A stretch of 51,582 bases of DNA from Clostridiales bacterium (GTDB lineage Bacteria > Bacillota > Clostridia > Mahellales > Mahellaceae), in the NCBI GenBank assembly GCA_030156435.1, contig JASGMM010000005.1, forward strand, positions 1-51,582, in the 5' to 3' direction. Shown piece after piece: positions 1 through 51,582 of the stretch. The first letter of the stretch is position 1. Every line of letters starts with the position of its first letter. The notes beneath the pieces were generated by a model. It did no database searches and was not told the origin of the DNA. It was given only the letters and a program-made list of their open reading frames with translations. The position numbers and the translations under genes are program-made.

Positions 1-175
1 TGGCATAAGGCTTGACATATATGCTGAGCGGGCTTTTGAAGCGTAGGACCACAGCAATCTTTGATTGCGTAGTGGTCCAGCTTCACAGCCGTAGCGAGGC
101 ATATATGTCAAGCCTGTAGCGGGCATAGGATTTATATCATTGCACGCGCTGAATTTGTTATATTACAAATTACAG
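1..175. repeat. Right part of a MITE-like repeat containing a nested palindrome
   Basis: Non-coding. The last 60 bases (about 116-175) match the right end of the intact element at 24295-24579, including the terminal sequence read as TATTACAAATTACAG here and TATTACGAATCGCAG there. In front of it lies a long imperfect palindrome: 9-24 pairs perfectly with 99-114, and inside it 38-59 pairs with 63-84 with small bulges. The left end of the element lies outside the window. No transposase is visible, so it would have moved in trans, if at all. Confidence 0.55.
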
Positions 176-183
176 GTCTGACA

Positions 184-410
184 CTACAATTCGTAATATG
201 CGACTCAAATAGGTGATACAAAGCTGGAGAACGCCTTGAAATATTGCGTAGGCGTACTCAATGAGCGCAGCGCAGAGCAAGCGTAGATCGGGCATGGGCG
301 TCCGACCAACCGCGTAAGCAAATGGCCTAAAGCCAGAAGCAGGTCTTAGAATGTTTCGCCGTGCGCTAAACGAAACGAATTGAAGATAGGTTATAAGGCA
401 TATGAATGGC
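184..410. repeat. Second, decayed MITE-like repeat copy
   Basis: Positions 221-310 match 24351-24440 at all but a handful of bases, and the left end around 184-200 resembles the left terminal inverted repeat of the 24295 element. The copy loses similarity after about 385 and has no recognisable right terminal repeat, so it looks truncated. An open frame crosses it on the minus strand, and a related frame crosses the other copy, but there is no ribosome binding site or protein-like composition. From 411 to 527 I see no gene. Confidence 0.55.
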
Positions 411-527
411 ACGCTTTTTAATTAAAAAATTAGCGCATCAACGTAGATTGGGAACAAAGATCTTGAAATGTCCATAGAAAGATGTTTTAAATAGACATGC
501 TATTTTAGTTACCGCCAAGATCAGGAA

Positions 528-1286
528 CTATGTCTTATACAATCGTATTCCCATTTCTGTTATAGCGTCTTCCACATCATGTGGTATATCACCGTTCGTT
601 ATTATCATATTTACAGCTGAAAGCGGCGCATAAGATATGAGCGAGCGCTTACCGAATTTACTGCTATCTGCCACTAATATAATCTCTTTAGCCGACGCTA
701 TCATGTGTCTTTTTGCCTCAGCTTCCAGAGCATTGGATACTGTCAGGCCAGACAAAATATCTACGCCGCTTGCCGCTAATAAGAGTTTATCGGCATTGAT
801 GCGTTGGAATGCCGACGTGCATTCAGGGCCGACCAGAGAATAGCTACCTTTAAGCAGCGTACCGCCTGTTACCATAAGGTCGATTTTATCTTTAGCTGCC
901 AATTCATCGGCTACATGTATATCGTTTGTTATAACTTTTATGCTAATATTGGTTATAGCTCGAGCTATAGCCATAGTAGTGGTTCCACTATCAAATATTA
1001 CTGAATCATCTTCGTTTATTAGCGATACGGCTAAATGCGCGATTTCTTCTTTTTTTTGAGCATTTATAGTTAAACGCTGTGAAATAGGCGGTACCGACCT
1101 AACTCCATCGTCCAGCATAGCACCGCCATGGGTTTTCTTTAATATTCCTTGTGACTCCAGCGCATCCATATCGCGGCGTATGGTTTCCATCGAAACGTTA
1201 AATTGACGGCTTAAATCCGAAACTTTTACAAAGCCATTCTTTTGGAGAAGTTCCGTAATCCTCTGTTGCCTTTCTTGCGCTAACAA
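528..1286 (-). CDS. DeoR/GlpR-family transcriptional regulator
   Basis: A 252-residue DNA-binding regulator of full family length. The N-terminal winged helix-turn-helix (about residues 5-57, with VSMETIRRDMDALE as recognition region) is typical of DeoR repressors. The rest is a DeoRC sensor domain of the sugar-isomerase fold (IFDSGTTTMAIA near 95, NDIHVADEL near 120), which normally binds a phosphorylated sugar. The start is TTG, preceded by GGAGGA at good distance. It lies downstream of pgsA with its own promoter. No sugar-use gene is in the window, so its target and inducer cannot be named. Confidence 0.9.
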   Translation of the reverse strand: MLAQERQQRITELLQKNGFVKVSDLSRQFNVSMETIRRDMDALESQGILKKTHGGAMLDDGVRSVPPISQRLTINAQKKEEIAHLAVSLINEDDSVIFDSGTTTMAIARAITNISIKVITNDIHVADELAAKDKIDLMVTGGTLLKGSYSLVGPECTSAFQRINADKLLLAASGVDILSGLTVSNALEAEAKRHMIASAKEIILVADSSKFGKRSLISYAPLSAVNMIITNGDIPHDVEDAITEMGIRLYKT

Positions 1287-1341
1287 TGCTCTATTCCTCC
1301 TACTTTAAAACGCTTTCCGTCTACCGTAAAATCATAGCAAC

Positions 1342-1370
1342 ATAATATAACATAACAACAATTAATGCAA
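1342..1370 (-). promoter_or_regulatory. Vegetative promoter for the DeoR-type regulator
   Basis: On the minus strand the -35 box TTGCAT (1365-1370) is followed after 17 bases by the -10 box TATTAT (1342-1347), about 55 bases upstream of the TTG start. Both boxes are close to the housekeeping sigma-factor consensus. The surrounding sequence is strongly AT-rich, so chance matches are possible. Confidence 0.5.
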
Positions 1371-1387
1371 CAGCAAATTTATATTCA

Positions 1388-1921
1388 TCAGATGAACATT
1401 TCCTTGTTCTTATAAATATAATCTATACCTGAAATAATAGTTAGGACGACAGCAGACCAGAACACCCACATAGCCAACGAAGTTATATATATACCAAAAA
1501 GATAATCTCCCCATATAAGCATTATTATGGCAATATCCTGCATCACCGTCTTAACTTTGCCCCATGGGCTAGCTGCTATTATTTTACCATTAGCAGCGGC
1601 TATACTTCTAAAACCTGTTATAAGAAATTCACGGCTCAGTATTATTATAACGGGAATAGATGATATTATGCCTTGCTCGACTAATACGAGCAAGGCCGCT
1701 GTAACCAGCAATTTATCAGCCAATGGGTCAAGAAATTTGCCTAGCGCCGATGTTTCCTTCATACTACGCGCTATATAACCATCCAGGATATCGGTTAGCG
1801 CAGCTATTGTGAATATTACGGCTGATATATAATTGCCATATTTGATAGGCAATATCAAGAATATGATAAACACCGGTATTAACACGATTCTAGCTAAGGT
1901 TACCTTATTGGCCAGATTCAT
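1388..1921 (-). CDS. pgsA: CDP-diacylglycerol--glycerol-3-phosphate 3-phosphatidyltransferase
   Basis: Makes phosphatidylglycerol phosphate, the committed step to phosphatidylglycerol, in the cytoplasmic membrane. The 177-residue length is normal. The CDP-alcohol phosphotransferase signature D-G-x2-A-R-x8-G-x3-D-x3-D is present around residues 46-70 (DGYIAR, then GKFLDPLADK). Several hydrophobic helices follow. Its ATG overlaps the rimO stop by 4 bases, so it is translationally coupled to rimO. Confidence 0.95.
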   Translation of the reverse strand: MNLANKVTLARIVLIPVFIIFLILPIKYGNYISAVIFTIAALTDILDGYIARSMKETSALGKFLDPLADKLLVTAALLVLVEQGIISSIPVIIILSREFLITGFRSIAAANGKIIAASPWGKVKTVMQDIAIIMLIWGDYLFGIYITSLAMWVFWSAVVLTIISGIDYIYKNKEMFI

Positions 1922-3240
1922 ACTGCTTCCCCCATCAAATCATAATCCTTTACCCCTGTTATCTTCACATAGACCATTTGACCTGCATCAAGCGGCTTAT
2001 CGGAAGTAAAATATATCAATCCATCTATTTCAGGGGCATACATATAGCCTCTCCCCACATAAACCCCGTTCTTGAGGCCTTCCACCAGCACTTTATAGCT
2101 AAATCCTATCCGCTCCTTATTTTTCTCTAATACTATCTTTCGCTGAACCCTCATAATGCTTTTATAACGTTCCTGTTTAACGTCTTCAGCAACTTGTTCT
2201 GGCATAGCGGCGGCTATAGTGCCTTCCTCCTGGGAATAGGTGAATACGCCTACATTGTCCAGTCTATATTGCTCAACAAAATCTCTTAGCATTTGAAAAT
2301 CCCTCTCGGTTTCTCCTGGGAACCCTACTATAAGTGAAGTACGTATGGCTATATCCGGTATACATTTTCTGAGCCTTTCTATAACGCCTTTTATGTCGTT
2401 CGAACGACTACGGCGCCCCATTTTCGCTAATATCTTATCGTTTATATGCTGTATAGGTATGTCTATATAATGGCACACATGCCGGCTTTGGGCAATAGCT
2501 TCTATCAATTCATCATCTACATAATCGGGATAACAGTATAATACCCTTATCCATTCTATGTTGTTTATATTATCCAATTCGTGCAATAATTCAGCCAAGC
2601 GCGGTTTACCATATATATCCTTGCCGTATACGGACGTATCCTGAGCTATCAATATTATCTCTTTTACACCGCGGTCAACCAGCCCCTGGCATTCTTCTAT
2701 TATATCCTCCATATGGCGACTCCTATAAGGCCCGCGCAAGAATGGTATTATACAATAGCTGCATCCGTTGTCGCAACCTTCTGCTATCTTAACATAAGCC
2801 ATATACGGAGGCGTGCTCAATATGCGCTTTTCGATGCCATCTACGCTCACGTCGCCACCTTCAAAATAAGCTACCTTGCCGCCATTTAATATTTTATCTA
2901 CCACAAAGCCTATGCTATGGTAATCGCCTGTGCCGATTACCGCGTTCAATTCGGGTATCTCATCCAGTAATTGCTCTTTGTACTGTTGGGATAGACATCC
3001 CACGGCTATAAGCCCCTTGCAACGCCCCATCTCTTTATAGCGGGCCATTTCCAATATCGTATTTATCGACTCCTGCTTGGCTGTTTCTATAAATGAACAC
3101 GTATTTATTATTATAACGTCTGCCTCTTTAGGATCATTAGTAATCGCATACCCTTTATCGGCAAGTTCTGCCAACATAGTCTCGCTATCAACGAGATTTT
3201 TAGGGCATCCTAAAGATATCATTCCTATGCTATAAGGCAA
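1918..3240 (-). CDS. rimO: Ribosomal protein S12 methylthiotransferase RimO
   Basis: Radical-SAM enzyme that methylthiolates an aspartate of ribosomal protein S12. The N-terminal UPF0004 domain begins with SLGCPKNLVDSE, the radical-SAM cluster is CDNGCSYC near residue 150, and a C-terminal TRAM domain follows. That pattern favours RimO over MiaB. The longest frame begins at a TTG at 3252 that touches the GGGAGG ribosome binding site, so I chose the next in-frame TTG (440 residues, 12-base spacing). The frame overlaps or abuts ftsK and pgsA, so the three form one operon. Confidence 0.93.
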   Translation of the reverse strand: MPYSIGMISLGCPKNLVDSETMLAELADKGYAITNDPKEADVIIINTCSFIETAKQESINTILEMARYKEMGRCKGLIAVGCLSQQYKEQLLDEIPELNAVIGTGDYHSIGFVVDKILNGGKVAYFEGGDVSVDGIEKRILSTPPYMAYVKIAEGCDNGCSYCIIPFLRGPYRSRHMEDIIEECQGLVDRGVKEIILIAQDTSVYGKDIYGKPRLAELLHELDNINNIEWIRVLYCYPDYVDDELIEAIAQSRHVCHYIDIPIQHINDKILAKMGRRSRSNDIKGVIERLRKCIPDIAIRTSLIVGFPGETERDFQMLRDFVEQYRLDNVGVFTYSQEEGTIAAAMPEQVAEDVKQERYKSIMRVQRKIVLEKNKERIGFSYKVLVEGLKNGVYVGRGYMYAPEIDGLIYFTSDKPLDAGQMVYVKITGVKDYDLMGEAV

Positions 3241-3248
3241 ATTTATTC

Positions 3249-5429
3249 TCAACCTCCCGTTTTGTTCATGTCGTTTATCTGTTCTTCGGTTATCAATACC
3301 TGACGAGGTTTTGATCCGTCGTATGGACCTATATAACCCCTCGCCTCCATCTCGTCGATCAGGCGTGCTGCCCTCACATAACCTATGCGCAGGCGCTTTT
3401 GCAGGAAAGAAACCGATGCCTGTTGATATTGTACCACCATCTCTAATGCTGTATTAAACAATTCATCCTCATAGGCCGCGTTATCACCATGATCATTTTG
3501 AGATGAGGAGCTTATCTCCTCCATTATCGCCATGTCATAATCGGCCTGCTGTTTATCCTTTATGGCATCGACGACGCGTTCTGCCTCTTTTTCCGATACA
3601 TACGCTCCTTGTACACGCATGGGCTTGGCCGCTCCAATGGGATAGTAGAGCATATCGCCTTTACCGAGCAATTTCTCCGCTCCTGCACCGTCTAATATAG
3701 TGCGCGAATCCACTTGCGATGAAACAGCAAAGGCTATACGTGAAGGTATATTGGCCTTTATGACACCGGTTATAACATCCACAGAGGGCCGTTGAGTGGC
3801 TATAACGAGATGTATACCGGCCGCTCTCGCCATCTGAGCCAATCGGCATATGGCATCCTCAACCTCGCCTGGGGCCACCATCATCAGATCGGACAGTTCG
3901 TCGATTATAACGACAATTTGAGGGAGCGCCTCTTTGGGAGCAACCATTTCATTATATCTGAATATATCTCTCGTGCTCTTATCAGCAAACAATTTATACC
4001 GGGATGTCATTTCCTGCACAGCCCAGTTCAATGCGCCAGCAGCTTTTTTAGGGTCAGTAACCACAGGTATAAGTAAATGAGGTATACCATTGTACAGGCT
4101 TAATTCCACTACCTTTGGGTCTATCATAAGCATCTTGACCTCTTCGGGCGAGGCTTTATACAATATGCTGGTTATAATAGCATTTATGCACACGCTTTTG
4201 CCCGAACCCGTAGCGCCCGCTATTAAAAGATGGGGCATCGACGACAAATCGCCTATTACGTTTCTGCCCGCTATATCCTTGCCCAGGCCAAACGCCAGCT
4301 TCGAAGGGTGATTTATAAATTCTTTGGATTCCAATACCTCGCGCAACAATACAGGTGATATATTTTCATTGGGTACCTCTATGCCCAGCGCCGCTTTGCC
4401 GGGTATAGGCGCTTCTATTCGTACCTCAGGAGCTGCGAGGTTCAAAGCTATATCATCAGCCAGGTGTATTATACGGCTCACCTTTACGCCCGGACCGGGT
4501 TGAATCTCATATCGCGTTATAGCCGGCCCCACGCTGACCTGCAACACTTTTGCGCTGATACCGAAACTGGCCAATGTGTCCTCCAGCATTTTGGCGCTGC
4601 TCAATACATCGTCCTTGCTCTTGGCCTGACGTTGCCCCTTAGCAGCTGACAGCAAATCTAAGGATGGAAAGGTATAAGCTGTATTGGGTGTGATTTTGCT
4701 CGGATGCCCTATCCCTATCTCTTCTTTTTGTTGAAAGGCAACGATCTTTATATCTGATTGCTCGGCATGAGCCTCTTGCGATACCATTTTGACAGCCTCT
4801 GCTTTGTGATTTTTTACATCCGCAGGATCTTCAGCGCTTTGTTGTTCTTCTCGAACGGCCGTTTTTTTTAAACCGGCTAATTTACCAACCACATGTGCTA
4901 TCGTCGCGCTGACAGACCAACCCGTTAAAGCCATAATCAATAAAATTATGGTAGCTATTGCTACTATATAGCTACCAGCTATACCAAACAAACGTATCAA
5001 AACAAAAGCAATAATCGAACCTATAAAGCCCGTACCTTTTGCCATCAAACCGTTGCTTATTCCGTTGCTGATATACATGGAAAACGAGGCATCTATGGCT
5101 GTATTTTGGGGTAAAAACCAAATCTGTATCAGACCTAATATCATGGCGCATAAAGACATAAACATGGACAGGCGGACATAGTTCACCTTCTTGCCCATAT
5201 CCATGAGAAATAATACTCCTATTACAGCTATAGCTATCGGCAAAAGAAAAGCCGCTATACCTATGACGGCAAACCACAGATCCCGCCATTGCGAACCTAT
5301 AATGCCGGCGGCTTGGGTGTATACGCTTACAAAGGTAAAGGCCGCAACGGCCAATATACCTATGCCTATCCATTCACGGTTCCGATTATTTATAGTATTT
5401 TTCCGTTTGGTATATTTCTTCTGCGCCAA
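3249..5429 (-). CDS. ftsK: DNA translocase FtsK/SpoIIIE
   Basis: Membrane-anchored ATP-driven DNA pump that moves chromosomes through the division or sporulation septum. The 726 residues comprise four N-terminal transmembrane helices (about 20-175), a linker, the RecA-like motor with Walker A GATGSGKS and Walker [13 protein letters not shown], and a C-terminal winged-helix gamma domain (about 655-720). The start is TTG after GGTGG. Its place after tepA-ylzJ matches spoIIIE in Bacillus, so this is probably the sporulation translocase, but FtsK and SpoIIIE cannot be separated by sequence alone. Confidence 0.95.
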
Positions 5430-5520
5430 TATAAACCACCATACCTATCATTCTTGTTACTGGTTAATTATATCATCGCGCAGTTTATATTTCCAGTATG
5501 AGTTTATATTTTTGCTGTTT

Positions 5521-5739
5521 TTACACGAGTGTTATAATGCTGCCCGGCTGGAAACGCGCATCAAGATATAGCATCGGATTCGTGCTCAACAGCCTCTCTA
5601 TCCTGTACCTGCCGTCGCTTTGGCGTATGGCCTCCATAACTACGCCATTATAATTTATGATTTCCCTTTCTTTAATCTCCGCGCCGTCCTCTGTACCCTT
5701 GAACACTATTTCCAAAGGAATAATGGTGTAAAGCATCAT
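5521..5739 (-). CDS. ylzJ: YlzJ-like small protein
   Basis: A 72-residue protein that begins [15 protein letters not shown] and carries a PGSIITLV end, resembling the YlzJ family found between tepA and spoIIIE in Bacillus. Function unknown. It overlaps the tepA stop by 4 bases, which indicates coupled translation. There are no membrane segments or cysteine motifs. Identification rests on position and the N-terminal pattern. Confidence 0.75.
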
Positions 5740-6443
5740 GCCTGTTTCCTTTCATCTATCAATTGTTTAAGCTTTATGATAGCCTTGGATACCCCTCCTA
5801 TTTCATCGATTAGGCCGCATCTAGTGGCCTCTTCCCCTATCAGGACCGTTCCTATATCGTTGGCCAATTCACCTGTTTTAAGCATATATTCCTTCAATTT
5901 ATCAATGGTTATATGAGAATGATCGCATATGAACTGCAGTATCCTGTCCTGCATTTTATTAAAGTATTCATAGGTTTGAGGCACCCCTATTATCATGCCG
6001 GACATACGAATAGGATGTATGGTCATGGTGGCTGACGGCACTATAAATGAGTAATCGGTGCTTACCGCCAGAGGAACGCCTATGCTGTGACCGCCGCCCA
6101 ACACCAATGATACCGTCGGTTTAGACAATGTGGCTATCATCTCTGCCAGTGCCAAGCCAGCCTCCACATCCCCGCCTACGGTATTAAGCACTACAAGCAG
6201 TCCCTCTACTTCCCTGCTCTCTTCTACAGCTACCAATTGCGGTATTACGTGCTCATATTTTGTAGTCTTATTCTGAGGCGGTAAAACTATATGTCCCTCG
6301 ATCTGCCCTATAATGGTCAAACAGTGTATATTGCTATCCCTTGTAGCCGTTAATCCGTTATTGCCCATATCTGCAACCGACTTGTTATCTATGGATTCCG
6401 GTGGTTGTGGCGGCGTTTCCTGTTTAATTATATTATTACTCAT
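5736..6443 (-). CDS. tepA: ClpP-like serine protease TepA (translocation-enhancing protein)
   Basis: A 235-residue cytoplasmic member of the ClpP/crotonase fold. TepA has been linked in Bacillus to protein export and degradation of spore proteins. The putative nucleophile is the serine in GGGHSIG and the histidine is in TIHPI about 25 residues later; the oxyanion-region motif [10 protein letters not shown] precedes both. I chose the ATG beginning MSNNIIK because AAGGAG lies 12 bases upstream; a longer frame starts at 6497. It follows the dpaB terminator and heads tepA-ylzJ-ftsK-rimO-pgsA. Confidence 0.88.
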
Positions 6444-6511
6444 ACAAGTATTTTTCTCCTTAAATGCTAGGCTTTTTATCAGTATACCTTTATACAATGC
6501 GGATTATACGA

Positions 6512-6545
6512 AAAGCCCTTTGAATGATACCATCCAAAGGGCTTT
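6512..6545 (-). terminator. Terminator after dpaAB
   Basis: An 11-bp perfect stem, 6512-6522 with 6535-6545, is flanked by A and T runs on both strands. It sits 5 bases after the dpaB stop and upstream of tepA, so it ends the dipicolinate operon. It could act in both directions. Confidence 0.8.
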
Positions 6546-6550
6546 TTGAG

Positions 6551-7141
6551 TTATATGACCGGCGCCAGCATAAGCGGTTCCAATTGCCTGTTTTCCAGCG
6601 CTGCTTCTATTGCTGGTATTATGAGGTCCATGTCGGCTACAACAGAATTTTGTTTTTTAATAGGATCATCTTGGCGGAACGGCACTAGAAATACGTTCTT
6701 CATCATAAGCACTGCGCCAAGATTTCTGGCATTGTTCCCCAATATATCATTAGAGGATATGGCTATCACCACCGGTCTCTGGTTTCGCAAATGGGATTTA
6801 ACTGCCATGAGCACAGGCGTATCGATTATTCCATTGGCCAATTTAGCCAAGCTGTTACCCGTACATGGAGCGACTACCATAACATCCAGCAATTTTTTTG
6901 GTCCTATTGGTTCTACGTCGGTTATAGCTGTCAAGGGCTGTTTGCCAGTTATATTTATCAGTGCGTCAAACAACTGTTGTCTGGTCATAAACCTTGTATC
7001 GGCAGTAGATACGACATTTGATAGAATAGGTATCACATCAGCGCCAACATCGACCATTTTCTGTATTTGAGGAAGCACCTTGTCAAATGTGCAAAATGAA
7101 CCCGTCATGCCCATGCCTATCCTCTTGCCCGTCAAGCTCAT
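6551..7141 (-). CDS. dpaB: Dipicolinate synthase subunit B (SpoVFB)
   Basis: Flavoprotein-like partner of DpaA that makes dipicolinic acid in the mother cell for export to the forespore. The 196 residues show the flavoprotein fold: GMTGSFCTF at the N-terminus and VAPCTGNSLAKLANGI near residue 105. The start was placed at the ATG of MSLTGKRIG, 9 bases after GAGGAGG. The coding region overlaps the end of dpaA by 59 bases, an unusually long overlap for this pair. A terminator follows the stop. Confidence 0.93.
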   Translation of the reverse strand: MSLTGKRIGMGMTGSFCTFDKVLPQIQKMVDVGADVIPILSNVVSTADTRFMTRQQLFDALINITGKQPLTAITDVEPIGPKKLLDVMVVAPCTGNSLAKLANGIIDTPVLMAVKSHLRNQRPVVIAISSNDILGNNARNLGAVLMMKNVFLVPFRQDDPIKKQNSVVADMDLIIPAIEAALENRQLEPLMLAPVI

Positions 7142-8027
7142 CGCATTTCGCCTCCTCAATACCGTTTTCCTTGCATATGGACATTGCCGTATCCCATATA
7201 AACTGTGCCGATGTCAAAGGAGCTACCTTACCCGGCAGCCCTGGACAAAACATAGTTTTTACGCCATATTCCTTAGCTACAGCAAAATCCACACCACCCG
7301 GATATGATGCCAGATCTATAATAAGGCATGAATTTTTAATCTTGGCTAATTGCTCGTCCTTCAATATCACAGATGGTATAGTGTTGAATATTATATCCTG
7401 TTCATGTAAAACATTATCGATTTTAGAGGTATGAATCGGAACAGCGCCATAAGCACTGATCCACGCTAAATCCTCCGGCTTTCTGGCCGTAGCCGTCACT
7501 TTAGCGCCTATCGCTATCAAGAGTTTAGTTAATACCCTGCCCAAACGGCCGAAACCCAAAACCATGCAGCGGCTATTCCATATGGCTATACCGGTATTCT
7601 CCATCGCTATCTGTAAGGCTCCCTCAGCAGAAGGAATGGAATTCAAGACAGCGAAATCCTCGCGTGTCATTATATCAGCTATATGAAAGCCGCCATACAT
7701 GGCCGCGTTAATCATATCAATATCGGCTTTGCCCATTATGACCAACGTTCCCGGCTTGATATGTTTGAATATATCTGCTATATATATATCTTCACCGCTG
7801 TATTTAGCATTTAAATGAACACCATCAGTACTGCACGGTATAGGCATAAACATAAGCTCGACATCAAATAGATCGGGTGCTAATCGATCATATGATTTCA
7901 CTTCTGATGGAAGGGTTAACAATTTATCAAAACCGTATGCACGGACCTCGAAACCATTTTTATTTATGATATCGAGCAGCGCTACCTGCCGGTCATCGCC
8001 ACCTATGACCGATATTACCTTATTCAT
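7083..8027 (-). CDS. dpaA: Dipicolinate synthase subunit A (SpoVFA)
   Basis: NAD(P)-dependent subunit of dipicolinate synthase, acting on the lysine-pathway intermediate that gives dipicolinate. It has an N-terminal domain starting VISVIGGDDRQ and a Rossmann domain with VLGFGRLGRVL near residue 157. At 314 residues it is slightly longer than usual because its tail reads through the start region of dpaB; the last 25 residues are charged, Gly/His/Asp-rich and unlike a folded end. A GGGAGGTG ribosome binding site precedes the ATG. Confidence 0.93.
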   Translation of the reverse strand: MNKVISVIGGDDRQVALLDIINKNGFEVRAYGFDKLLTLPSEVKSYDRLAPDLFDVELMFMPIPCSTDGVHLNAKYSGEDIYIADIFKHIKPGTLVIMGKADIDMINAAMYGGFHIADIMTREDFAVLNSIPSAEGALQIAMENTGIAIWNSRCMVLGFGRLGRVLTKLLIAIGAKVTATARKPEDLAWISAYGAVPIHTSKIDNVLHEQDIIFNTIPSVILKDEQLAKIKNSCLIIDLASYPGGVDFAVAKEYGVKTMFCPGLPGKVAPLTSAQFIWDTAMSICKENGIEEAKCDELDGQEDRHGHDGFILHI

Positions 8028-8061
8028 ATTATTACACCTCCCGATCCTTAAGATCTAATTA

Positions 8062-8090
8062 CATATTATGAATAAAGAGGTGTAATGGTG
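8062..8090 (-). promoter_or_regulatory. Candidate sigma-K promoter of dpaAB
   Basis: On the minus strand CACC (8087-8090) is followed after 16 bases by CATAATATG (8062-8070). This fits the sigma-K pattern mACm-N16-CATAnnnTA except for the last base. It lies 35 bases before the dpaA start and just after the rarA stop. The Bacillus counterpart spoVF is a known sigma-K operon, which makes the match more credible. Confidence 0.5.
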
Positions 8091-8094
8091 AACG

Positions 8095-9429
8095 TCAGCT
8101 TTCAGAAGACGTGCGTATCCCAATATGCGTTAAATAGTCTTTTATACGTTTTTCATAACCGTTGTCGCCAGGCTCATAATACACGGTACCGATCAGGCTG
8201 TCCGGAAGATATTGTTGCTTTACGTAATGCTCCGGATAATCATGTGCGTATTTATATCCTACACCATGCCCCAATTTGCCCTCTCCATCATAGCTGGAAT
8301 CCTTAAGATGATCTGGCACACCGGTGTCGCGCTTGTTCTTTACATCGGACAAAGCCCTGTCTATAGCCATAACGGTAGCATTGCTCTTAGGCGCGCAAGC
8401 TACATATGTTGCGGCTTGAGTCAATATGATCTGGGATTCCGGCATACCTATGAACTGCACAGCATGGGCCGCTGCCATGGCTATAAGCAGGGCTTGCGGA
8501 TCAGCATTGCCCACATCTTCGGAAGCACATATGACGATGCGCCTGGCTATAAACTTAGGATCCTCACCGGCATTTATCATTTTAGCCAGCCAGTATACAG
8601 CCGCATTCGGATCCGAACCGCGCATGCTCTTTATAAAGGCGGATATGGTATCATAATGATTATCGCCCGCTTTATCATAGCGCAAAGCTCGACGCTGTAT
8701 ACATTCTTCAGCAACCGCTAGATCTATATGGATGATACCATCATCGGACGGCGGCGTGGTAAGAAAGGCTATCTCCAGAGCATTTAAGACGCTGCGCGCA
8801 TCGCCATCAGCCATATTCACTATATGATCTATCGCATCATCGGTTATATCTATAGCATAATTGCCAAGCCCTCTATCCTTGTCGGTTAATGCTCTTTTTA
8901 ATATTTCCTTTAAATGTTTCTCTTCCAAAGGATAAAGTTCAAAGACAGTGGAGCGTGATAACAGTGCTGAATTAACTTCAAAATACGGATTTTCTGTGGT
9001 AGCCCCTATCAGTATAATGGTACCCGCCTCTACATGAGGCAAAAGAGCATCCTGCTGGGCTTTGTTAAAGCGATGGATCTCATCGATAAACAGTATAGTA
9101 CGCTGACCGTACATACCCAATCGTTGTTTGGCCTCGTCGATAAGCCTGCGGACATCGGCCACACCGGCCGTCACGGCACTTAGCTGTTCAAAATGGCTCT
9201 TAGTAGTATTGGCTATAACTCGAGCCAATGTGGTCTTGCCAGTACCGGGAGGTCCATAGAATATAACCGATGAAAGCCTGTCTGCTTTTATAGCGCGATA
9301 AAGCATACGGCCAGGAGCTATTATATGCTCCTGACCTACAAATTCCTCCAACGTGCGCGGTCGCATACGTTCAGCCAAAGGAGCTTCTTTCTTTAATTGT
9401 TTGTTTCTATTATAATCGAATAGATCCAT
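8095..9429 (-). CDS. rarA: Replication-associated recombination protein A (MgsA/RarA AAA+ ATPase)
   Basis: Clamp-loader-like AAA+ ATPase acting at stalled replication forks. Walker A is GPPGTGKTT (near residue 60), Walker B is FIDEIHRFNK, and sensor 1 is GATTENPYF. The C-terminal MgsA tetramerisation domain begins near residue 260 (SAFIKSMRGSDPNAA) and ends in the usual EKRIK-containing tail. The 444-residue length is normal. The ATG was preferred to the in-frame TTG one codon earlier. It is 15 bases downstream of glyA, so probably cotranscribed. Confidence 0.95.
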   Translation of the reverse strand: MDLFDYNRNKQLKKEAPLAERMRPRTLEEFVGQEHIIAPGRMLYRAIKADRLSSVIFYGPPGTGKTTLARVIANTTKSHFEQLSAVTAGVADVRRLIDEAKQRLGMYGQRTILFIDEIHRFNKAQQDALLPHVEAGTIILIGATTENPYFEVNSALLSRSTVFELYPLEEKHLKEILKRALTDKDRGLGNYAIDITDDAIDHIVNMADGDARSVLNALEIAFLTTPPSDDGIIHIDLAVAEECIQRRALRYDKAGDNHYDTISAFIKSMRGSDPNAAVYWLAKMINAGEDPKFIARRIVICASEDVGNADPQALLIAMAAAHAVQFIGMPESQIILTQAATYVACAPKSNATVMAIDRALSDVKNKRDTGVPDHLKDSSYDGEGKLGHGVGYKYAHDYPEHYVKQQYLPDSLIGTVYYEPGDNGYEKRIKDYLTHIGIRTSSES

Positions 9430-9444
9430 CAAAGGTCATCCCAT

Positions 9445-10698
9445 CTATTTTACAACTACATCTTCATAAAGCGGAAATTGAGCGCAAAGCGCCGATATAC
9501 GCGCCTTCAGCGCCTCTAAATCGGCGTTGTCACCACTTAAAGCTTCGGCTATTATATCGGCTATCTCTGACATCTGCGTTTCTTTCATACCGCGCGACGT
9601 CACAGCCGGCGTGCCTATGCGCATGCCACTGGTGATAAACGGTTTCTCGGTATCAAACGGTACCGCATTCTTATTGACCGTTATGCCTATGCTATCCAAA
9701 CGCTCTTCGGCATATTTACCTGTAATACCCTTATTATGCAGGTCTATCAGCATCAAATGATTATCGGTCCCGCCCGATACCAATTGAAATCCACGTTGCA
9801 TAAGAGCATCGGCCATGGCTGCAGCATTGATTATTATCTGTTTCTGATATTCTTTAAAAGATGGCGTAGCCGCTTCCTTAAAACATACGGCTTTAGCCGC
9901 TATAATATGCATAAGCGGGCCACCCTGTGTTCCAGGAAATATAGCCTTATCTATAGCCGCAGCCAAATCTTTTTTGCACAATATCATGCCGCTGCGCGGG
10001 CCCCTCAATGTTTTATGAGTTGTAGTAGTAACCACATCCGCATAAGGCACCGGATTGGGATGCAAACCGGTAGCTACCAATCCGGCTATGTGGGCCATGT
10101 CTACCATCAGATAAGCACCTGATTCATCCGCTATATCGCGAAATTTGTCGAATTCTATAATCCTTGGATAAGCGCTTGCCCCCGCTACTATTAGCTTGGG
10201 TTTATGCTCCAGCGCTAAACGCCTAACTTCATCATAGTCTATGTAACCTGTATCGCGCCTGACGCCGTAAGACACTATATTGTAATATTTACCAGAAAGG
10301 TTGACTGGACTGCCATGCGTCAAATGGCCTCCATGTGAAAGATTCATCCCCAGTATGGTATCGCCGGGATTTAAAAGGGCAAAATAAACAGCCAGATTGG
10401 CCTGAGCACCGGAATGAGGTTGCACATTGGCATGTTCGGCTCCAAATAAGGCCTTGGCTCTCTCACGAGCCAGATCTTCCACTACGTCTACGTATTCGCA
10501 TCCGCCATAATAGCGTTTACCCGGATAACCTTCAGCATATTTGTTGGTAAGATGACTTCCTGCCGCTGCCATGACAGCAGGGCTTACAAAATTCTCAGAG
10601 GCTATCAGCTCTATTTTATTCCTCTGTCTGTTCAGTTCATCCTCCATAGCTTTTGCTACTTCGGGGTCGGTATCATATATAGTTTTTAGGTCTATCAT
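9445..10698 (-). CDS. glyA: Serine hydroxymethyltransferase
   Basis: PLP enzyme that interconverts serine and glycine while charging tetrahydrofolate with a one-carbon unit. The 417-residue length is standard. The PLP lysine is in [12 protein letters not shown] near residue 229, and the substrate/folate motifs IELIASENF and [11 protein letters not shown] are intact. The start has AAGGAG upstream and a separate promoter, so transcription is independent of trxA. Confidence 0.97.
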
Positions 10699-10731
10699 TC
10701 AAGAACTCCTTCCATATTCGCTTATATGATA

Positions 10732-10760
10732 ATTATAGTCAGTGTACGTCCTATTTACAA
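10732..10760 (-). promoter_or_regulatory. Promoter of glyA-rarA
   Basis: On the minus strand TTGTAA (10755-10760), a 17-base spacer and a perfect TATAAT (10732-10737) stand 34 bases before the glyA ATG. It is a good housekeeping-sigma match placed between the trxA terminator and glyA. Confidence 0.7.
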
Positions 10761-10763
10761 GGG

Positions 10764-10802
10764 CATAAATATAGGCTGGCTTATCACCAGCCTATATTTA
10801 TG
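10764..10802 (-). terminator. Terminator-like perfect hairpin after trxA
   Basis: A 16-bp perfect stem (10764-10779 with 10787-10802) with a 7-base loop. It lies 29 bases downstream of the trxA stop and just upstream of the glyA -35 box. The AT-rich outer stem provides a U-rich 3' arm, but no separate T run follows. Confidence 0.7.
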
Positions 10803-10831
10803 GCTATTCAACTAACTTGATAACTGACTAG

Positions 10832-11161
10832 TCACAGCGCTTGCTGTATGAATCGTTCAAAATCCGCTTTGGGCCTCGCGCCTATAATTTTATCCACCGG
10901 CTGACCATTTTTGAACAGATAAATGGTCGGTATGCTCATTATACGGTAACGTTCAGCTATAGAGCGTTGTTCGTCCACATTGACTTTACCAACCTTTATT
11001 TTGCCAGCATAGTCTGCTGCCAGCTCATCTATAATGGGAGATACCATGCGGCATGGTCCACACCAAGCAGCCCAGAAGTCTACCAGCACCGGTTTGTCGG
11101 ATTTCAACACCTCATCGTCAAAATTATCCGCTGTCAATGTTATAACATCGTCATCAGTCAT
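10832..11161 (-). CDS. trxA: Thioredoxin
   Basis: Cytoplasmic disulfide reductase of 109 residues with the classic WCGPC site (Cys34, Cys37) and the cis-proline motif SIPT near residue 76. It overlaps the preceding RseC-like gene by 8 bases and forms an operon with it and csoR, so a redox or metal-stress role is plausible. No thioredoxin reductase is in the window. Confidence 0.96.
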   Translation of the reverse strand: MTDDDVITLTADNFDDEVLKSDKPVLVDFWAAWCGPCRMVSPIIDELAADYAGKIKVGKVNVDEQRSIAERYRIMSIPTIYLFKNGQPVDKIIGARPKADFERFIQQAL

Positions 11162-11621
11162 ACAATCCGTCTCCTTTCTCGTTTTTATCTTTATAAATTA
11201 CACGCTTTATGGTCGGAATATACCGTCCACTTTTTCTGATACGCGGTTCAAATAGCTTTATCAAGCCAAAGGAAAGTGCAGCTAAGGCTATGCCCGTTAT
11301 AGCGCCGTATATATCGCCGCTTTGTGCGCCGAGAGCTCCTGCCAACCAATAACCCAGCGCTACACCTGCTAACAACGCTATCAATGGTATAACATAGATT
11401 ATAAAGGTGGCTGACAACAATCTGCCACTTCCTAACTCTATCTGGACCTCATCGCCTACTTTGGCGTTTATAGTATTATCCACTGTAAGTATCATTTGCT
11501 GGTTTCTGTCGGCAAACCGGCATGCACCGCATTTATCGCAAGCATCAGACCTTTGAATGCCTATCTTGGCCTGTGTACCATTCAATTCCAAGACCACACC
11601 TGTTTCTTCTACATCGGCCAT
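11154..11621 (-). CDS. RseC/MucC-like (SoxR-reducing system) membrane protein
   Basis: A 155-residue protein with an N-terminal small beta-rich domain containing a cysteine cluster C-D-K-C-G-A-C (about 28-34), two transmembrane helices (about 73-95 and 103-125) and a short basic tail. This is the layout of the RseC/MucC family, including RsxC-linked reducing systems. The cysteine cluster may bind metal or an iron-sulfur centre; that is inference. It lies between csoR and trxA, 9 bases after csoR. Confidence 0.8.
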   Translation of the reverse strand: MADVEETGVVLELNGTQAKIGIQRSDACDKCGACRFADRNQQMILTVDNTINAKVGDEVQIELGSGRLLSATFIIYVIPLIALLAGVALGYWLAGALGAQSGDIYGAITGIALAALSFGLIKLFEPRIRKSGRYIPTIKRVIYKDKNEKGDGLYD

Positions 11622-11630
11622 AAATATCCC

Positions 11631-11927
11631 TCACTTCATAAATTTTAACACCACATCTACCAGCTCGTCAATCATTTCAGAGCTTTTTTCCTTATCATCG
11701 GATAATACAGCACCTTTTACACATCCCATCGCATGGGATTTTAACAGCATACCCCCGACTTTATTTATAGCCGCCTTAGCGGCTGCTACCTGCGTCAATA
11801 CATCTACGCAATATTTATCATCCTGTATCATCTTTTGTATTCCCTTTACCTGGCCTTCGATCCTCTTCAGCCTATTGAGCAAATCATCCTTTTGCTCTTG
11901 ATACGAATTCATATGCTCATGCGCCAA
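11631..11927 (-). CDS. csoR: CsoR-family metal-sensing repressor
   Basis: A 98-residue all-helical repressor of the CsoR/RcnR/FrmR class. The Cu(I) ligand set is present as Cys40, His65 and Cys69, and the signature LNRLKRIEGQVKGI is near the N-terminus. This ligand pattern favours copper over nickel or formaldehyde sensing. The start is TTG with AGGTG 7 bases upstream. A palindrome overlaps its promoter region, consistent with autoregulation of csoR-rseC-trxA. No copper exporter is adjacent. Confidence 0.9.
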   Translation of the reverse strand: MAHEHMNSYQEQKDDLLNRLKRIEGQVKGIQKMIQDDKYCVDVLTQVAAAKAAINKVGGMLLKSHAMGCVKGAVLSDDKEKSSEMIDELVDVVLKFMK

Positions 11928-11946
11928 AATTTATCACCTCGCATAT

Positions 11947-11963
11947 ATACCCTGATAGGGTAT
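11947..11963 (-). promoter_or_regulatory. Probable CsoR operator
   Basis: Perfect inverted repeat ATACCC-TGATA-GGGTAT located between the -10 box and the csoR start. Short G- and C-tract arms separated by a small AT-rich centre are what CsoR repressors bind. Position over the likely transcription start fits autorepression. Confidence 0.75.
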
Positions 11964-11974
11964 GGTATATTTAT

Positions 11975-12003
11975 ATTATATAGCATAGTTTTCTCAATAT
12001 CAA
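11975..12003 (-). promoter_or_regulatory. Promoter of csoR-rseC-trxA
   Basis: On the minus strand TTGATA (11998-12003), a 17-base spacer and a perfect TATAAT (11975-11980) stand 48 bases upstream of the TTG start of csoR. The operator palindrome begins 11 bases downstream of the -10 box. Confidence 0.75.
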
Positions 12004-12103
12004 CATTATTTATGTCGCTTGTGAGAGAGAAAGATTGTAATATTAAATGCCGTCCTAAATAATAGCAATCCTATATAATGTATCGTACAATGCCCGTAGT
12101 TGG

Positions 12104-12152
12104 TGGACGTCAAGGGTGAGTAAAGCGAGTTCATCTTGACACTTGACGTCCA
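12104..12152. repeat. Inverted repeat next to the IS30 remnant
   Basis: TGGACGTCAAG at 12104-12114 is repeated in inverse at 12142-12152, with a 27-base loop. It lies between the csoR promoter and the IS30 fragment, about 60 bases beyond the transposase stop. It may be a terminator-like fold or part of the IS end; no T run follows, so I do not call it a terminator. Confidence 0.45.
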
Positions 12153-12215
12153 TACACTATATATCCTGTTATCTTCCGGCAAGGACGGGGTTTGGGGTAG
12201 AACCCCATCGTTTAC

Positions 12216-12470
12216 TTATACGGCTATTTCGTCAGGCATTTTATAACCCAGTATCCTCCTCGGATAATTGTTCAGCCACCTTTCTGTTTGCTTTATCTCA
12301 TCGTTACTCAATTTCCCTATCTCTGTTCCCTTGGGCACAAATCGCCTTATCATTTTGTTCAGATTCTCGTTCGTACCCCTTTCCCATGCGCTGTAAGGAT
12401 GAGCATAGTATATTTTTACTCTCTGTACTCCTGGGCTTGTTGTAGAGCGCTCTAAGCCCTTAAAATCCAA
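12216..12470 (-). pseudogene. IS30-family transposase, C-terminal remnant
   Basis: About 84 residues matching the end of IS30-type DDE transposases: YYAHPYSAWERGTNENLN, with the third catalytic residue (Glu), then IRRFVPKGT and the LNNYPRRILGY tail. The N-terminal helix-turn-helix and the first two catalytic aspartates are missing, so it cannot be active. Reading frame continues a little upstream (to about 12495) and then runs into unrelated sequence. It marks the low-coordinate edge of the accessory island. Confidence 0.85.
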
Positions 12471-12477
12471 AGATTCC

Positions 12478-12573
12478 GAGGTAGAAAATCTTGTCCGTAT
12501 GCTTTACAACTGCGATGAACGATCTATGAGCATCATCAAGGCAACTGTGAAAGCCGCGTTAGAAAGCCAGTGA
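12478..12573 (+). pseudogene. Truncated 3' end of a plus-strand gene
   Basis: An open frame gives VENLVRMLYNCDERSMSII and continues to a TGA at 12571-12573. Composition is protein-like, and a weak hairpin with a T-rich tail follows at about 12589-12625. There is no start codon or ribosome binding site because the IS30 remnant abuts its 5' side. It could be the end of an HTH-type regulator, but that identification is weak. It is the only plus-strand frame here I consider a gene remnant. Confidence 0.4.
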
Positions 12574-12663
12574 GAATTACTGAATGAATCCGGCTGTTCG
12601 ATTGGGAGCAGTCGTTTTCATTTCCTTTATTAACATCATTGTAGCCGATAATGGCTCATTGCT

Positions 12664-12744
12664 TTAGCACAGCTTCCTGCCGCAACCGCCGCAAAAATGT
12701 GCGCTAGGGACGACGGGAGCGCCGCAGTTGGGGCAGAACTTCAT
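12664..12744 (-). CDS. 26-residue zinc-ribbon mini-protein or remnant
   Basis: Reads MKFCPNCG, then AHFCGGCG, ending in KLC: two CxxC knuckles (Cys4/7 and Cys18/21) of a DZR-type zinc ribbon like those in the larger island proteins. It is in the same frame as the 89-residue gene just upstream, separated only by that gene's TAA and four codons. No clear ribosome binding site precedes its ATG. It may be translated by coupling or read-through, or be a ribbon cut off by a stop mutation. Confidence 0.45.
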   Translation of the reverse strand: MKFCPNCGAPVVPSAHFCGGCGRKLC

Positions 12745-12756
12745 CTGTGGAACAGC

Positions 12757-13026
12757 TTAGTATGTCAGCGGCAGATCCTCATTCGGCGCATTATCGGACA
12801 TAAACAGCCAATCGATGTCCTCGCCGTCCTCGCATAAACCGATGGCTCCGGCGGGTGATACCACATAAAAGCTGTCCTCGTCGATGGGATTTTCACTGTC
12901 GCTTGTCTCAGCAATGACCAGCAAGCCTTTTACGTCGTATCTATCATTGGAAGTGGCAAAGCTCCAGCTCTTGCAGAGTGTGGCGGCAAACCCCGCCGCC
13001 TCCAGCATGGTGTCAAATCTCTCCAT
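12757..13026 (-). CDS. Hypothetical acidic 89-residue protein
   Basis: Not recognised. It starts at an ATG 9 bases after a strong AAGGAGG. The protein is soluble and acidic toward its C-terminus (CEDGEDIDWLFMSDNAPNED), with no membrane segment. It lies 14 bases after the 442-residue gene, so it is part of the island operon. Directly after its stop the same frame encodes a zinc ribbon, so an ancestral form may have ended in that ribbon. Confidence 0.65.
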   Translation of the reverse strand: MERFDTMLEAAGFAATLCKSWSFATSNDRYDVKGLLVIAETSDSENPIDEDSFYVVSPAGAIGLCEDGEDIDWLFMSDNAPNEDLPLTY

Positions 13027-13040
13027 TACGAAAAGCCTCC

Positions 13041-14369
13041 TTATTTGAATAACAGATTATTACACCGCTTGCAGCGGTCATTTTGTATGGGGTTCATCAT
13101 AGAGCAGACGTTGCAGTAGATGATGCGGTCTTTGGATTTATCATATTTCTCGTATGTGCCGAATCTTGGGTGAAACCGCACCCTGTCGCCAACGGAAAGA
13201 TAGTCGTACATATGCCGCCCGCTGTCCTTTTCCACGATGGTCTTTTTCTTGCCCGCATCGGTGTTGATGATGGTGGTATATTCCGTATAGGTTCGCCAGT
13301 TGTCGTCCTCGCCGCCCCGATGCTCGCTTTTCTCCTTGCTGTACTTATTGACGACCACGCCCTCCCACATGGGCTGCTTGGTCTTTCGCAACGCCAGCAG
13401 ATTAACGACCAGCATGACAAGAGCAATGCCAACACCGATGACAAGGGATTCTCCAAACGGGAAATCGTTCATCAACAGACCGGCGACGGGAAAACCCATG
13501 AGCGGCACGAAAACTAATATCCACATACAGCCAATGGAGGATTTCTTATTCTTCTGCGCGGCGGCCAGTATCTCCGGGCAGTTATATCTATCAGAAAAGC
13601 CGACCAGCCCCGCCCTGCTCTGTGGGGGCGCGGGAGTTGCCGCATGGTTTGGCTCCATCGGCTTCGACGTTGCCGGATTTGCCGCCGTTCCGCAGCCGAT
13701 GCAAAATTCGGCTCCCTCCGGCAGCGTTGCGCCGCAGACCGTACATACGCCGGGGGCGCTGGCCTGTGTTTTTGCGCCGCAGTCCGAACAGAAAGCCGCG
13801 CCCTCCGGCAGCTTGTTTCCGCAATTAGAACAAAACATATCCGTATCACTCCTTGCTTCGATTATTTGAGGCGCGGCGGGTTTCCTCGCCGCTGTTTTCT
13901 TCTTTTTTCCGCCTCCGGCTGTGCGTATGACAAGCAGCAGCAAAAGCAGATAACCGATGGGGGCGAGGATATGGTAAATGATCGCCACCTCGCCCATCTC
14001 ATCAAATTCGCACAGCATGGCGGGCTTGTTGACGTAGGGGAAAATAGCAAGGTAGCGGATGCGCTCGGAGCGCGTTTCGCCCTCGTCTAAGCTCGGCCAC
14101 GCCTCGTCGCTGCTATACATCACATGACCTCGGTACTCCTTGCCGTTTACCACAAACCAATAGCCCTTGGAAACAGTGCGGGAGCGATTTTGCCCCGCGT
14201 CGGTATCGTCCAGCCCCGCCTGATAGCTATCCACTGTACCCATGACGGAATCGCCCCATATTGCCAGAGCCAGCGTGGAGAGGCTCAAATACATGGCAAA
14301 CAGCAGCACGGCGCAAATCAGGATGAGGATGGGCAGGGGGATGTTTTTTCTCGTTTTCTTCTTTGCCAT
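13041..14369 (-). CDS. Membrane protein with three zinc ribbons (DUF3592-like)
   Basis: 442 residues. N-terminal helix (about 11-38), an extracytoplasmic domain resembling DUF3592 (about 40-128), a second helix (130-150), then a cytoplasmic segment with two zinc ribbons (Cys180/183/194/197 and Cys209/212/223/226), two further helices (about 280-300 and 308-330), a second small domain, and a C-terminal ribbon (CNVC ... CKRC). The chosen ATG (MAKKKTRKN) has AAAGGAG 7 bases upstream; a longer frame to 14570 overlaps the upstream gene and is rejected. Function unknown; ribbons suggest protein-protein contacts. Confidence 0.75.
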   Translation of the reverse strand: MAKKKTRKNIPLPILILICAVLLFAMYLSLSTLALAIWGDSVMGTVDSYQAGLDDTDAGQNRSRTVSKGYWFVVNGKEYRGHVMYSSDEAWPSLDEGETRSERIRYLAIFPYVNKPAMLCEFDEMGEVAIIYHILAPIGYLLLLLLVIRTAGGGKKKKTAARKPAAPQIIEARSDTDMFCSNCGNKLPEGAAFCSDCGAKTQASAPGVCTVCGATLPEGAEFCIGCGTAANPATSKPMEPNHAATPAPPQSRAGLVGFSDRYNCPEILAAAQKNKKSSIGCMWILVFVPLMGFPVAGLLMNDFPFGESLVIGVGIALVMLVVNLLALRKTKQPMWEGVVVNKYSKEKSEHRGGEDDNWRTYTEYTTIINTDAGKKKTIVEKDSGRHMYDYLSVGDRVRFHPRFGTYEKYDKSKDRIIYCNVCSMMNPIQNDRCKRCNNLLFK

Positions 14370-14382
14370 CTCGACGCTCCTT

Positions 14383-14766
14383 TCATTGTTGTTCGTAGTC
14401 CCGCTTTTCACGCCAGCCCACGCCAAACAGATACAGAACGGTAAGCAGGAAAAGCGGTGGCAGCGTGAGCGCGGCATATGAGCGAAGCGGAATGAACAAC
14501 AGTACTCCTGCCGCCAGTTGGATATAGGCCAGCGTCCGGCACCAGCGATGTCGGTGGAGCCGCCCCGCAAAGGCCAGCCCCGCGGTGGCCGTTACCATAG
14601 AAAAGATGTACGCGATTCCAGCCGCAAAGCAGCCCGCTCCAGCGTAAGTATAATCCAGCGCCGCGTTGTCAATGAGATTCAAGCACCAAAGCAGCATGGG
14701 CAGGGCGGCAAGTAGCATCAGTACGGAAGAAACCCGCAGAAGAACCCGCTTTGGTTTGCTATTCAT
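14383..14766 (-). CDS. Four-helix integral membrane protein, unknown
   Basis: 127 residues with four hydrophobic segments (about 10-30, 40-62, 73-93, 97-118), the last linked to a charged tail WREKRDYEQQ. Start placed at MNSKPKR, preceded by AAAGGA; the longer upstream frame lacks a binding site. It ends 13 bases before the three-ribbon gene and its start overlaps the end of a 44-residue small ORF. Unrecognised family. Confidence 0.7.
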   Translation of the reverse strand: MNSKPKRVLLRVSSVLMLLAALPMLLWCLNLIDNAALDYTYAGAGCFAAGIAYIFSMVTATAGLAFAGRLHRHRWCRTLAYIQLAAGVLLFIPLRSYAALTLPPLFLLTVLYLFGVGWREKRDYEQQ

Positions 14767-14893
14767 ATATTTTTCCTTTCGGGCAGCGGGATTTGATATA
14801 CTCCCACACAAAAGCGAACGGCTCGGGCGCGGCGTATATTCTGTTCCGCACAAACACGCTCTTTATCCGTATTAGGTCTTGCTTTCCTGTCAT
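14759..14893 (-). CDS. Small 44-residue ORF in the island operon
   Basis: Encodes MTGKQDLIRIKSVFVRNRIY, then continues with APEPFAFVWEYIK and ends KGKIYE. It fills what would otherwise be a 142-base gap in an operon with 12-50-base spacings: it begins 15 bases after the 842-residue gene and its stop overlaps the next start by 8 bases. The ribosome binding site is weak (GGGGT). Basic, soluble, no known domain. The spacing is the main support. Confidence 0.45.
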   Translation of the reverse strand: MTGKQDLIRIKSVFVRNRIYAAPEPFAFVWEYIKSRCPKGKIYE

Positions 14894-14908
14894 TTCGATA
14901 CCCCGTTA

Positions 14909-17437
14909 TCAATCATATCCTTGACCGTCATACATCTCCATGCCCATTTCAGCGGCAAAGGAGCGTGCCTCCGCGAGAAAGCTCTGCCCCGAAGGAGATT
15001 CCAGCCGTTTTGTTTGTTGGTCGCTGGCGTCAAAGGAATAATACACATATGCAATGGTTTCTCCGGTTTCGTTCACCCGCCATTTGCCGGGGGAGAGCGG
15101 GGTCACCGCGATGTACCTGTAGTAGACGCAGGCGGGGCCGCTGGGCACAGAGTCTGCTCCGGGGATCTGGACGGATTGAGACAAGGAAATCTGGCTTCCC
15201 CTGATTGCCGACCAGTCGTCGTTCGGCCTGAGCTCCATGTGATAGAGGTCATCACTGATTGTAAGCAGTCCAGTGGAGGGGTCATAGTCATACTCCCGGT
15301 AGCTGTCCTGATCCACTTCCGCGTCGAGTCCAATGACCAGATGATCTGTGACTCGATTCGCCTGCAAATCACGATTGACAGCCATAATCTCGTAGCCGTA
15401 GCCGTCATAGTAATGAATGCCAGGGTCAAAGTCATATCTTTCGACCAGATAATATTCGGTATCGTTCTCCTCCTGCCCCAGCGGGATCACCGTACGCTTC
15501 TCCGTCACCTTAAACTCCTGCGTCAGCGTAGGTTCATCTTCCTGCGGGTCGTAGCCCTTGTTCCATAGGCGAAGCTGGGTGGGCAATCCCGCCTGTATGT
15601 AGCCCACGATGGTGGCGTCAAGCGAAGCTCGCCCGTCCTTATCAAGCCCCACCGTCCAAGCCCCGCTCACAGGTACACCCGGCCGGGAGATTACCACGGT
15701 TGCGCCTGCGTATTTACTCTTTTCACCATCGGGGATTTCCTCAATGATTTCAAACTCCAACGGCGCATTGAGCGCCTGACGCAGCTCCGTGGCGTTTTTG
15801 CTGTAAGCCTTGAGGGAATCATAGCGCATCCGCTGTGCAACGTCCGAAAGCACAGGCTGGAGCCTTTCGCCCAAACGCGCCATATACTGCTCGATGCAAT
15901 ACTCCTTGGCGGCGTCTGTTTCGGGAAGAAGCCCCGTGGTGTAGGCGTGTAGACCCGCCTCATTGGTGGCTACAAGCTGCTCCTCCGGGTTATCGTAGAA
16001 GTAGCGGGAGCTGTAATTTTCCATGATACCGCGCAGGGCAGCGTTGAACTTTTCCGGGTCGTCGCCACGGTTTTTGTATAGTCCCATGATTCTTGCGTAC
16101 CATTCGGCCTCCGTCCACGGGTGTATCTCCTCGTTGTAAGCGATGACCACATTAAACAGGGCGTCCTTATAGGTTTGGTTGGCTGCGACCATGAACTTGT
16201 TCAGGGAGTAGTCAAGGGCGATGACCCCCAGCATGGAGAGCTGTACAATACCGGTGGTGATTTTTTTATAGTCGAGCATTGCCACGCCAACATTGTAGGA
16301 CAGCTTATACGCCTCCGCCGCCACCGTTTCGGCAGATTCGTTGCCCTTATATGCGTCTATCATGGTGTCGCCCAGCGACAACGTGGAAAGCCCCAACAGC
16401 ATATAGCCGGTTTTCTCCAAGACGCTTGCCGCCTGCTTGTAGCCGCCGCCCTGTGCCGCCAGCTCGCTCACGTCGGTCAGCCAGCCTACAACCTCATGTA
16501 CAGCCTCCGCTTCGGCGTCACCGAGATTTTGTTGGTATTGCATGGGTAAGAACTGCTTGTAAAACGTGCGCAGCAAACTGTCGCCCACCTCGCCGGGCTG
16601 TCCAGTCTGTTCATACTCTCGCAGTATCGCTATCGCGGTTTCATCGTCCAGACGCTTGCTGCTGAATTTGGACAGCAGAGCGTAGGGCGAACCGGCGTCC
16701 CGCAGGGTGACGGTGCAGTATTCCGAAAGATGGTCGGTGGTGATGGTGACGGTGTTGTCAGCGGCGTTTACGGTGTAGTCCACAAGCTCCCATTCGCCGG
16801 TTTCGGGGTTGTAATACTCCGCCAGCACGGAGCCTTCCTCATCGGTGGAATCGGTTTCGCTTTCGTCATAGGGCAGCGTGATAGTCAGAAGCCCGTCAAA
16901 CTCGGTGCGTTCACCGGCTGAAATGTCATAGGCCGTACGTGTGCCGCCCTCTATGCTGTCGCTGTCGGCGGACAGCTCTTTTATCGACACCTTTTCTCCG
17001 TCCATCGCGTTATATGGGCCGAAATCAACCGTCACGCCGCTGTCGGTTGAAACTGCGGTCTGCCCTTCCTGCAAGGTAAAGCTGTCGCTTTTCTGTACGG
17101 AAGGGCGCTTGACCCCGCCGCCGACCACAAACCCCGGCCAGCCGTAGAGGGCTACCGCCACGATCTGTATGATAAGTAGCACGGAAAGCACGATGCACAG
17201 CGTATTGCGCCCGCTGTTTCTTTTCGGTGCTGCGGCACTTTTTCTTTTTGGCGTCGCAACGGGCGGAGTATATTCTTGAGGCTGCACCTCGGTTTTAGTC
17301 TGCGTCTGCGGCACAGGTTTCGGCTGTGCTGCGGGAACAGGATTCGCGGGCGCGTCAAGCACCGCCACGCCGCATTTGGCGCAGAAGCGAGCGCCGGTAT
17401 GAAGCTCCTTGCCGCAATTCGTACAATATTTTCCCAC
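14909..17437 (-). CDS. Zinc-ribbon, single-pass membrane protein with large extracytoplasmic region
   Basis: 842 residues. N-terminal zinc ribbon (Cys5/8/19/22), a Pro/Gln-rich linker (30-75), one transmembrane helix (about 79-98) and a roughly 740-residue outside region. The outside region begins with a beta-rich domain (TLPYDESE ... NPETGEWELVDY ... TTDHLSEYC) and has a second conserved stretch with IPDGEKSKY and a Gln/Gly-rich repeat ending DPQEDEPTL. Both are shared with the lipoprotein at 18175, so the two are paralogues. GTG start, AGGAGG 7 bases upstream; this site overlaps the stop of the previous gene. Function unknown. Confidence 0.75.
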   Translation of the reverse strand: MGKYCTNCGKELHTGARFCAKCGVAVLDAPANPVPAAQPKPVPQTQTKTEVQPQEYTPPVATPKRKSAAAPKRNSGRNTLCIVLSVLLIIQIVAVALYGWPGFVVGGGVKRPSVQKSDSFTLQEGQTAVSTDSGVTVDFGPYNAMDGEKVSIKELSADSDSIEGGTRTAYDISAGERTEFDGLLTITLPYDESETDSTDEEGSVLAEYYNPETGEWELVDYTVNAADNTVTITTDHLSEYCTVTLRDAGSPYALLSKFSSKRLDDETAIAILREYEQTGQPGEVGDSLLRTFYKQFLPMQYQQNLGDAEAEAVHEVVGWLTDVSELAAQGGGYKQAASVLEKTGYMLLGLSTLSLGDTMIDAYKGNESAETVAAEAYKLSYNVGVAMLDYKKITTGIVQLSMLGVIALDYSLNKFMVAANQTYKDALFNVVIAYNEEIHPWTEAEWYARIMGLYKNRGDDPEKFNAALRGIMENYSSRYFYDNPEEQLVATNEAGLHAYTTGLLPETDAAKEYCIEQYMARLGERLQPVLSDVAQRMRYDSLKAYSKNATELRQALNAPLEFEIIEEIPDGEKSKYAGATVVISRPGVPVSGAWTVGLDKDGRASLDATIVGYIQAGLPTQLRLWNKGYDPQEDEPTLTQEFKVTEKRTVIPLGQEENDTEYYLVERYDFDPGIHYYDGYGYEIMAVNRDLQANRVTDHLVIGLDAEVDQDSYREYDYDPSTGLLTISDDLYHMELRPNDDWSAIRGSQISLSQSVQIPGADSVPSGPACVYYRYIAVTPLSPGKWRVNETGETIAYVYYSFDASDQQTKRLESPSGQSFLAEARSFAAEMGMEMYDGQGYD

Positions 17438-17449
17438 GTCCGCACCTCC

Positions 17450-18124
17450 TTATGGCCTTACCAGCGCCACAAGCGCCGGTGTCCCGTCGGGCGTATCCAT
17501 TGTGCCGACGGCGTACTGTTTTCCGTTTTGCTCATAGAACTGCGTCAGGCGAATGGTTCCCGCGCCGGACGCCCACAGGCCGCCGTTTTCCCACTTGCCG
17601 CTGAATACGCCGTCCTCCATATCCGCTTCGTCGAAGCTCTCGCCCTCGTTTGCCCAAAAAATCTGATACCAGTCGAGCGTGAGGCTCAGGCTCTCCGCAG
17701 CACCCGCAAGGGCGACATTGAGAAACTCCATAGCGCCCGCGTCATATTCGTTATTGGGGTCGTAAATAATCAGTGCTTTCCAGCTCCCGGTCAGCGATCC
17801 GATATTGTCGATGATATTCGCATCGGACGGAACTCCGTCATAAGCCACGTCCTCTGTGTACCAGAGAAAGTCCTCCAAATCAGGGCGTTCCTCCGTGGAC
17901 AAGCTCACGCCTGTTACCTCCGGTGCGGGAATACTGCCGCTTTCCTTGGTCGCGGGCGGTGTTTCTTCCTCCGGCGACGGTGTGATAGGCGCTGTTTGCT
18001 CCGTCTCCGGCACAGGAGAGTCCTTTCCATCTGCTGACCGCAGATTGGGCGGTATGATGAGAATACCTATTACAAGCATCAGCAGATTGGCCGCGATAAG
18101 CACAGCAATCAAGCCTTTCTTCAT
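17450..18124 (-). CDS. Membrane-anchored extracytoplasmic protein, unknown
   Basis: 224 residues: an uncleaved-looking N-terminal helix (about 4-25), a Ser/Thr/Pro/Glu-rich spacer (30-70) containing EVTGVSLS, then a compact domain of about 150 residues rich in aromatic residues (GSWKALIIYDP, DWYQIFWANEGE, GKWENGGLWASGAGTIRL). The motif TGVSLS also occurs near the start of the mature lipoprotein encoded upstream. Ends 12 bases before the 842-residue gene. No family recognised. Confidence 0.7.
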   Translation of the reverse strand: MKKGLIAVLIAANLLMLVIGILIIPPNLRSADGKDSPVPETEQTAPITPSPEEETPPATKESGSIPAPEVTGVSLSTEERPDLEDFLWYTEDVAYDGVPSDANIIDNIGSLTGSWKALIIYDPNNEYDAGAMEFLNVALAGAAESLSLTLDWYQIFWANEGESFDEADMEDGVFSGKWENGGLWASGAGTIRLTQFYEQNGKQYAVGTMDTPDGTPALVALVRP

Positions 18125-18174
18125 TTAATCAGCCCTCCTTGATTTGCTTTGCCCCAGACGGAGTAAGCCTTGCC

Positions 18175-20238
18175 CTAATCAATTTTGGTTCCCTCTCCAT
18201 AGACGGTTACCGTGTTCTCTCCTTCATAAATAGTCGCGGCGCTTGAAAGATGAATAATGCCGTCTTCGGAAACAAAGTTAACCTTAACAGATAAAGATAA
18301 TTCTTCGCTTTTAAATTCACAAGTCGCCGTAGCGGTGGCCGGGTTATATTCATATGGCCCGCCCGGTAATAGGAATGAGCCCATATAACTATCATCCGAT
18401 CGGAACCCCAATTGTTCCTCGTGGCGCATAAAGGTAAAGTGTCCCGAGTCGCTTTCTTCACTCACGTTAGAGTTAAATGTCAAGAAATAAGTACCCAAAA
18501 GCTCCTCCAACGGCAGTCCGCCAAGCGTCACCTCCGTTATCGGCGCGGAGAGCTTGAAGCCCAACGTCAGCTCTGGCTCGTCGCTATCGGGGTCGTCGCC
18601 GGGTTTGAACAGCTGCAGCTCCTTGGGGCAACCGGCCTGCAAAAAGCCCAGCAGGGTAAACTTGGTGGAGGCCCCGTTCGCGCCCTTCAGCGTACCGCTC
18701 CAGCTCTCCTTCACCGCGTTTTCGGAAAGCGGGGCGAAGCGCAGGGCGTAGCCGTCATACTGCGACTTCTCGCCATCGGGGACATCCTCCACGATGTTGA
18801 AGGTTATGGTTTGGTTAAAGAACGCTTTGACCTCATTCAACGCGGCCAGATACTCAGCCTCGGCCTTGCGCTGCATATACACGCTAACCGATTGTATTAC
18901 CGGGTAGAGGCGTTCATAAAGCTGCGCCTTGTAAGCGCCCACTAAGGTTTCGATTTCCGCCTGGGTCGGGTCGGGGATGGTGACGGAACCTTTGGTTCCC
19001 TTATCCTCAATATCCGTAACGACAATGGCCTTTTCCATATCGCCCAGCGTCCAGAATACACGGGCGTAGCGGTCTATCTCCGCTTCGATAGCAGCCTTGG
19101 CATCGGCTTCAGCGGGGTTGGCTTCAGCTATGTCGATCAACACCTGTCGCCAATCCTTCAAGCTGCGGGCTTTCCAGCCATTACCCCCATCCAGTGTGCC
19201 GGAGAATTGGTCGTTGAAATAGACATAAACCTCGTCTATCTTATCCATCTTCATGGCAATGCCTTGCTCAAACATACTGCTTATGGTGTAGTCAAAGATG
19301 AACAGGCCGCTGGCGGCAAGCCCCCATGCGGAGGATTCGGCATAGGAGAGCGCCAGCATCGCCGTGTCCTTATACAAACCAAGGGTATCGGCGTCTGTCT
19401 TTTCCGTACTCAGCATAACCGCGCCGATTTTCACTGCCGCCGCCACTTTGCCCAGCTTGTTCATTTTTTCATAGGCCGACGTAGCCAGCGCGGTGTCAAA
19501 GGTCGGGCTGCCGAGGGATGTCATGTTCAGGATCGTACCTGTGAGGTCTGTGGCAAAGCCCGCTTCTCCGGCTGCTCCGGCCACGCCGCCCAAAAATCCG
19601 TTATAGCCGGTGAGGAGCCGCGCCGCGAGATTGACTGCTTCCTCTCCGTCCGCGCCGCCACCCGCCACATATTCGCGAAGCGTTTTCATAGCTTGCTGCT
19701 GGTCAATGGCGGTAACGTCTGAATAAATATCGGTGATATAGGCGCTGCGTTTGCCCTCGTTTCTGACATAGAACGCGCCAAAGGTGGATAGATGGTCGGT
19801 GTAGATGATAAGCTCATTCGTGGCCGCGTCCACCTCGAACAGCACATCCTCCCATTCGCCTGTGGTTTCGTTTTTGTACTTCGCGCCAACGCATTTTGCT
19901 GGGTCCTGCCCCTCCTCGCAGTAGGAGGTATCATAGGGGATACGCAAGGTGATGAAATCATCCAGCTTGCTCATGTCGCCCAGCTTAAAATCGTAGGCTT
20001 CTATCTTGTATCCTTCATCCTTGTTTTCATCCACGGGCAGCTTGGCCACGGTAAATTCCGCTTCACCGTCCAGCACATAATCGCCCAGCTCTATGCCGAT
20101 GCCGTTTGACAGGGAGACGCCTGTAGCCTCCGGCGAAAGCGTTGCCACGTCGCTTTTGCCGCCGACTCCACCGCCGCATCCGGCAAGGCCGCCTAAAAGC
20201 AGCGCCGCCGCGAGTAAAATAGATACTGTCTTTTTCAT
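18175..20238 (-). CDS. Large lipoprotein, paralogue of the zinc-ribbon surface protein
   Basis: 687 residues with a lipoprotein signal peptide ending LAGC (Cys21), so it should be anchored outside the membrane. The domain order matches the outside part of the 842-residue protein: a beta-rich domain (RIPYDTSY ... NETTGEWEDV ... YTDHLSTF), a mostly helical middle, then VPDGEKSQY and LQAGCPKELQLF ... DSDEPELTL. The final part differs. The start MKKTVS was chosen because GGAGGA lies 7 bases upstream. The beta-rich part recalls ZU5/Ig-like modules, but this is only a resemblance. Confidence 0.75.
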   Translation of the reverse strand: MKKTVSILLAAALLLGGLAGCGGGVGGKSDVATLSPEATGVSLSNGIGIELGDYVLDGEAEFTVAKLPVDENKDEGYKIEAYDFKLGDMSKLDDFITLRIPYDTSYCEEGQDPAKCVGAKYKNETTGEWEDVLFEVDAATNELIIYTDHLSTFGAFYVRNEGKRSAYITDIYSDVTAIDQQQAMKTLREYVAGGGADGEEAVNLAARLLTGYNGFLGGVAGAAGEAGFATDLTGTILNMTSLGSPTFDTALATSAYEKMNKLGKVAAAVKIGAVMLSTEKTDADTLGLYKDTAMLALSYAESSAWGLAASGLFIFDYTISSMFEQGIAMKMDKIDEVYVYFNDQFSGTLDGGNGWKARSLKDWRQVLIDIAEANPAEADAKAAIEAEIDRYARVFWTLGDMEKAIVVTDIEDKGTKGSVTIPDPTQAEIETLVGAYKAQLYERLYPVIQSVSVYMQRKAEAEYLAALNEVKAFFNQTITFNIVEDVPDGEKSQYDGYALRFAPLSENAVKESWSGTLKGANGASTKFTLLGFLQAGCPKELQLFKPGDDPDSDEPELTLGFKLSAPITEVTLGGLPLEELLGTYFLTFNSNVSEESDSGHFTFMRHEEQLGFRSDDSYMGSFLLPGGPYEYNPATATATCEFKSEELSLSVKVNFVSEDGIIHLSSAATIYEGENTVTVYGEGTKID

Positions 20239-20257
20239 GTCGGGTTCCTCCATTTCG

Positions 20258-20833
20258 TTACCAATCACTGATTTCCGCACGCACTCCTGTTTCGTGCCAA
20301 ATCTTTTGCGAGATTTTCGTGACGCTTTGCCTGTCGATCAGACCGTGCGGCAGCCGGACGCGCAGCATTTCGCCGTGAGCCCCGAAGGACAGGCAGATAT
20401 GCTCTTTGTCGATTTGTACCTCCCGCAGCCGGACACCGTACACGCCCTCGCAGCCCCACTGATAAACCTTGTTCCCAAGAAGCAAGCCGAAGGCGGATAC
20501 GATGGTTTCCTCCGCCTGTTTTTGTTCTGGCTGATTTCCCAAAGTAACAACTGACGAGGGTACGGTCAGGATCCGACTGTCGTATATAAGTACCTGTTTT
20601 TACAAGGGTGTTTTTTATTGCCCAGAAAGGGTCAGGATCCGACTGTCGTATATAAGTACCGCTGCACCAAGCAACCGGCTTTGTCGGTATAGCAGGAACA
20701 GCGCCACAGCGGTCAAACCGCCGCAGATAATCGCGGCTTCTGTCTTTTGCGTTATGAGAAGCAGCACGGTCAGAAGTATGGCGGCCACGGAAAGCGCGGC
20801 ATATAGATTTCTCCTGTTTTTTATGACTTTCAC
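20258..20833 (-). pseudogene. Two-helix membrane protein split by a 66-bp in-frame insertion with stops
   Basis: The 5' part starts at GTG (20833) after GAGGAGGT and encodes two transmembrane helices, then VLIYDSRILT. After that come LSGQ and a TAA. The same 10 residues VLIYDSRILT recur 66 bases downstream and lead straight into VPSSVVTLGNQPEQKQ and a soluble domain of about 95 residues ending at 20258. Removing one repeat plus the 35-base spacer would give one continuous protein of about 169 residues. The downstream part has no start site of its own. It is therefore a disrupted gene, or a reversibly switched one. Confidence 0.7.
20564..20660 (-). repeat. Pair of identical 31-bp direct repeats inside the split membrane gene
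   Basis: Copies at 20564-20594 and 20630-20660 are identical over 31 bases and are separated by 35 bases containing two in-frame stops. The period, 66 bases, is a multiple of three, so recombination between copies would restore the frame. Confidence 0.9.
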
Positions 20834-20859
20834 CGCTGGCTTCACCTCCTCGCAATACC

Positions 20860-20888
20860 ACAATAGGGCAAATCGGGGCAAATGTCAC
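20860..20888 (-). promoter_or_regulatory. Candidate promoter of the surface-protein operon
   Basis: On the minus strand GTGACA (20883-20888), a 17-base spacer and TATTGT (20860-20865) lie 26 bases upstream of the GTG start. The -35 is near consensus and the -10 weaker. It follows directly after the terminator of the LuxR-type gene. Confidence 0.5.
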
Positions 20889-20910
20889 CCGACGAAAGTA
20901 CAGTTTTACG

Positions 20911-20941
20911 AAAAAAACTACCTGTACTTTAGTACAGGTAG
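20911..20941 (-). terminator. Intrinsic terminator of the LuxR-type gene
   Basis: A perfect 10-bp stem (20918-20927 with 20932-20941), 4-base loop, followed on the minus strand by seven T. It sits 31 bases after the LuxR-type stop. The same dyad is about 30 bases upstream of the next promoter, so it could also serve as a binding site. Confidence 0.85.
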
Positions 20942-20972
20942 CCATAAAATGCTGTATTTACAAAGGTTTTCG

Positions 20973-22397
20973 CTATGCCTTGGTTTGATTTTTGAGAAGG
21001 GAGCTAATAAGCTCCGCCCGGCTGCCCACATCGTACTTGGAGAAGATATTGCTCACATGGAACTTGACCGTGCTTTCACCGATAGACATGGTGGCGGCAA
21101 TTTCCTTATTGGATTTACCGGCAAGGATAAGTGAAAGCACTTCGTTTTCTCTTTCAGTCAAAGGGTCTATCAATTTTACTTGACAAATGATCGCCGATTG
21201 CTGTTTCTCGCTCATGTCGGCATAAGCGGAAAGGTAAGCATGGTTTTTAAGCAGCATGGTAAGCTGGCGGTTCAGCGGGGGCAGGATCACGAGGGCAACG
21301 CACACCACTGTCAGCGCAATCACCGCCACCTCCGCGTCGGGAAGCCGGATAGAGGTGATAACGACTCCCAGCACATCGCCGCAGAGCACGCCCAGCACAT
21401 TTGCGGAAAGACCGACGCCGAACATTCTGGCGGGGTTTTGTGAGTAATCCAACGTTTCGCCTATAATGCTCCACCAGAACAGGTCGAAGATACCACAGGC
21501 CCCCAGCATCAGCGTATCGATCACGAAATAATCCACAGTGCCTCGGCCAAGCAGCATGAAGGTAATAAAGGCGGCAATTATCATGCCCATGCCAACATAG
21601 AGAAATAGAGAACGCTGCACTCTGTTCTTGGATGAGAGGTTTCGCATAAAAACAAGGGCGACGATATACGGCACAGCCCAATACCAGCTCACAAGGCCGG
21701 TCAAATGATCAAACGCCGGGTTGATGACTTGATACATCAGCCCCGAAGTCACAGTGATGACAGCGACAAACAGGAACAGCACCAGCATCGGCTTTCTAAT
21801 ATCACCGGGAGATTTACGCTCCGTTTCCGGCGTTGTTACCGCAGTCGTTTCCTCGTCAGTTCCGGCAGGGAGTATCGCGGTAAGCGCCCCGCCGAGGATA
21901 AGGCAGAACATGGAGAGAAGCAGCCCGATAGTGTGCGACAAATTGATGGCGACTACGTTGAGAGCAATCATTATGATGTTGGAAAAAATCAACACATCGG
22001 CGCAGGATTTTATCCTCTCATCTTTCAGCGTGTACCTTTTGAGGAAAAAGCCCCATGCCGCCACCGCACAGGCACTGGCATAGCCTGCCGTCACCAGCCC
22101 CACAAACCAAAGCGCGGAGGGCGCGAATAAGAACGGCGCTGTCGCAATCAGGCAAATTGCCATTCCGATTATCATAGCGGATTTTGCCCCGCTCGGCGTT
22201 TTGATAAAGAAGCCACAGGAGAACAGCCCCGCAAAGTGAGCGACAATGGCTGCGAGTATATATGTATTCGACTGTGCGCCAAAGGCGTCTATCGTGCTGT
22301 ATAGTACCTGTCCTTCAAAAACGAAAGAGAGCAGATAGGCAAAGAGGAATGAAAAAGCGGCCACGGACAGCACTCTATAATTTCTGATGCTTTTCAC
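20973..22397 (-). CDS. LuxR-type regulator with N-terminal MFS-like membrane domain
   Basis: 474 residues. The first about 390 form a polytopic membrane domain of around 12 helices resembling a major-facilitator transporter. The C-terminal about 65 are a LuxR/GerE helix-turn-helix: LTERENEVLSLILAGKSNKE, then STVKFHVSNIF. This architecture belongs to a class of membrane regulators common in Coriobacteria and some Clostridia; ligands are mostly unknown. Its ATG overlaps the stop of the upstream excisionase-like gene (ATGA). It probably controls the adjacent operon, which is inference from position. Confidence 0.85.
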   Translation of the reverse strand: MKSIRNYRVLSVAAFSFLFAYLLSFVFEGQVLYSTIDAFGAQSNTYILAAIVAHFAGLFSCGFFIKTPSGAKSAMIIGMAICLIATAPFLFAPSALWFVGLVTAGYASACAVAAWGFFLKRYTLKDERIKSCADVLIFSNIIMIALNVVAINLSHTIGLLLSMFCLILGGALTAILPAGTDEETTAVTTPETERKSPGDIRKPMLVLFLFVAVITVTSGLMYQVINPAFDHLTGLVSWYWAVPYIVALVFMRNLSSKNRVQRSLFLYVGMGMIIAAFITFMLLGRGTVDYFVIDTLMLGACGIFDLFWWSIIGETLDYSQNPARMFGVGLSANVLGVLCGDVLGVVITSIRLPDAEVAVIALTVVCVALVILPPLNRQLTMLLKNHAYLSAYADMSEKQQSAIICQVKLIDPLTERENEVLSLILAGKSNKEIAATMSIGESTVKFHVSNIFSKYDVGSRAELISSLLKNQTKA

Positions 22398-22603
22398 TTC
22401 GGCACCCCTTGTTCACCGGAGGCTCCGCCGCTCCTGACCCATTCATCAATTTCGGCAGTTTTGAAGCGCCACAGCTTGCCGACCTTTGACGAAGGCATAT
22501 TTCGCTGGTTAATCCAGCGCATGATCGTGTGTCGTTTTACACCAAGGTAATCGCATACCTCCTGCAGGAAAATCCATCTATCTTGAATGTTGTTTTCTGA
22601 CAT
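22394..22603 (-). CDS. Excisionase/MerR-like helix-turn-helix DNA-binding protein
   Basis: 69 residues with the HTH_17 pattern: WIFLQEVCDYLGVKRHTIMR, then WINQRNMPSSKVGKLWRF and EIDEWV. Such proteins act as excision factors or small regulators. No integrase or recombinase is nearby, so a regulatory partner role for the overlapping LuxR-type gene is as likely. GGAGGG precedes the ATG. Confidence 0.85.
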   Translation of the reverse strand: MSENNIQDRWIFLQEVCDYLGVKRHTIMRWINQRNMPSSKVGKLWRFKTAEIDEWVRSGGASGEQGVPK

Positions 22604-22651
22604 AATAATCCCTCCGCGTTGGCCGATTCAGCTGACGATATGTATAGAGTT

Positions 22652-22680
22652 ATTATAGCAGTATTCAGAGGCAAAGACAA
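22652..22680 (-). promoter_or_regulatory. Promoter of the HTH-LuxR pair
   Basis: On the minus strand TTGTCT (22675-22680), a 17-base spacer and a perfect TATAAT (22652-22657) lie about 49 bases before the excisionase-like ATG. Confidence 0.65.
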
Positions 22681-22771
22681 TTCGTTTTTTTGTTTTATGT
22701 ATTATTGCGTTGATTGATTTTGATGTTGCTCGCGGAAGCCGAAAAGAACCAAACACAAACTGACAAGCAGG

Positions 22772-22798
22772 GCAAGGTAGTACACACCTTGCTTTTTT
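22772..22798 (+). terminator. Plus-strand intrinsic terminator of a vanished gene
   Basis: GCAAGGT (22772-22778), 7-base loop and ACCTTGC (22786-22792) are followed by six T on the plus strand. No intact plus-strand gene leads into it, so it is likely a relic of a gene deleted when the island formed. Confidence 0.6.
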
Positions 22799-22799
22799 G

Positions 22800-23240
22800 C
22801 GTCAAAATTCCTGTCGGGCTTTCTCGCAAAAAATGCTTGTTGGGGAGTATCCCCATATGCACTAACTTAGATATTTGATAGTTGCAAGCGATTCCCACAC
22901 TTTCTTTTTTTGACTTTCAAATTTATTAAAGCATTTTCTAACTCTGAAAATAGTACATTATCACCGCAAAAACCAGTTACCAGCTAAAGATTCAGGAATT
23001 TTATTTCTGGCCAAATGCTTCTATCAGTTTATTTAGAATATGCGCACTTAAAAAATAGAGAAGAAGAAGGGCGTTATCAATTAGATTGTGATGTGCTAAA
23101 TATACCTCCCAATGAGAGGAAAAATGCCGGATCAATCAGATATAGCCGTAAAGAATATTTTTGCAGATATTACGGATGACATGATGGCCTATTTTCTCCG
23201 TGCAGGTGGCTCACTTCTCCCGGAATTTACACATGAGCCG
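22800..23240. other. Decayed region with small ORF fragments
   Basis: No intact gene. Two overlapping plus-strand frames look partly protein-like: 23015-23179 (54 residues, starting MLLSVYLEYAHLKNREEE) and 23124-23279 (51 residues, starting MPDQSDIAVKNIFADITDD, with GAGAGGA upstream). The second runs 35 bases into the tcdA 3' end. They may be frameshifted parts of one lost gene. The base composition is more AT-rich than the island. Confidence 0.35.
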
Positions 23241-23244
23241 GAGG

Positions 23245-23976
23245 CTAATCAGTTACCAAGCCGGCTGAATAGCCTATGAGGTCCTTTACAACTTCTCCGG
23301 CTATGATGAGTCCCGCTACAGAAGGCACAAAGGATATACTGCCCGGAATTTGGCGTTTATTTGAATCTCCTTCTATAGAACCCTGTGGCTTAATAGGCGG
23401 TTCAGTGGAATATAAGACCTTAAGATGGTCGATGCCGCGTTTTTTTAGCTCGCTTCGCATAACCTTAGCCAACGGGCATATGGAGGTATCATATATGTCG
23501 GCTATTTTAAAAGCTGTGGGATCGAGTTTGTTGCCTGCACCCATACAACTTATTATAGGTATGTTCTTTTGTTTACAGGCTAGCACCAATGCTATTTTAG
23601 CCGATACGGTATCCACAGCATCCACCACATAATCCAAATCATCGCTTATTATGCCGTCCACATTGTCGGAAGTAATGAATTGCTGTATAGCTGCCACTTC
23701 TACGTTCGGATTTATATCCAGCATTCTTTCTTTCATAACCTCTACTTTGGGCCTACCTACAGTTTTATGAGTGGCATGGATTTGACGATTAATGTTGGTC
23801 AAACAAACAGTATCGTCATCCACCAACACAAAACGGCCTATATTTGACCGTATCAGTCCTTCGACAGCGAAACTGCCTACACCGCCTACCCCACATACGG
23901 CTACTTTTTTATTTTTAAGTACATTTAACGCCTCTGAGCCTATAAGAAGCTCGGTACGTGAAAATGGATGAAGCAT
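23245..23976 (-). CDS. tcdA: tRNA threonylcarbamoyladenosine dehydratase (ThiF/E1-like)
   Basis: ATP-dependent enzyme that cyclises t6A37 of tRNA to ct6A. 243 residues with the nucleotide-binding VCGVGGVGSFAVEGL, the LVDDDTVCLTNINRQ segment and DAVDTVSAKIAL typical of the TcdA/YgdL group. The N-terminus HPFSRTELLIG is also typical of the family. The start chosen (MLHPFSRTE) follows AGGGAAGGA; a frame six codons longer lacks one. It lies after 6S RNA and aspS, as yrvM does in Bacillus. Confidence 0.92.
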   Translation of the reverse strand: MLHPFSRTELLIGSEALNVLKNKKVAVCGVGGVGSFAVEGLIRSNIGRFVLVDDDTVCLTNINRQIHATHKTVGRPKVEVMKERMLDINPNVEVAAIQQFITSDNVDGIISDDLDYVVDAVDTVSAKIALVLACKQKNIPIISCMGAGNKLDPTAFKIADIYDTSICPLAKVMRSELKKRGIDHLKVLYSTEPPIKPQGSIEGDSNKRQIPGSISFVPSVAGLIIAGEVVKDLIGYSAGLVTD

Positions 23977-24003
23977 GATCCTTCCCTTCTGCAAATAATA
24001 TAT

Positions 24004-24242
24004 AAAAAAGGCAGCTTACGCTGCCCTATCATACAACACAATACATCCCCACCGTGCCGTGTCTATGGCTTCAATGAACCTGCCCTCAGCAGGTGGGTAT
24101 CCTCCTGAATGCTTTATATGTCCTCGTCATGAGGCGTATATGCCACATCCAGAGACCGGATTCCCTTTTCATTCATACGTTGGCTCATATGAAACGCCAT
24201 ATCATCACGCACACAGCAGGGAATTATTCTGCTCTATCGTTC
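24004..24242 (-). ncRNA. ssrS: 6S RNA
   Basis: A non-coding transcript between aspS and tcdA, exactly where B. subtilis has its 6S-1 RNA (bsrA). It starts near 24242 from a strong promoter and ends in a GGCAGC-GTAA-GCTGCC hairpin plus T run (24004-24025). The interior folds on itself with long-range complementarity: the TTCCCTGCTGTGTGCGTG stretch near the 5' side faces GGCACGGTGGGGA near the 3' side, as expected of a 6S closing stem around a central bubble. Identification rests on synteny and this fold. Exact ends are estimates; about 240 bases is on the long side. Confidence 0.7.
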
Positions 24243-24248
24243 AACTAT

Positions 24249-24277
24249 ATAATATCACAAAATGTAGCGGTTTTCAA
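24249..24277 (-). promoter_or_regulatory. Promoter of 6S RNA
   Basis: On the minus strand TTGAAA (24272-24277), a 17-base spacer and TATTAT (24249-24254). Each box differs from consensus at one base. The MITE target duplication begins 9 bases upstream of the -35 box. Confidence 0.7.
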
Positions 24278-24294
24278 CAACAATAATTTGCCAT

Positions 24295-24579
24295 CTGCAA
24301 TTCGTAATATATGACTGAAACGGGTGATATAGAGCAATGCAAACGATATAAAGCCGGAGAACGCCTTGAAATATTGCGTAGGCGTACTCAATGAGTGCAG
24401 CGCAGAGCAAGCGTAGGCCGGGCATGGATGCCCGACCAGCCGGCACTGAGCATGGACGCGAATTGCCGGCGCTAGCTTGCTCAAGCGAAACGAATTGTAA
24501 GTACGCCAGCAATATTTCATGAGCGGGTGTAGGCTTTATATCCTTGCATGCGCTGAATTTGTTATATTACGAATCGCAG
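24295..24579. mobile_element. Intact 285-bp MITE-like element with 9-bp target duplication
   Basis: Terminal inverted repeats CTGCAATTCGTAATAT (24295-24310) and ATATTACGAATCGCAG (24564-24579) differ at one base. They are flanked by a perfect 9-bp direct repeat ATTTGCCAT at 24286-24294 and 24580-24588. No transposase is encoded. The interior shares a 90-base core with 221-310 and a right end with 116-175. The insertion lies between aspS and the 6S RNA promoter; the right copy of the target duplication ends on the first base of the aspS stop codon. Confidence 0.88.
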
Positions 24580-24587
24580 ATTTGCCA

Positions 24588-26375
24588 TTATTGTTCTTGC
24601 CGCACCCTTATATGAAGCTCTCTTAGTTGTTTCTTGTCCACAGGTGTCGGTGCTTCAGTGAGCGGACAAGAGGCATTTTGCACTTTAGGAAAGGCTATGA
24701 CATCGCGTATGGTATCCAGTCCCGCTAAGAGCATGACGAGGCGATCCAGCCCGTATGCCATACCGCCGTGCGGTGGAGCCCCGTATTCGAATGCTTTGAG
24801 CAAGAAACCGAATCTTTCCCATGCATCTTCTTTTGAAAAGCCTAACACTTCGAACATTTTCTGCTGAAGTTCGGTACTATGTATCCTTATACTGCCTCCG
24901 CCTATCTCGTTTCCGTTTAATACCATATCGTAGGCCTTTGCCCTGGCTTTCCACGGTTCGCTATCCAACAGCGATATATCCTCATCCATCGGTGAGGTAA
25001 ACGGATGATGTTTGGCTACATAGCGTTTTTCCTCCTCGCTGTATTCCAAAAGCGGAAACTCGGTTACCCATAAAAGGTCATAACGGCTATCATCTATGAG
25101 GTTAAGGCGTTTACCTAGTTCCAGCCGCAATTGACCCAACGAATCGAATACTACCTCATCTTTATCGGCCACAAATAAAAGTAAATCGCCTGCTTTGGCA
25201 TCCATACGTCCAAGTATACCGTCTATCTCATCTTGGCTTAAAAACTTCGTTATAGGTGATTTTAATTCGTCGGCTGTAATGGTTATCCACGCCAAACCTT
25301 TAGCCCCAAATGTCTTCACAAAATCGACCAATGCATCTAATTCCCTGCGTGCGAACTTATCAGCTCCATCTATCACATTTATACCGCGTACGCTACCGCC
25401 GTGAGCTACTGCATCGGCAAACACCTTAAACTGGCTCGATCGTACTATGTCACTTATATTTTTCAGCTCTAAGCCGAAGCGGGTATCGGGCTTATCGGAA
25501 CCATAGCGTTCCATAGCCTCTTTATATGTAAGGCGTTTGAGAGGCAATGATATGTCCATGCCTATGGCATCCTTAAATATCCTGGCTATAAGCTGTTCGT
25601 TCAGCGCTATTACGTCCTCTACATCGACGAAAGACATTTCTAAATCTATCTGCGTGAACTCAGGCTGTCTGTCGGCTCTAAGGTCCTCATCCCTGAAACA
25701 CCTAGCTATCTGAAAGTATTTATCAAAGCCAGATATCATTAAGAGCTGCTTAAAAAGCTGCGGAGATTGTGGCAACGCATAAAATGAACCTGGGTGCAAA
25801 CGGCTGGGTACAAGATAGTCTCTGGCGCCTTCAGGCGTGCTCTTTGTGAGCATAGGCGTCTCAACCTCAATAAACCCTTCATCGGATAAAAAATCGCGTG
25901 TAATCTTAGATACTTTATGACGAAGCATAAGATTGCGCTGCATATCTGGTCTGCGCAAGTCCAAATAACGATATTTAAGGCGCAGTATCTCCGACACGTT
26001 TATATCATCTTCTACAGGAAACGGCGGCGTTTCAGAACGCCCTAAGACCTTGAGCTGACGCGCCCTTATCTCTATTTCTCCGGTGTTTATTTTAGGATTT
26101 ACAGTATCCTCCGAGCGACGAACCACATCGCCGACCACTGCTATGACATATTCGTTGCGCAGCGCCTGTGCTTTATCAAAAGCATCGGCATCGAAGATCT
26201 CATTAAATACTACCTGTACTATACCGGTCCGATCTCGTAAATCTATAAATATAACGCCGCCCAAATCACGGCGCCTTTGCACCCATCCCATAACCACTGC
26301 GCTTGTATCCACATCGCTGAGCCGCAGTTGGCCGCACATATGCGTGCGCTTTAATCCTCCCAATAACTCGTCCAT
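24588..26375 (-). CDS. aspS: Aspartyl-tRNA synthetase
   Basis: Class II synthetase of the bacterial type, 595 residues: N-terminal OB anticodon-binding domain (about 15-110), catalytic core with motif 2 FRDEDLRADRQPEFTQIDLE and motif 3 GGMAYGLDRLVMLL, and the inserted GAD domain (about 300-420). ATG with GGAGGAAATTTA upstream, 11 bases after hisS. Its stop codon abuts a MITE insertion. Since tRNA-dependent amidation genes gatAB are present, it may be non-discriminating and also charge tRNA-Asn; sequence alone does not settle that. Confidence 0.97.
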   Translation of the reverse strand: MDELLGGLKRTHMCGQLRLSDVDTSAVVMGWVQRRRDLGGVIFIDLRDRTGIVQVVFNEIFDADAFDKAQALRNEYVIAVVGDVVRRSEDTVNPKINTGEIEIRARQLKVLGRSETPPFPVEDDINVSEILRLKYRYLDLRRPDMQRNLMLRHKVSKITRDFLSDEGFIEVETPMLTKSTPEGARDYLVPSRLHPGSFYALPQSPQLFKQLLMISGFDKYFQIARCFRDEDLRADRQPEFTQIDLEMSFVDVEDVIALNEQLIARIFKDAIGMDISLPLKRLTYKEAMERYGSDKPDTRFGLELKNISDIVRSSQFKVFADAVAHGGSVRGINVIDGADKFARRELDALVDFVKTFGAKGLAWITITADELKSPITKFLSQDEIDGILGRMDAKAGDLLLFVADKDEVVFDSLGQLRLELGKRLNLIDDSRYDLLWVTEFPLLEYSEEEKRYVAKHHPFTSPMDEDISLLDSEPWKARAKAYDMVLNGNEIGGGSIRIHSTELQQKMFEVLGFSKEDAWERFGFLLKAFEYGAPPHGGMAYGLDRLVMLLAGLDTIRDVIAFPKVQNASCPLTEAPTPVDKKQLRELHIRVRQEQ

Positions 26376-26386
26376 TAAATTTCCTC

Positions 26387-27649
26387 CTAATGCAATAAAC
26401 TATGCAGCCGCTCTGCAATATTATCAAGTTCCATACGTTGTTCTTGGCCTGTACTCATGTTTTTGCATGAAACATGACCGGAGGCCATTTCATCAGAACC
26501 TATAACCAGTACATATTGGGCTTTAAGCTTGTCGGCATACTTAAATTGCCCTTTCAGGCTCCGAGCTACATGGTCTATCTCCACAGATATATCGCGTTTT
26601 CTCAACATTGACGCTAATCCTATCGAATAGTGGTATGCCTGCTCCCCCACTGCTGCTATAAACAAATCCGGCCCTTTTGGCACAGGTATAATAATGCCTT
26701 GGCTATCCATACACAAGAGCAAACGTTCCAATCCCATGCCAAACCCTGCGCCAGGTATCGATGGACCTCCGCATTGCTCTACCAGGTCATCGTAGCGGCC
26801 TCCGCCACATATAGTACCTGGAGACCTTTCATCGGTAGATAATATTTCAAACACAGTCCGCGTATAATAATCCAGTCCGCGCACTATTCTAGGATCAATC
26901 TCATATTTATAACCCATAGCCGATAGATAATCTTGAAAGCTGTCAAAATGCTTTTTGCAATCATCGCATAGATAATCGACGATATCAGGCGCATCAGTCA
27001 ATACCGCCTGGCAGCCTTTCTCCTTGCAATCCAGTATTCTCAACGGATTCTTATCGTAGCGCGAACGACATGTATCGCATAACCGATCAAGGCGATCGGC
27101 CAGATAATCCATAAGCACTTTATGATACACAGGCCTGCATTGTTTACACCCTATGCTGTTAATATGGATTTCAAGGCCCTTTAATCCCAAATTATTCAAT
27201 AAAGACATAGCGAGGTCCACTATCTCCGCATCTATGGAAGGACCATAGCTACCAAAAGCCTCTACGCCGAATTGATGATGCTCTCTCAAACGGCCGGCCT
27301 GAGGACGCTCATACCGAAATATAGGAGAAAGGTAATACAGTTTTATAGGTTGGGCTTCAGCATAAAGTTTATGCTCTATATACGCCCTAACGACACCGGC
27401 TGTCCCCTCTGGTTTTAATGTTATGCTTCTGTTACCTTTATCCACAAAGGTGTACATTTCCTTCTGCACTATGTCGGTGGTATCGCCCACGCCTCTCTGA
27501 AATAACTCGGTATGCTCAAAAACAGGCGTACGGATCTCCTTATATCCGAATAAGGCCGTCCAGCGCCGTATAAAAGATTCTACATATTGCCATTTATATA
27601 CCTCATCAGGCAGCACATCTTTGGTGCCGCGAGGAGCATTTATCGCCAT
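26387..27649 (-). CDS. hisS: Histidyl-tRNA synthetase
   Basis: Class II synthetase of 420 residues. Motif 2 FRYERPQAGRLREHHQFGVE, the histidine-A loop RGLDYYTRTVFE and motif 3 GFGMGLERLLL are intact; an anticodon-binding domain occupies about 325-415. It contains a small four-cysteine insertion (LCDTCRSRYD ... CKEKGC, about 190-210), seen in several Firmicute enzymes. It precedes aspS by 11 bases, a common Firmicute pair. No T-box leader is visible in the 62 bases upstream. Confidence 0.96.
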   Translation of the reverse strand: MAINAPRGTKDVLPDEVYKWQYVESFIRRWTALFGYKEIRTPVFEHTELFQRGVGDTTDIVQKEMYTFVDKGNRSITLKPEGTAGVVRAYIEHKLYAEAQPIKLYYLSPIFRYERPQAGRLREHHQFGVEAFGSYGPSIDAEIVDLAMSLLNNLGLKGLEIHINSIGCKQCRPVYHKVLMDYLADRLDRLCDTCRSRYDKNPLRILDCKEKGCQAVLTDAPDIVDYLCDDCKKHFDSFQDYLSAMGYKYEIDPRIVRGLDYYTRTVFEILSTDERSPGTICGGGRYDDLVEQCGGPSIPGAGFGMGLERLLLCMDSQGIIIPVPKGPDLFIAAVGEQAYHYSIGLASMLRKRDISVEIDHVARSLKGQFKYADKLKAQYVLVIGSDEMASGHVSCKNMSTGQEQRMELDNIAERLHSLLH

Positions 27650-27711
27650 GCTTTACCTCCAAAAGATTTTATACATATAATTATAGATTTTAGATAGCAT
27701 GGCGTCAACCT

Positions 27712-27882
27712 CTATATATCTTTTTCCAAATCTTTCTTCAAACGTCGTACCGTTTCAGGATCTATATCAAATTGCTCTGCTATGGTTCTATCATCAATGC
27801 CTTCTTCTATCATATCCATCATCTCAGTAACTTCTATATCTGTAAGATCTTTATATCGATCATCGAAGCCATCTTTACTCAT
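27712..27882 (-). CDS. Small helix-turn-helix protein
   Basis: 56 residues, acidic, with a homeodomain-like helix-turn-helix: TIAEQFDIDPETVRRLKKDL. Start MSKDGF follows GGAGGTAAGGTTT. It lies between the metallo-hydrolase and hisS within the relA-hisS-aspS block. The family is not known to me by name; a DNA-binding role is inferred from the helix pattern only. Confidence 0.65.
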   Translation of the reverse strand: MSKDGFDDRYKDLTDIEVTEMMDMIEEGIDDRTIAEQFDIDPETVRRLKKDLEKDI

Positions 27883-27918
27883 AAACCTTACCTCCATCTT
27901 CTAATTTCGTTTATAGAT

Positions 27919-28545
27919 CTACGTCCTTAAAAACGGATTACTTATCCTTTCATACTTCATGGTAGTCGAGGGACCGTGACCAGGATATAAAATAGTATTA
28001 TCATCTATATTCGTTAAAATACGATTTAAAGAAATTCTCATCTTGTGCTCATCACCGCCAGGCAAATCGGTACGACCTATAGACCCAGCAAATAATGTAT
28101 CGCCGGTAAATAAACAATCCTTTACTTGAATACATATGCTACCTGGAGTATGTCCGGGTGTATGCATTATATGCGCTTTAGAAAAACCCATATCAATAGT
28201 ATCGTTATCTGCCAAAAAGCCGTCGGGAACTATCGATATTGGATTCATACCCAATAAATGCGCAATGGAAGGGGTTTCGTCATCAGTTATCATAAAGGAG
28301 TCATCTTTATGCATTAACACTTTAGCACCCGTAAACTTTTTTAAGTAAGGCACTGCACCGACATGATCCGGATGACCGTGTGTCAGCATTATATGAGTGA
28401 CTACTAATTTATCTTGTACTACAACGTCGTATATCTTCTCCCCTTCATCACCCGGATCAATTATAACTGCCGAATTATCGTCATCATATACGCATATATA
28501 GCAATTTGTTTGATACGTGCCGACGCGTAAAGCTTCTACTTTCAT
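27919..28545 (-). CDS. Metallo-beta-lactamase-fold hydrolase (glyoxalase II-like)
   Basis: 208 residues with the di-metal motif THGHPDHVG near 56-64, followed by histidines in HTPGHTPGS (about 130) and an aspartate in FTGDTLFAGSIGRTDLPGGD, and a final PGHGP histidine. This is the hydroxyacylglutathione hydrolase-like subgroup (YqgX type), which cleaves thioesters; the true substrate is uncertain. Start overlaps the relA stop by 4 bases, so it is coupled to relA. Confidence 0.88.
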   Translation of the reverse strand: MKVEALRVGTYQTNCYICVYDDDNSAVIIDPGDEGEKIYDVVVQDKLVVTHIMLTHGHPDHVGAVPYLKKFTGAKVLMHKDDSFMITDDETPSIAHLLGMNPISIVPDGFLADNDTIDMGFSKAHIMHTPGHTPGSICIQVKDCLFTGDTLFAGSIGRTDLPGGDEHKMRISLNRILTNIDDNTILYPGHGPSTTMKYERISNPFLRT

Positions 28546-30701
28546 GAAGCATTGACCCTTTCCACATTTATGACCTTAGGCAATTTTCTCAGTTGTTTCA
28601 TCAGCTTGTCCAACTGCTGTAAACCGGTTATCTGTACGGTCAGATTTATAACCGCTATACCATCCTGTCTGCTCTTGGCATTTATAGATGTTACCATTAT
28701 TTTGGATTCGCTTATGGTATTGGTAATATCGGCTAGCAAGGCAAAGCGATCCTGCGCCGTCACCTGCACACCTGCGTCATATGCCGTTTTCGGTGCCTCA
28801 TCCCATTTAACATCTATCAAACGTTCGGGTTCAAACGCCCCGCTTCGCACATTGGGACAATCCTTTCGGTGAATAGATATGCCTCTGCCACGAGTTATAT
28901 AACCTACTATTTCATCGCCGGGTACTGGATTACAGCATTTGGATATCCTCATCATAACATTATCGATATCGCTTACTTTTATCGTAGTAGGCGTTGACTG
29001 TTTGGTCTCCGGCATAGCTTTGTTGATGGTTTCAATAATTTTTTCATCGCTTTGCTGAGTTTGTCGATAGTCTTCCACCAATCGTGCCAATACCTGATGT
29101 GGGGTTAAAGCCCCATAGCCGACCGCCGCATATATGTCATCAAATGAACGAAAGCTGTATTTCTTTATTATAGGTTCTATCCACTCGGGTTTCGTAAGTT
29201 GGCCGAGCGAAAGCCCGTATTTTTTGGCCTCTCTTTCCAACAACTCACGGCCTTTTGCTATGTTTTCCGCTTTTTGCTCTTTTTTAAACCACTGATTTAT
29301 TTTGCTCTTAGCTTGGGATGTTTTAACTATCTTTAACCAATCCAAGCTGGGCCCCTTTACCGTCGGCGATGTCAGTATTTCTACTATATCGCCAGTCTGC
29401 AACTCAGAATCGAGCGGCACTATCTTGCCGTTCACTTTGGCCCCGATACATCGATTGCCTACAGCGCTGTGTATGGCATAAGCAAAGTCAAGCGGTGTAG
29501 AGCCTTTGGGCAAATCGATAACATCGCCTTTAGGCGTAAAAACCAAAACCTCATCGCTAAATAAATCTACCTTTAATGATTCCACGAATTCATCGGCATC
29601 GCGATCGTCGCTTTGCCACTCTAGTATCTGCCTCAACCATGCCAATTTTGAATCCAGGTCAGTATTTTCCAAGCGGCCTTCTTTATATTTCCAATGAGCC
29701 GCTATACCATATTCGGCTGTTCTATGCATATCCCACGTACGTACCTGTATCTCAACAGGCTCTCCTTGTGGCCCCACTACGGTTGTGTGCAAAGACTGAT
29801 ACATATTCGGCTTGGGTACAGCTATATAATCCTTGAATCTGCCGGGTATCGGTTTCCATATAGTATGGATAAGGCCGAGTACGGCGTAGCAATCGCGTAC
29901 GGTATTCACTATCACCCTTACGGCCATAAGGTCATATATTTGCTCGAAAGCCTTGCCTTGGTATTTCATCTTTTTATATATACTGTAAAAATGCTTGGGC
30001 CGACCATCCACAGTTGCTTCAATGCCCGTTTCAGCAATTCTTTCTTTGAGCGTTGTTATGACCTGGTTTATATATTCTTCCCTCTGATTGCGTTTAGCAG
30101 CTACTTTATCAACCAGATCATAATATGCTTCTGGATCCAGATACCGCAACGAGATATCTTCTAATTCCCACTTTATTTTAAATATACCCAACCTATGAGC
30201 TAACGGTGCGTAGATTTCCATAGTCTCCTTGGCATTCCTGATCTGGCTTTCTCTATCCAGATATCTGAGCGTACGCATATTATGGAGGCGATCAGCTAGC
30301 TTTATCATTATCACCCTGACGTCCTTAGCCATGGCTATAAACATCTTACGTAAATTTTCGGCTTGAGCCTCTTTTTTGCTCTGAAACTCCAGTTTGCCCA
30401 GCTTTGTAACGCCCTCTACAAGGTCTGCGATTTCCACACCAAAAAGTTTTGCAAGATCATCATACGTATAATCAGTATCCTCCAAAACATCATGCAACAA
30501 GCCAGCACATATCGTAGAGGCATCCATGCCGAGATCAGCCAATATCAATGCTACCTGAACAGGATGAATGATATATGCCTCACCCGATACACGCGCTTGT
30601 CCTCTATGAGCGTTCTCGGCAAACTCATATGCTTTATTTATATATTCTATATCTTCCGAAGTATAACCATGTTTTAACCTATCGTATAAATCTTTATCCA
30701 T
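28542..30701 (-). CDS. relA: Bifunctional (p)ppGpp synthetase/hydrolase
   Basis: 719-residue Rel enzyme controlling the stringent response. Domains in order: HD hydrolase (LLHDVLEDTDYT near 67, with catalytic HD), synthetase (RPKHFYSIYKKM near 240), TGS (VFTPKGDVIDLPKGSTPLDF near 392), zinc-finger-like CCNPVPGDEIVGY (near 590) and ACT at the C-terminus. The intact HD motif means it can degrade as well as make (p)ppGpp, as expected in a Firmicute with a single long RSH. Sits between apt and the metallo-hydrolase. Confidence 0.97.
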   Translation of the reverse strand: MDKDLYDRLKHGYTSEDIEYINKAYEFAENAHRGQARVSGEAYIIHPVQVALILADLGMDASTICAGLLHDVLEDTDYTYDDLAKLFGVEIADLVEGVTKLGKLEFQSKKEAQAENLRKMFIAMAKDVRVIMIKLADRLHNMRTLRYLDRESQIRNAKETMEIYAPLAHRLGIFKIKWELEDISLRYLDPEAYYDLVDKVAAKRNQREEYINQVITTLKERIAETGIEATVDGRPKHFYSIYKKMKYQGKAFEQIYDLMAVRVIVNTVRDCYAVLGLIHTIWKPIPGRFKDYIAVPKPNMYQSLHTTVVGPQGEPVEIQVRTWDMHRTAEYGIAAHWKYKEGRLENTDLDSKLAWLRQILEWQSDDRDADEFVESLKVDLFSDEVLVFTPKGDVIDLPKGSTPLDFAYAIHSAVGNRCIGAKVNGKIVPLDSELQTGDIVEILTSPTVKGPSLDWLKIVKTSQAKSKINQWFKKEQKAENIAKGRELLEREAKKYGLSLGQLTKPEWIEPIIKKYSFRSFDDIYAAVGYGALTPHQVLARLVEDYRQTQQSDEKIIETINKAMPETKQSTPTTIKVSDIDNVMMRISKCCNPVPGDEIVGYITRGRGISIHRKDCPNVRSGAFEPERLIDVKWDEAPKTAYDAGVQVTAQDRFALLADITNTISESKIMVTSINAKSRQDGIAVINLTVQITGLQQLDKLMKQLRKLPKVINVERVNAS

Positions 30702-30735
30702 ATATTAAAGGACATCTCCATAACATAGCTCCCAT

Positions 30736-31260
30736 TTAATGATCAAATTGGATGAGCGATTTTATATCGCAGCCCTTGAATTCACTCAAACGCTCTCTAC
30801 CACCGAGATCGGTCAACTCCATAACAAAGCGAATGGCTACGACTTCTGCGCCAAGGCTTTGCACGAGCTTGACGACCGAATAAGCTGTGCCGCCCGTGGC
30901 CAACAGATCATCAGCCACCACCACCCGCTGGCCAGGTATGATAGCGTCTCTGTGAATCTCCAGCGCATCGGTACCGTATTCCAATTCATATTCATATTTT
31001 ATCGTGGCGGCCGGTAATTTACCCGGCTTGCGCACCAATACAAAACCGGCATACAACTCATAAGCCAAAGGCGCCCCGATAACAAAGCCCCTAGCTTCCG
31101 GCCCTACCACCAAATCTATATCATTTAATCCGGCTGCCAATTCTTTTATAACGTAATGATAGGCTTCCTTATCCTTAAGCAAAGTGGTTATATCCTTAAA
31201 GCTTATCCCTTGTTTAGGAAAATCAGGTACTATACGCACTTTTTCCTTTAATCCGTCCAT
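30736..31260 (-). CDS. apt: Adenine phosphoribosyltransferase
   Basis: Salvages adenine to AMP with PRPP. 174 residues; the PRPP-binding signature VVVADDLLATGGTA is near 120-133 and the family N-terminus VRIVPDFPKQGISFKDITTL is intact. Between recJ and relA, a conserved Firmicute order. Translated from ATG 17 bases after recJ. Confidence 0.97.
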   Translation of the reverse strand: MDGLKEKVRIVPDFPKQGISFKDITTLLKDKEAYHYVIKELAAGLNDIDLVVGPEARGFVIGAPLAYELYAGFVLVRKPGKLPAATIKYEYELEYGTDALEIHRDAIIPGQRVVVADDLLATGGTAYSVVKLVQSLGAEVVAIRFVMELTDLGGRERLSEFKGCDIKSLIQFDH

Positions 31261-31277
31261 AGCAAAACCCCCATTTT

Positions 31278-33785
31278 TCAGTTATATTTAATTTTAACAT
31301 ATTTTTCGAAATCTTTAAATGCTTTTTGCAAACGTTCCATAGCGCTGTAGATAGCATTATCACGCAAATTCATCTTTTTACTGTAAGGTAGCATGCATAT
31401 GTATACCATACCATCAGGCAGCATGCTATATCTAAGCAAGTTTAACTGCTGGAAAATATCTAATCCCTTTGTTAGTTTATGCGCAGTAATACCAGCAGCA
31501 TCTATCAAAAGCTCGGTTTTTATGTTATACTGTGCCGAACGTCGTGCCGCATATCTGAGCGCCTTATATAGACTCTCCATATCGCCGCGCGATAAAGCCC
31601 ATTGCTTTAGCATTTCAATATTATCCTTCAGTTGGTCCACCCCGAAAATTATATGGAGTTCCTGATCGGTTATTTTATCAGCTAATTTCAAAATATAGCT
31701 AGCGCTGAAAGGTACATCATAGAGTATTACGTGGGTAAACGGTTTAAGGTTTAATGTCGATAATTCAGCATTAACCAATATACGGTTATATACCACCGAG
31801 TCATTGCCAGCCGAATTATAATGCATATCCATTATTTCCAATGTCTTGTGTTCCTTCAACATATGGAGCAAATGAGCTAGTTGGCCCTGTGTATTAACTA
31901 GTATCAGATTATTGATATTATCAGATACATGCTCGATCAACCATTGGTCTCTCTGTTCCAAATGATGGCTCGATCCCAGCACATCGTCTATACAGGATAT
32001 ATCACCTAACACCTCGATGTTATCAGCTATAAAGCCATCAGTTATGTTATCGTAGTATTGGCTCACAAAAGCGTCTAAGTTCCGGTCATCGACAGACGGC
32101 CTTATATGAGCTGCTTTTAGCTGTATCTTTTGCACGCCGTTCCATATATTAAGCCCTAAAGAGCCTATCACGTCCAATCCCTGGCAGCAACACAGCTCTT
32201 GATATTTGTTGCCGTTACGGAATGCTATACAATCGAGGTCGACCCCATCTTGTGTCAGACACAGTTTTAAATGGGCTTTATCGGCACCGACCTCTCGCAT
32301 ATCCTTAAATGAAGCTGCACCTATCAGAAATACAGGCTCCTCATTAGCATCTCCGAATGGCTCCAAAAGGCTTAATTCATCCAATGTTGCTGGCGAAATA
32401 TTTTCGATATTTATACTGGCATCATAATAGATAAACGGCATAACATCTTGAGGCAAAAGCACATCGGATAAAACAGCATTGAGCTTTCGGCGCAAAGCAT
32501 TGATATCCTCTTCCAATATGGAAAATCCGGCAGCCTGAGCATGCCCGCCGAAAGCTACAAAGTATTTTCTGCACTTAATCAGTGTTTGATAAAGATCCAA
32601 AGACGGTATGCTGCGCGCCGAACCATGACCCATACCATCGGACAGGGCTATCATAAGCACCGGCCGATGATACGTCTCAGCCAGCTTGCCCGCCGCTATG
32701 CCTATCACCCCTTGATGCCAGCCCTCTTTAGCCAATACTATAGCGAAATCACGCCTTAAATCCACGGTGTCATCGATCATCCCGATGGCCTCTTGAATGA
32801 TCTGCCTCTCTATCGACTGGCGCTGGCGGTTGTCAGCATCCAAATCCTTGGCCAATGCTGCAGCTTCATCAGTATCTTGGCTCATAAGCAGCGTTAAGCC
32901 TTTTACAGCGCTGCTCATACGCCCGGCAGCATTCAGCCTCGGCGCCAATTGAAACGCTATATGTTCGGTATTTATGCAGCTTATATCATCTTTTAAGCCT
33001 GCTGCCTGCCATAAAGCCTTTATACCCAACCTCGTATTATCCTTTATGCGCTGCAGGCCGTATTTTACTATTACCCTATTTTCACCCACAAGAGGGACTA
33101 TATCGGCTACTGTACCCAACGCCGCTATGTCTATATAATCCATAGCAGCATCCAAGCCTATCAGCGCGCATCCCAGTTTAAATGCTACACCTACGCCTGC
33201 CAATGAGGCAAATGGATAGGTTGCATCAGGCCTATGAGGATTGACCACTGCCTGAGCATCGGGCAGTTCGTCCGCACAATGATGGTGATCAGTCACAACC
33301 ACCTGTATGCCCAATTCATGCGCCAGTTTCACCTCTTCTACAGCAGTTATGCCGCAATCGACCGTTATTATCAGGCCCACGCCTTGATCATGGAGTTTGT
33401 ATATGGCATCGCTGTTTAACCCGTAACCCTCGCTGAATCTATCAGGCAAATAAGGTATGGCCTCAGCACCCATTTCACGCAATATGCTCAGCATTATAGC
33501 GCTGGATGTTATACCGTCGACGTCATAGTCGCCATACACAGCTATTTTGGCGCCGCTTTGAACAGCACCCTTTATGCATCGCACAGCAACATCCATGTCA
33601 GGCAAAGCATACGGATCATGCAACTGCGATAAAGACGGATGCAAAAACGCAGCAGCAGTTGCCTCGTCGGTTATACCCCGCTGCCACAATAATTGAGCCA
33701 AAAGCGGCGATACATTAAGTTTACGAGACAAATTTTGAATCATATCATAATCGGGATTTGAAACTATAGGCTTGTAAATATACAT
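31278..33785 (-). CDS. recJ: Single-strand-specific exonuclease RecJ
   Basis: 5'-3' single-strand DNA exonuclease in repair and recombination. DHH-superfamily motifs occur in order: DYDVDGITS, VDCGITA and VTDHHHC, then the DHHA1 domain with GGHAQAAGF. At 835 residues it carries the extended C-terminal region seen in Firmicute RecJ (about 560 onward). Start chosen at ATG of MYIYKP, 8 bases after AAGGG; an upstream in-frame GTG is three codons away. Downstream of secF by 36 bases. Confidence 0.95.
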   Translation of the reverse strand: MYIYKPIVSNPDYDMIQNLSRKLNVSPLLAQLLWQRGITDEATAAAFLHPSLSQLHDPYALPDMDVAVRCIKGAVQSGAKIAVYGDYDVDGITSSAIMLSILREMGAEAIPYLPDRFSEGYGLNSDAIYKLHDQGVGLIITVDCGITAVEEVKLAHELGIQVVVTDHHHCADELPDAQAVVNPHRPDATYPFASLAGVGVAFKLGCALIGLDAAMDYIDIAALGTVADIVPLVGENRVIVKYGLQRIKDNTRLGIKALWQAAGLKDDISCINTEHIAFQLAPRLNAAGRMSSAVKGLTLLMSQDTDEAAALAKDLDADNRQRQSIERQIIQEAIGMIDDTVDLRRDFAIVLAKEGWHQGVIGIAAGKLAETYHRPVLMIALSDGMGHGSARSIPSLDLYQTLIKCRKYFVAFGGHAQAAGFSILEEDINALRRKLNAVLSDVLLPQDVMPFIYYDASINIENISPATLDELSLLEPFGDANEEPVFLIGAASFKDMREVGADKAHLKLCLTQDGVDLDCIAFRNGNKYQELCCCQGLDVIGSLGLNIWNGVQKIQLKAAHIRPSVDDRNLDAFVSQYYDNITDGFIADNIEVLGDISCIDDVLGSSHHLEQRDQWLIEHVSDNINNLILVNTQGQLAHLLHMLKEHKTLEIMDMHYNSAGNDSVVYNRILVNAELSTLNLKPFTHVILYDVPFSASYILKLADKITDQELHIIFGVDQLKDNIEMLKQWALSRGDMESLYKALRYAARRSAQYNIKTELLIDAAGITAHKLTKGLDIFQQLNLLRYSMLPDGMVYICMLPYSKKMNLRDNAIYSAMERLQKAFKDFEKYVKIKYN

Positions 33786-33821
33786 TACCCACACCCTTAA
33801 GCAAAGCGGCAGGCCGGAAGC

Positions 33822-34715
33822 CTACCGCTTGTGAACCGCTGCCTTTTCCATAGCATCTCTTTGGGTCCATGTCGCCCATATTGGGCTGGCTATGAATATC
33901 GAAGAATATGCACCGCTTACAATACCCACTATTATAGGCAACGCGAACTCTTTTATAGACGGTACGCCGAATATATACAGCGCCGTTATGGTAAACAACG
34001 TGGTCAAAGTCGTGTTTATTGAACGGGCCAGTGTCTGCTCTATGCTCATATCAGCCAGTTCAAACGGGTTCATCTTCTTTTTGCCCAATTTACGTCTGTT
34101 CTCACGTATACGATCGAATACCACTATGGTATCATTTATTGAATAACCAACTATGGTGAGCACCGCGGCCACGAAAGGCGTGTTGATCTGCGTATTGGTT
34201 ATGGCCACCACAGCCAGCATTATAAGAGCATCGTGTACCAATGCTATAATAGCGGCCACGCCAAAACGTATCTCAAATCGTATCCATATATATATGAGCA
34301 TTAGAACACAGGCTATGGCTATGGCATATATCGCGTTGCGCGTGAGCTCGCCGCCCACTGTCGGGCCCACCTTTTCAAGCGAAAGCACTGCGCTGTCATC
34401 GATGCCATATTTTTCTTTCATATTGTTTAATATCTGCGCCTGCACTTCATCGTCGTTGGGCACAGAGGCTATGCGTATTAACACTTCCTGGTTGTTATCC
34501 CCTGCTTCCGATACATAGGCATCTATATTATGAGCTTTTATTATAGCCCTTATATCCTCAACATCATAACTTTTGCCTATGTTTATCTCCATCAGCGTGC
34601 CGCCGCGGAAATCTATGCCGAAATTTAAGCCCCTTATCAGCATAAAGGCGATGCCCACAACTATAATGGCTATGGATATACTGTACCATATCCATCTTCT
34701 CTCTATGATTTTCAT
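33822..34715 (-). CDS. secF: Protein translocase subunit SecF
   Basis: Membrane partner of SecD that uses proton motive force to assist Sec export. 297 residues, six transmembrane helices, family motif GIDFRGGTLMEI near residue 31 and the conserved IVGYSINDTIVVFDRIRE (about 190-207). Overlaps the end of secD by 4 bases. Confidence 0.96.
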   Translation of the reverse strand: MKIIERRWIWYSISIAIIVVGIAFMLIRGLNFGIDFRGGTLMEINIGKSYDVEDIRAIIKAHNIDAYVSEAGDNNQEVLIRIASVPNDDEVQAQILNNMKEKYGIDDSAVLSLEKVGPTVGGELTRNAIYAIAIACVLMLIYIWIRFEIRFGVAAIIALVHDALIMLAVVAITNTQINTPFVAAVLTIVGYSINDTIVVFDRIRENRRKLGKKKMNPFELADMSIEQTLARSINTTLTTLFTITALYIFGVPSIKEFALPIIVGIVSGAYSSIFIASPIWATWTQRDAMEKAAVHKR

Positions 34716-35977
34716 TGGGCAACCTCCTTTACGCCATAGACTTTAAGATTTTTGATGCCAAAATCCATTACCAGTTTCAACAGATAACGCGTTACCACCA
34801 CAGCGGTAAACATGCTGACTATTATACCTATGATCAATGTAACGGCAAAACCCTTTATAGTGCCTGTACCATAAACAAGCAGTACTACCCCCGCTATGAT
34901 GGTAGTTATATTGGAATCCAATATAGCGCTCAAAGCCCTGTGAAAGCCTGCATCGACAGCCGCGCCGAGCGTCTTGCCGGACTTTAATTCTTCTTTCAAC
35001 CGCTCGAATATAAGCACATTGGCATCCACTGCCATGCCTATCGATAATACTATACCGGCTATACCTGGCAAGGTCAGCGTAGCACCAGTTCCAGCCAGCA
35101 CTAAAAACACCAATAATATATATGTTACCAGCGCTATATCGGCTACCAGGCCGGGTAAACGATAATACAGCAGCATAAACAACAATACCGCCGCCACGCC
35201 TATAGCACCGGCCAATACGCTGCGTTCCATGGCACCGGCACCCAGCGTGGCCTTTATAGAACGCATTTCTATAACCTCCACCGGTACTGGCAGTGCACCG
35301 CTTTGTATAAGGTTGGCCAGATTAGCTGCCTCTTCCATAGATGCCATGCCAGTTATCTGTGCCTTACCATTGGGTATTTCGTTCTTTACCATAGGCGACG
35401 AGATTACCTGATCGTCGAGCACAATACTTATGGTCTTCCCTAAATTGGCTCTGGTTCCCTCGGCAAACTTTTTAGCGCCTTCATCGTTGAGCTCCAATGC
35501 CACCACAGGCTGGGTAATACCCGTATCATCCGCACCATATTCAGGTTTAGCTGACCTTACATCGCTGCCGGTAATTATGACGTTGCCCGCTTCATCCTTG
35601 AATTCGAGCTTTGCAGTACGCCCGAGCAAATCCTGCGCTTCCTGCAGGTCGGTAGTACCCGGAATCTCGACGCGTATGCGCCTTTCACCCTGCTTAGCTA
35701 TAGTGGCTTCGGTCAGGCCTTTGCTGTCCAGTCGATTTCTGAACACGCCTATAACGCCGTCTATTTTGCTGTCCAAATCAGGTTCGTTGTCCGATACCTG
35801 AGCTTCATATACAAGATAAACGCCGCCGCTTAAATCCAGACCTTGTTTTATAGCGCTTCCCAGCGGTTTAACGACGTATATACCTATATTCAAGCCCGCT
35901 ATGGCTATATAGGATACGATAGCTAAAATTAAAATAAATACTATGAGGATAACCAAGCTCCTCGTTTTTCGATTCAA
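34712..35977 (-). CDS. secD: Protein translocase subunit SecD
   Basis: 421-residue export factor with six transmembrane helices and a large outer domain. Motifs GLDLSGGVYLVYEA and, in the membrane part, SIGMAVDANVLIFERLKEE are intact. The longest frame starts at 36043 but overlaps scfB; a TTG at 35977 has GGGAGGT 9 bases upstream and gives a normal SecD N-terminus (LNRKTRSLVILIV), so I use it. Separate secD and secF, as in most Clostridia. Confidence 0.93.
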   Translation of the reverse strand: MNRKTRSLVILIVFILILAIVSYIAIAGLNIGIYVVKPLGSAIKQGLDLSGGVYLVYEAQVSDNEPDLDSKIDGVIGVFRNRLDSKGLTEATIAKQGERRIRVEIPGTTDLQEAQDLLGRTAKLEFKDEAGNVIITGSDVRSAKPEYGADDTGITQPVVALELNDEGAKKFAEGTRANLGKTISIVLDDQVISSPMVKNEIPNGKAQITGMASMEEAANLANLIQSGALPVPVEVIEMRSIKATLGAGAMERSVLAGAIGVAAVLLFMLLYYRLPGLVADIALVTYILLVFLVLAGTGATLTLPGIAGIVLSIGMAVDANVLIFERLKEELKSGKTLGAAVDAGFHRALSAILDSNITTIIAGVVLLVYGTGTIKGFAVTLIIGIIVSMFTAVVVTRYLLKLVMDFGIKNLKVYGVKEVAQ

Positions 35978-36039
35978 CTGCTTTATACCTCCCTCTGCAT
36001 TTATTACCATGATATTATACTTCTTATCGCGTGAACTCG

Positions 36040-37404
36040 TCAATGCCTGTCCCTATTCAAAATTGCTTTTATAGCCAAAGCGCATTCTATGCGTTTTTTC
36101 TCCATAGCACAATATAATTCGTACGGCTGACCTATATCGCCGTTAAACATATAAGCATTAGCTGCGCACCCGCCGCTGCAGTAAAAACGTGCCCAGCATT
36201 TCCGGCACTCCGGCTTATTGTATATATTGCACTGAGCGAAACGCTGCTGCATATCGGTATTTATGGTGTCTTCCATGACGTTACCCATTATAAAGTCAGC
36301 GTTGCCCACGAACTGATGGCATGGATAGATATCGCCTGCCGGCGTCACAGCTATATACTCGCTGCCGGCGCCACAACCGAGCAAGCGCTTGGCCACACAC
36401 GGACCTTGTTCCAAATCGATCATGAAGTGGAAGAAATTAAACGGTTTACCTTGGCGTATGCGATCGAGATATTCATCCACTAATCTATCGTATTGTTCGA
36501 ATATATATGGCAAATCATCCTGTGTCAACCCATATGGCTGGTCTTTGGCCACCACCGGCTCCACCGAAACCTGATCGAACCCCTTATCGACTATGTGCAT
36601 AACGTCCTCTGCAAAATCTAAATTGCGCTTTGTAAAGGTACCGCGTATATAATAATCGCCATGCTTGCGGTTATCTACCAGTGACTTGAATTTAGGCATT
36701 ATTATATCATATGTTCCTTTGCCGTTTATAGTCTTTCGCATGGCGTCGTTGATAGCCGGTCGACCATCCATGCTCAACACAACATTATCCATATTATCGT
36801 TTATATATTTGATTTTTTCTTGATCCAGCGCAATGCCATTGGTAGTCACGGTGAAGCGTATGTGCTTACCGCTGCTTTGTTCCAGTCGACGGCCGTATTC
36901 CACTATATCCTTCATGGCATCGAAATTCATAAGCGGTTCTCCGCCGAAAAAATCCACCTCAAGATGGCGGCGGGAACCTGAGTGACGCACGAGGAAATCC
37001 AGAGCCGCCCTGCCTGTATCGGCCGTCATCAGCGTGCGTTGTCCACCGAAATCACCGGTAGAAGCAAAACAATAGCTGCAGCGCATATTGCAGTCGTGCG
37101 ACAGATGAAGGCACATGGCTTTTACAACGTGTAGCCTATCATCGCTTTGGAAAAAGGTATCATAATCTTTATCGTCGCTATACAGCATACCGTCAGCCCT
37201 CAATTGATCCAATTCGGACAGTGCCTCGGCTATATCTGATTTTTCATATTTATATGCTAATTTATCAACGATCTGCGCATTATCGGTCGTCCCATAATAT
37301 TCCAATATATCCCATGTCAAACGATCGACGCTATGTACTGCGCCACTGTTAACATCTATCACCATATAGATACCGCTTTGATAAAATCTGTGAATTTGTT
37401 GCAT
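36040..37404 (-). CDS. scfB: Thioether cross-link-forming SCIFF peptide maturase
   Basis: Radical-SAM/SPASM enzyme that installs Cys-Thr thioether bonds in the SCIFF peptide. 454 residues: an N-terminal peptide-recognition domain (about 1-90), the radical-SAM cluster CNMRCSYC (about 112-119), and a C-terminal SPASM region with cysteines in YPCHQF, CNIYNKPECRKCWARFYCSG and GGCAAN. Start MQQIHRF follows GGGAG. It lies 61 bases after scfA and upstream of secD, the standard Clostridial arrangement. Confidence 0.96.
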   Translation of the reverse strand: MQQIHRFYQSGIYMVIDVNSGAVHSVDRLTWDILEYYGTTDNAQIVDKLAYKYEKSDIAEALSELDQLRADGMLYSDDKDYDTFFQSDDRLHVVKAMCLHLSHDCNMRCSYCFASTGDFGGQRTLMTADTGRAALDFLVRHSGSRRHLEVDFFGGEPLMNFDAMKDIVEYGRRLEQSSGKHIRFTVTTNGIALDQEKIKYINDNMDNVVLSMDGRPAINDAMRKTINGKGTYDIIMPKFKSLVDNRKHGDYYIRGTFTKRNLDFAEDVMHIVDKGFDQVSVEPVVAKDQPYGLTQDDLPYIFEQYDRLVDEYLDRIRQGKPFNFFHFMIDLEQGPCVAKRLLGCGAGSEYIAVTPAGDIYPCHQFVGNADFIMGNVMEDTINTDMQQRFAQCNIYNKPECRKCWARFYCSGGCAANAYMFNGDIGQPYELYCAMEKKRIECALAIKAILNRDRH

Positions 37405-37465
37405 TATCTCTCCCTCAATAGAAATATAATAATGCCATCCATCAAAGATGAATGGCATTTCAGAA

Positions 37466-37606
37466 TCAGTTGTTCTGACATACTTGATTGGCTACTGTGC
37501 AAGATGTCTTGCAGGCCGACTGACAGGATGCCTGGCATTCACCGCAACCGGCTTTGGACAAAGTATCTTTTAGCACAGCTTTGTTCAACGTCTTTATATG
37601 TCTCAC
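37466..37606 (-). CDS. scfA: SCIFF precursor peptide (six Cys in forty-five residues)
   Basis: A 46-residue RiPP precursor. It begins MRHIKTLNKAVLKDTLSKAG and continues CGECQASCQSACKTSC, then TVANQVCQNN. The six cysteines at 21, 24, 28, 32, 36 and 43 and the Thr37 acceptor position match the SCIFF family. The start is GTG with GAGGG 7 bases upstream, which explains why simple ORF finding can miss it. Its maturase scfB follows. The biological role of the mature peptide is not established. Confidence 0.95.
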   Translation of the reverse strand: MRHIKTLNKAVLKDTLSKAGCGECQASCQSACKTSCTVANQVCQNN

Positions 37607-37651
37607 TCTTTATCCCTCACTTTGCATTATTTGTTTTTACTGCATGAATTA

Positions 37652-38068
37652 TCATTTGCTTTTTAATGTGACGCCTATTATACCGCCTATCGCTCCCGCA
37701 ACAAAGGCCATAAAAGCATCGTTTAGCATAGCGCTAAATAACATGGGTTCAGAGGAAATCATAGAGGTTATAATAAGCGCAAGCAATATGTAAATCAATC
37801 CGGCTACGCCAGCTTTAAGCCAGCCTCTGGAATCCGTAGCAACAGCGGCTAGCAAGCCTGCTATAGCCACGCTTATAATCTTTATGGTCTGCACTGTCGG
37901 CGGTATAGTAGATTCCTGCACATTCGAACCATTTATGACAACAGCGAATATTATAAAACACAAAAGCGATATAACTACACCCCATAGAGCGCTTCTTATT
38001 ATAACCCATATATCGTACGCAGGAGTCCCACGCTCTTCGACAGCTCTTCCATGCCTGTAATCAACCAT
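37652..38068 (-). CDS. TIGR04086-like four-helix membrane protein
   Basis: 138 residues with four hydrophobic helices (about 22-45, 55-75, 85-105, 112-135) and a short polar N-terminus (MVDYRHGRAVEERG). Position between yajC and the SCIFF pair matches the TIGR04086 family, which accompanies SCIFF loci. GGGGGA lies upstream of the ATG. Function unknown; export or protection of the SCIFF peptide is conceivable but unproven. Confidence 0.8.
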   Translation of the reverse strand: MVDYRHGRAVEERGTPAYDIWVIIRSALWGVVISLLCFIIFAVVINGSNVQESTIPPTVQTIKIISVAIAGLLAAVATDSRGWLKAGVAGLIYILLALIITSMISSEPMLFSAMLNDAFMAFVAGAIGGIIGVTLKSK

Positions 38069-38138
38069 ATATATTCCCCCACATCTTATTATCAGTAATA
38101 ATCTATGCAAAGGATATGAGGGAATATTACTGTTTCTC

Positions 38139-38447
38139 CTAGTCCGCGGTCTCTAGCTTTTCTACTTCTTTTACAGCCCATCGAGCTATAACAAGTTTAG
38201 TTTTGTCGGCACCTGTTTCTATAGTTAGCACTTCATCTTTTATGGACACTATCTTGCCATATATACCGCCTATAGTAGTTATATTATCGCCTACTTTTAA
38301 CGCCTCCAGCATTTGGCGCGTTTCTTTGTCCCGTTTCTGCTGAGGTCTTATAAGCATAAAATAAAAAACCACTACTAACAGTATAAGTGGGAGCAAGCTG
38401 GCTATCAAAGCCCCGGCACCACCTACCGGTACTGTTCCTTGAGGCAC
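38139..38447 (-). CDS. yajC: Preprotein translocase subunit YajC
   Basis: 102 residues: one N-terminal transmembrane helix (about 12-32), then the signature FMLIRPQQKRDKE and a small beta domain (LKVGDNITTIGGIYGKI). Works with SecDF. GTG start after AAAGGAGGGG. It heads the yajC-TIGR04086-scfA-scfB-secDF transcription unit. Confidence 0.95.
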   Translation of the reverse strand: MPQGTVPVGGAGALIASLLPLILLVVVFYFMLIRPQQKRDKETRQMLEALKVGDNITTIGGIYGKIVSIKDEVLTIETGADKTKLVIARWAVKEVEKLETAD

Positions 38448-38482
38448 ACTAACCCCTCCTTTCTTTTATTCAAAGCATGATA

Positions 38483-38512
38483 ATTATACCATGATAGCGA
38501 TTGATTTATCAA
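38483..38512 (-). promoter_or_regulatory. Promoter of the yajC-scfAB-secDF unit
   Basis: On the minus strand TTGATA (38507-38512), an 18-base spacer and a perfect TATAAT (38483-38488) lie 35 bases before the yajC GTG. Confidence 0.7.
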
Positions 38513-38570
38513 CCCAAAGTTTCGCTTTTCTGACTTTTCCTCGCTACAAGCAGCGAATGTTCCTGCTAAG

Positions 38571-40272
<1,702 letters not shown>

Positions 40273-40299
40273 ATGCTCATTTCTCCTCCCTCTCCTTTG

Positions 40300-41991
40300 T
40301 TAAGCTTTATTTTTGTCGTGCAAGCTTGAGGCACTCAGCACTTCCATGGAAACAGGTGTAGCTGGCATACCGGCATTTTTCTTATCATCGCGGCATAAAA
40401 CTTGTCCTAATACATCCTCTATACGCGCAGCTTTTATCAGTTTCACATTTTCATCGTCAAAACCAGCCTGCCAATTATCTTCCGGTATTACAACCTTGCG
40501 TACTCCGGCAGCTCTGGCAGCTTCTAATTTAGCTGCAATGCCGCCCACAGGCTTTACTGCACCATAAATAGATATCTCACCTGTCATAGCTGCTGTGTTG
40601 TCCACAGGTATATCCATTATAGCGGAATATACAGCCGCCGCTATAGCAGCACCGGCTGACGGTCCGTCTATCGGCACTCCTCCAGGAAAGTTTATGTGGA
40701 TGTCGTAATCCTTTGTCTGAACATGCATACATTTATTTAATGCGCTCAATACATTGGCTATAGATGCCTTAGCCATACTGGTACGCCTTACCCTGTGCAT
40801 ATCGGAACCCAGCTCCTCTTCTTCAACGATACCAGTAATAGTAAGTATCCCTTTGCCTTTTAAAGTCGGTATTGCCGAAGCCTCTATCTCTATCAATGTC
40901 CCCAGATGTGGTCCATATACAGCCATGCCGTTTGCGCATCCTACTTTGGGCTTATCGTAGATCTTGCGCTCAGGTCTGGGATTGTAATGGCCGCTTTCAA
41001 TAACCCATTCTATATCATCCATGGTTATATTCTTCTTCCCGTCGATAAATGCTATGCCTGCGGCAAGCTGTATCATATTGACCGCTTCTCTGCCGTTGGT
41101 AGCATATTTGCCTATCAATTGTGCAGTCCCTTCATCGATTACGAAGCCTGCTTTGTCAGCAGCATTTCTGGCAATACGTATTATTTCGTCGGGCAATAAG
41201 GCTCTGAAAAATATCTCCAGACAACGCGAGCGAATAGCTGCCGGTATTTCATCAGGCGACCTCGTCGTTGCTCCTACCAGACGAAAATCAGCCGGCAATC
41301 CATTCTGAAATATATCATGTATGTGCCGTGGTATGTTAGGATCCTCGGAGCTATAGTAAGCGCTTTCAAAAAATACCCTTCTGTCCTCCAAAACCTTGAG
41401 CAATTTATTCATCTGAATTGGGTGCAATTCGCCAATCTCATCCAAAAACAATATACCACCATGAGCTTTGGTAACAGCTCCCGGTTTGGGCTGCGGTATG
41501 CCGGCTATGCCCAAAGGCCCTGCTCCTTGATAAATAGGATCATGTACTGAGCCTATTAAAGGATCGGCTATGCTGCGCTCGTCAAAGCGCATGGATGTAG
41601 CATCCATTTCCACAAATTTCGCATCTTTTTTAAAAGGCGAGTAGGAATTTTTCTTAGCCTCTTCCAGAACCAGGCGAGCTGCCGCGGTTTTGCCTACTCC
41701 CGGAGGTCCATATATCAAAACATGTTGAGGGTTAGGACCACACAAAGCGGCCTTTAACGCTTTTATACCCTCCTCCTGTCCCACTATATCAGCAAATGAT
41801 GTGGGCCTGGTTTTTTCCGATAACGGTTGAGTCAAGGACCTCTCTCTCATTCTGTGCAGCTTTTCTAGCTCTTGTTTGGATTCTTTGGCAATGGCCGACC
41901 GGTTATTTTGCTGGCTTTTCAGCAAGTTAAAGAAATATAAGCCTATAACCACTGCGAAGAAGAATTCTATCAGCAGTATTACCGTGGTCAT
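40300..41991 (-). CDS. lonB: Membrane-anchored ATP-dependent protease LonB
   Basis: 563 residues: one N-terminal transmembrane helix (about 4-22), AAA+ domain with Walker A GPPGVGKTA and Walker B GGILFLDEIGEL, and a C-terminal Lon protease domain with the Ser in DGPSAGAAI and a downstream catalytic Lys region (AVKPVGGIAAK). Lacks the N-terminal substrate domain of LonA, which identifies it as LonB. The Bacillus enzyme is sporulation-specific. AGGAGGAGG ribosome binding site. Confidence 0.94.
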   Translation of the reverse strand: MTTVILLIEFFFAVVIGLYFFNLLKSQQNNRSAIAKESKQELEKLHRMRERSLTQPLSEKTRPTSFADIVGQEEGIKALKAALCGPNPQHVLIYGPPGVGKTAAARLVLEEAKKNSYSPFKKDAKFVEMDATSMRFDERSIADPLIGSVHDPIYQGAGPLGIAGIPQPKPGAVTKAHGGILFLDEIGELHPIQMNKLLKVLEDRRVFFESAYYSSEDPNIPRHIHDIFQNGLPADFRLVGATTRSPDEIPAAIRSRCLEIFFRALLPDEIIRIARNAADKAGFVIDEGTAQLIGKYATNGREAVNMIQLAAGIAFIDGKKNITMDDIEWVIESGHYNPRPERKIYDKPKVGCANGMAVYGPHLGTLIEIEASAIPTLKGKGILTITGIVEEEELGSDMHRVRRTSMAKASIANVLSALNKCMHVQTKDYDIHINFPGGVPIDGPSAGAAIAAAVYSAIMDIPVDNTAAMTGEISIYGAVKPVGGIAAKLEAARAAGVRKVVIPEDNWQAGFDDENVKLIKAARIEDVLGQVLCRDDKKNAGMPATPVSMEVLSASSLHDKNKA

Positions 41992-42075
41992 AGTTTAGCA
42001 ACCTCCTCCTATAGATGCATTAGATTTCATAAAGTAGTATGTGTATGAGGTTGCATTTTATCCTTAAATATGAAA

Positions 42076-42098
42076 GGGCGTTCTATAAAAGAACGCCC
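42076..42098 (-). terminator. Terminator after clpX
   Basis: GGGCGTTC (42076-42083), 7-base loop, GAACGCCC (42091-42098): an 8-bp GC-rich perfect stem 17 bases after the clpX stop, followed on the minus strand by a short TTTCAT tail. Separates clpX from lonB. Confidence 0.75.
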
Positions 42099-42115
42099 AG
42101 GAAATTGTGCAGCTA

Positions 42116-43402
42116 TTATGAAGCTGTTTCTTTTTTCTCTCGGCCTTTTTTTACTGGCCGCTTTGACTTCTGTATCTCCGATATTATTATCATCGGCTCA
42201 GTATGATTGACTATGGCATCCTCTGTTATGACACACTTCTCTATGTCCTCTCTGGATGGGATGTCATACATTATATTGAGCATGATATCCTCCAATATAG
42301 CCCTTAAACCACGGGCACCAGTATTTCTTTCCAGCGCCTTATCCGCTATGGCAGCTATTGCCGCTTCTTCGAACTCCAGCGTCACACCATCCATCTCAAA
42401 CAACTTCTGGTATTGCTTTATAAGGGCATTCTTCGGCTCTGTCAAAATAGTCATGAGGGCTTTTTTATCAAGAGCATGGAGTGTTACGATAATAGGCAAT
42501 CGACCCACCATTTCCGGTATTAATCCGAATTTAAGCAGATCCTGAGGCATTATATGCTTCAGTAACTCACCTACATCCTGCTCTTTCTTGGTTTTAATCT
42601 CGGCCCCAAAGCCCATGGCCTTCTCGCCCAATCGGTTTTGTATTATTTTATCTATTCCATCAAAAGCCCCGCCGCATATAAATAGTATATTCGTCGTGTC
42701 TATCTGTATAAATTCCTGATGAGGATGCTTTCTACCACCCTGCGGGGGTACATTGGCTACAGTACCTTCCAATATTTTAAGCAATGCCTGCTGCACGCCC
42801 TCACCCGACACATCTCTTGTAATCGACGGATTCTCCGATTTCCTTGCTATCTTATCGATCTCATCTATATAGACTATGCCCCTCTCAGCCTTTTCCACAT
42901 CGTAATCGGCTGCCTGAATAAGCTTTAATAGTATATTCTCTACATCCTCGCCGACATATCCGGCTTCGGTAAGCGACGTGGCATCCGCCATCGCAAATGG
43001 CACATTCAATATGCGCGCCAGCGTCTGGGCCAGAAGCGTTTTTCCTGAGCCGGTAGGTCCCAACATTATTATATTGCTCTTTTGAAGCTCCACACCATCC
43101 GATTTTACATCGCTGTTTATGCGCTTGTAGTGGTTGTATACCGATACTGACAAGATCTTCTTAGCGTCCTCTTGTCCTATCACGTATTGATCGAGTATCG
43201 CCTTTATTTCTGCTGGTTTTGGCAGATCCTTTATCTCGATATCGGATGTATCGTCGAATTCCTCCTCAATGATCTCCTGGCATAGTTCTATGCATTCATC
43301 GCATATATAAACGCCAGGGCCAGCCACCAAACGCCTTACCTGATCCTGCGTTTTGCCGCAAAATGAGCACTTTACCTGTTTTTTATCATCATATCTTGCC
43401 AT
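42116..43402 (-). CDS. clpX: ATP-dependent Clp protease ATP-binding subunit ClpX
   Basis: Hexameric unfoldase that feeds ClpP. 428 residues: N-terminal zinc-binding domain (Cys12/15/34/37), AAA+ Walker A GPTGSGKT, pore loop [10 protein letters not shown], Walker [12 protein letters not shown], and RKH loop [17 protein letters not shown] upstream of the ATG. Follows clpP by 26 bases. Confidence 0.97.
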
Positions 43403-43428
43403 TGTATCACCTCTCCTACTGGCAAACG

Positions 43429-44013
43429 TTATTTCCTAGATATAATAACCTCATCTACTATACCATATTCTTTTGCCTCTTGGGCTGACATAAAGAAATC
43501 TCTATCGGTATCCCTTTCTATTTTCTCATAAGGCTGACCCGTGCGCTCGCTGAGTATTTCATTCAAGCGCCGTTTTATCCTTACAATCTGCTCGGCATGT
43601 ATCATTATATCAGTAGCCTGACCGCGAGCTCCTCCCATGGGCTGATGAATCAATATCTCGCTATTCGGCAGAGCATACCTTTTCCCCTTGGCGCCGGCAG
43701 CCAGCAAAAACGCGCCCATGGAAGCTGCCATACCTATGCATATTGTAGAAACGTCTGGCTTTATATACTGCATAGTATCATATATAGCAAAACCTGCCGT
43801 CACCGAACCGCCAGGACTGTTTATATACAGATGAATATCCTTATCCGGATCTTCTGATTCCAAAAACAGCATTTGAGCTACTACCAGGCTGGCTGTGGCA
43901 TCGTCCACTTCGCCATCCAAAAAGACTATCCTTTCCTTTAATAACCGCGAATATATGTCATATGACCGCTCGCCGCGGCTGCTTTGCTCTACAACTATGG
44001 GTACCAAATTCAT
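43429..44013 (-). CDS. clpP: ATP-dependent Clp protease proteolytic subunit
   Basis: Tetradecameric serine protease. 194 residues with the triad Ser98 (GMAASMG), His123 (LIHQPMGG) and Asp172. Start at MNLVPIV, preceded by CGGAGGTAATTTT; the longer frame adds six codons without a binding site. tig-clpP-clpX is a classic order. Confidence 0.97.
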
Positions 44014-44048
44014 AAAATTACCTCCGCTCATTATACTTGCTTTTCAAA

Positions 44049-45371
44049 CTAGGCTTCGTCTTCTGAAGTATTCGCTTGACCATCTCCCTCAACATCCTCT
44101 ACAACAGCATTTTCTATTAAAAAGGAGATGATCTTATTCATGCGCAATGTTTCTTCTATAAGCGACGGATTTATCCGTTGTTTATATTGTTCGACATCCA
44201 CATTCATTTGCTCCGCGCGTTTCTTTATTTCTTCGTCTACTTCTTCAGAAGAAACCCCTATATTCTCTACTTGGCCTATCTTTTCCAGTACCATTCTGGA
44301 TTTAAGGCGATTATAAGCAACGTCTTTATATTGTTCCCTCAGTGCCTCTTTTGATGTATTAGTAATCTGAAGATAAATATCCAGACTTAAACCGTTATAT
44401 TGGAGATTATAGTCCAATTCCTGCAATACATCATCCAGTTCCCTTTCCACCATCACATCTGGAATATCAACGCTAGAATTTTCTGTAACCTTTGCTATCA
44501 CAGCATTTTCAAGAGCTGACTGTGTTTGTTGGGCAGCTTCATTTTCCAAACGCTCCCTTATGCTTTGCCTTAATTCCTCCAGCGTATCGAATTCGCTGAC
44601 ATCTTTAGCGAATTCATCATCCAGTTCCGGCAGTTCCTTGTACTTTATTTCTTTCATGGTAACCGAAAACGTTACTTCTTTGCCTGCTAAATCGGTATTC
44701 CCATAATCCTCTGGAAATACTATATTAAATTCTTTATTCTCTCCTACCCGCATGCCAATGAGCTGCTCCTCAAAGCCGGGTATAAAGCGCCCCTGGCCAA
44801 GCTCTATATCTTGATCCTCAGCTTTGCCGCCTTCAAACTCTTGACCATCAAGATAACCGGTATAGTCCACCGTTACAGTGTCGCCTTCCTGCGATGCCCT
44901 ATCTTCTACAGCTATTAACCGCGCATTCTTCTGGCGCAAATCTTCCAATTCTTTTTCTACATCTTCATCTGTAACATTATATATCGGCCTTTTGACCTGT
45001 ATTCCTTTATATTCTCCTAACGTCACTTCTGGCTTTACAGTAACGTCGGCACTCAGTATGAGATCCTTACCTTTACCTATCTGCACTATGTCTATTTGAG
45101 GCAGATCTACAGGAGTAAGGTTATTCTCTTCGATAGCCTTGCTATATGCGTCCGGGAAAACATCGTCTATGGCGTCTTCATAAAATACCGATTCCCCATA
45201 ATATTGCTCCACTATATGTTGAGGTACCTTGCCCACGCGAAATCCAGGTACTCTGAATTTCTTAATATTCTTTCTATAAGCCTTCTTTACCGCTTCTTCA
45301 AAAGTATCAGCATCTACTTCTATCCTGAGTTTGGCAACGTTATTTTCCACTTGTTCTAATTGAGAACCCAT
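44049..45371 (-). CDS. tig: Trigger factor
   Basis: Ribosome-associated chaperone and peptidyl-prolyl isomerase. 440 residues: ribosome-binding N-terminal domain with signature FRVPGFRVGKVP (about 37-48), FKBP-type domain (about 160-245, with DTVTVDYTGYLDG) and C-terminal helical arms, ending in an acidic tail. Own promoter upstream, GGAGGAACGT before the ATG. Confidence 0.97.
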   Translation of the reverse strand: MGSQLEQVENNVAKLRIEVDADTFEEAVKKAYRKNIKKFRVPGFRVGKVPQHIVEQYYGESVFYEDAIDDVFPDAYSKAIEENNLTPVDLPQIDIVQIGKGKDLILSADVTVKPEVTLGEYKGIQVKRPIYNVTDEDVEKELEDLRQKNARLIAVEDRASQEGDTVTVDYTGYLDGQEFEGGKAEDQDIELGQGRFIPGFEEQLIGMRVGENKEFNIVFPEDYGNTDLAGKEVTFSVTMKEIKYKELPELDDEFAKDVSEFDTLEELRQSIRERLENEAAQQTQSALENAVIAKVTENSSVDIPDVMVERELDDVLQELDYNLQYNGLSLDIYLQITNTSKEALREQYKDVAYNRLKSRMVLEKIGQVENIGVSSEEVDEEIKKRAEQMNVDVEQYKQRINPSLIEETLRMNKIISFLIENAVVEDVEGDGQANTSEDEA

Positions 45372-45416
45372 ACGTTCCTCCTTATATTAAAAAATAGCAA
45401 AATATTCGTTTTTTCT

Positions 45417-45445
45417 ATTATGCCACCAAAACGCTAAAATTTCAA
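45417..45445 (-). promoter_or_regulatory. Promoter of tig-clpP-clpX
   Basis: On the minus strand TTGAAA (45440-45445), a 17-base spacer and CATAAT (45417-45422) lie 45 bases upstream of tig. No CIRCE or CtsR-type repeat is visible next to it. Confidence 0.65.
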
Positions 45446-45465
45446 GGTTTATTTTGCTTTTTATA

Positions 45466-45496
45466 TAAAAAGACCGCTACTCTTAAGCAGCGATCT
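45466..45496 (-). terminator. Terminator of the tRNA cluster
   Basis: An 11-bp stem with three wobble pairs (45471-45481 with 45486-45496), 4-base loop, then T-rich sequence on the minus strand. It starts 3 bases after the CCA of tRNA-Lys(CTT). Confidence 0.75.
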
Positions 45497-45499
45497 TCA

Positions 45500-45575
45500 T
45501 GGTGGGCCATCAGGGACTCGAACCCTGGACACCCTGATTAAGAGTCAGGTGCTCTGCCAACTGAGCTAATAGCCC
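45500..45575 (-). tRNA. tRNA-Lys (CTT)
   Basis: 76 bases with encoded CCA. Anticodon loop CTCTTAA gives anticodon CTT (reads AAG). Acceptor GGGCTAT/ATGGCCC pairs with one wobble. Last gene of the second tRNA group. Confidence 0.95.
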
Positions 45576-45582
45576 ATTGTAA

Positions 45583-45657
45583 TGGAGCGGAAGACGGGAT
45601 TCGAACCCGCGACATTTGCCTTGGCAAGGCAACGCTCTACCACTGAGCCACTCCCGC
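45583..45657 (-). tRNA. tRNA-Gly (GCC)
   Basis: 75 bases with encoded CCA and discriminator T. Anticodon loop TTGCCAA gives GCC. Acceptor stem begins GCGGGAG, T loop TTCGAAT. Member of the second tRNA group. Confidence 0.95.
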
Positions 45658-45673
45658 ATGCTATTTGGTCATT

Positions 45674-45758
45674 TGGTGCGGGCGAAGAGACTCGAACTCC
45701 CATACCTCGCGGTACCAGATCCTAAGTCTGGCGCGTCTGCCAATTCCGCCACGCCCGC
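45674..45758 (-). tRNA. tRNA-Leu (TAG)
   Basis: 85 bases with encoded CCA and the long variable arm of class II tRNAs. Anticodon loop CTTAGGA gives TAG. D-arm GGCGGAATTGGCAGACGC is leucine-like. Confidence 0.95.
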
Positions 45759-45764
45759 GCATAT

Positions 45765-45840
45765 TGGTGATCCATCGGGGACTCGAACCCCGGACACCTT
45801 GATTAAAAGTCAAGTGCTCTACCGCCTGAGCTAATGGATC
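45765..45840 (-). tRNA. tRNA-Lys (TTT), copy 1
   Basis: 76 bases with encoded CCA. Anticodon loop CTTTTAA gives TTT. Identical to the copy at 46068-46143 except for one compensated acceptor pair (T-A here). Confidence 0.95.
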
Positions 45841-45845
45841 AAATT

Positions 45846-45920
45846 TGGCTGGGATGGCAGGATTCGAACCTACGAATGCAGGAGTCAAAGTCCTGTGCCT
45901 TACCGCTTGGCTACATCCCA
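45846..45920 (-). tRNA. tRNA-Gln (TTG)
   Basis: 75 bases with encoded CCA. Anticodon loop CTTTGAC gives TTG. Acceptor TGGGATG begins with a T1-A72 pair, usual for glutamine tRNAs. First gene of the second group. gatAB downstream suggests it is charged by the Glu-to-Gln amidation route. Confidence 0.95.
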
Positions 45921-45972
45921 ACGTTAACGTCACCTTGACCCATTAAACAGCTCAATGTGACTGACGCTTATT

Positions 45973-46001
45973 ATTATAGCAAACATATATAAAGTATGCA
46001 A
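45973..46001 (-). promoter_or_regulatory. Promoter of the second tRNA group (Gln-Lys-Leu-Gly-Lys)
   Basis: On the minus strand TTGCAT (45996-46001), a 17-base spacer and a perfect TATAAT (45973-45978) lie 52 bases upstream of tRNA-Gln. Confidence 0.75.
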
Positions 46002-46067
46002 CATTTATAGCGAAAAAACTCTCCTAAATAAAGCATACCCTATGTTCACAAGAGCAAAGTTATAAAA

Positions 46068-46143
46068 TGGTGACCCATCGGGGACTCGAACCCCGGACAC
46101 CTTGATTAAAAGTCAAGTGCTCTACCGCCTGAGCTAATGGGTC
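46068..46143 (-). tRNA. tRNA-Lys (TTT), copy 2
   Basis: 76 bases with encoded CCA, anticodon TTT. Differs from copy 1 only by a C-G instead of T-A at acceptor pair 3-70. Last gene of the first tRNA group. Confidence 0.95.
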
Positions 46144-46156
46144 GCAAAAATAAAAA

Positions 46157-46233
46157 TGGGGTGAATGGTGGGACTCGAACCCACGGCCTCCAGGGCCACA
46201 ACCTGGCGCTCTAACCAGCTGAACTACATCCAC
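46157..46233 (-). tRNA. tRNA-His (GTG)
   Basis: 77 bases with encoded CCA and discriminator C. Anticodon loop TTGTGGC gives GTG. The base just upstream (46234) supplies an encoded G-1, pairing with C73 as in histidine tRNAs. Confidence 0.95.
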
Positions 46234-46240
46234 CACATTA

Positions 46241-46317
46241 TGGTGCGCCTGGAGGGATTCGAACCCCCGGCCCACGGATTAGAAATCCGTTGCTCTATCC
46301 TGCTGAGCTACAAGCGC
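46241..46317 (-). tRNA. tRNA-Arg (TCT)
   Basis: 77 bases with encoded CCA. Anticodon loop TTTCTAA gives TCT (reads AGA/AGG). Acceptor GCGCTTG/CAGGCGC has one wobble. Confidence 0.95.
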
Positions 46318-46326
46318 TTATTATTA

Positions 46327-46400
46327 TGGAGCGGGTGATGGGAATCGAACCCACGCGGCCAGCTTGGAAGGCTGGAACTCTACCATTGAGCTACACCCGC
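46327..46400 (-). tRNA. tRNA-Gly (TCC)
   Basis: 74 bases with encoded CCA and discriminator T. Anticodon loop CTTCCAA gives TCC. First gene of the first tRNA group, 19 bases after its -10 box. Confidence 0.95.
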
Positions 46401-46419
46401 ATACCGGTGACAATATGTA

Positions 46420-46448
46420 AGTTTAGCATATAGCCGCTCGTTTGTCAA
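46420..46448 (-). promoter_or_regulatory. Strong promoter of the first tRNA group (Gly-Arg-His-Lys)
   Basis: On the minus strand a perfect TTGACA (46443-46448), a 17-base spacer and TAAACT (46420-46425), close to the first tRNA. Confidence 0.8.
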
Positions 46449-46509
46449 TAGCAAAAAATCGCCGATTTTGCTGGCATACAGTGTCGCGTCAAATAAATTT
46501 GTCCCATCA

Positions 46510-46989
46510 TCACAAAGATAGGGCCACTATATATGGATATGCTTTGCCGTTTCTTATCTCGATAATCGCATAGCTGGGTGTATCCGAACCGCGCGGTTCT
46601 CCTATGCTGCCAGGATTGATGAAAAGTATGCCATTATCTGCAAATATCTCCGCTACATGCGAATGCCCGAATAACACAACATCAGCCTTTAAATCCCTGG
46701 CCTTATCAATGATGCCATCATGATCCCATTTGACACCGTGTTGATGGCCATGTGTGGCGTAAATTCTTAATCCCTCGGCCTCTATAATCTGCTCTGCCGG
46801 TATACTGGAAGAAAAATCGCAATTCCCTTTTACAGATATTATCTCTCTTTGTAGCTCGGCCGATAACAGTACAGCATCATGGCAATAATCGCCTAGATGC
46901 ACAAGCACGTCGACATTACCCATATCCTTTATAGCCCTTCTGGCTGTGGCCAAATGACCATGGGTATCGCTCATTACCCCTATTCTCAT
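46510..46989 (-). CDS. YfcE/MJ0936-family metallophosphodiesterase
   Basis: 159 residues of the calcineurin-like fold. Metal-binding motifs appear in order: SDTHGH (8-13), LGDYCHD (36-42), GNCD (70-73), ATHGHQHG (94-101) and GHSHV (about 122-126). Length and motifs fit the small YfcE phosphodiesterases, which hydrolyse model phosphodiesters; the cellular substrate is unknown. Follows rdgB by 11 bases. Confidence 0.9.
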   Translation of the reverse strand: MRIGVMSDTHGHLATARRAIKDMGNVDVLVHLGDYCHDAVLLSAELQREIISVKGNCDFSSSIPAEQIIEAEGLRIYATHGHQHGVKWDHDGIIDKARDLKADVVLFGHSHVAEIFADNGILFINPGSIGEPRGSDTPSYAIIEIRNGKAYPYIVALSL

Positions 46990-47000
46990 CAGTTACCTCT

Positions 47001-47600
47001 TCATACGTAATCTTTGATTTTATCCTTTAACGCATCTAATGCCCTGGCCCTATGGCTCATCTCATTTTTTACTGATGCATCCAATTGGGCAAATGTTTTG
47101 TTATATTCAGGTATCAAAAATACAGGATCATACCCGAAACCGTCGCTTCCCATTTCCTCATATGTTATATACCCGTCACATCGCCCATCTGCCATTATTA
47201 CATAGCCGTCGGGCGAAACGAGAGCAACACAGCAGTAAAAGAACGCTTTGCGTTTATCCCATGGTACATCTCGCATCATATCGAGCAGCTTTCTGCGGTT
47301 ATCCTCATCGCTAGCATTTAAGCCAGCAAAACGCGCCGAATATATACCAGGTCGGCCGCCTAACGCTTGTACGATTAATCCTGAATCATCGGCCAATGTC
47401 CACTCATTAGCCACTTTGCATACAGTCATAGCCTTCTTAATGGCATTCTCTTGAAAACTATTGCCATCCTCCTCTACTGCTACATATATGCCTTTTTCTT
47501 GCATAGAACATATATTGACGCCTAAAGGCGTCAATATATGTTTGATCTCTGCAATCTTACCTCTGTTATTAGAAGCTATGATGATATCCTTGATCTTCAC
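47001..47600 (-). CDS. rdgB: XTP/dITP pyrophosphatase (RdgB/HAM1)
   Basis: House-cleaning enzyme that removes non-canonical purine triphosphates. 199 residues; substrate-binding N-terminus [14 protein letters not shown] and the [25 protein letters not shown] block (about 70-95, catalytic acidic residues) with GFGYDPVF later. Overlaps the rph stop by 4 bases. Its early coding sequence contains a perfect 14-bp inverted repeat. Confidence 0.96.
47509..47540. repeat. Perfect 14-bp inverted repeat inside rdgB
   Basis: 47509-47522 pairs exactly with 47527-47540 around a 4-base loop. It encodes residues around [10 protein letters not shown] of RdgB without disturbing the family pattern. No T run follows, so it is not a standard terminator. 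Confidence 0.85.
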
Positions 47601-48340
47601 TTTCTGCCACCTATTTTATCAGCTATTTCTCCTAAACAATCTATTTGCAAAGCCATGAGCTCCTGTATCCCTTTGTCGGCAAGGTTTATGAGCTCGTCCA
47701 TCTGTCGGCGTGAAAACGGCGCCGCTTCGCCAGTTCCTTGGATCTCTACAAAGCGGCCATCATCGGTCATAGCAATATTCATATCTACCTGCGCCCTAGC
47801 ATCTTCATCATAGCACAGGTCCAGCATAATCTGGCCATCTACTATACCCACGCTTACAGCAGCTACCAAATTGCTTATGGGAAAACGCTCTATTTTTTTC
47901 TTCTCAAACAGTTTGTTTATAGCAATAGCCAATGCTACAAAAGAACCAGTTATAGAAGCTGTGCGCGTACCTCCATCAGCTTGTATAACATCGCAATCTA
48001 TCCATATAGTGCGTTCACCTAAAGCAGAAATATCCACAACTGAGCGCAATGTCCTACCTATGATGCGTTGTATTTCCTGCGTACGCCCTTCTATATGCCC
48101 TCTGGTAGACTCCCTTATTTTACGTGCCTGAGTCGACCCCGGCAGCATGCCATATTCGCTGGTTATCCAACCTTTGCCCGTCCCTTTCAAAAAAGGCGGC
48201 ACCTTATCTTCTATCATCGCCGTACATATTATTTTGGTTTCTCCGGCTTCGATCAACACCGATCCATCAGGGTGTTTTAAGTAATCGCGCGTTAATGTTA
48301 CCGGCCGCAGTTGATCAAAACCTCTATGGTAAGCCCGCAT
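47597..48340 (-). CDS. rph: Ribonuclease PH
   Basis: Phosphorolytic 3' exoribonuclease that trims tRNA 3' ends. 247 residues; N-terminus [20 protein letters not shown], phosphate-binding [20 protein letters not shown] (about 80-100) and [13 protein letters not shown] are intact. Start MRAYHRG has GGAGGATATA upstream. rph-rdgB-yfcE is a frequent Firmicute cluster. Confidence 0.97.
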
Positions 48341-48355
48341 TATATCCTCCAAAAA

Positions 48356-49375
48356 TCAGTATTCATTGGCAAATGCGGGAACGGCTATCGGCTCAGCAAC
48401 AGCATTCTCACCCGAACCCACATCTTTGCCGTCTATTTGAATCTTAACCTTTTGTACTCCGTCAAATTGTTTTACCGTCATCATAAGCTGCTTAAGCGCC
48501 ATATCCATATCGGCCTGCGCATTTTGAACAGCTTCAAATTCCTTAGAAAGATTAATATATGCTACCCCTTCTTTTACCTGAACACCTAAAAGCTTGGTGC
48601 CTTGTGGTATAGACGTGGTCAAACTGCTATTTTCTTTAGGCCCTTTCAGCAACTCTTCTATAGCATCAGCTATATTAGCACTGCTGGCCGATGTAAATCT
48701 AGTTACAGGAACCAGGCAAGCAAAATTAGGAGCGGATGCTTTTGTGAAATATACCGTTACTTTCGATGCTTTATTCAGATCCAGATTTTTATCAGCTGTC
48801 TCTGCGTTTATACCTGCCGGTTCAAGAGGTTTATCCACAGCCGTACCATGTTTTAACTTCTTGACAATTTTGCCGTTGACCTGAAGCTGCACTTTATCTA
48901 TAGTCGGAAATTCGGCTAAGGTATACACTATGGCATCGACCATATTGCGTTCTTCAGCAGCATCCGCACAGCTCATTATGCCATCATTGAAGTCTACGGT
49001 AGCCAAACCATCATGTATGCTTATGCCGTTTACCTGAGTACCGGCCGGTATGGAAGGCAATAAGCCTATTTTTTGTATATCCTCTCGAATTACGGTTTCA
49101 TCGGTTATAGCTTGCAATGCTGATTTGGCTATAGCTTCTTGCCACTTTATCCTGCGCATCACTGGTACAACATATCCATCGGCATCCTGATAATACAGTA
49201 CCGTGGGACGCATATTGCTGGTCGTCTCGGCTTGGCCAGCCGTTTCGGCAGCATTATTTGTGTTTCCAGCATCACTTTTATCAGCCTTATCATCGCCCTC
49301 AGAAGAACATGCCATCAATCCACTAGACAATATTAAGGCCAACGCTAAAAATATTACCCACTTCTTATAAGCCAT
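48356..49375 (-). CDS. gerM: GerM-domain lipoprotein (sporulation/germination)
   Basis: 339 residues with a lipoprotein signal ending LMAC (Cys23), an Asn/Ala/Glu-rich spacer, then two tandem GerMN domains (about 75-175 and 210-315); each has the pattern of a hydrophobic strand, a helix and V-x-L-Q/I-N/D-G-K (VQLQVNGKIV, VKIQIDGKDV). B. subtilis GerM is a lipoprotein needed for sporulation septum work and germination. Upstream of rph, as in Bacillus gerM-rph. Confidence 0.88.
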   Translation of the reverse strand: MAYKKWVIFLALALILSSGLMACSSEGDDKADKSDAGNTNNAAETAGQAETTSNMRPTVLYYQDADGYVVPVMRRIKWQEAIAKSALQAITDETVIREDIQKIGLLPSIPAGTQVNGISIHDGLATVDFNDGIMSCADAAEERNMVDAIVYTLAEFPTIDKVQLQVNGKIVKKLKHGTAVDKPLEPAGINAETADKNLDLNKASKVTVYFTKASAPNFACLVPVTRFTSASSANIADAIEELLKGPKENSSLTTSIPQGTKLLGVQVKEGVAYINLSKEFEAVQNAQADMDMALKQLMMTVKQFDGVQKVKIQIDGKDVGSGENAVAEPIAVPAFANEY

Positions 49376-49439
49376 TAATATAACACCCTCTCACCTAATA
49401 TCCTGTTACAATTATATTAGGCAAGAAGGCCTGGTATGA

Positions 49440-50867
49440 TTAATTTAATTCCCGTTCCAACAGTTTATTTAAAAGCTGCGGATTGGCTTTGCCTTTGGTA
49501 AGTTTCATGGCCTGACCCACCAGATAACCCAAAGCCTTCTTTTTACCGGCTTTATAATCGGCTACCGAAGGCGCATTTTCCTGAATAACTTGCCGTATTA
49601 TTTCCAATAATTCACCTTCATCACTTATCTGCACCAATCCCTGCTCTTTTATTATAGCACCGGGATCCGTTCCGTTTGCAAACATTTCATCAAATACCTT
49701 TTTGGCAATGCTTATGCTTATGGTGCCATCATCGACATATTTAATCAAATCTACCAAATATGCCGGCGGAAATGGTATATCCGACGGATCTTTGCCATTT
49801 TCATTCAAGGCCCTCAAAACGTCTCCCATAAGCCAGTTGCTTACGGTTTTAGCATTATCGTAAATAGTCATGCACTGTTCAAAGTAATCGGCCAGATATT
49901 TCGATGATGTCAAGATTTCAGCATCATATTGCGGCAAACCATATTGAGAAATAAAGCGCTGATATCTTTGATCCGGTAATTCCGGAAGACTCTCTTTTAT
50001 GCTTTCTATATAGCTTTTGTCCAAAGCTATCGGTACGAGATCCGGCTCAGGGAAATATCGATAGTCATGAGCTTCCTCTTTACCACGCATTGCAACGGTA
50101 ACGCCTCTGGCATCATCCCACCGCCGTGTTTCATGCACTGTCGGATCTCCTTCGAGTAGAGCCTCTCGATGGCGTTTTTCTTCGTACTCCATAGCTTTGA
50201 CAGCAGCTTTAAACGAATTTAGGTTTTTCATTTCCGTGATAGCAGTAGCCATAGATTTATCACTAGCCCTTGCATTTATGTTCACGTCACAACGCAAAGA
50301 ACCCTCTTCCATCTTACAGTCGGATACCTCTATGTACTGCAATATAGCTTTTAATTTGTCCAAAAATGCCCCTGCTTCGGCCGGTGAATTCATATCCGGC
50401 TCGGTTACTATCTCTATCAGCGGTACGCCGGCTCGGTTATAATCGACCAACGAATTGTTACCCCAGCCTTCATGCAACAGTTTGCCAGCATCTTCTTCCA
50501 TATGAACTCTGCGTATGCGTATACGCTTCGGCCCTTCTTCAGTTTCTATATCTACATAACCACCGACGCAGAGCGGTAAATCATACTGAGAGATCTGATA
50601 GGCTTTCGGAAGATCGGGATAATAATAATTTTTTCTATCCATCTTACTGAACTCCGATATATCGCAATTCAGAGCCAGCCCTGCTTTAACAGCATATTCT
50701 ATGGCTTTTTTATTGGGCATCGGCAAGACACCTGGCATGCCCGTACATATCGGACAACAATGCGTATTAGGTTCGGCTCCGAACTCGGTGCTGCAACTAC
50801 AGAACATTTTGCTTTTGGTCGCTAACTCAGCATGTACTTCTAATCCGATAAGGGTTTGTACTTCCAT
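49440..50867 (-). CDS. gatB: Asp-tRNA(Asn)/Glu-tRNA(Gln) amidotransferase subunit B
   Basis: 475 residues. Converts mischarged Glu-tRNA(Gln) or Asp-tRNA(Asn) using ammonia from GatA. Catalytic-domain signature GLEVHAELATKSKMFC, CPICTGMPGVLP with zinc-like cysteines, and DRKNYYYPDLPK; the tail (about 330-470) is the YqeY-like tRNA-binding domain. Follows gatA by 9 bases. Confidence 0.97.
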   Translation of the reverse strand: MEVQTLIGLEVHAELATKSKMFCSCSTEFGAEPNTHCCPICTGMPGVLPMPNKKAIEYAVKAGLALNCDISEFSKMDRKNYYYPDLPKAYQISQYDLPLCVGGYVDIETEEGPKRIRIRRVHMEEDAGKLLHEGWGNNSLVDYNRAGVPLIEIVTEPDMNSPAEAGAFLDKLKAILQYIEVSDCKMEEGSLRCDVNINARASDKSMATAITEMKNLNSFKAAVKAMEYEEKRHREALLEGDPTVHETRRWDDARGVTVAMRGKEEAHDYRYFPEPDLVPIALDKSYIESIKESLPELPDQRYQRFISQYGLPQYDAEILTSSKYLADYFEQCMTIYDNAKTVSNWLMGDVLRALNENGKDPSDIPFPPAYLVDLIKYVDDGTISISIAKKVFDEMFANGTDPGAIIKEQGLVQISDEGELLEIIRQVIQENAPSVADYKAGKKKALGYLVGQAMKLTKGKANPQLLNKLLERELN

Positions 50868-50876
50868 CTGTCATGT

Positions 50877-51582
50877 TCACCTTTCACTAGGTTTTTCGTT
50901 ATGGTATGGCGTATTGCTCTCAAAGGCGTACGCCACGCGCAGTATAGTCTCTTCATCGAAGGCCTTGCCTATAATCTGCAAGCCTATAGGCAAACCTCTG
51001 CTGTCCAAACCACATGGTATTGATATGGCAGGTAATCCGGCTATATTTACCGGCACTGTGCATACATCGGATAAATACATCTCCATGGGATCATCCATGC
51101 GCTCGCCTATCTTAAAAGCTGTCGTAGGCGACGTAGGTACCACGAGAACATCGTATTTCTCGAAAGCCCGTTGAAAATCCCTTGTTATAAGTGTTCTAAC
51201 CTTCAACGCTTTCAAATAATAGGCATCATAATAACCTGAACTCAACGCATATGTGCCCAGCATTATACGGCGCTTTACCTCGCTGCCAAAGCCTTCGCTA
51301 CGCGTTTTTTTATACATATCTATCATATCGTCGTACTGAGCTGCCCGATAACCGTATTTTACGCCATCATAGCGCCCGAGATTTGAACTGGCTTCAGCCG
51401 ATGCTATAAGATAATAGGCCGAAAGCGCATGATCAGTATATGGCAAAGATGTTTCTTCATAATCCGCTCCCATCTCTTTGAATAACTCAATAGCCTTTAT
51501 TACGGCACTTTTCACTTCTTCGTTTATGCCTTGACCGAAAAATTCTTTGGGAACACCAATTTTAATACCTTTGACATCATCG
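50877..51582 (-). CDS. gatA: Asp/Glu-tRNA amidotransferase subunit A, C-terminal part
   Basis: Amidase subunit; only the C-terminal about 234 residues lie in the window, the gene continuing past the edge (frame open through 51582, reading [20 protein letters not shown]). Visible features are the amidase-signature C-terminal half: [30 protein letters not shown], and [14 protein letters not shown] near the end. The catalytic Ser-Ser-Lys triad is outside the window. Confidence 0.95.

Follow-up and report, generated by a model that had tools for sequence, protein, structure and literature searches.

A candidate modular surface-protein operon governed by a membrane-embedded LuxR-type regulator in a Clostridiales bacterium

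The window analysed here, a stretch of 51,582 nucleotides from a Clostridiales bacterium (assembly GCA_030156435.1, contig JASGMM010000005.1), contains a GC-rich insertion of 11,249 bp at positions 12020-23268, which comprises the whole block described below. GC content is ~51-58% across the operon, against 39-48% in the host. The empty site is present in the same-genus genome G002 (locus L035), where a 97% alignment runs to 12019 and resumes at 23269; 10 host bases are replaced at the insertion site, and the comparison with G002 revealed neither a target duplication nor direct repeats of att type flanking the insertion. On the sequence evidence, the block is a horizontal acquisition. All ten co-directional ORFs of the initial annotation were found in place on the minus strand, and they correspond to nine ancestral genes in the order J-I-HG-F-E-D-C-B-A: 'H' and 'G', initially listed as separate genes, are a single gene that is fused in every relative. 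The features are:

22394..22603, minus strand: J, small HTH_17/excisionase-type DNA-binding protein (Pfam HTH_17, E=1e-14)
20973..22397, minus strand: I, 12-TM LuxR-type membrane regulator (GerE HTH, 12 hydrophobic segments)
20911..20941, minus strand: intrinsic terminator after I, CTACCTGTACTAAAGTACAGGTAG-T7, its position kept in nearly all I-HG spacers
20883..20902, minus strand: presumed I operator, TGTACTTTCGTCGGGTGACA, in register with the palindrome conserved at other loci
20258..20845, minus strand: HG, two TM helices and a PH-like domain (AF2, Foldseek; start codon approximate)
18175..20238, minus strand: F, lipoprotein with ZU5-like domain, helical middle and C-terminal lipocalin-like barrel (lipobox, AF2, Foldseek)
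17450..18124, minus strand: E, N-terminal TM anchor and extracellular domain of no family (53-84% identical in five loci)
14909..17437, minus strand: D, cytoplasmic zinc ribbon (Pfam), TM, ZU5-like/helical ectodomain and exchangeable C-terminal module
14383..14766, minus strand: C, four-TM protein (60-82% identical in L004, L005 and L041)
13041..14369, minus strand: B, four TM, zinc ribbons between TM pairs (Zn_Ribbon_1, E=7e-11) and C-terminal beta domain
12664..13026, minus strand: A, small soluble protein cut off from its C-terminal ribbon by one stop codon
12216..12470, minus strand: IS30-type transposase fragment at the insertion edge (identified by eye from the translation)

Searches of all ORFs against Pfam, NCBIfam and PADLOC gave matches limited to HTH, GerE and zinc-ribbon domains, and literature searches found no described system of this composition, as the initial annotation had supposed.

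The HTH protein noted in the block is J, an HTH_17 protein whose gene overlaps that of I by 4 bp. J is optional: L075 and L076 have it at full length, L003 and L006 in truncated form, and many loci have none. Its neighbour I carries a C-terminal GerE HTH at residues 411-465 (PF00196, E=7e-19) behind 12 hydrophobic segments at residues 9-375, and is 58-71% identical in relatives. The earlier description of I as a LuxR regulator with an MFS-like domain holds for the membrane LuxR part, but Pfam returned no MFS match. Such proteins have been described as '12-TM LuxR' regulators, among them DadR, CadR and HcdR of Eggerthella lenta, which activate neighbouring genes upon small-molecule cues (PMC9734109). 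By sequence, I is a member of this family: the E. lenta regulators share its 12 N-terminal hydrophobic segments, its C-terminal GerE HTH and the placement of targets, presumed ones in the case of I, beside the regulator gene. DadR, CadR and HcdR, however, activate catabolic enzymes, whereas I adjoins surface and membrane proteins, with HG as a fixed partner and a conserved palindrome.

That palindrome lies in the I-HG spacer. In nearly all of 22 such spacers the terminator, palindrome and -10 stand in fixed register, and in most loci the palindrome follows the terminator and precedes the presumed start by ~40 bases, a position at which a LuxR activator would be expected. The presumed -10 of the window's HG transcript is at 20860-20865. 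Most spacer palindromes score above nearly all shuffles; the window's own is degenerate (11/18, a score reached by 97/1000 shuffles), and is a single site in the genome, with no second one even when 3 mismatches are allowed. G002 has further copies of the conserved palindrome, one ahead of the B-like gene and one close to where a divergent cargo operon has its 5' end. Palindromes of two types, type-1 and type-2, are distinguished. The initial proposal of one operon is retained from HG onward, but not for I as a simply co-transcribed gene, given the intrinsic terminator and probable promoter between I and HG.

HG in the window is interrupted by 66 bp of inserted sequence, in frame, which contains two stops and is flanked by 31-bp direct repeats (20660-20630 and 20594-20564). 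The AF2 model (pLDDT 84) has a 7-strand barrel capped by a C-terminal helix, which is the PH topology, and the best Foldseek matches are mainly SSRP1, REC114, PTB and FERM (PH/PTB/FERM), with E values of 0.004-0.1.

The two large paralogues are as first described, F being a lipoprotein (lipobox LAGC) and D its zinc-ribbon/TM relative (N-terminal ribbon and one TM; 30% identity, E=7e-48), and the signature motifs quoted for them are present in both. Foldseek matches F to ankyrin ZU5 at probability 1.00, yet with E=0.011-0.019 and low TM-scores; Pfam gave no ZU5 match in F or D, and the F/D profile had no match among PDB sequences. The C-terminus of F matches many lipocalins with a probability of ~1 but weak E values (0.03-0.08). 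The motif TDH[LF][ST] is present in 13 of 14 F/D family members (the His is missing in L041) and sits at the C-terminal end of the ZU5-like domain, as the cleavage motif does in CARD8 and PIDD (PMC3210808); in F the site is H149-L150-S151. The ZU5-like domain, which lies next to the anchor, probably self-cleaves at H-L/S. The ZU5-UPA (FIIND) region of PIDD, CARD8 and NLRP1 resembles F/D in having an HF/S-like motif at the ZU5 end, before a beta strand (PMC3210808), while F and D differ in being bacterial and extracellular, in showing no UPA part, in having Leu rather than Phe at the putative cleavage site in most members, and in that their cleavage is a prediction. UNC5b, a template with Leu at that position, is not described as self-cleaving.

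Bacterial ZU5 surface proteins and ZU5-containing polymorphic toxins were described by Zhang et al. 2012, and for the surface ZU5 domain a role in setting proteins free from the bacterial surface was proposed (PMC3482391). Like those proteins, F and D carry the ZU5-like domain N-terminally in a large exported protein with an exchangeable C-terminal part. Unlike them, they contain no RHS or SpvB region, have a lipid or ribbon-TM anchor and an H[LF]S motif in place of CxH, and no toxin or immunity gene was found. Exchange is most evident in D, where the window and L005 proteins are 65-93% identical to residue 660, after which identity is 25%, dropping to 0. Anchor, core and C-terminal modules of D are all swapped, anchors and C-terminal modules independently of one another, and the D of L006 has a HELMH peptidase-like ectodomain. 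A Diphtheria_T match in the D of L041 (E=0.034) was set aside, the same domain in other members having no match.

F and D were initially proposed to form one membrane-spanning complex. An obligate complex is ruled out, as F-type proteins occur without D in L003, L037 and L039, and D occurs without F in L041. Because each can occur without the other, F and D look like two exchangeable cargo proteins rather than obligate partners.

The remaining proteins fit their first descriptions: E is TM-anchored, matching the proposed signal-anchored protein, C has the four TM of the four-helix protein, and B, the membrane protein with three ribbons, has four TM segments and two ribbons recognised by Pfam, besides a third CxxC pair. 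In L094, E is joined to a zinc ribbon; kinship of E with the C-terminal barrel of F was considered and rejected, profile comparison giving no similarity. B is conserved in many loci, shorter forms (ribbon and two TM) recur in many, and the gene is decayed in L003 and L005; its C-terminal beta domain has a weak DUF7489 match in four relatives (E 0.016-0.12). The severed ribbon of A persists as a small ORF at 12664-12744, and intact A in L004 and L005 is a 137-aa fusion with the ribbon. TcaA and YvbJ of Firmicutes are zinc-ribbon-TM proteins with a cytoplasmic ribbon, one TM and an extracellular domain. No sequence match of the operon proteins to these families was found, and here, in contrast, a single operon under a LuxR regulator has three ribbon proteins.

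The co-occurrence check proposed with the initial annotation comes out in its favour: the genes form a conserved unit in other genomes, and their order repeats in other bacterial families, which argues against a chance grouping. Largely the same gene order is seen in unrelated Clostridia, namely Eubacterium aggregans, Proteiniclasticum ruminis, Tissierella and a Tissierellales MAG, whose F proteins are 71-91% identical to that of the window. A location next to tcdA seems to be repeated. HG occurs in 19/399 genomes of the phylum, and I lies just upstream of it in 24 of the 29 loci examined, mostly 138-290 nt apart (HG stands without I in L081 and L082, and I without HG nearby in L097, L100 and L103). 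As judged from these comparisons, the conserved core is I plus HG, and is wider than the F-bearing clusters. Cargo differs among loci and includes lipoproteins, SLH, VWA and RHS proteins, a metallopeptidase and Lgt. The unit appears both more widely distributed and more modular than a reading of the window could show. No relative of F was found in plasmid records, phage records or viral contigs, so the unit has no known carrier element.

We lean towards reading the locus as a modular, horizontally acquired surface-protein operon governed by a membrane-embedded LuxR activator. The 12-TM part of I would sense a small molecule or membrane signal, and its GerE domain would bind the palindrome just downstream of the I gene and activate the HG-F-E-D-C-B-A transcript. 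HG (2 TM and PH-like) and B (TM and zinc ribbons) would be the constant membrane parts, and the zinc ribbons of B, D and A would probably serve to keep the three proteins in contact on the cytoplasmic side. Exchangeable cargo, shown outside, would be F (lipid), D (ribbon-TM) and E (TM). After self-cleavage, the ectodomain of F or D may remain non-covalently attached and could be shed, and the lipocalin-like end of F would bind a hydrophobic ligand. Observation covers the insertion, its conservation, the gene order, the exchange of modules and the place of the operator, while activation by I, the formation of a complex, self-cleavage and ligand binding are inferred. What fits best is an operon that displays, and perhaps releases, surface proteins when induced by a ligand.

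The window copy itself, with a degenerate operator and disrupted HG and A genes, may be inactive. With the IS fragment at its edge, and with B of L003 and L005 showing that other copies decay too, it is quite possible, though short of probable, that the block is a passenger in decay, functionless in this host, a reading compatible with our preferred one for intact copies elsewhere. Against it, I, F, E, D, C and B are still open, F still shares 91% identity with a relative outside its own family, and intact copies elsewhere show a functional ancestor. We think it unlikely that the locus is an envelope-stress or membrane-homeostasis module in which I senses membrane state, HG, B and C act in the membrane and the lipoproteins are accessory. 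The constant parts are indeed membrane proteins, and Lgt paralogues and a Yip1-like protein recur nearby, but the large, variable ectodomains and the frequency of loss or exchange better suit an outward-facing adaptive trait, and the window's form of the unit is missing from both same-genus genomes.

More improbable still is a polymorphic-toxin-like locus of contact-dependent competition, with F and D as delivery backbones and their swapped C-terminal modules as effectors freed by ZU5 cleavage. Module exchange on conserved backbones, the releasing role of ZU5 in polymorphic toxins (PMC3482391), the RHS protein of core locus L087 and the HELMH ectodomain of L006 are in its favour; however, neither Pfam nor PADLOC found a toxin family, the C-terminal barrels resemble lipocalin-type binding domains, and an immunity gene would be expected to vary in step with the C-terminal type, which none of the genes downstream of D does, C staying 60-82% conserved across these types. 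An anti-phage defence island, a function the initial annotation had entertained, is highly improbable despite the horizontal spread, the likeness of J to MAD1 and the very weak Diphtheria_T match in the F/D helical domain of L041, given that J scores 67.7 bits against the NCBIfam MAD1 cut-off of 80 and is often missing, that PADLOC matches are HTH-level, with no other MAD protein (MADS, methylation-associated defence) among the operon proteins, and that neither a nuclease, NTPase or other defence domain nor a match among phage or plasmid records was found.

On the preferred reading of a regulated surface-protein operon, the 12-TM LuxR family, known from gut drug and polyphenol metabolism, also sits over surface proteins outside Coriobacteriia, and gains a candidate operator. 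In Bacillota, many proteins so far unannotated ('zinc ribbon domain', 'hypothetical') would be grouped into one modular, horizontally moving unit, whose core, by sequence comparison, is found again beside other surface proteins in many anaerobic bacteria that are only distantly related. Should the ZU5 motif cleave, the locus would offer a simple model, outside the cell, for an autoproteolytic fold that animals use in innate immunity. We suggest tentatively, and with some doubt, that these loci represent an unnamed, widespread class of surface system in which a LuxR-driven 2TM-PH/ribbon core displays swappable ectodomains and sheds them via ZU5 self-cleavage; if true, the class would be an extracellular bacterial counterpart to the PIDD/NLRP1-type ZU5 switches.

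We confirmed the ORF positions of the initial annotation by reading the window (minus-strand genes J-I-HG-F-E-D-C-B-A, 12664-22603), with two amendments. First, H and G, both real as ORFs, are not two separate genes but halves of a single gene, HG, unbroken in all relatives. In the window HG is split by a 66-bp insertion that carries two stop codons and has 31-bp direct repeats at both ends (20564-20660); such a repeat-flanked insertion raises the theoretical possibility of reversible on/off switching as an alternative to simple damage. Second, in the small soluble protein A, one stop codon has removed the C-terminal ribbon. In profile searches, the operon's ORFs gave named families only for J (HTH), I (GerE domain) and B and D (zinc ribbons). 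F carries a lipobox, D an N-terminal zinc ribbon and one TM segment, and E a single TM anchor, while C and B have four TM segments each and I has twelve. I is a member of the published 12-TM LuxR family. The proposed paralogy of F and D is borne out at 30% identity (E=7e-48).

The constant part of the system is I together with HG. An HG profile matched 19 of the 399 genomes searched in the phylum; the searches at class and phylum level covered samples, and contig ends truncate several loci. In 24 of the 29 loci examined, I sits upstream of HG in the same orientation and no more than 5 kb away (138-290 nt in 20 of these 24); in two of the remaining five the contig breaks off within about 300 bases. 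The core falls into two subfamilies, type 1 (the window) and type 2 (e.g. loci L083, L087 and L095), and the window's own genus holds a type-2 locus, L095 in genome G002. The order I-HG-F-E-D-C-B-A is the same in L004 and L005, with partial gene sets in L003, L006, L037, L039, L041 and L044. The closest F proteins are from a Tissierellales MAG (91%), E. aggregans (82%), T. pigra (81%, 598 residues) and P. ruminis (71%). The first two belong to the same class as the window's organism, which is thus probably one of the Clostridia. Around the core, the encoded proteins vary.

Proteins encoded with the core in related loci
L076, L088: SLH proteins
L078: VWA protein
L087: RHS protein and Lgt paralogue
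L006: Lgt, and a D anchor bearing a HELMH metallopeptidase-like ectodomain
L044, L090: GGDEF/EAL or GGDEF/HD proteins adjoining the core

Paralogues of Lgt (prolipoprotein diacylglyceryl transferase) recur in or beside the loci (L006 12271-13059; L040 11320-12096; L046 950-1738; L087 5692-6588), and are perhaps dedicated to the cargo lipoproteins. In L044 the gene for a 7TM-GAF-GGDEF-EAL protein (3647-6781) and the start of I share 4 bases, which suggests a c-di-GMP link in that lineage; in L090 a GGDEF/HD protein follows HG. The type-2 loci L083, L084 and L095 share a conserved, family-less set of four: a 956-971-aa exported protein, a Yip1-like membrane protein, a 185-188-aa membrane protein and a 300-aa soluble protein.

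Exchange also reaches inside single proteins. D is, judged by its sequence, a mosaic: the window's copy is 65-93% identical to that of L005 up to residue 660 and shows no identity after it, matches L041 at 17-45% over residues 121-600 and then at up to 75-100%, and matches L004 and L006 at 62-77% in the ribbon-TM anchor only. The anchor of E is exchangeable too, as shown by a fusion in L094 (7732-8655) of an E-type domain (32% identity) to a zinc-ribbon N-terminus, in a genome with neither I nor HG observed beside it. The AF2 models of HG (pLDDT 84) and F (pLDDT 69) were both built on shallow alignments (14 sequences for one model, 24 for the other). That of HG has two long helices, seven strands and a C-terminal helix, and its Foldseek matches are mainly PH, PTB and FERM domains. 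The model of F has a helical middle part of poor prediction quality; similarity to ankyrin ZU5 spans residues about 30-160 and the C-terminus resembles lipocalins, both being leads only, with weak Foldseek E-values. Bacterial surface ZU5 domains have been proposed to release proteins at the cell surface (Zhang et al. 2012, PMC3482391).

The I-HG spacer has a fixed layout: the I stop, an intrinsic terminator, a palindrome (type 1, TCATCCTTTCGAANGATGA; type 2, TCACCCN5GGGTGA), a -10-like hexamer about 28 nt past it, a Shine-Dalgarno and HG, the promoter elements being consensus matches. We scored the palindromes of 12 type-1 and ten type-2 spacers against 1000 dinucleotide shuffles per spacer. 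Eight of the type-1 spacers beat at least 990 shuffles and a ninth ties at 10/1000; L005 stands at 24/1000, at another position, and in L080 the palindrome is visible by inspection but outside the scored stretch. The window's copy is weak (11/18; 97/1000 shuffles), in register, and the sole such site in its genome. Seven of the ten type-2 spacers beat at least 997 shuffles; L083 and L093 have variants with a shorter spacer, and the site in L095 lies outside the scored stretch. In G002 the palindrome also precedes the B-like gene, and it occurs close to the 5' end of a cargo operon running divergently. Classical sites of LuxR-type activators are palindromes centred near -40. Given this position and the spacer anatomy, I probably has a transcript of its own and is the activator of the one that follows. 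In type-2 I-HG spacers (e.g. L087 4846 and 4880) the terminator stem repeats the TCACCC...GGGTGA of the presumed operator 34 bases downstream, and may also serve as a second binding site.

By comparison of sequences, the operon block is an insertion (12020-23268): G002 is 97% identical on both flanks and has 10 different bases in place of the block, and GC is mostly 51-58% within the operon versus 39-48% outside. F was absent from both same-genus genomes searched, and no relatives were found in plasmid records, phage records or viral contigs. What appears to be an IS30 transposase fragment lies at the left edge, adjoined by a remnant ORF end (12462-12572, plus strand; KDSEVENLVRMLYNCDERSMSIIKATVKAALESQ), which may derive from the tail of a further mobile-element protein. 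The gene tcdA (ThiF) adjoins the operon in three separate lineages, on differing sides (window 23245; L078 12726-12869; L080 4561-13399); in the window and L078 the operon sits at the 3' end of tcdA, in L080 between aspS and tcdA-csoR. A hot spot and coincidence are both possible readings.

The operon gave no toxin or immunity genes that would make it a toxin system, and no evidence for a defence system. We found no published name for such a system within a limited open-access literature. With HG and A broken, the window's copy may be in decay or turned off; intact ones are found elsewhere, as in L004. The best-supported reading is that the family displays exchangeable surface proteins, on induction, from a membrane core that stays constant; the displayed proteins may also be released by ZU5 cleavage.

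What the first reader, a model, noticed from the sequence alone, without database searches (positions are those of the whole stretch)
20258..20833. Membrane gene interrupted by a 66-bp insertion flanked by identical 31-bp repeats; excision would restore the frame
Two identical 31-base copies (20564-20594, 20630-20660) sit in the same codon phase, and the 35 bases between them carry two stops. Loss of one repeat plus spacer gives a continuous protein of about 169 residues with two helices and a soluble domain. This could be a simple inactivating mutation or a slow on/off switch by recombination, at the first gene of the island operon.
Basis: seen in the sequence. Interest (0 to 1): 0.6.

Follow-up and report, generated by a model that had tools for sequence, protein, structure and literature searches.

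The report
Gene broken by a CRISPR-sized insertion
A bacterial membrane-protein gene is broken by 35 foreign-looking bases between two copies of a 31-base stretch, the size of one unit of the CRISPR array elsewhere in this genome, so the likeliest culprit is the cell's own spacer-inserting enzyme hitting the wrong place.

Summary
Two identical 31-bp copies flank 35 bp with two in-frame stops inside a two-helix membrane gene. The repeat occurs only here in the genome. The five closest relatives of the gene carry one copy and lack exactly these 66 bp; 38 of 43 related loci are uninterrupted. So the event is a recent insertion: 31 bp duplicated and 35 bp gained.

The genome encodes a complete type I-C CRISPR-Cas system with a 58-repeat array, repeat 32 bp, spacers 33-37 bp, mode 35. 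A 31-bp duplication around a 35-bp insert is what off-target Cas1-Cas2 spacer integration should leave, within one base. The insert has no source in the genome, is AT-rich against its gene, and both duplication borders begin with G.

Against this: the duplication is 31 bp, not 32; the target does not resemble the I-C repeat or leader; no protospacer was found.

An evolved on/off switch is not, although reversion by repeat recombination is physically possible. The phenomenon is known (Nivala 2018, recalled); a case breaking a chromosomal gene beside a type I-C system would be a new example.

The parts
20258..20833 (-). Interrupted gene: two transmembrane helices followed by a PH-like soluble domain (169 codons without the insertion)
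   Evidence: Sequence; homologues in 22 of 391 class genomes; AlphaFold2 model of homologue L011, pLDDT 81.6; PH/FERM-type matches
20630..20660 (-). Repeat copy on the gene's 5' side, encodes VLIYDSRILT
20595..20629 (.). 35-bp insert, spacer-sized, two in-frame TAA stops, 12 of 35 G+C; unique in the genome
20564..20594 (-). Repeat copy on the gene's 3' side, same codon phase; continues into VPSSVVT as in homologues
20615..20833 (-). Truncated product: two-helix part ending LSGQ-stop, 72 aa from the GTG start
20258..20542 (-). Remaining PH-like domain as a separate open frame (94 aa with a TTG start; initiation not shown)
20911..20941 (-). Intrinsic-terminator-like hairpin (10-bp stem, T tract) between the regulator gene and the interrupted gene; a similar stretch is present in L038, L039 and L041
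   Evidence: sequence, read by eye
20973..22397 (-). Neighbour: membrane protein with a LuxR-type (GerE) C-terminal domain
   Evidence: a LuxR-type motif lies upstream of the homologue in 24 of 37 loci checked
18175..20280 (-). Neighbour downstream: 701-aa lipoprotein-like ORF overlapping the gene's 3' end; its internal ATG start region is conserved in L038 and L039

Best explanation
A 35-bp fragment of DNA not found elsewhere in this genome was inserted into the gene by the adaptation machinery of the resident type I-C CRISPR-Cas system (Cas1-Cas2, with Cas4), acting off target. Cas1-Cas2 joins the two ends of a captured fragment to opposite strands of the target at staggered positions about one repeat-length apart. 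Gap filling then duplicates the stretch between them, here 31 bp. The result is a single repeat-spacer-repeat unit in a protein gene. It adds two in-frame stops, cutting the two membrane helices off from the PH-like domain. Shown: the anatomy, the single-copy state in relatives, the complete I-C system, the size match, the absence of a genomic source. Inferred: the enzyme, the foreign origin, loss of function. The unit is probably not a working CRISPR, since the 31-mer lacks the I-C repeat's strong stem. Reversion by recombination or slippage between the copies is possible but incidental.
For: Five of five closest homologues lack exactly the 66 bp and hold one copy of the stretch. Both copies share the window's own differences from the nearest relative L038 (26 of 31 identical to L038), so the duplication is recent. 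The genome has type I-C cas3, cas5, cas8c, cas7, cas4, cas1 and cas2, with Cas1 matching its model 1-340 of 340, and an array of 58 repeats of 32 bp. Its 57 spacers are 33 bp (4), 34 (11), 35 (27), 36 (9) and 37 (6); insert length 35 is the mode, and a 66-bp unit occurs 11 times. The other CRISPR locus does not fit (37-bp repeats, spacers 36-38). The insert has no second copy at up to 3 mismatches in the genome, which argues against copying from the chromosome. Its G+C is matched or undercut by only 0.6% of 35-mers of the gene but by 9 of 57 native spacers. The 5' base on each strand of the duplication is G, as in the native repeat (5-8% of random 31-mers); off-target II-A integrations in vitro prefer G (PMC6895254, passages). 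In 589 kb of own-genome sample it is the only isolated repeat pair of CRISPR size.
Against: The duplication is exactly 31 bp while all 58 native repeats are 32 bp; 32 would need a later substitution. The target shows no resemblance to the I-C repeat (at most 10 of 32; random mean 7.75) or to the last six leader bases (at most 3 of 6), and local alignment is no better than random (83.5% of random windows reach it), although off-target sites of other systems tend to resemble the leader-repeat junction. No protospacer was found in plasmids, phages, viral contigs or 390 other genomes of the class. That failure says little: the native array also finds no clear phage source. No second such event was seen in the sample.
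Confidence: 0.57

Rival explanations
1. Replication or repair error unrelated to CRISPR: a staggered break with fill-in, or template switching, duplicated 31 bp and captured 35 bp of filler. The size match to the I-C array is coincidence.
For: The target does not resemble the CRISPR repeat. Other isolated repeat pairs of other sizes exist (L047, 35-bp repeats around 72 bp). A 10-nt piece of the insert recurs about 200 bp away.
Against: The 10-nt match is not significant (9.4% of shuffles and 7 of 57 native spacers do as well). No longer template exists within the 51-kb window (longest 11 nt) or in the genome at up to 3 mismatches over the 35 bp. Nothing in this route predicts 31 + 35.
Confidence: 0.28
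2. A recombination-driven on/off switch kept by selection: the direct repeats let the 66 bp be lost, restoring the full protein.
For: Two identical 31-bp copies in the same codon phase, 66 bp apart; both flanking coding parts are still open and similar to relatives.
Against: No relative among the five closest has the second copy. Deletion is one-way: once lost, the 35 bp cannot return, so it is not a two-way switch. No other copies in the genome.
Confidence: 0.05
3. Assembly or strain-mixture artefact.
For: Draft genome of 104 contigs; no reads available here.
Against: The structure spans 97 bp, short enough for one typical read, and the 35 bp are not copied from elsewhere in the assembly. Contamination estimate 0.06.
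Confidence: 0.08

Closest known systems
Non-canonical (off-target) Cas1-Cas2 spacer integration, 'neo-CRISPR' loci (Nivala, Shipman and Church 2018, doi 10.1038/s41564-017-0097-z; not held, content recalled; its reference entry seen)
   Same: Spacer-sized insert flanked by a duplication of about repeat length at a site outside the array, in a genome with an adaptation module
   Different: Type I-C in a clostridial relative rather than type I-E in E. coli; duplication one base short; no resemblance of the site to the native repeat; spacer source unknown
Ectopic spacer acquisition within arrays, S. thermophilus CRISPR3 (PMC7999890; title and abstract start in the listing)
   Same: Integration at a non-leader site
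   Different: There the target is still a CRISPR repeat; here it is a protein gene
Type II-A non-CRISPR integration on plasmids in vitro (PMC6895254, passages read)
   Same: Integration at non-CRISPR sites; preference for G at the attacked position
   Different: Mostly half-site products in vitro, with sites resembling the leader-repeat junction

Membership tests
Off-target Cas1-Cas2 spacer integration | Insert of spacer length for the resident system | tested here: met
   35 bp; native 33-37, mode 35
Off-target Cas1-Cas2 spacer integration | Direct duplication of the target at repeat length | tested here: inconclusive
   31 bp against 32 bp; one base short, or 32 with one later substitution
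Off-target Cas1-Cas2 spacer integration | Adaptation genes cas1, cas2 (and cas4 for I-C) in the genome | tested here: met
Off-target Cas1-Cas2 spacer integration | Empty site in relatives holds one copy of the target | tested here: met
   5 of 5 closest homologues examined
Off-target Cas1-Cas2 spacer integration | Site resembles the native leader-repeat junction (a tendency in other systems, not a strict requirement) | tested here: not met
   only G at both borders agrees
Off-target Cas1-Cas2 spacer integration | Insert derives from foreign or other DNA with a PAM | tested here: inconclusive
   No source found; native spacers also without a clear phage source
Working CRISPR array | Repeat like that of a resident system, able to form its stem | tested here: not met
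   31-mer folds at -3.8 kcal/mol, native repeat at -12.9; no sequence similarity
Site-specific recombination switch | Repeat pair or invertible segment conserved among relatives, or a dedicated recombinase beside it | tested here: not met
   Second copy absent in 5 of 5 closest relatives; neighbouring ORFs scanned gave no recombinase family
Insertion sequence or miniature transposon | Element with further copies and terminal inverted repeats | tested here: not met
   Insert unique at up to 3 mismatches; no inverted repeat in it was reported

The most novel reading that the evidence does not exclude
A type I-C Cas1-Cas2 integrase has acted as a natural insertional mutagen: it put one spacer into a chromosomal protein gene at a site unlike its own repeat, making a one-unit neo-CRISPR and a knockout that can revert by repeat recombination. 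Off-target integration would then be a source of chromosomal mutations recognisable by size alone, and countable across genomes.
Probability: 0.4. Interest if true: 0.65.

Novelty: new member of a known kind. Interest (0 to 1): 0.45.

Why it matters
Off-target spacer integration is well known in vitro and in overexpressing cells, but natural cases are few (recalled). A natural type I-C case that breaks a conserved gene would show that the adaptation machinery mutates its host, and gives a simple size signature (repeat-length duplication around a spacer-length insert, absent in relatives) to count such events. If it is only a repair accident, it is an ordinary broken gene.

Tried and rejected
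Tandem duplication: rejected, because the 35 bp are not a copy of flanking sequence. Templated insertion from nearby: longest match 10 nt within 1 kb, not significant. The other CRISPR locus, L086 (cas1, cas2, cas4, csm-type genes): 37-bp repeats and 36-38-bp spacers do not fit. Resemblance of the 31-mer to the I-C repeat or leader: none. Protospacer search with the 35-mer and with 18-32-nt sub-words: the viral hits, L087 and L128 to L131, match only 20-25 of 35 bases, so chance. Searches of the region itself in plasmids and phages, and of the 31-mer in viral contigs: no match; a protein search of viral contigs gave one distant relative. Alignment-based searches with the full family failed for lack of conserved stretches and were rerun with six closer rows. 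Pfam gave no family above its cut-off for the gene. The repeat-pair background covered 76 sources, 627,488 bases, window included; some sources overlap each other, and the two CRISPR stretches, the two cas1 loci and duplicate pieces of the window locus were left out. The other pairs there were L046 (a scaffold gap with N), L047, L050, L075 and L025. In one search (41 own-genome stretches, 588,569 bases, window included; L085 and L086 left out) the other hits were L089, L097, L101, L106 and L125; L089, L101, L106 and L125 look like short-period (24 to 63 bp) tandem repeats, not checked further.

Full report
What is there. The two 31-bp copies and the 35-bp segment between them are exactly as reported. 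The pair is unique in the genome and is not expected by chance (0 in 100 shuffles). The gene runs on the minus strand from a GTG at 20833, with a good ribosome-binding sequence, to 20258. The 35 bp bring two in-frame TAA codons, so translation from the normal start ends after 72 residues. The two coding pieces together make 169 residues.

What the gene is. Homologues were found in 22 of 391 genomes of the class (own genome included) and at 43 named loci (the two sets overlap). The intact homologue L011 is predicted as two transmembrane-type helices followed by a beta-rich domain and a C-terminal helix (pLDDT 81.6). Structure comparison gives mostly PH, FERM and PTB-type domains (best Z 8.7 for 5umr, rmsd 2.6 over 89 residues; Foldseek best E 4.3e-4), so a PH-like domain is likely but the family is unnamed. 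A LuxR-type motif lies upstream in 24 of 37 loci checked (37 of the 43 loci were given to that test), as in the window. The insertion falls at the junction between the second helix and the PH-like domain.

What the ancestral state is. In the five closest homologues (L038 to L042; 78 to 91% protein identity) the gene is continuous and the alignment lacks exactly 66 bp. The 31-bp stretch is ordinary coding sequence there (mostly VIYDSRILT or similar) and is present once. Of the 43 loci, 38 read through in one frame; the other five are L048, L061, L076 (59 upstream codons, just under my limit of 60), L079 and L080 (masked). So the window has gained 31 duplicated bases and 35 new ones. Both copies are identical and share the window's own differences from L038 (26 of 31 bases match L038), so the event is recent.

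Why CRISPR. A duplication of about 30 bp around an insert of about 35 bp is the outcome of full spacer integration by Cas1-Cas2. The genome has two cas1 genes. One lies in a complete type I-C locus (cas3, cas5, cas8c, cas7, cas4, cas1, cas2) with 58 repeats of 32 bp. Its 57 spacers are 33 bp (4), 34 (11), 35 (27), 36 (9) and 37 (6). The insert has the modal length, and a 66-bp period occurs 11 times in the array. The second locus has 37-bp repeats and 36-38-bp spacers (9 measured) and fits neither number.

Further support. The 35 bp have no other copy in the genome at up to 3 mismatches; the genome is 99.56% complete. Its G+C is 12 of 35, matched or undercut by 0.6% of the 472 35-mers of the gene, but by 9 of 57 native spacers. 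Both 5' borders of the duplication are G, as in the native repeat; 5 to 8% of 31-mers have that by chance, and off-target integrations of another system prefer G (PMC6895254, passages). In 588,569 bases of this genome the window's pair is the only isolated one of CRISPR size.

Against it. The duplication is one base short of the native repeat. The site does not resemble the repeat or leader, unlike the average off-target site in type II-A and, as recalled, in E. coli. No protospacer was found in plasmids, phages, viral contigs or 390 other genomes of the class. The native array also gave no clear phage source (one weak two-piece match at 71%), so this failure has little weight. The chief rival is a repair accident with filler DNA; it explains the non-CRISPR-like site but not the two lengths or the lack of a template.

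The switch idea. Loss of one repeat and the spacer would restore the ancestral length, and direct repeats of this size and spacing are known to delete spontaneously (established knowledge, not tested here). But the change is one-way, the second copy is not in relatives, and nothing marks it as selected.

Literature. The known precedent is Nivala, Shipman and Church 2018 (not held; its content, including putative natural cases in Yersinia pestis and Sulfolobus islandicus, is recalled). Searches with 'neo-CRISPR' (0 papers), off-target integration terms, the title phrase 'Spontaneous CRISPR loci generation' and ectopic integration terms (0 papers) listed no natural type I-C case that I noticed; the library lacks most subscription journals. 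For PMC6895254, PMC9456107, PMC11687729, PMC8616872, PMC8390005, PMC8047081 and PMC6519985 I saw search listings and passages only.

Verdict. A real, recent, gene-breaking insertion, most likely one ectopic type I-C spacer integration (0.57). Its main interest is as a natural example of a known side reaction and as a size signature that can be counted elsewhere.

Noticed in passing
L086:16599-17434: In the second CRISPR locus the Csm4-like gene is split over two overlapping frames (matches to model positions 44-136 and 172-303), so it may be frameshifted.
   Followed up: no
L086:9734-9841: Two degenerate copies (75-78%) of the second locus's repeat sit just upstream of its cas1, about 9 kb from the main array.
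   Followed up: no
window:20911-20941: A perfect 10-bp stem with a T tract separates the LuxR-type gene from the interrupted gene; a similar stretch is present in L038, L039 and L041.
   Followed up: partly
L030 (G023), L028 (G252): Two homologues of the same gene are also broken, by in-frame stops (L030) or loss of the N-terminal part (L028); L028's upstream sequence was read and no repeat-flanked insert was seen.
   Followed up: partly
L097:3656-3721: A 16-bp exact direct repeat around a 34-bp gap in another part of this genome; too short to judge.
   Followed up: no
L047:5015-5156: A 35-bp exact direct repeat around 72 bp in another genome's contig; origin not examined.
   Followed up: no
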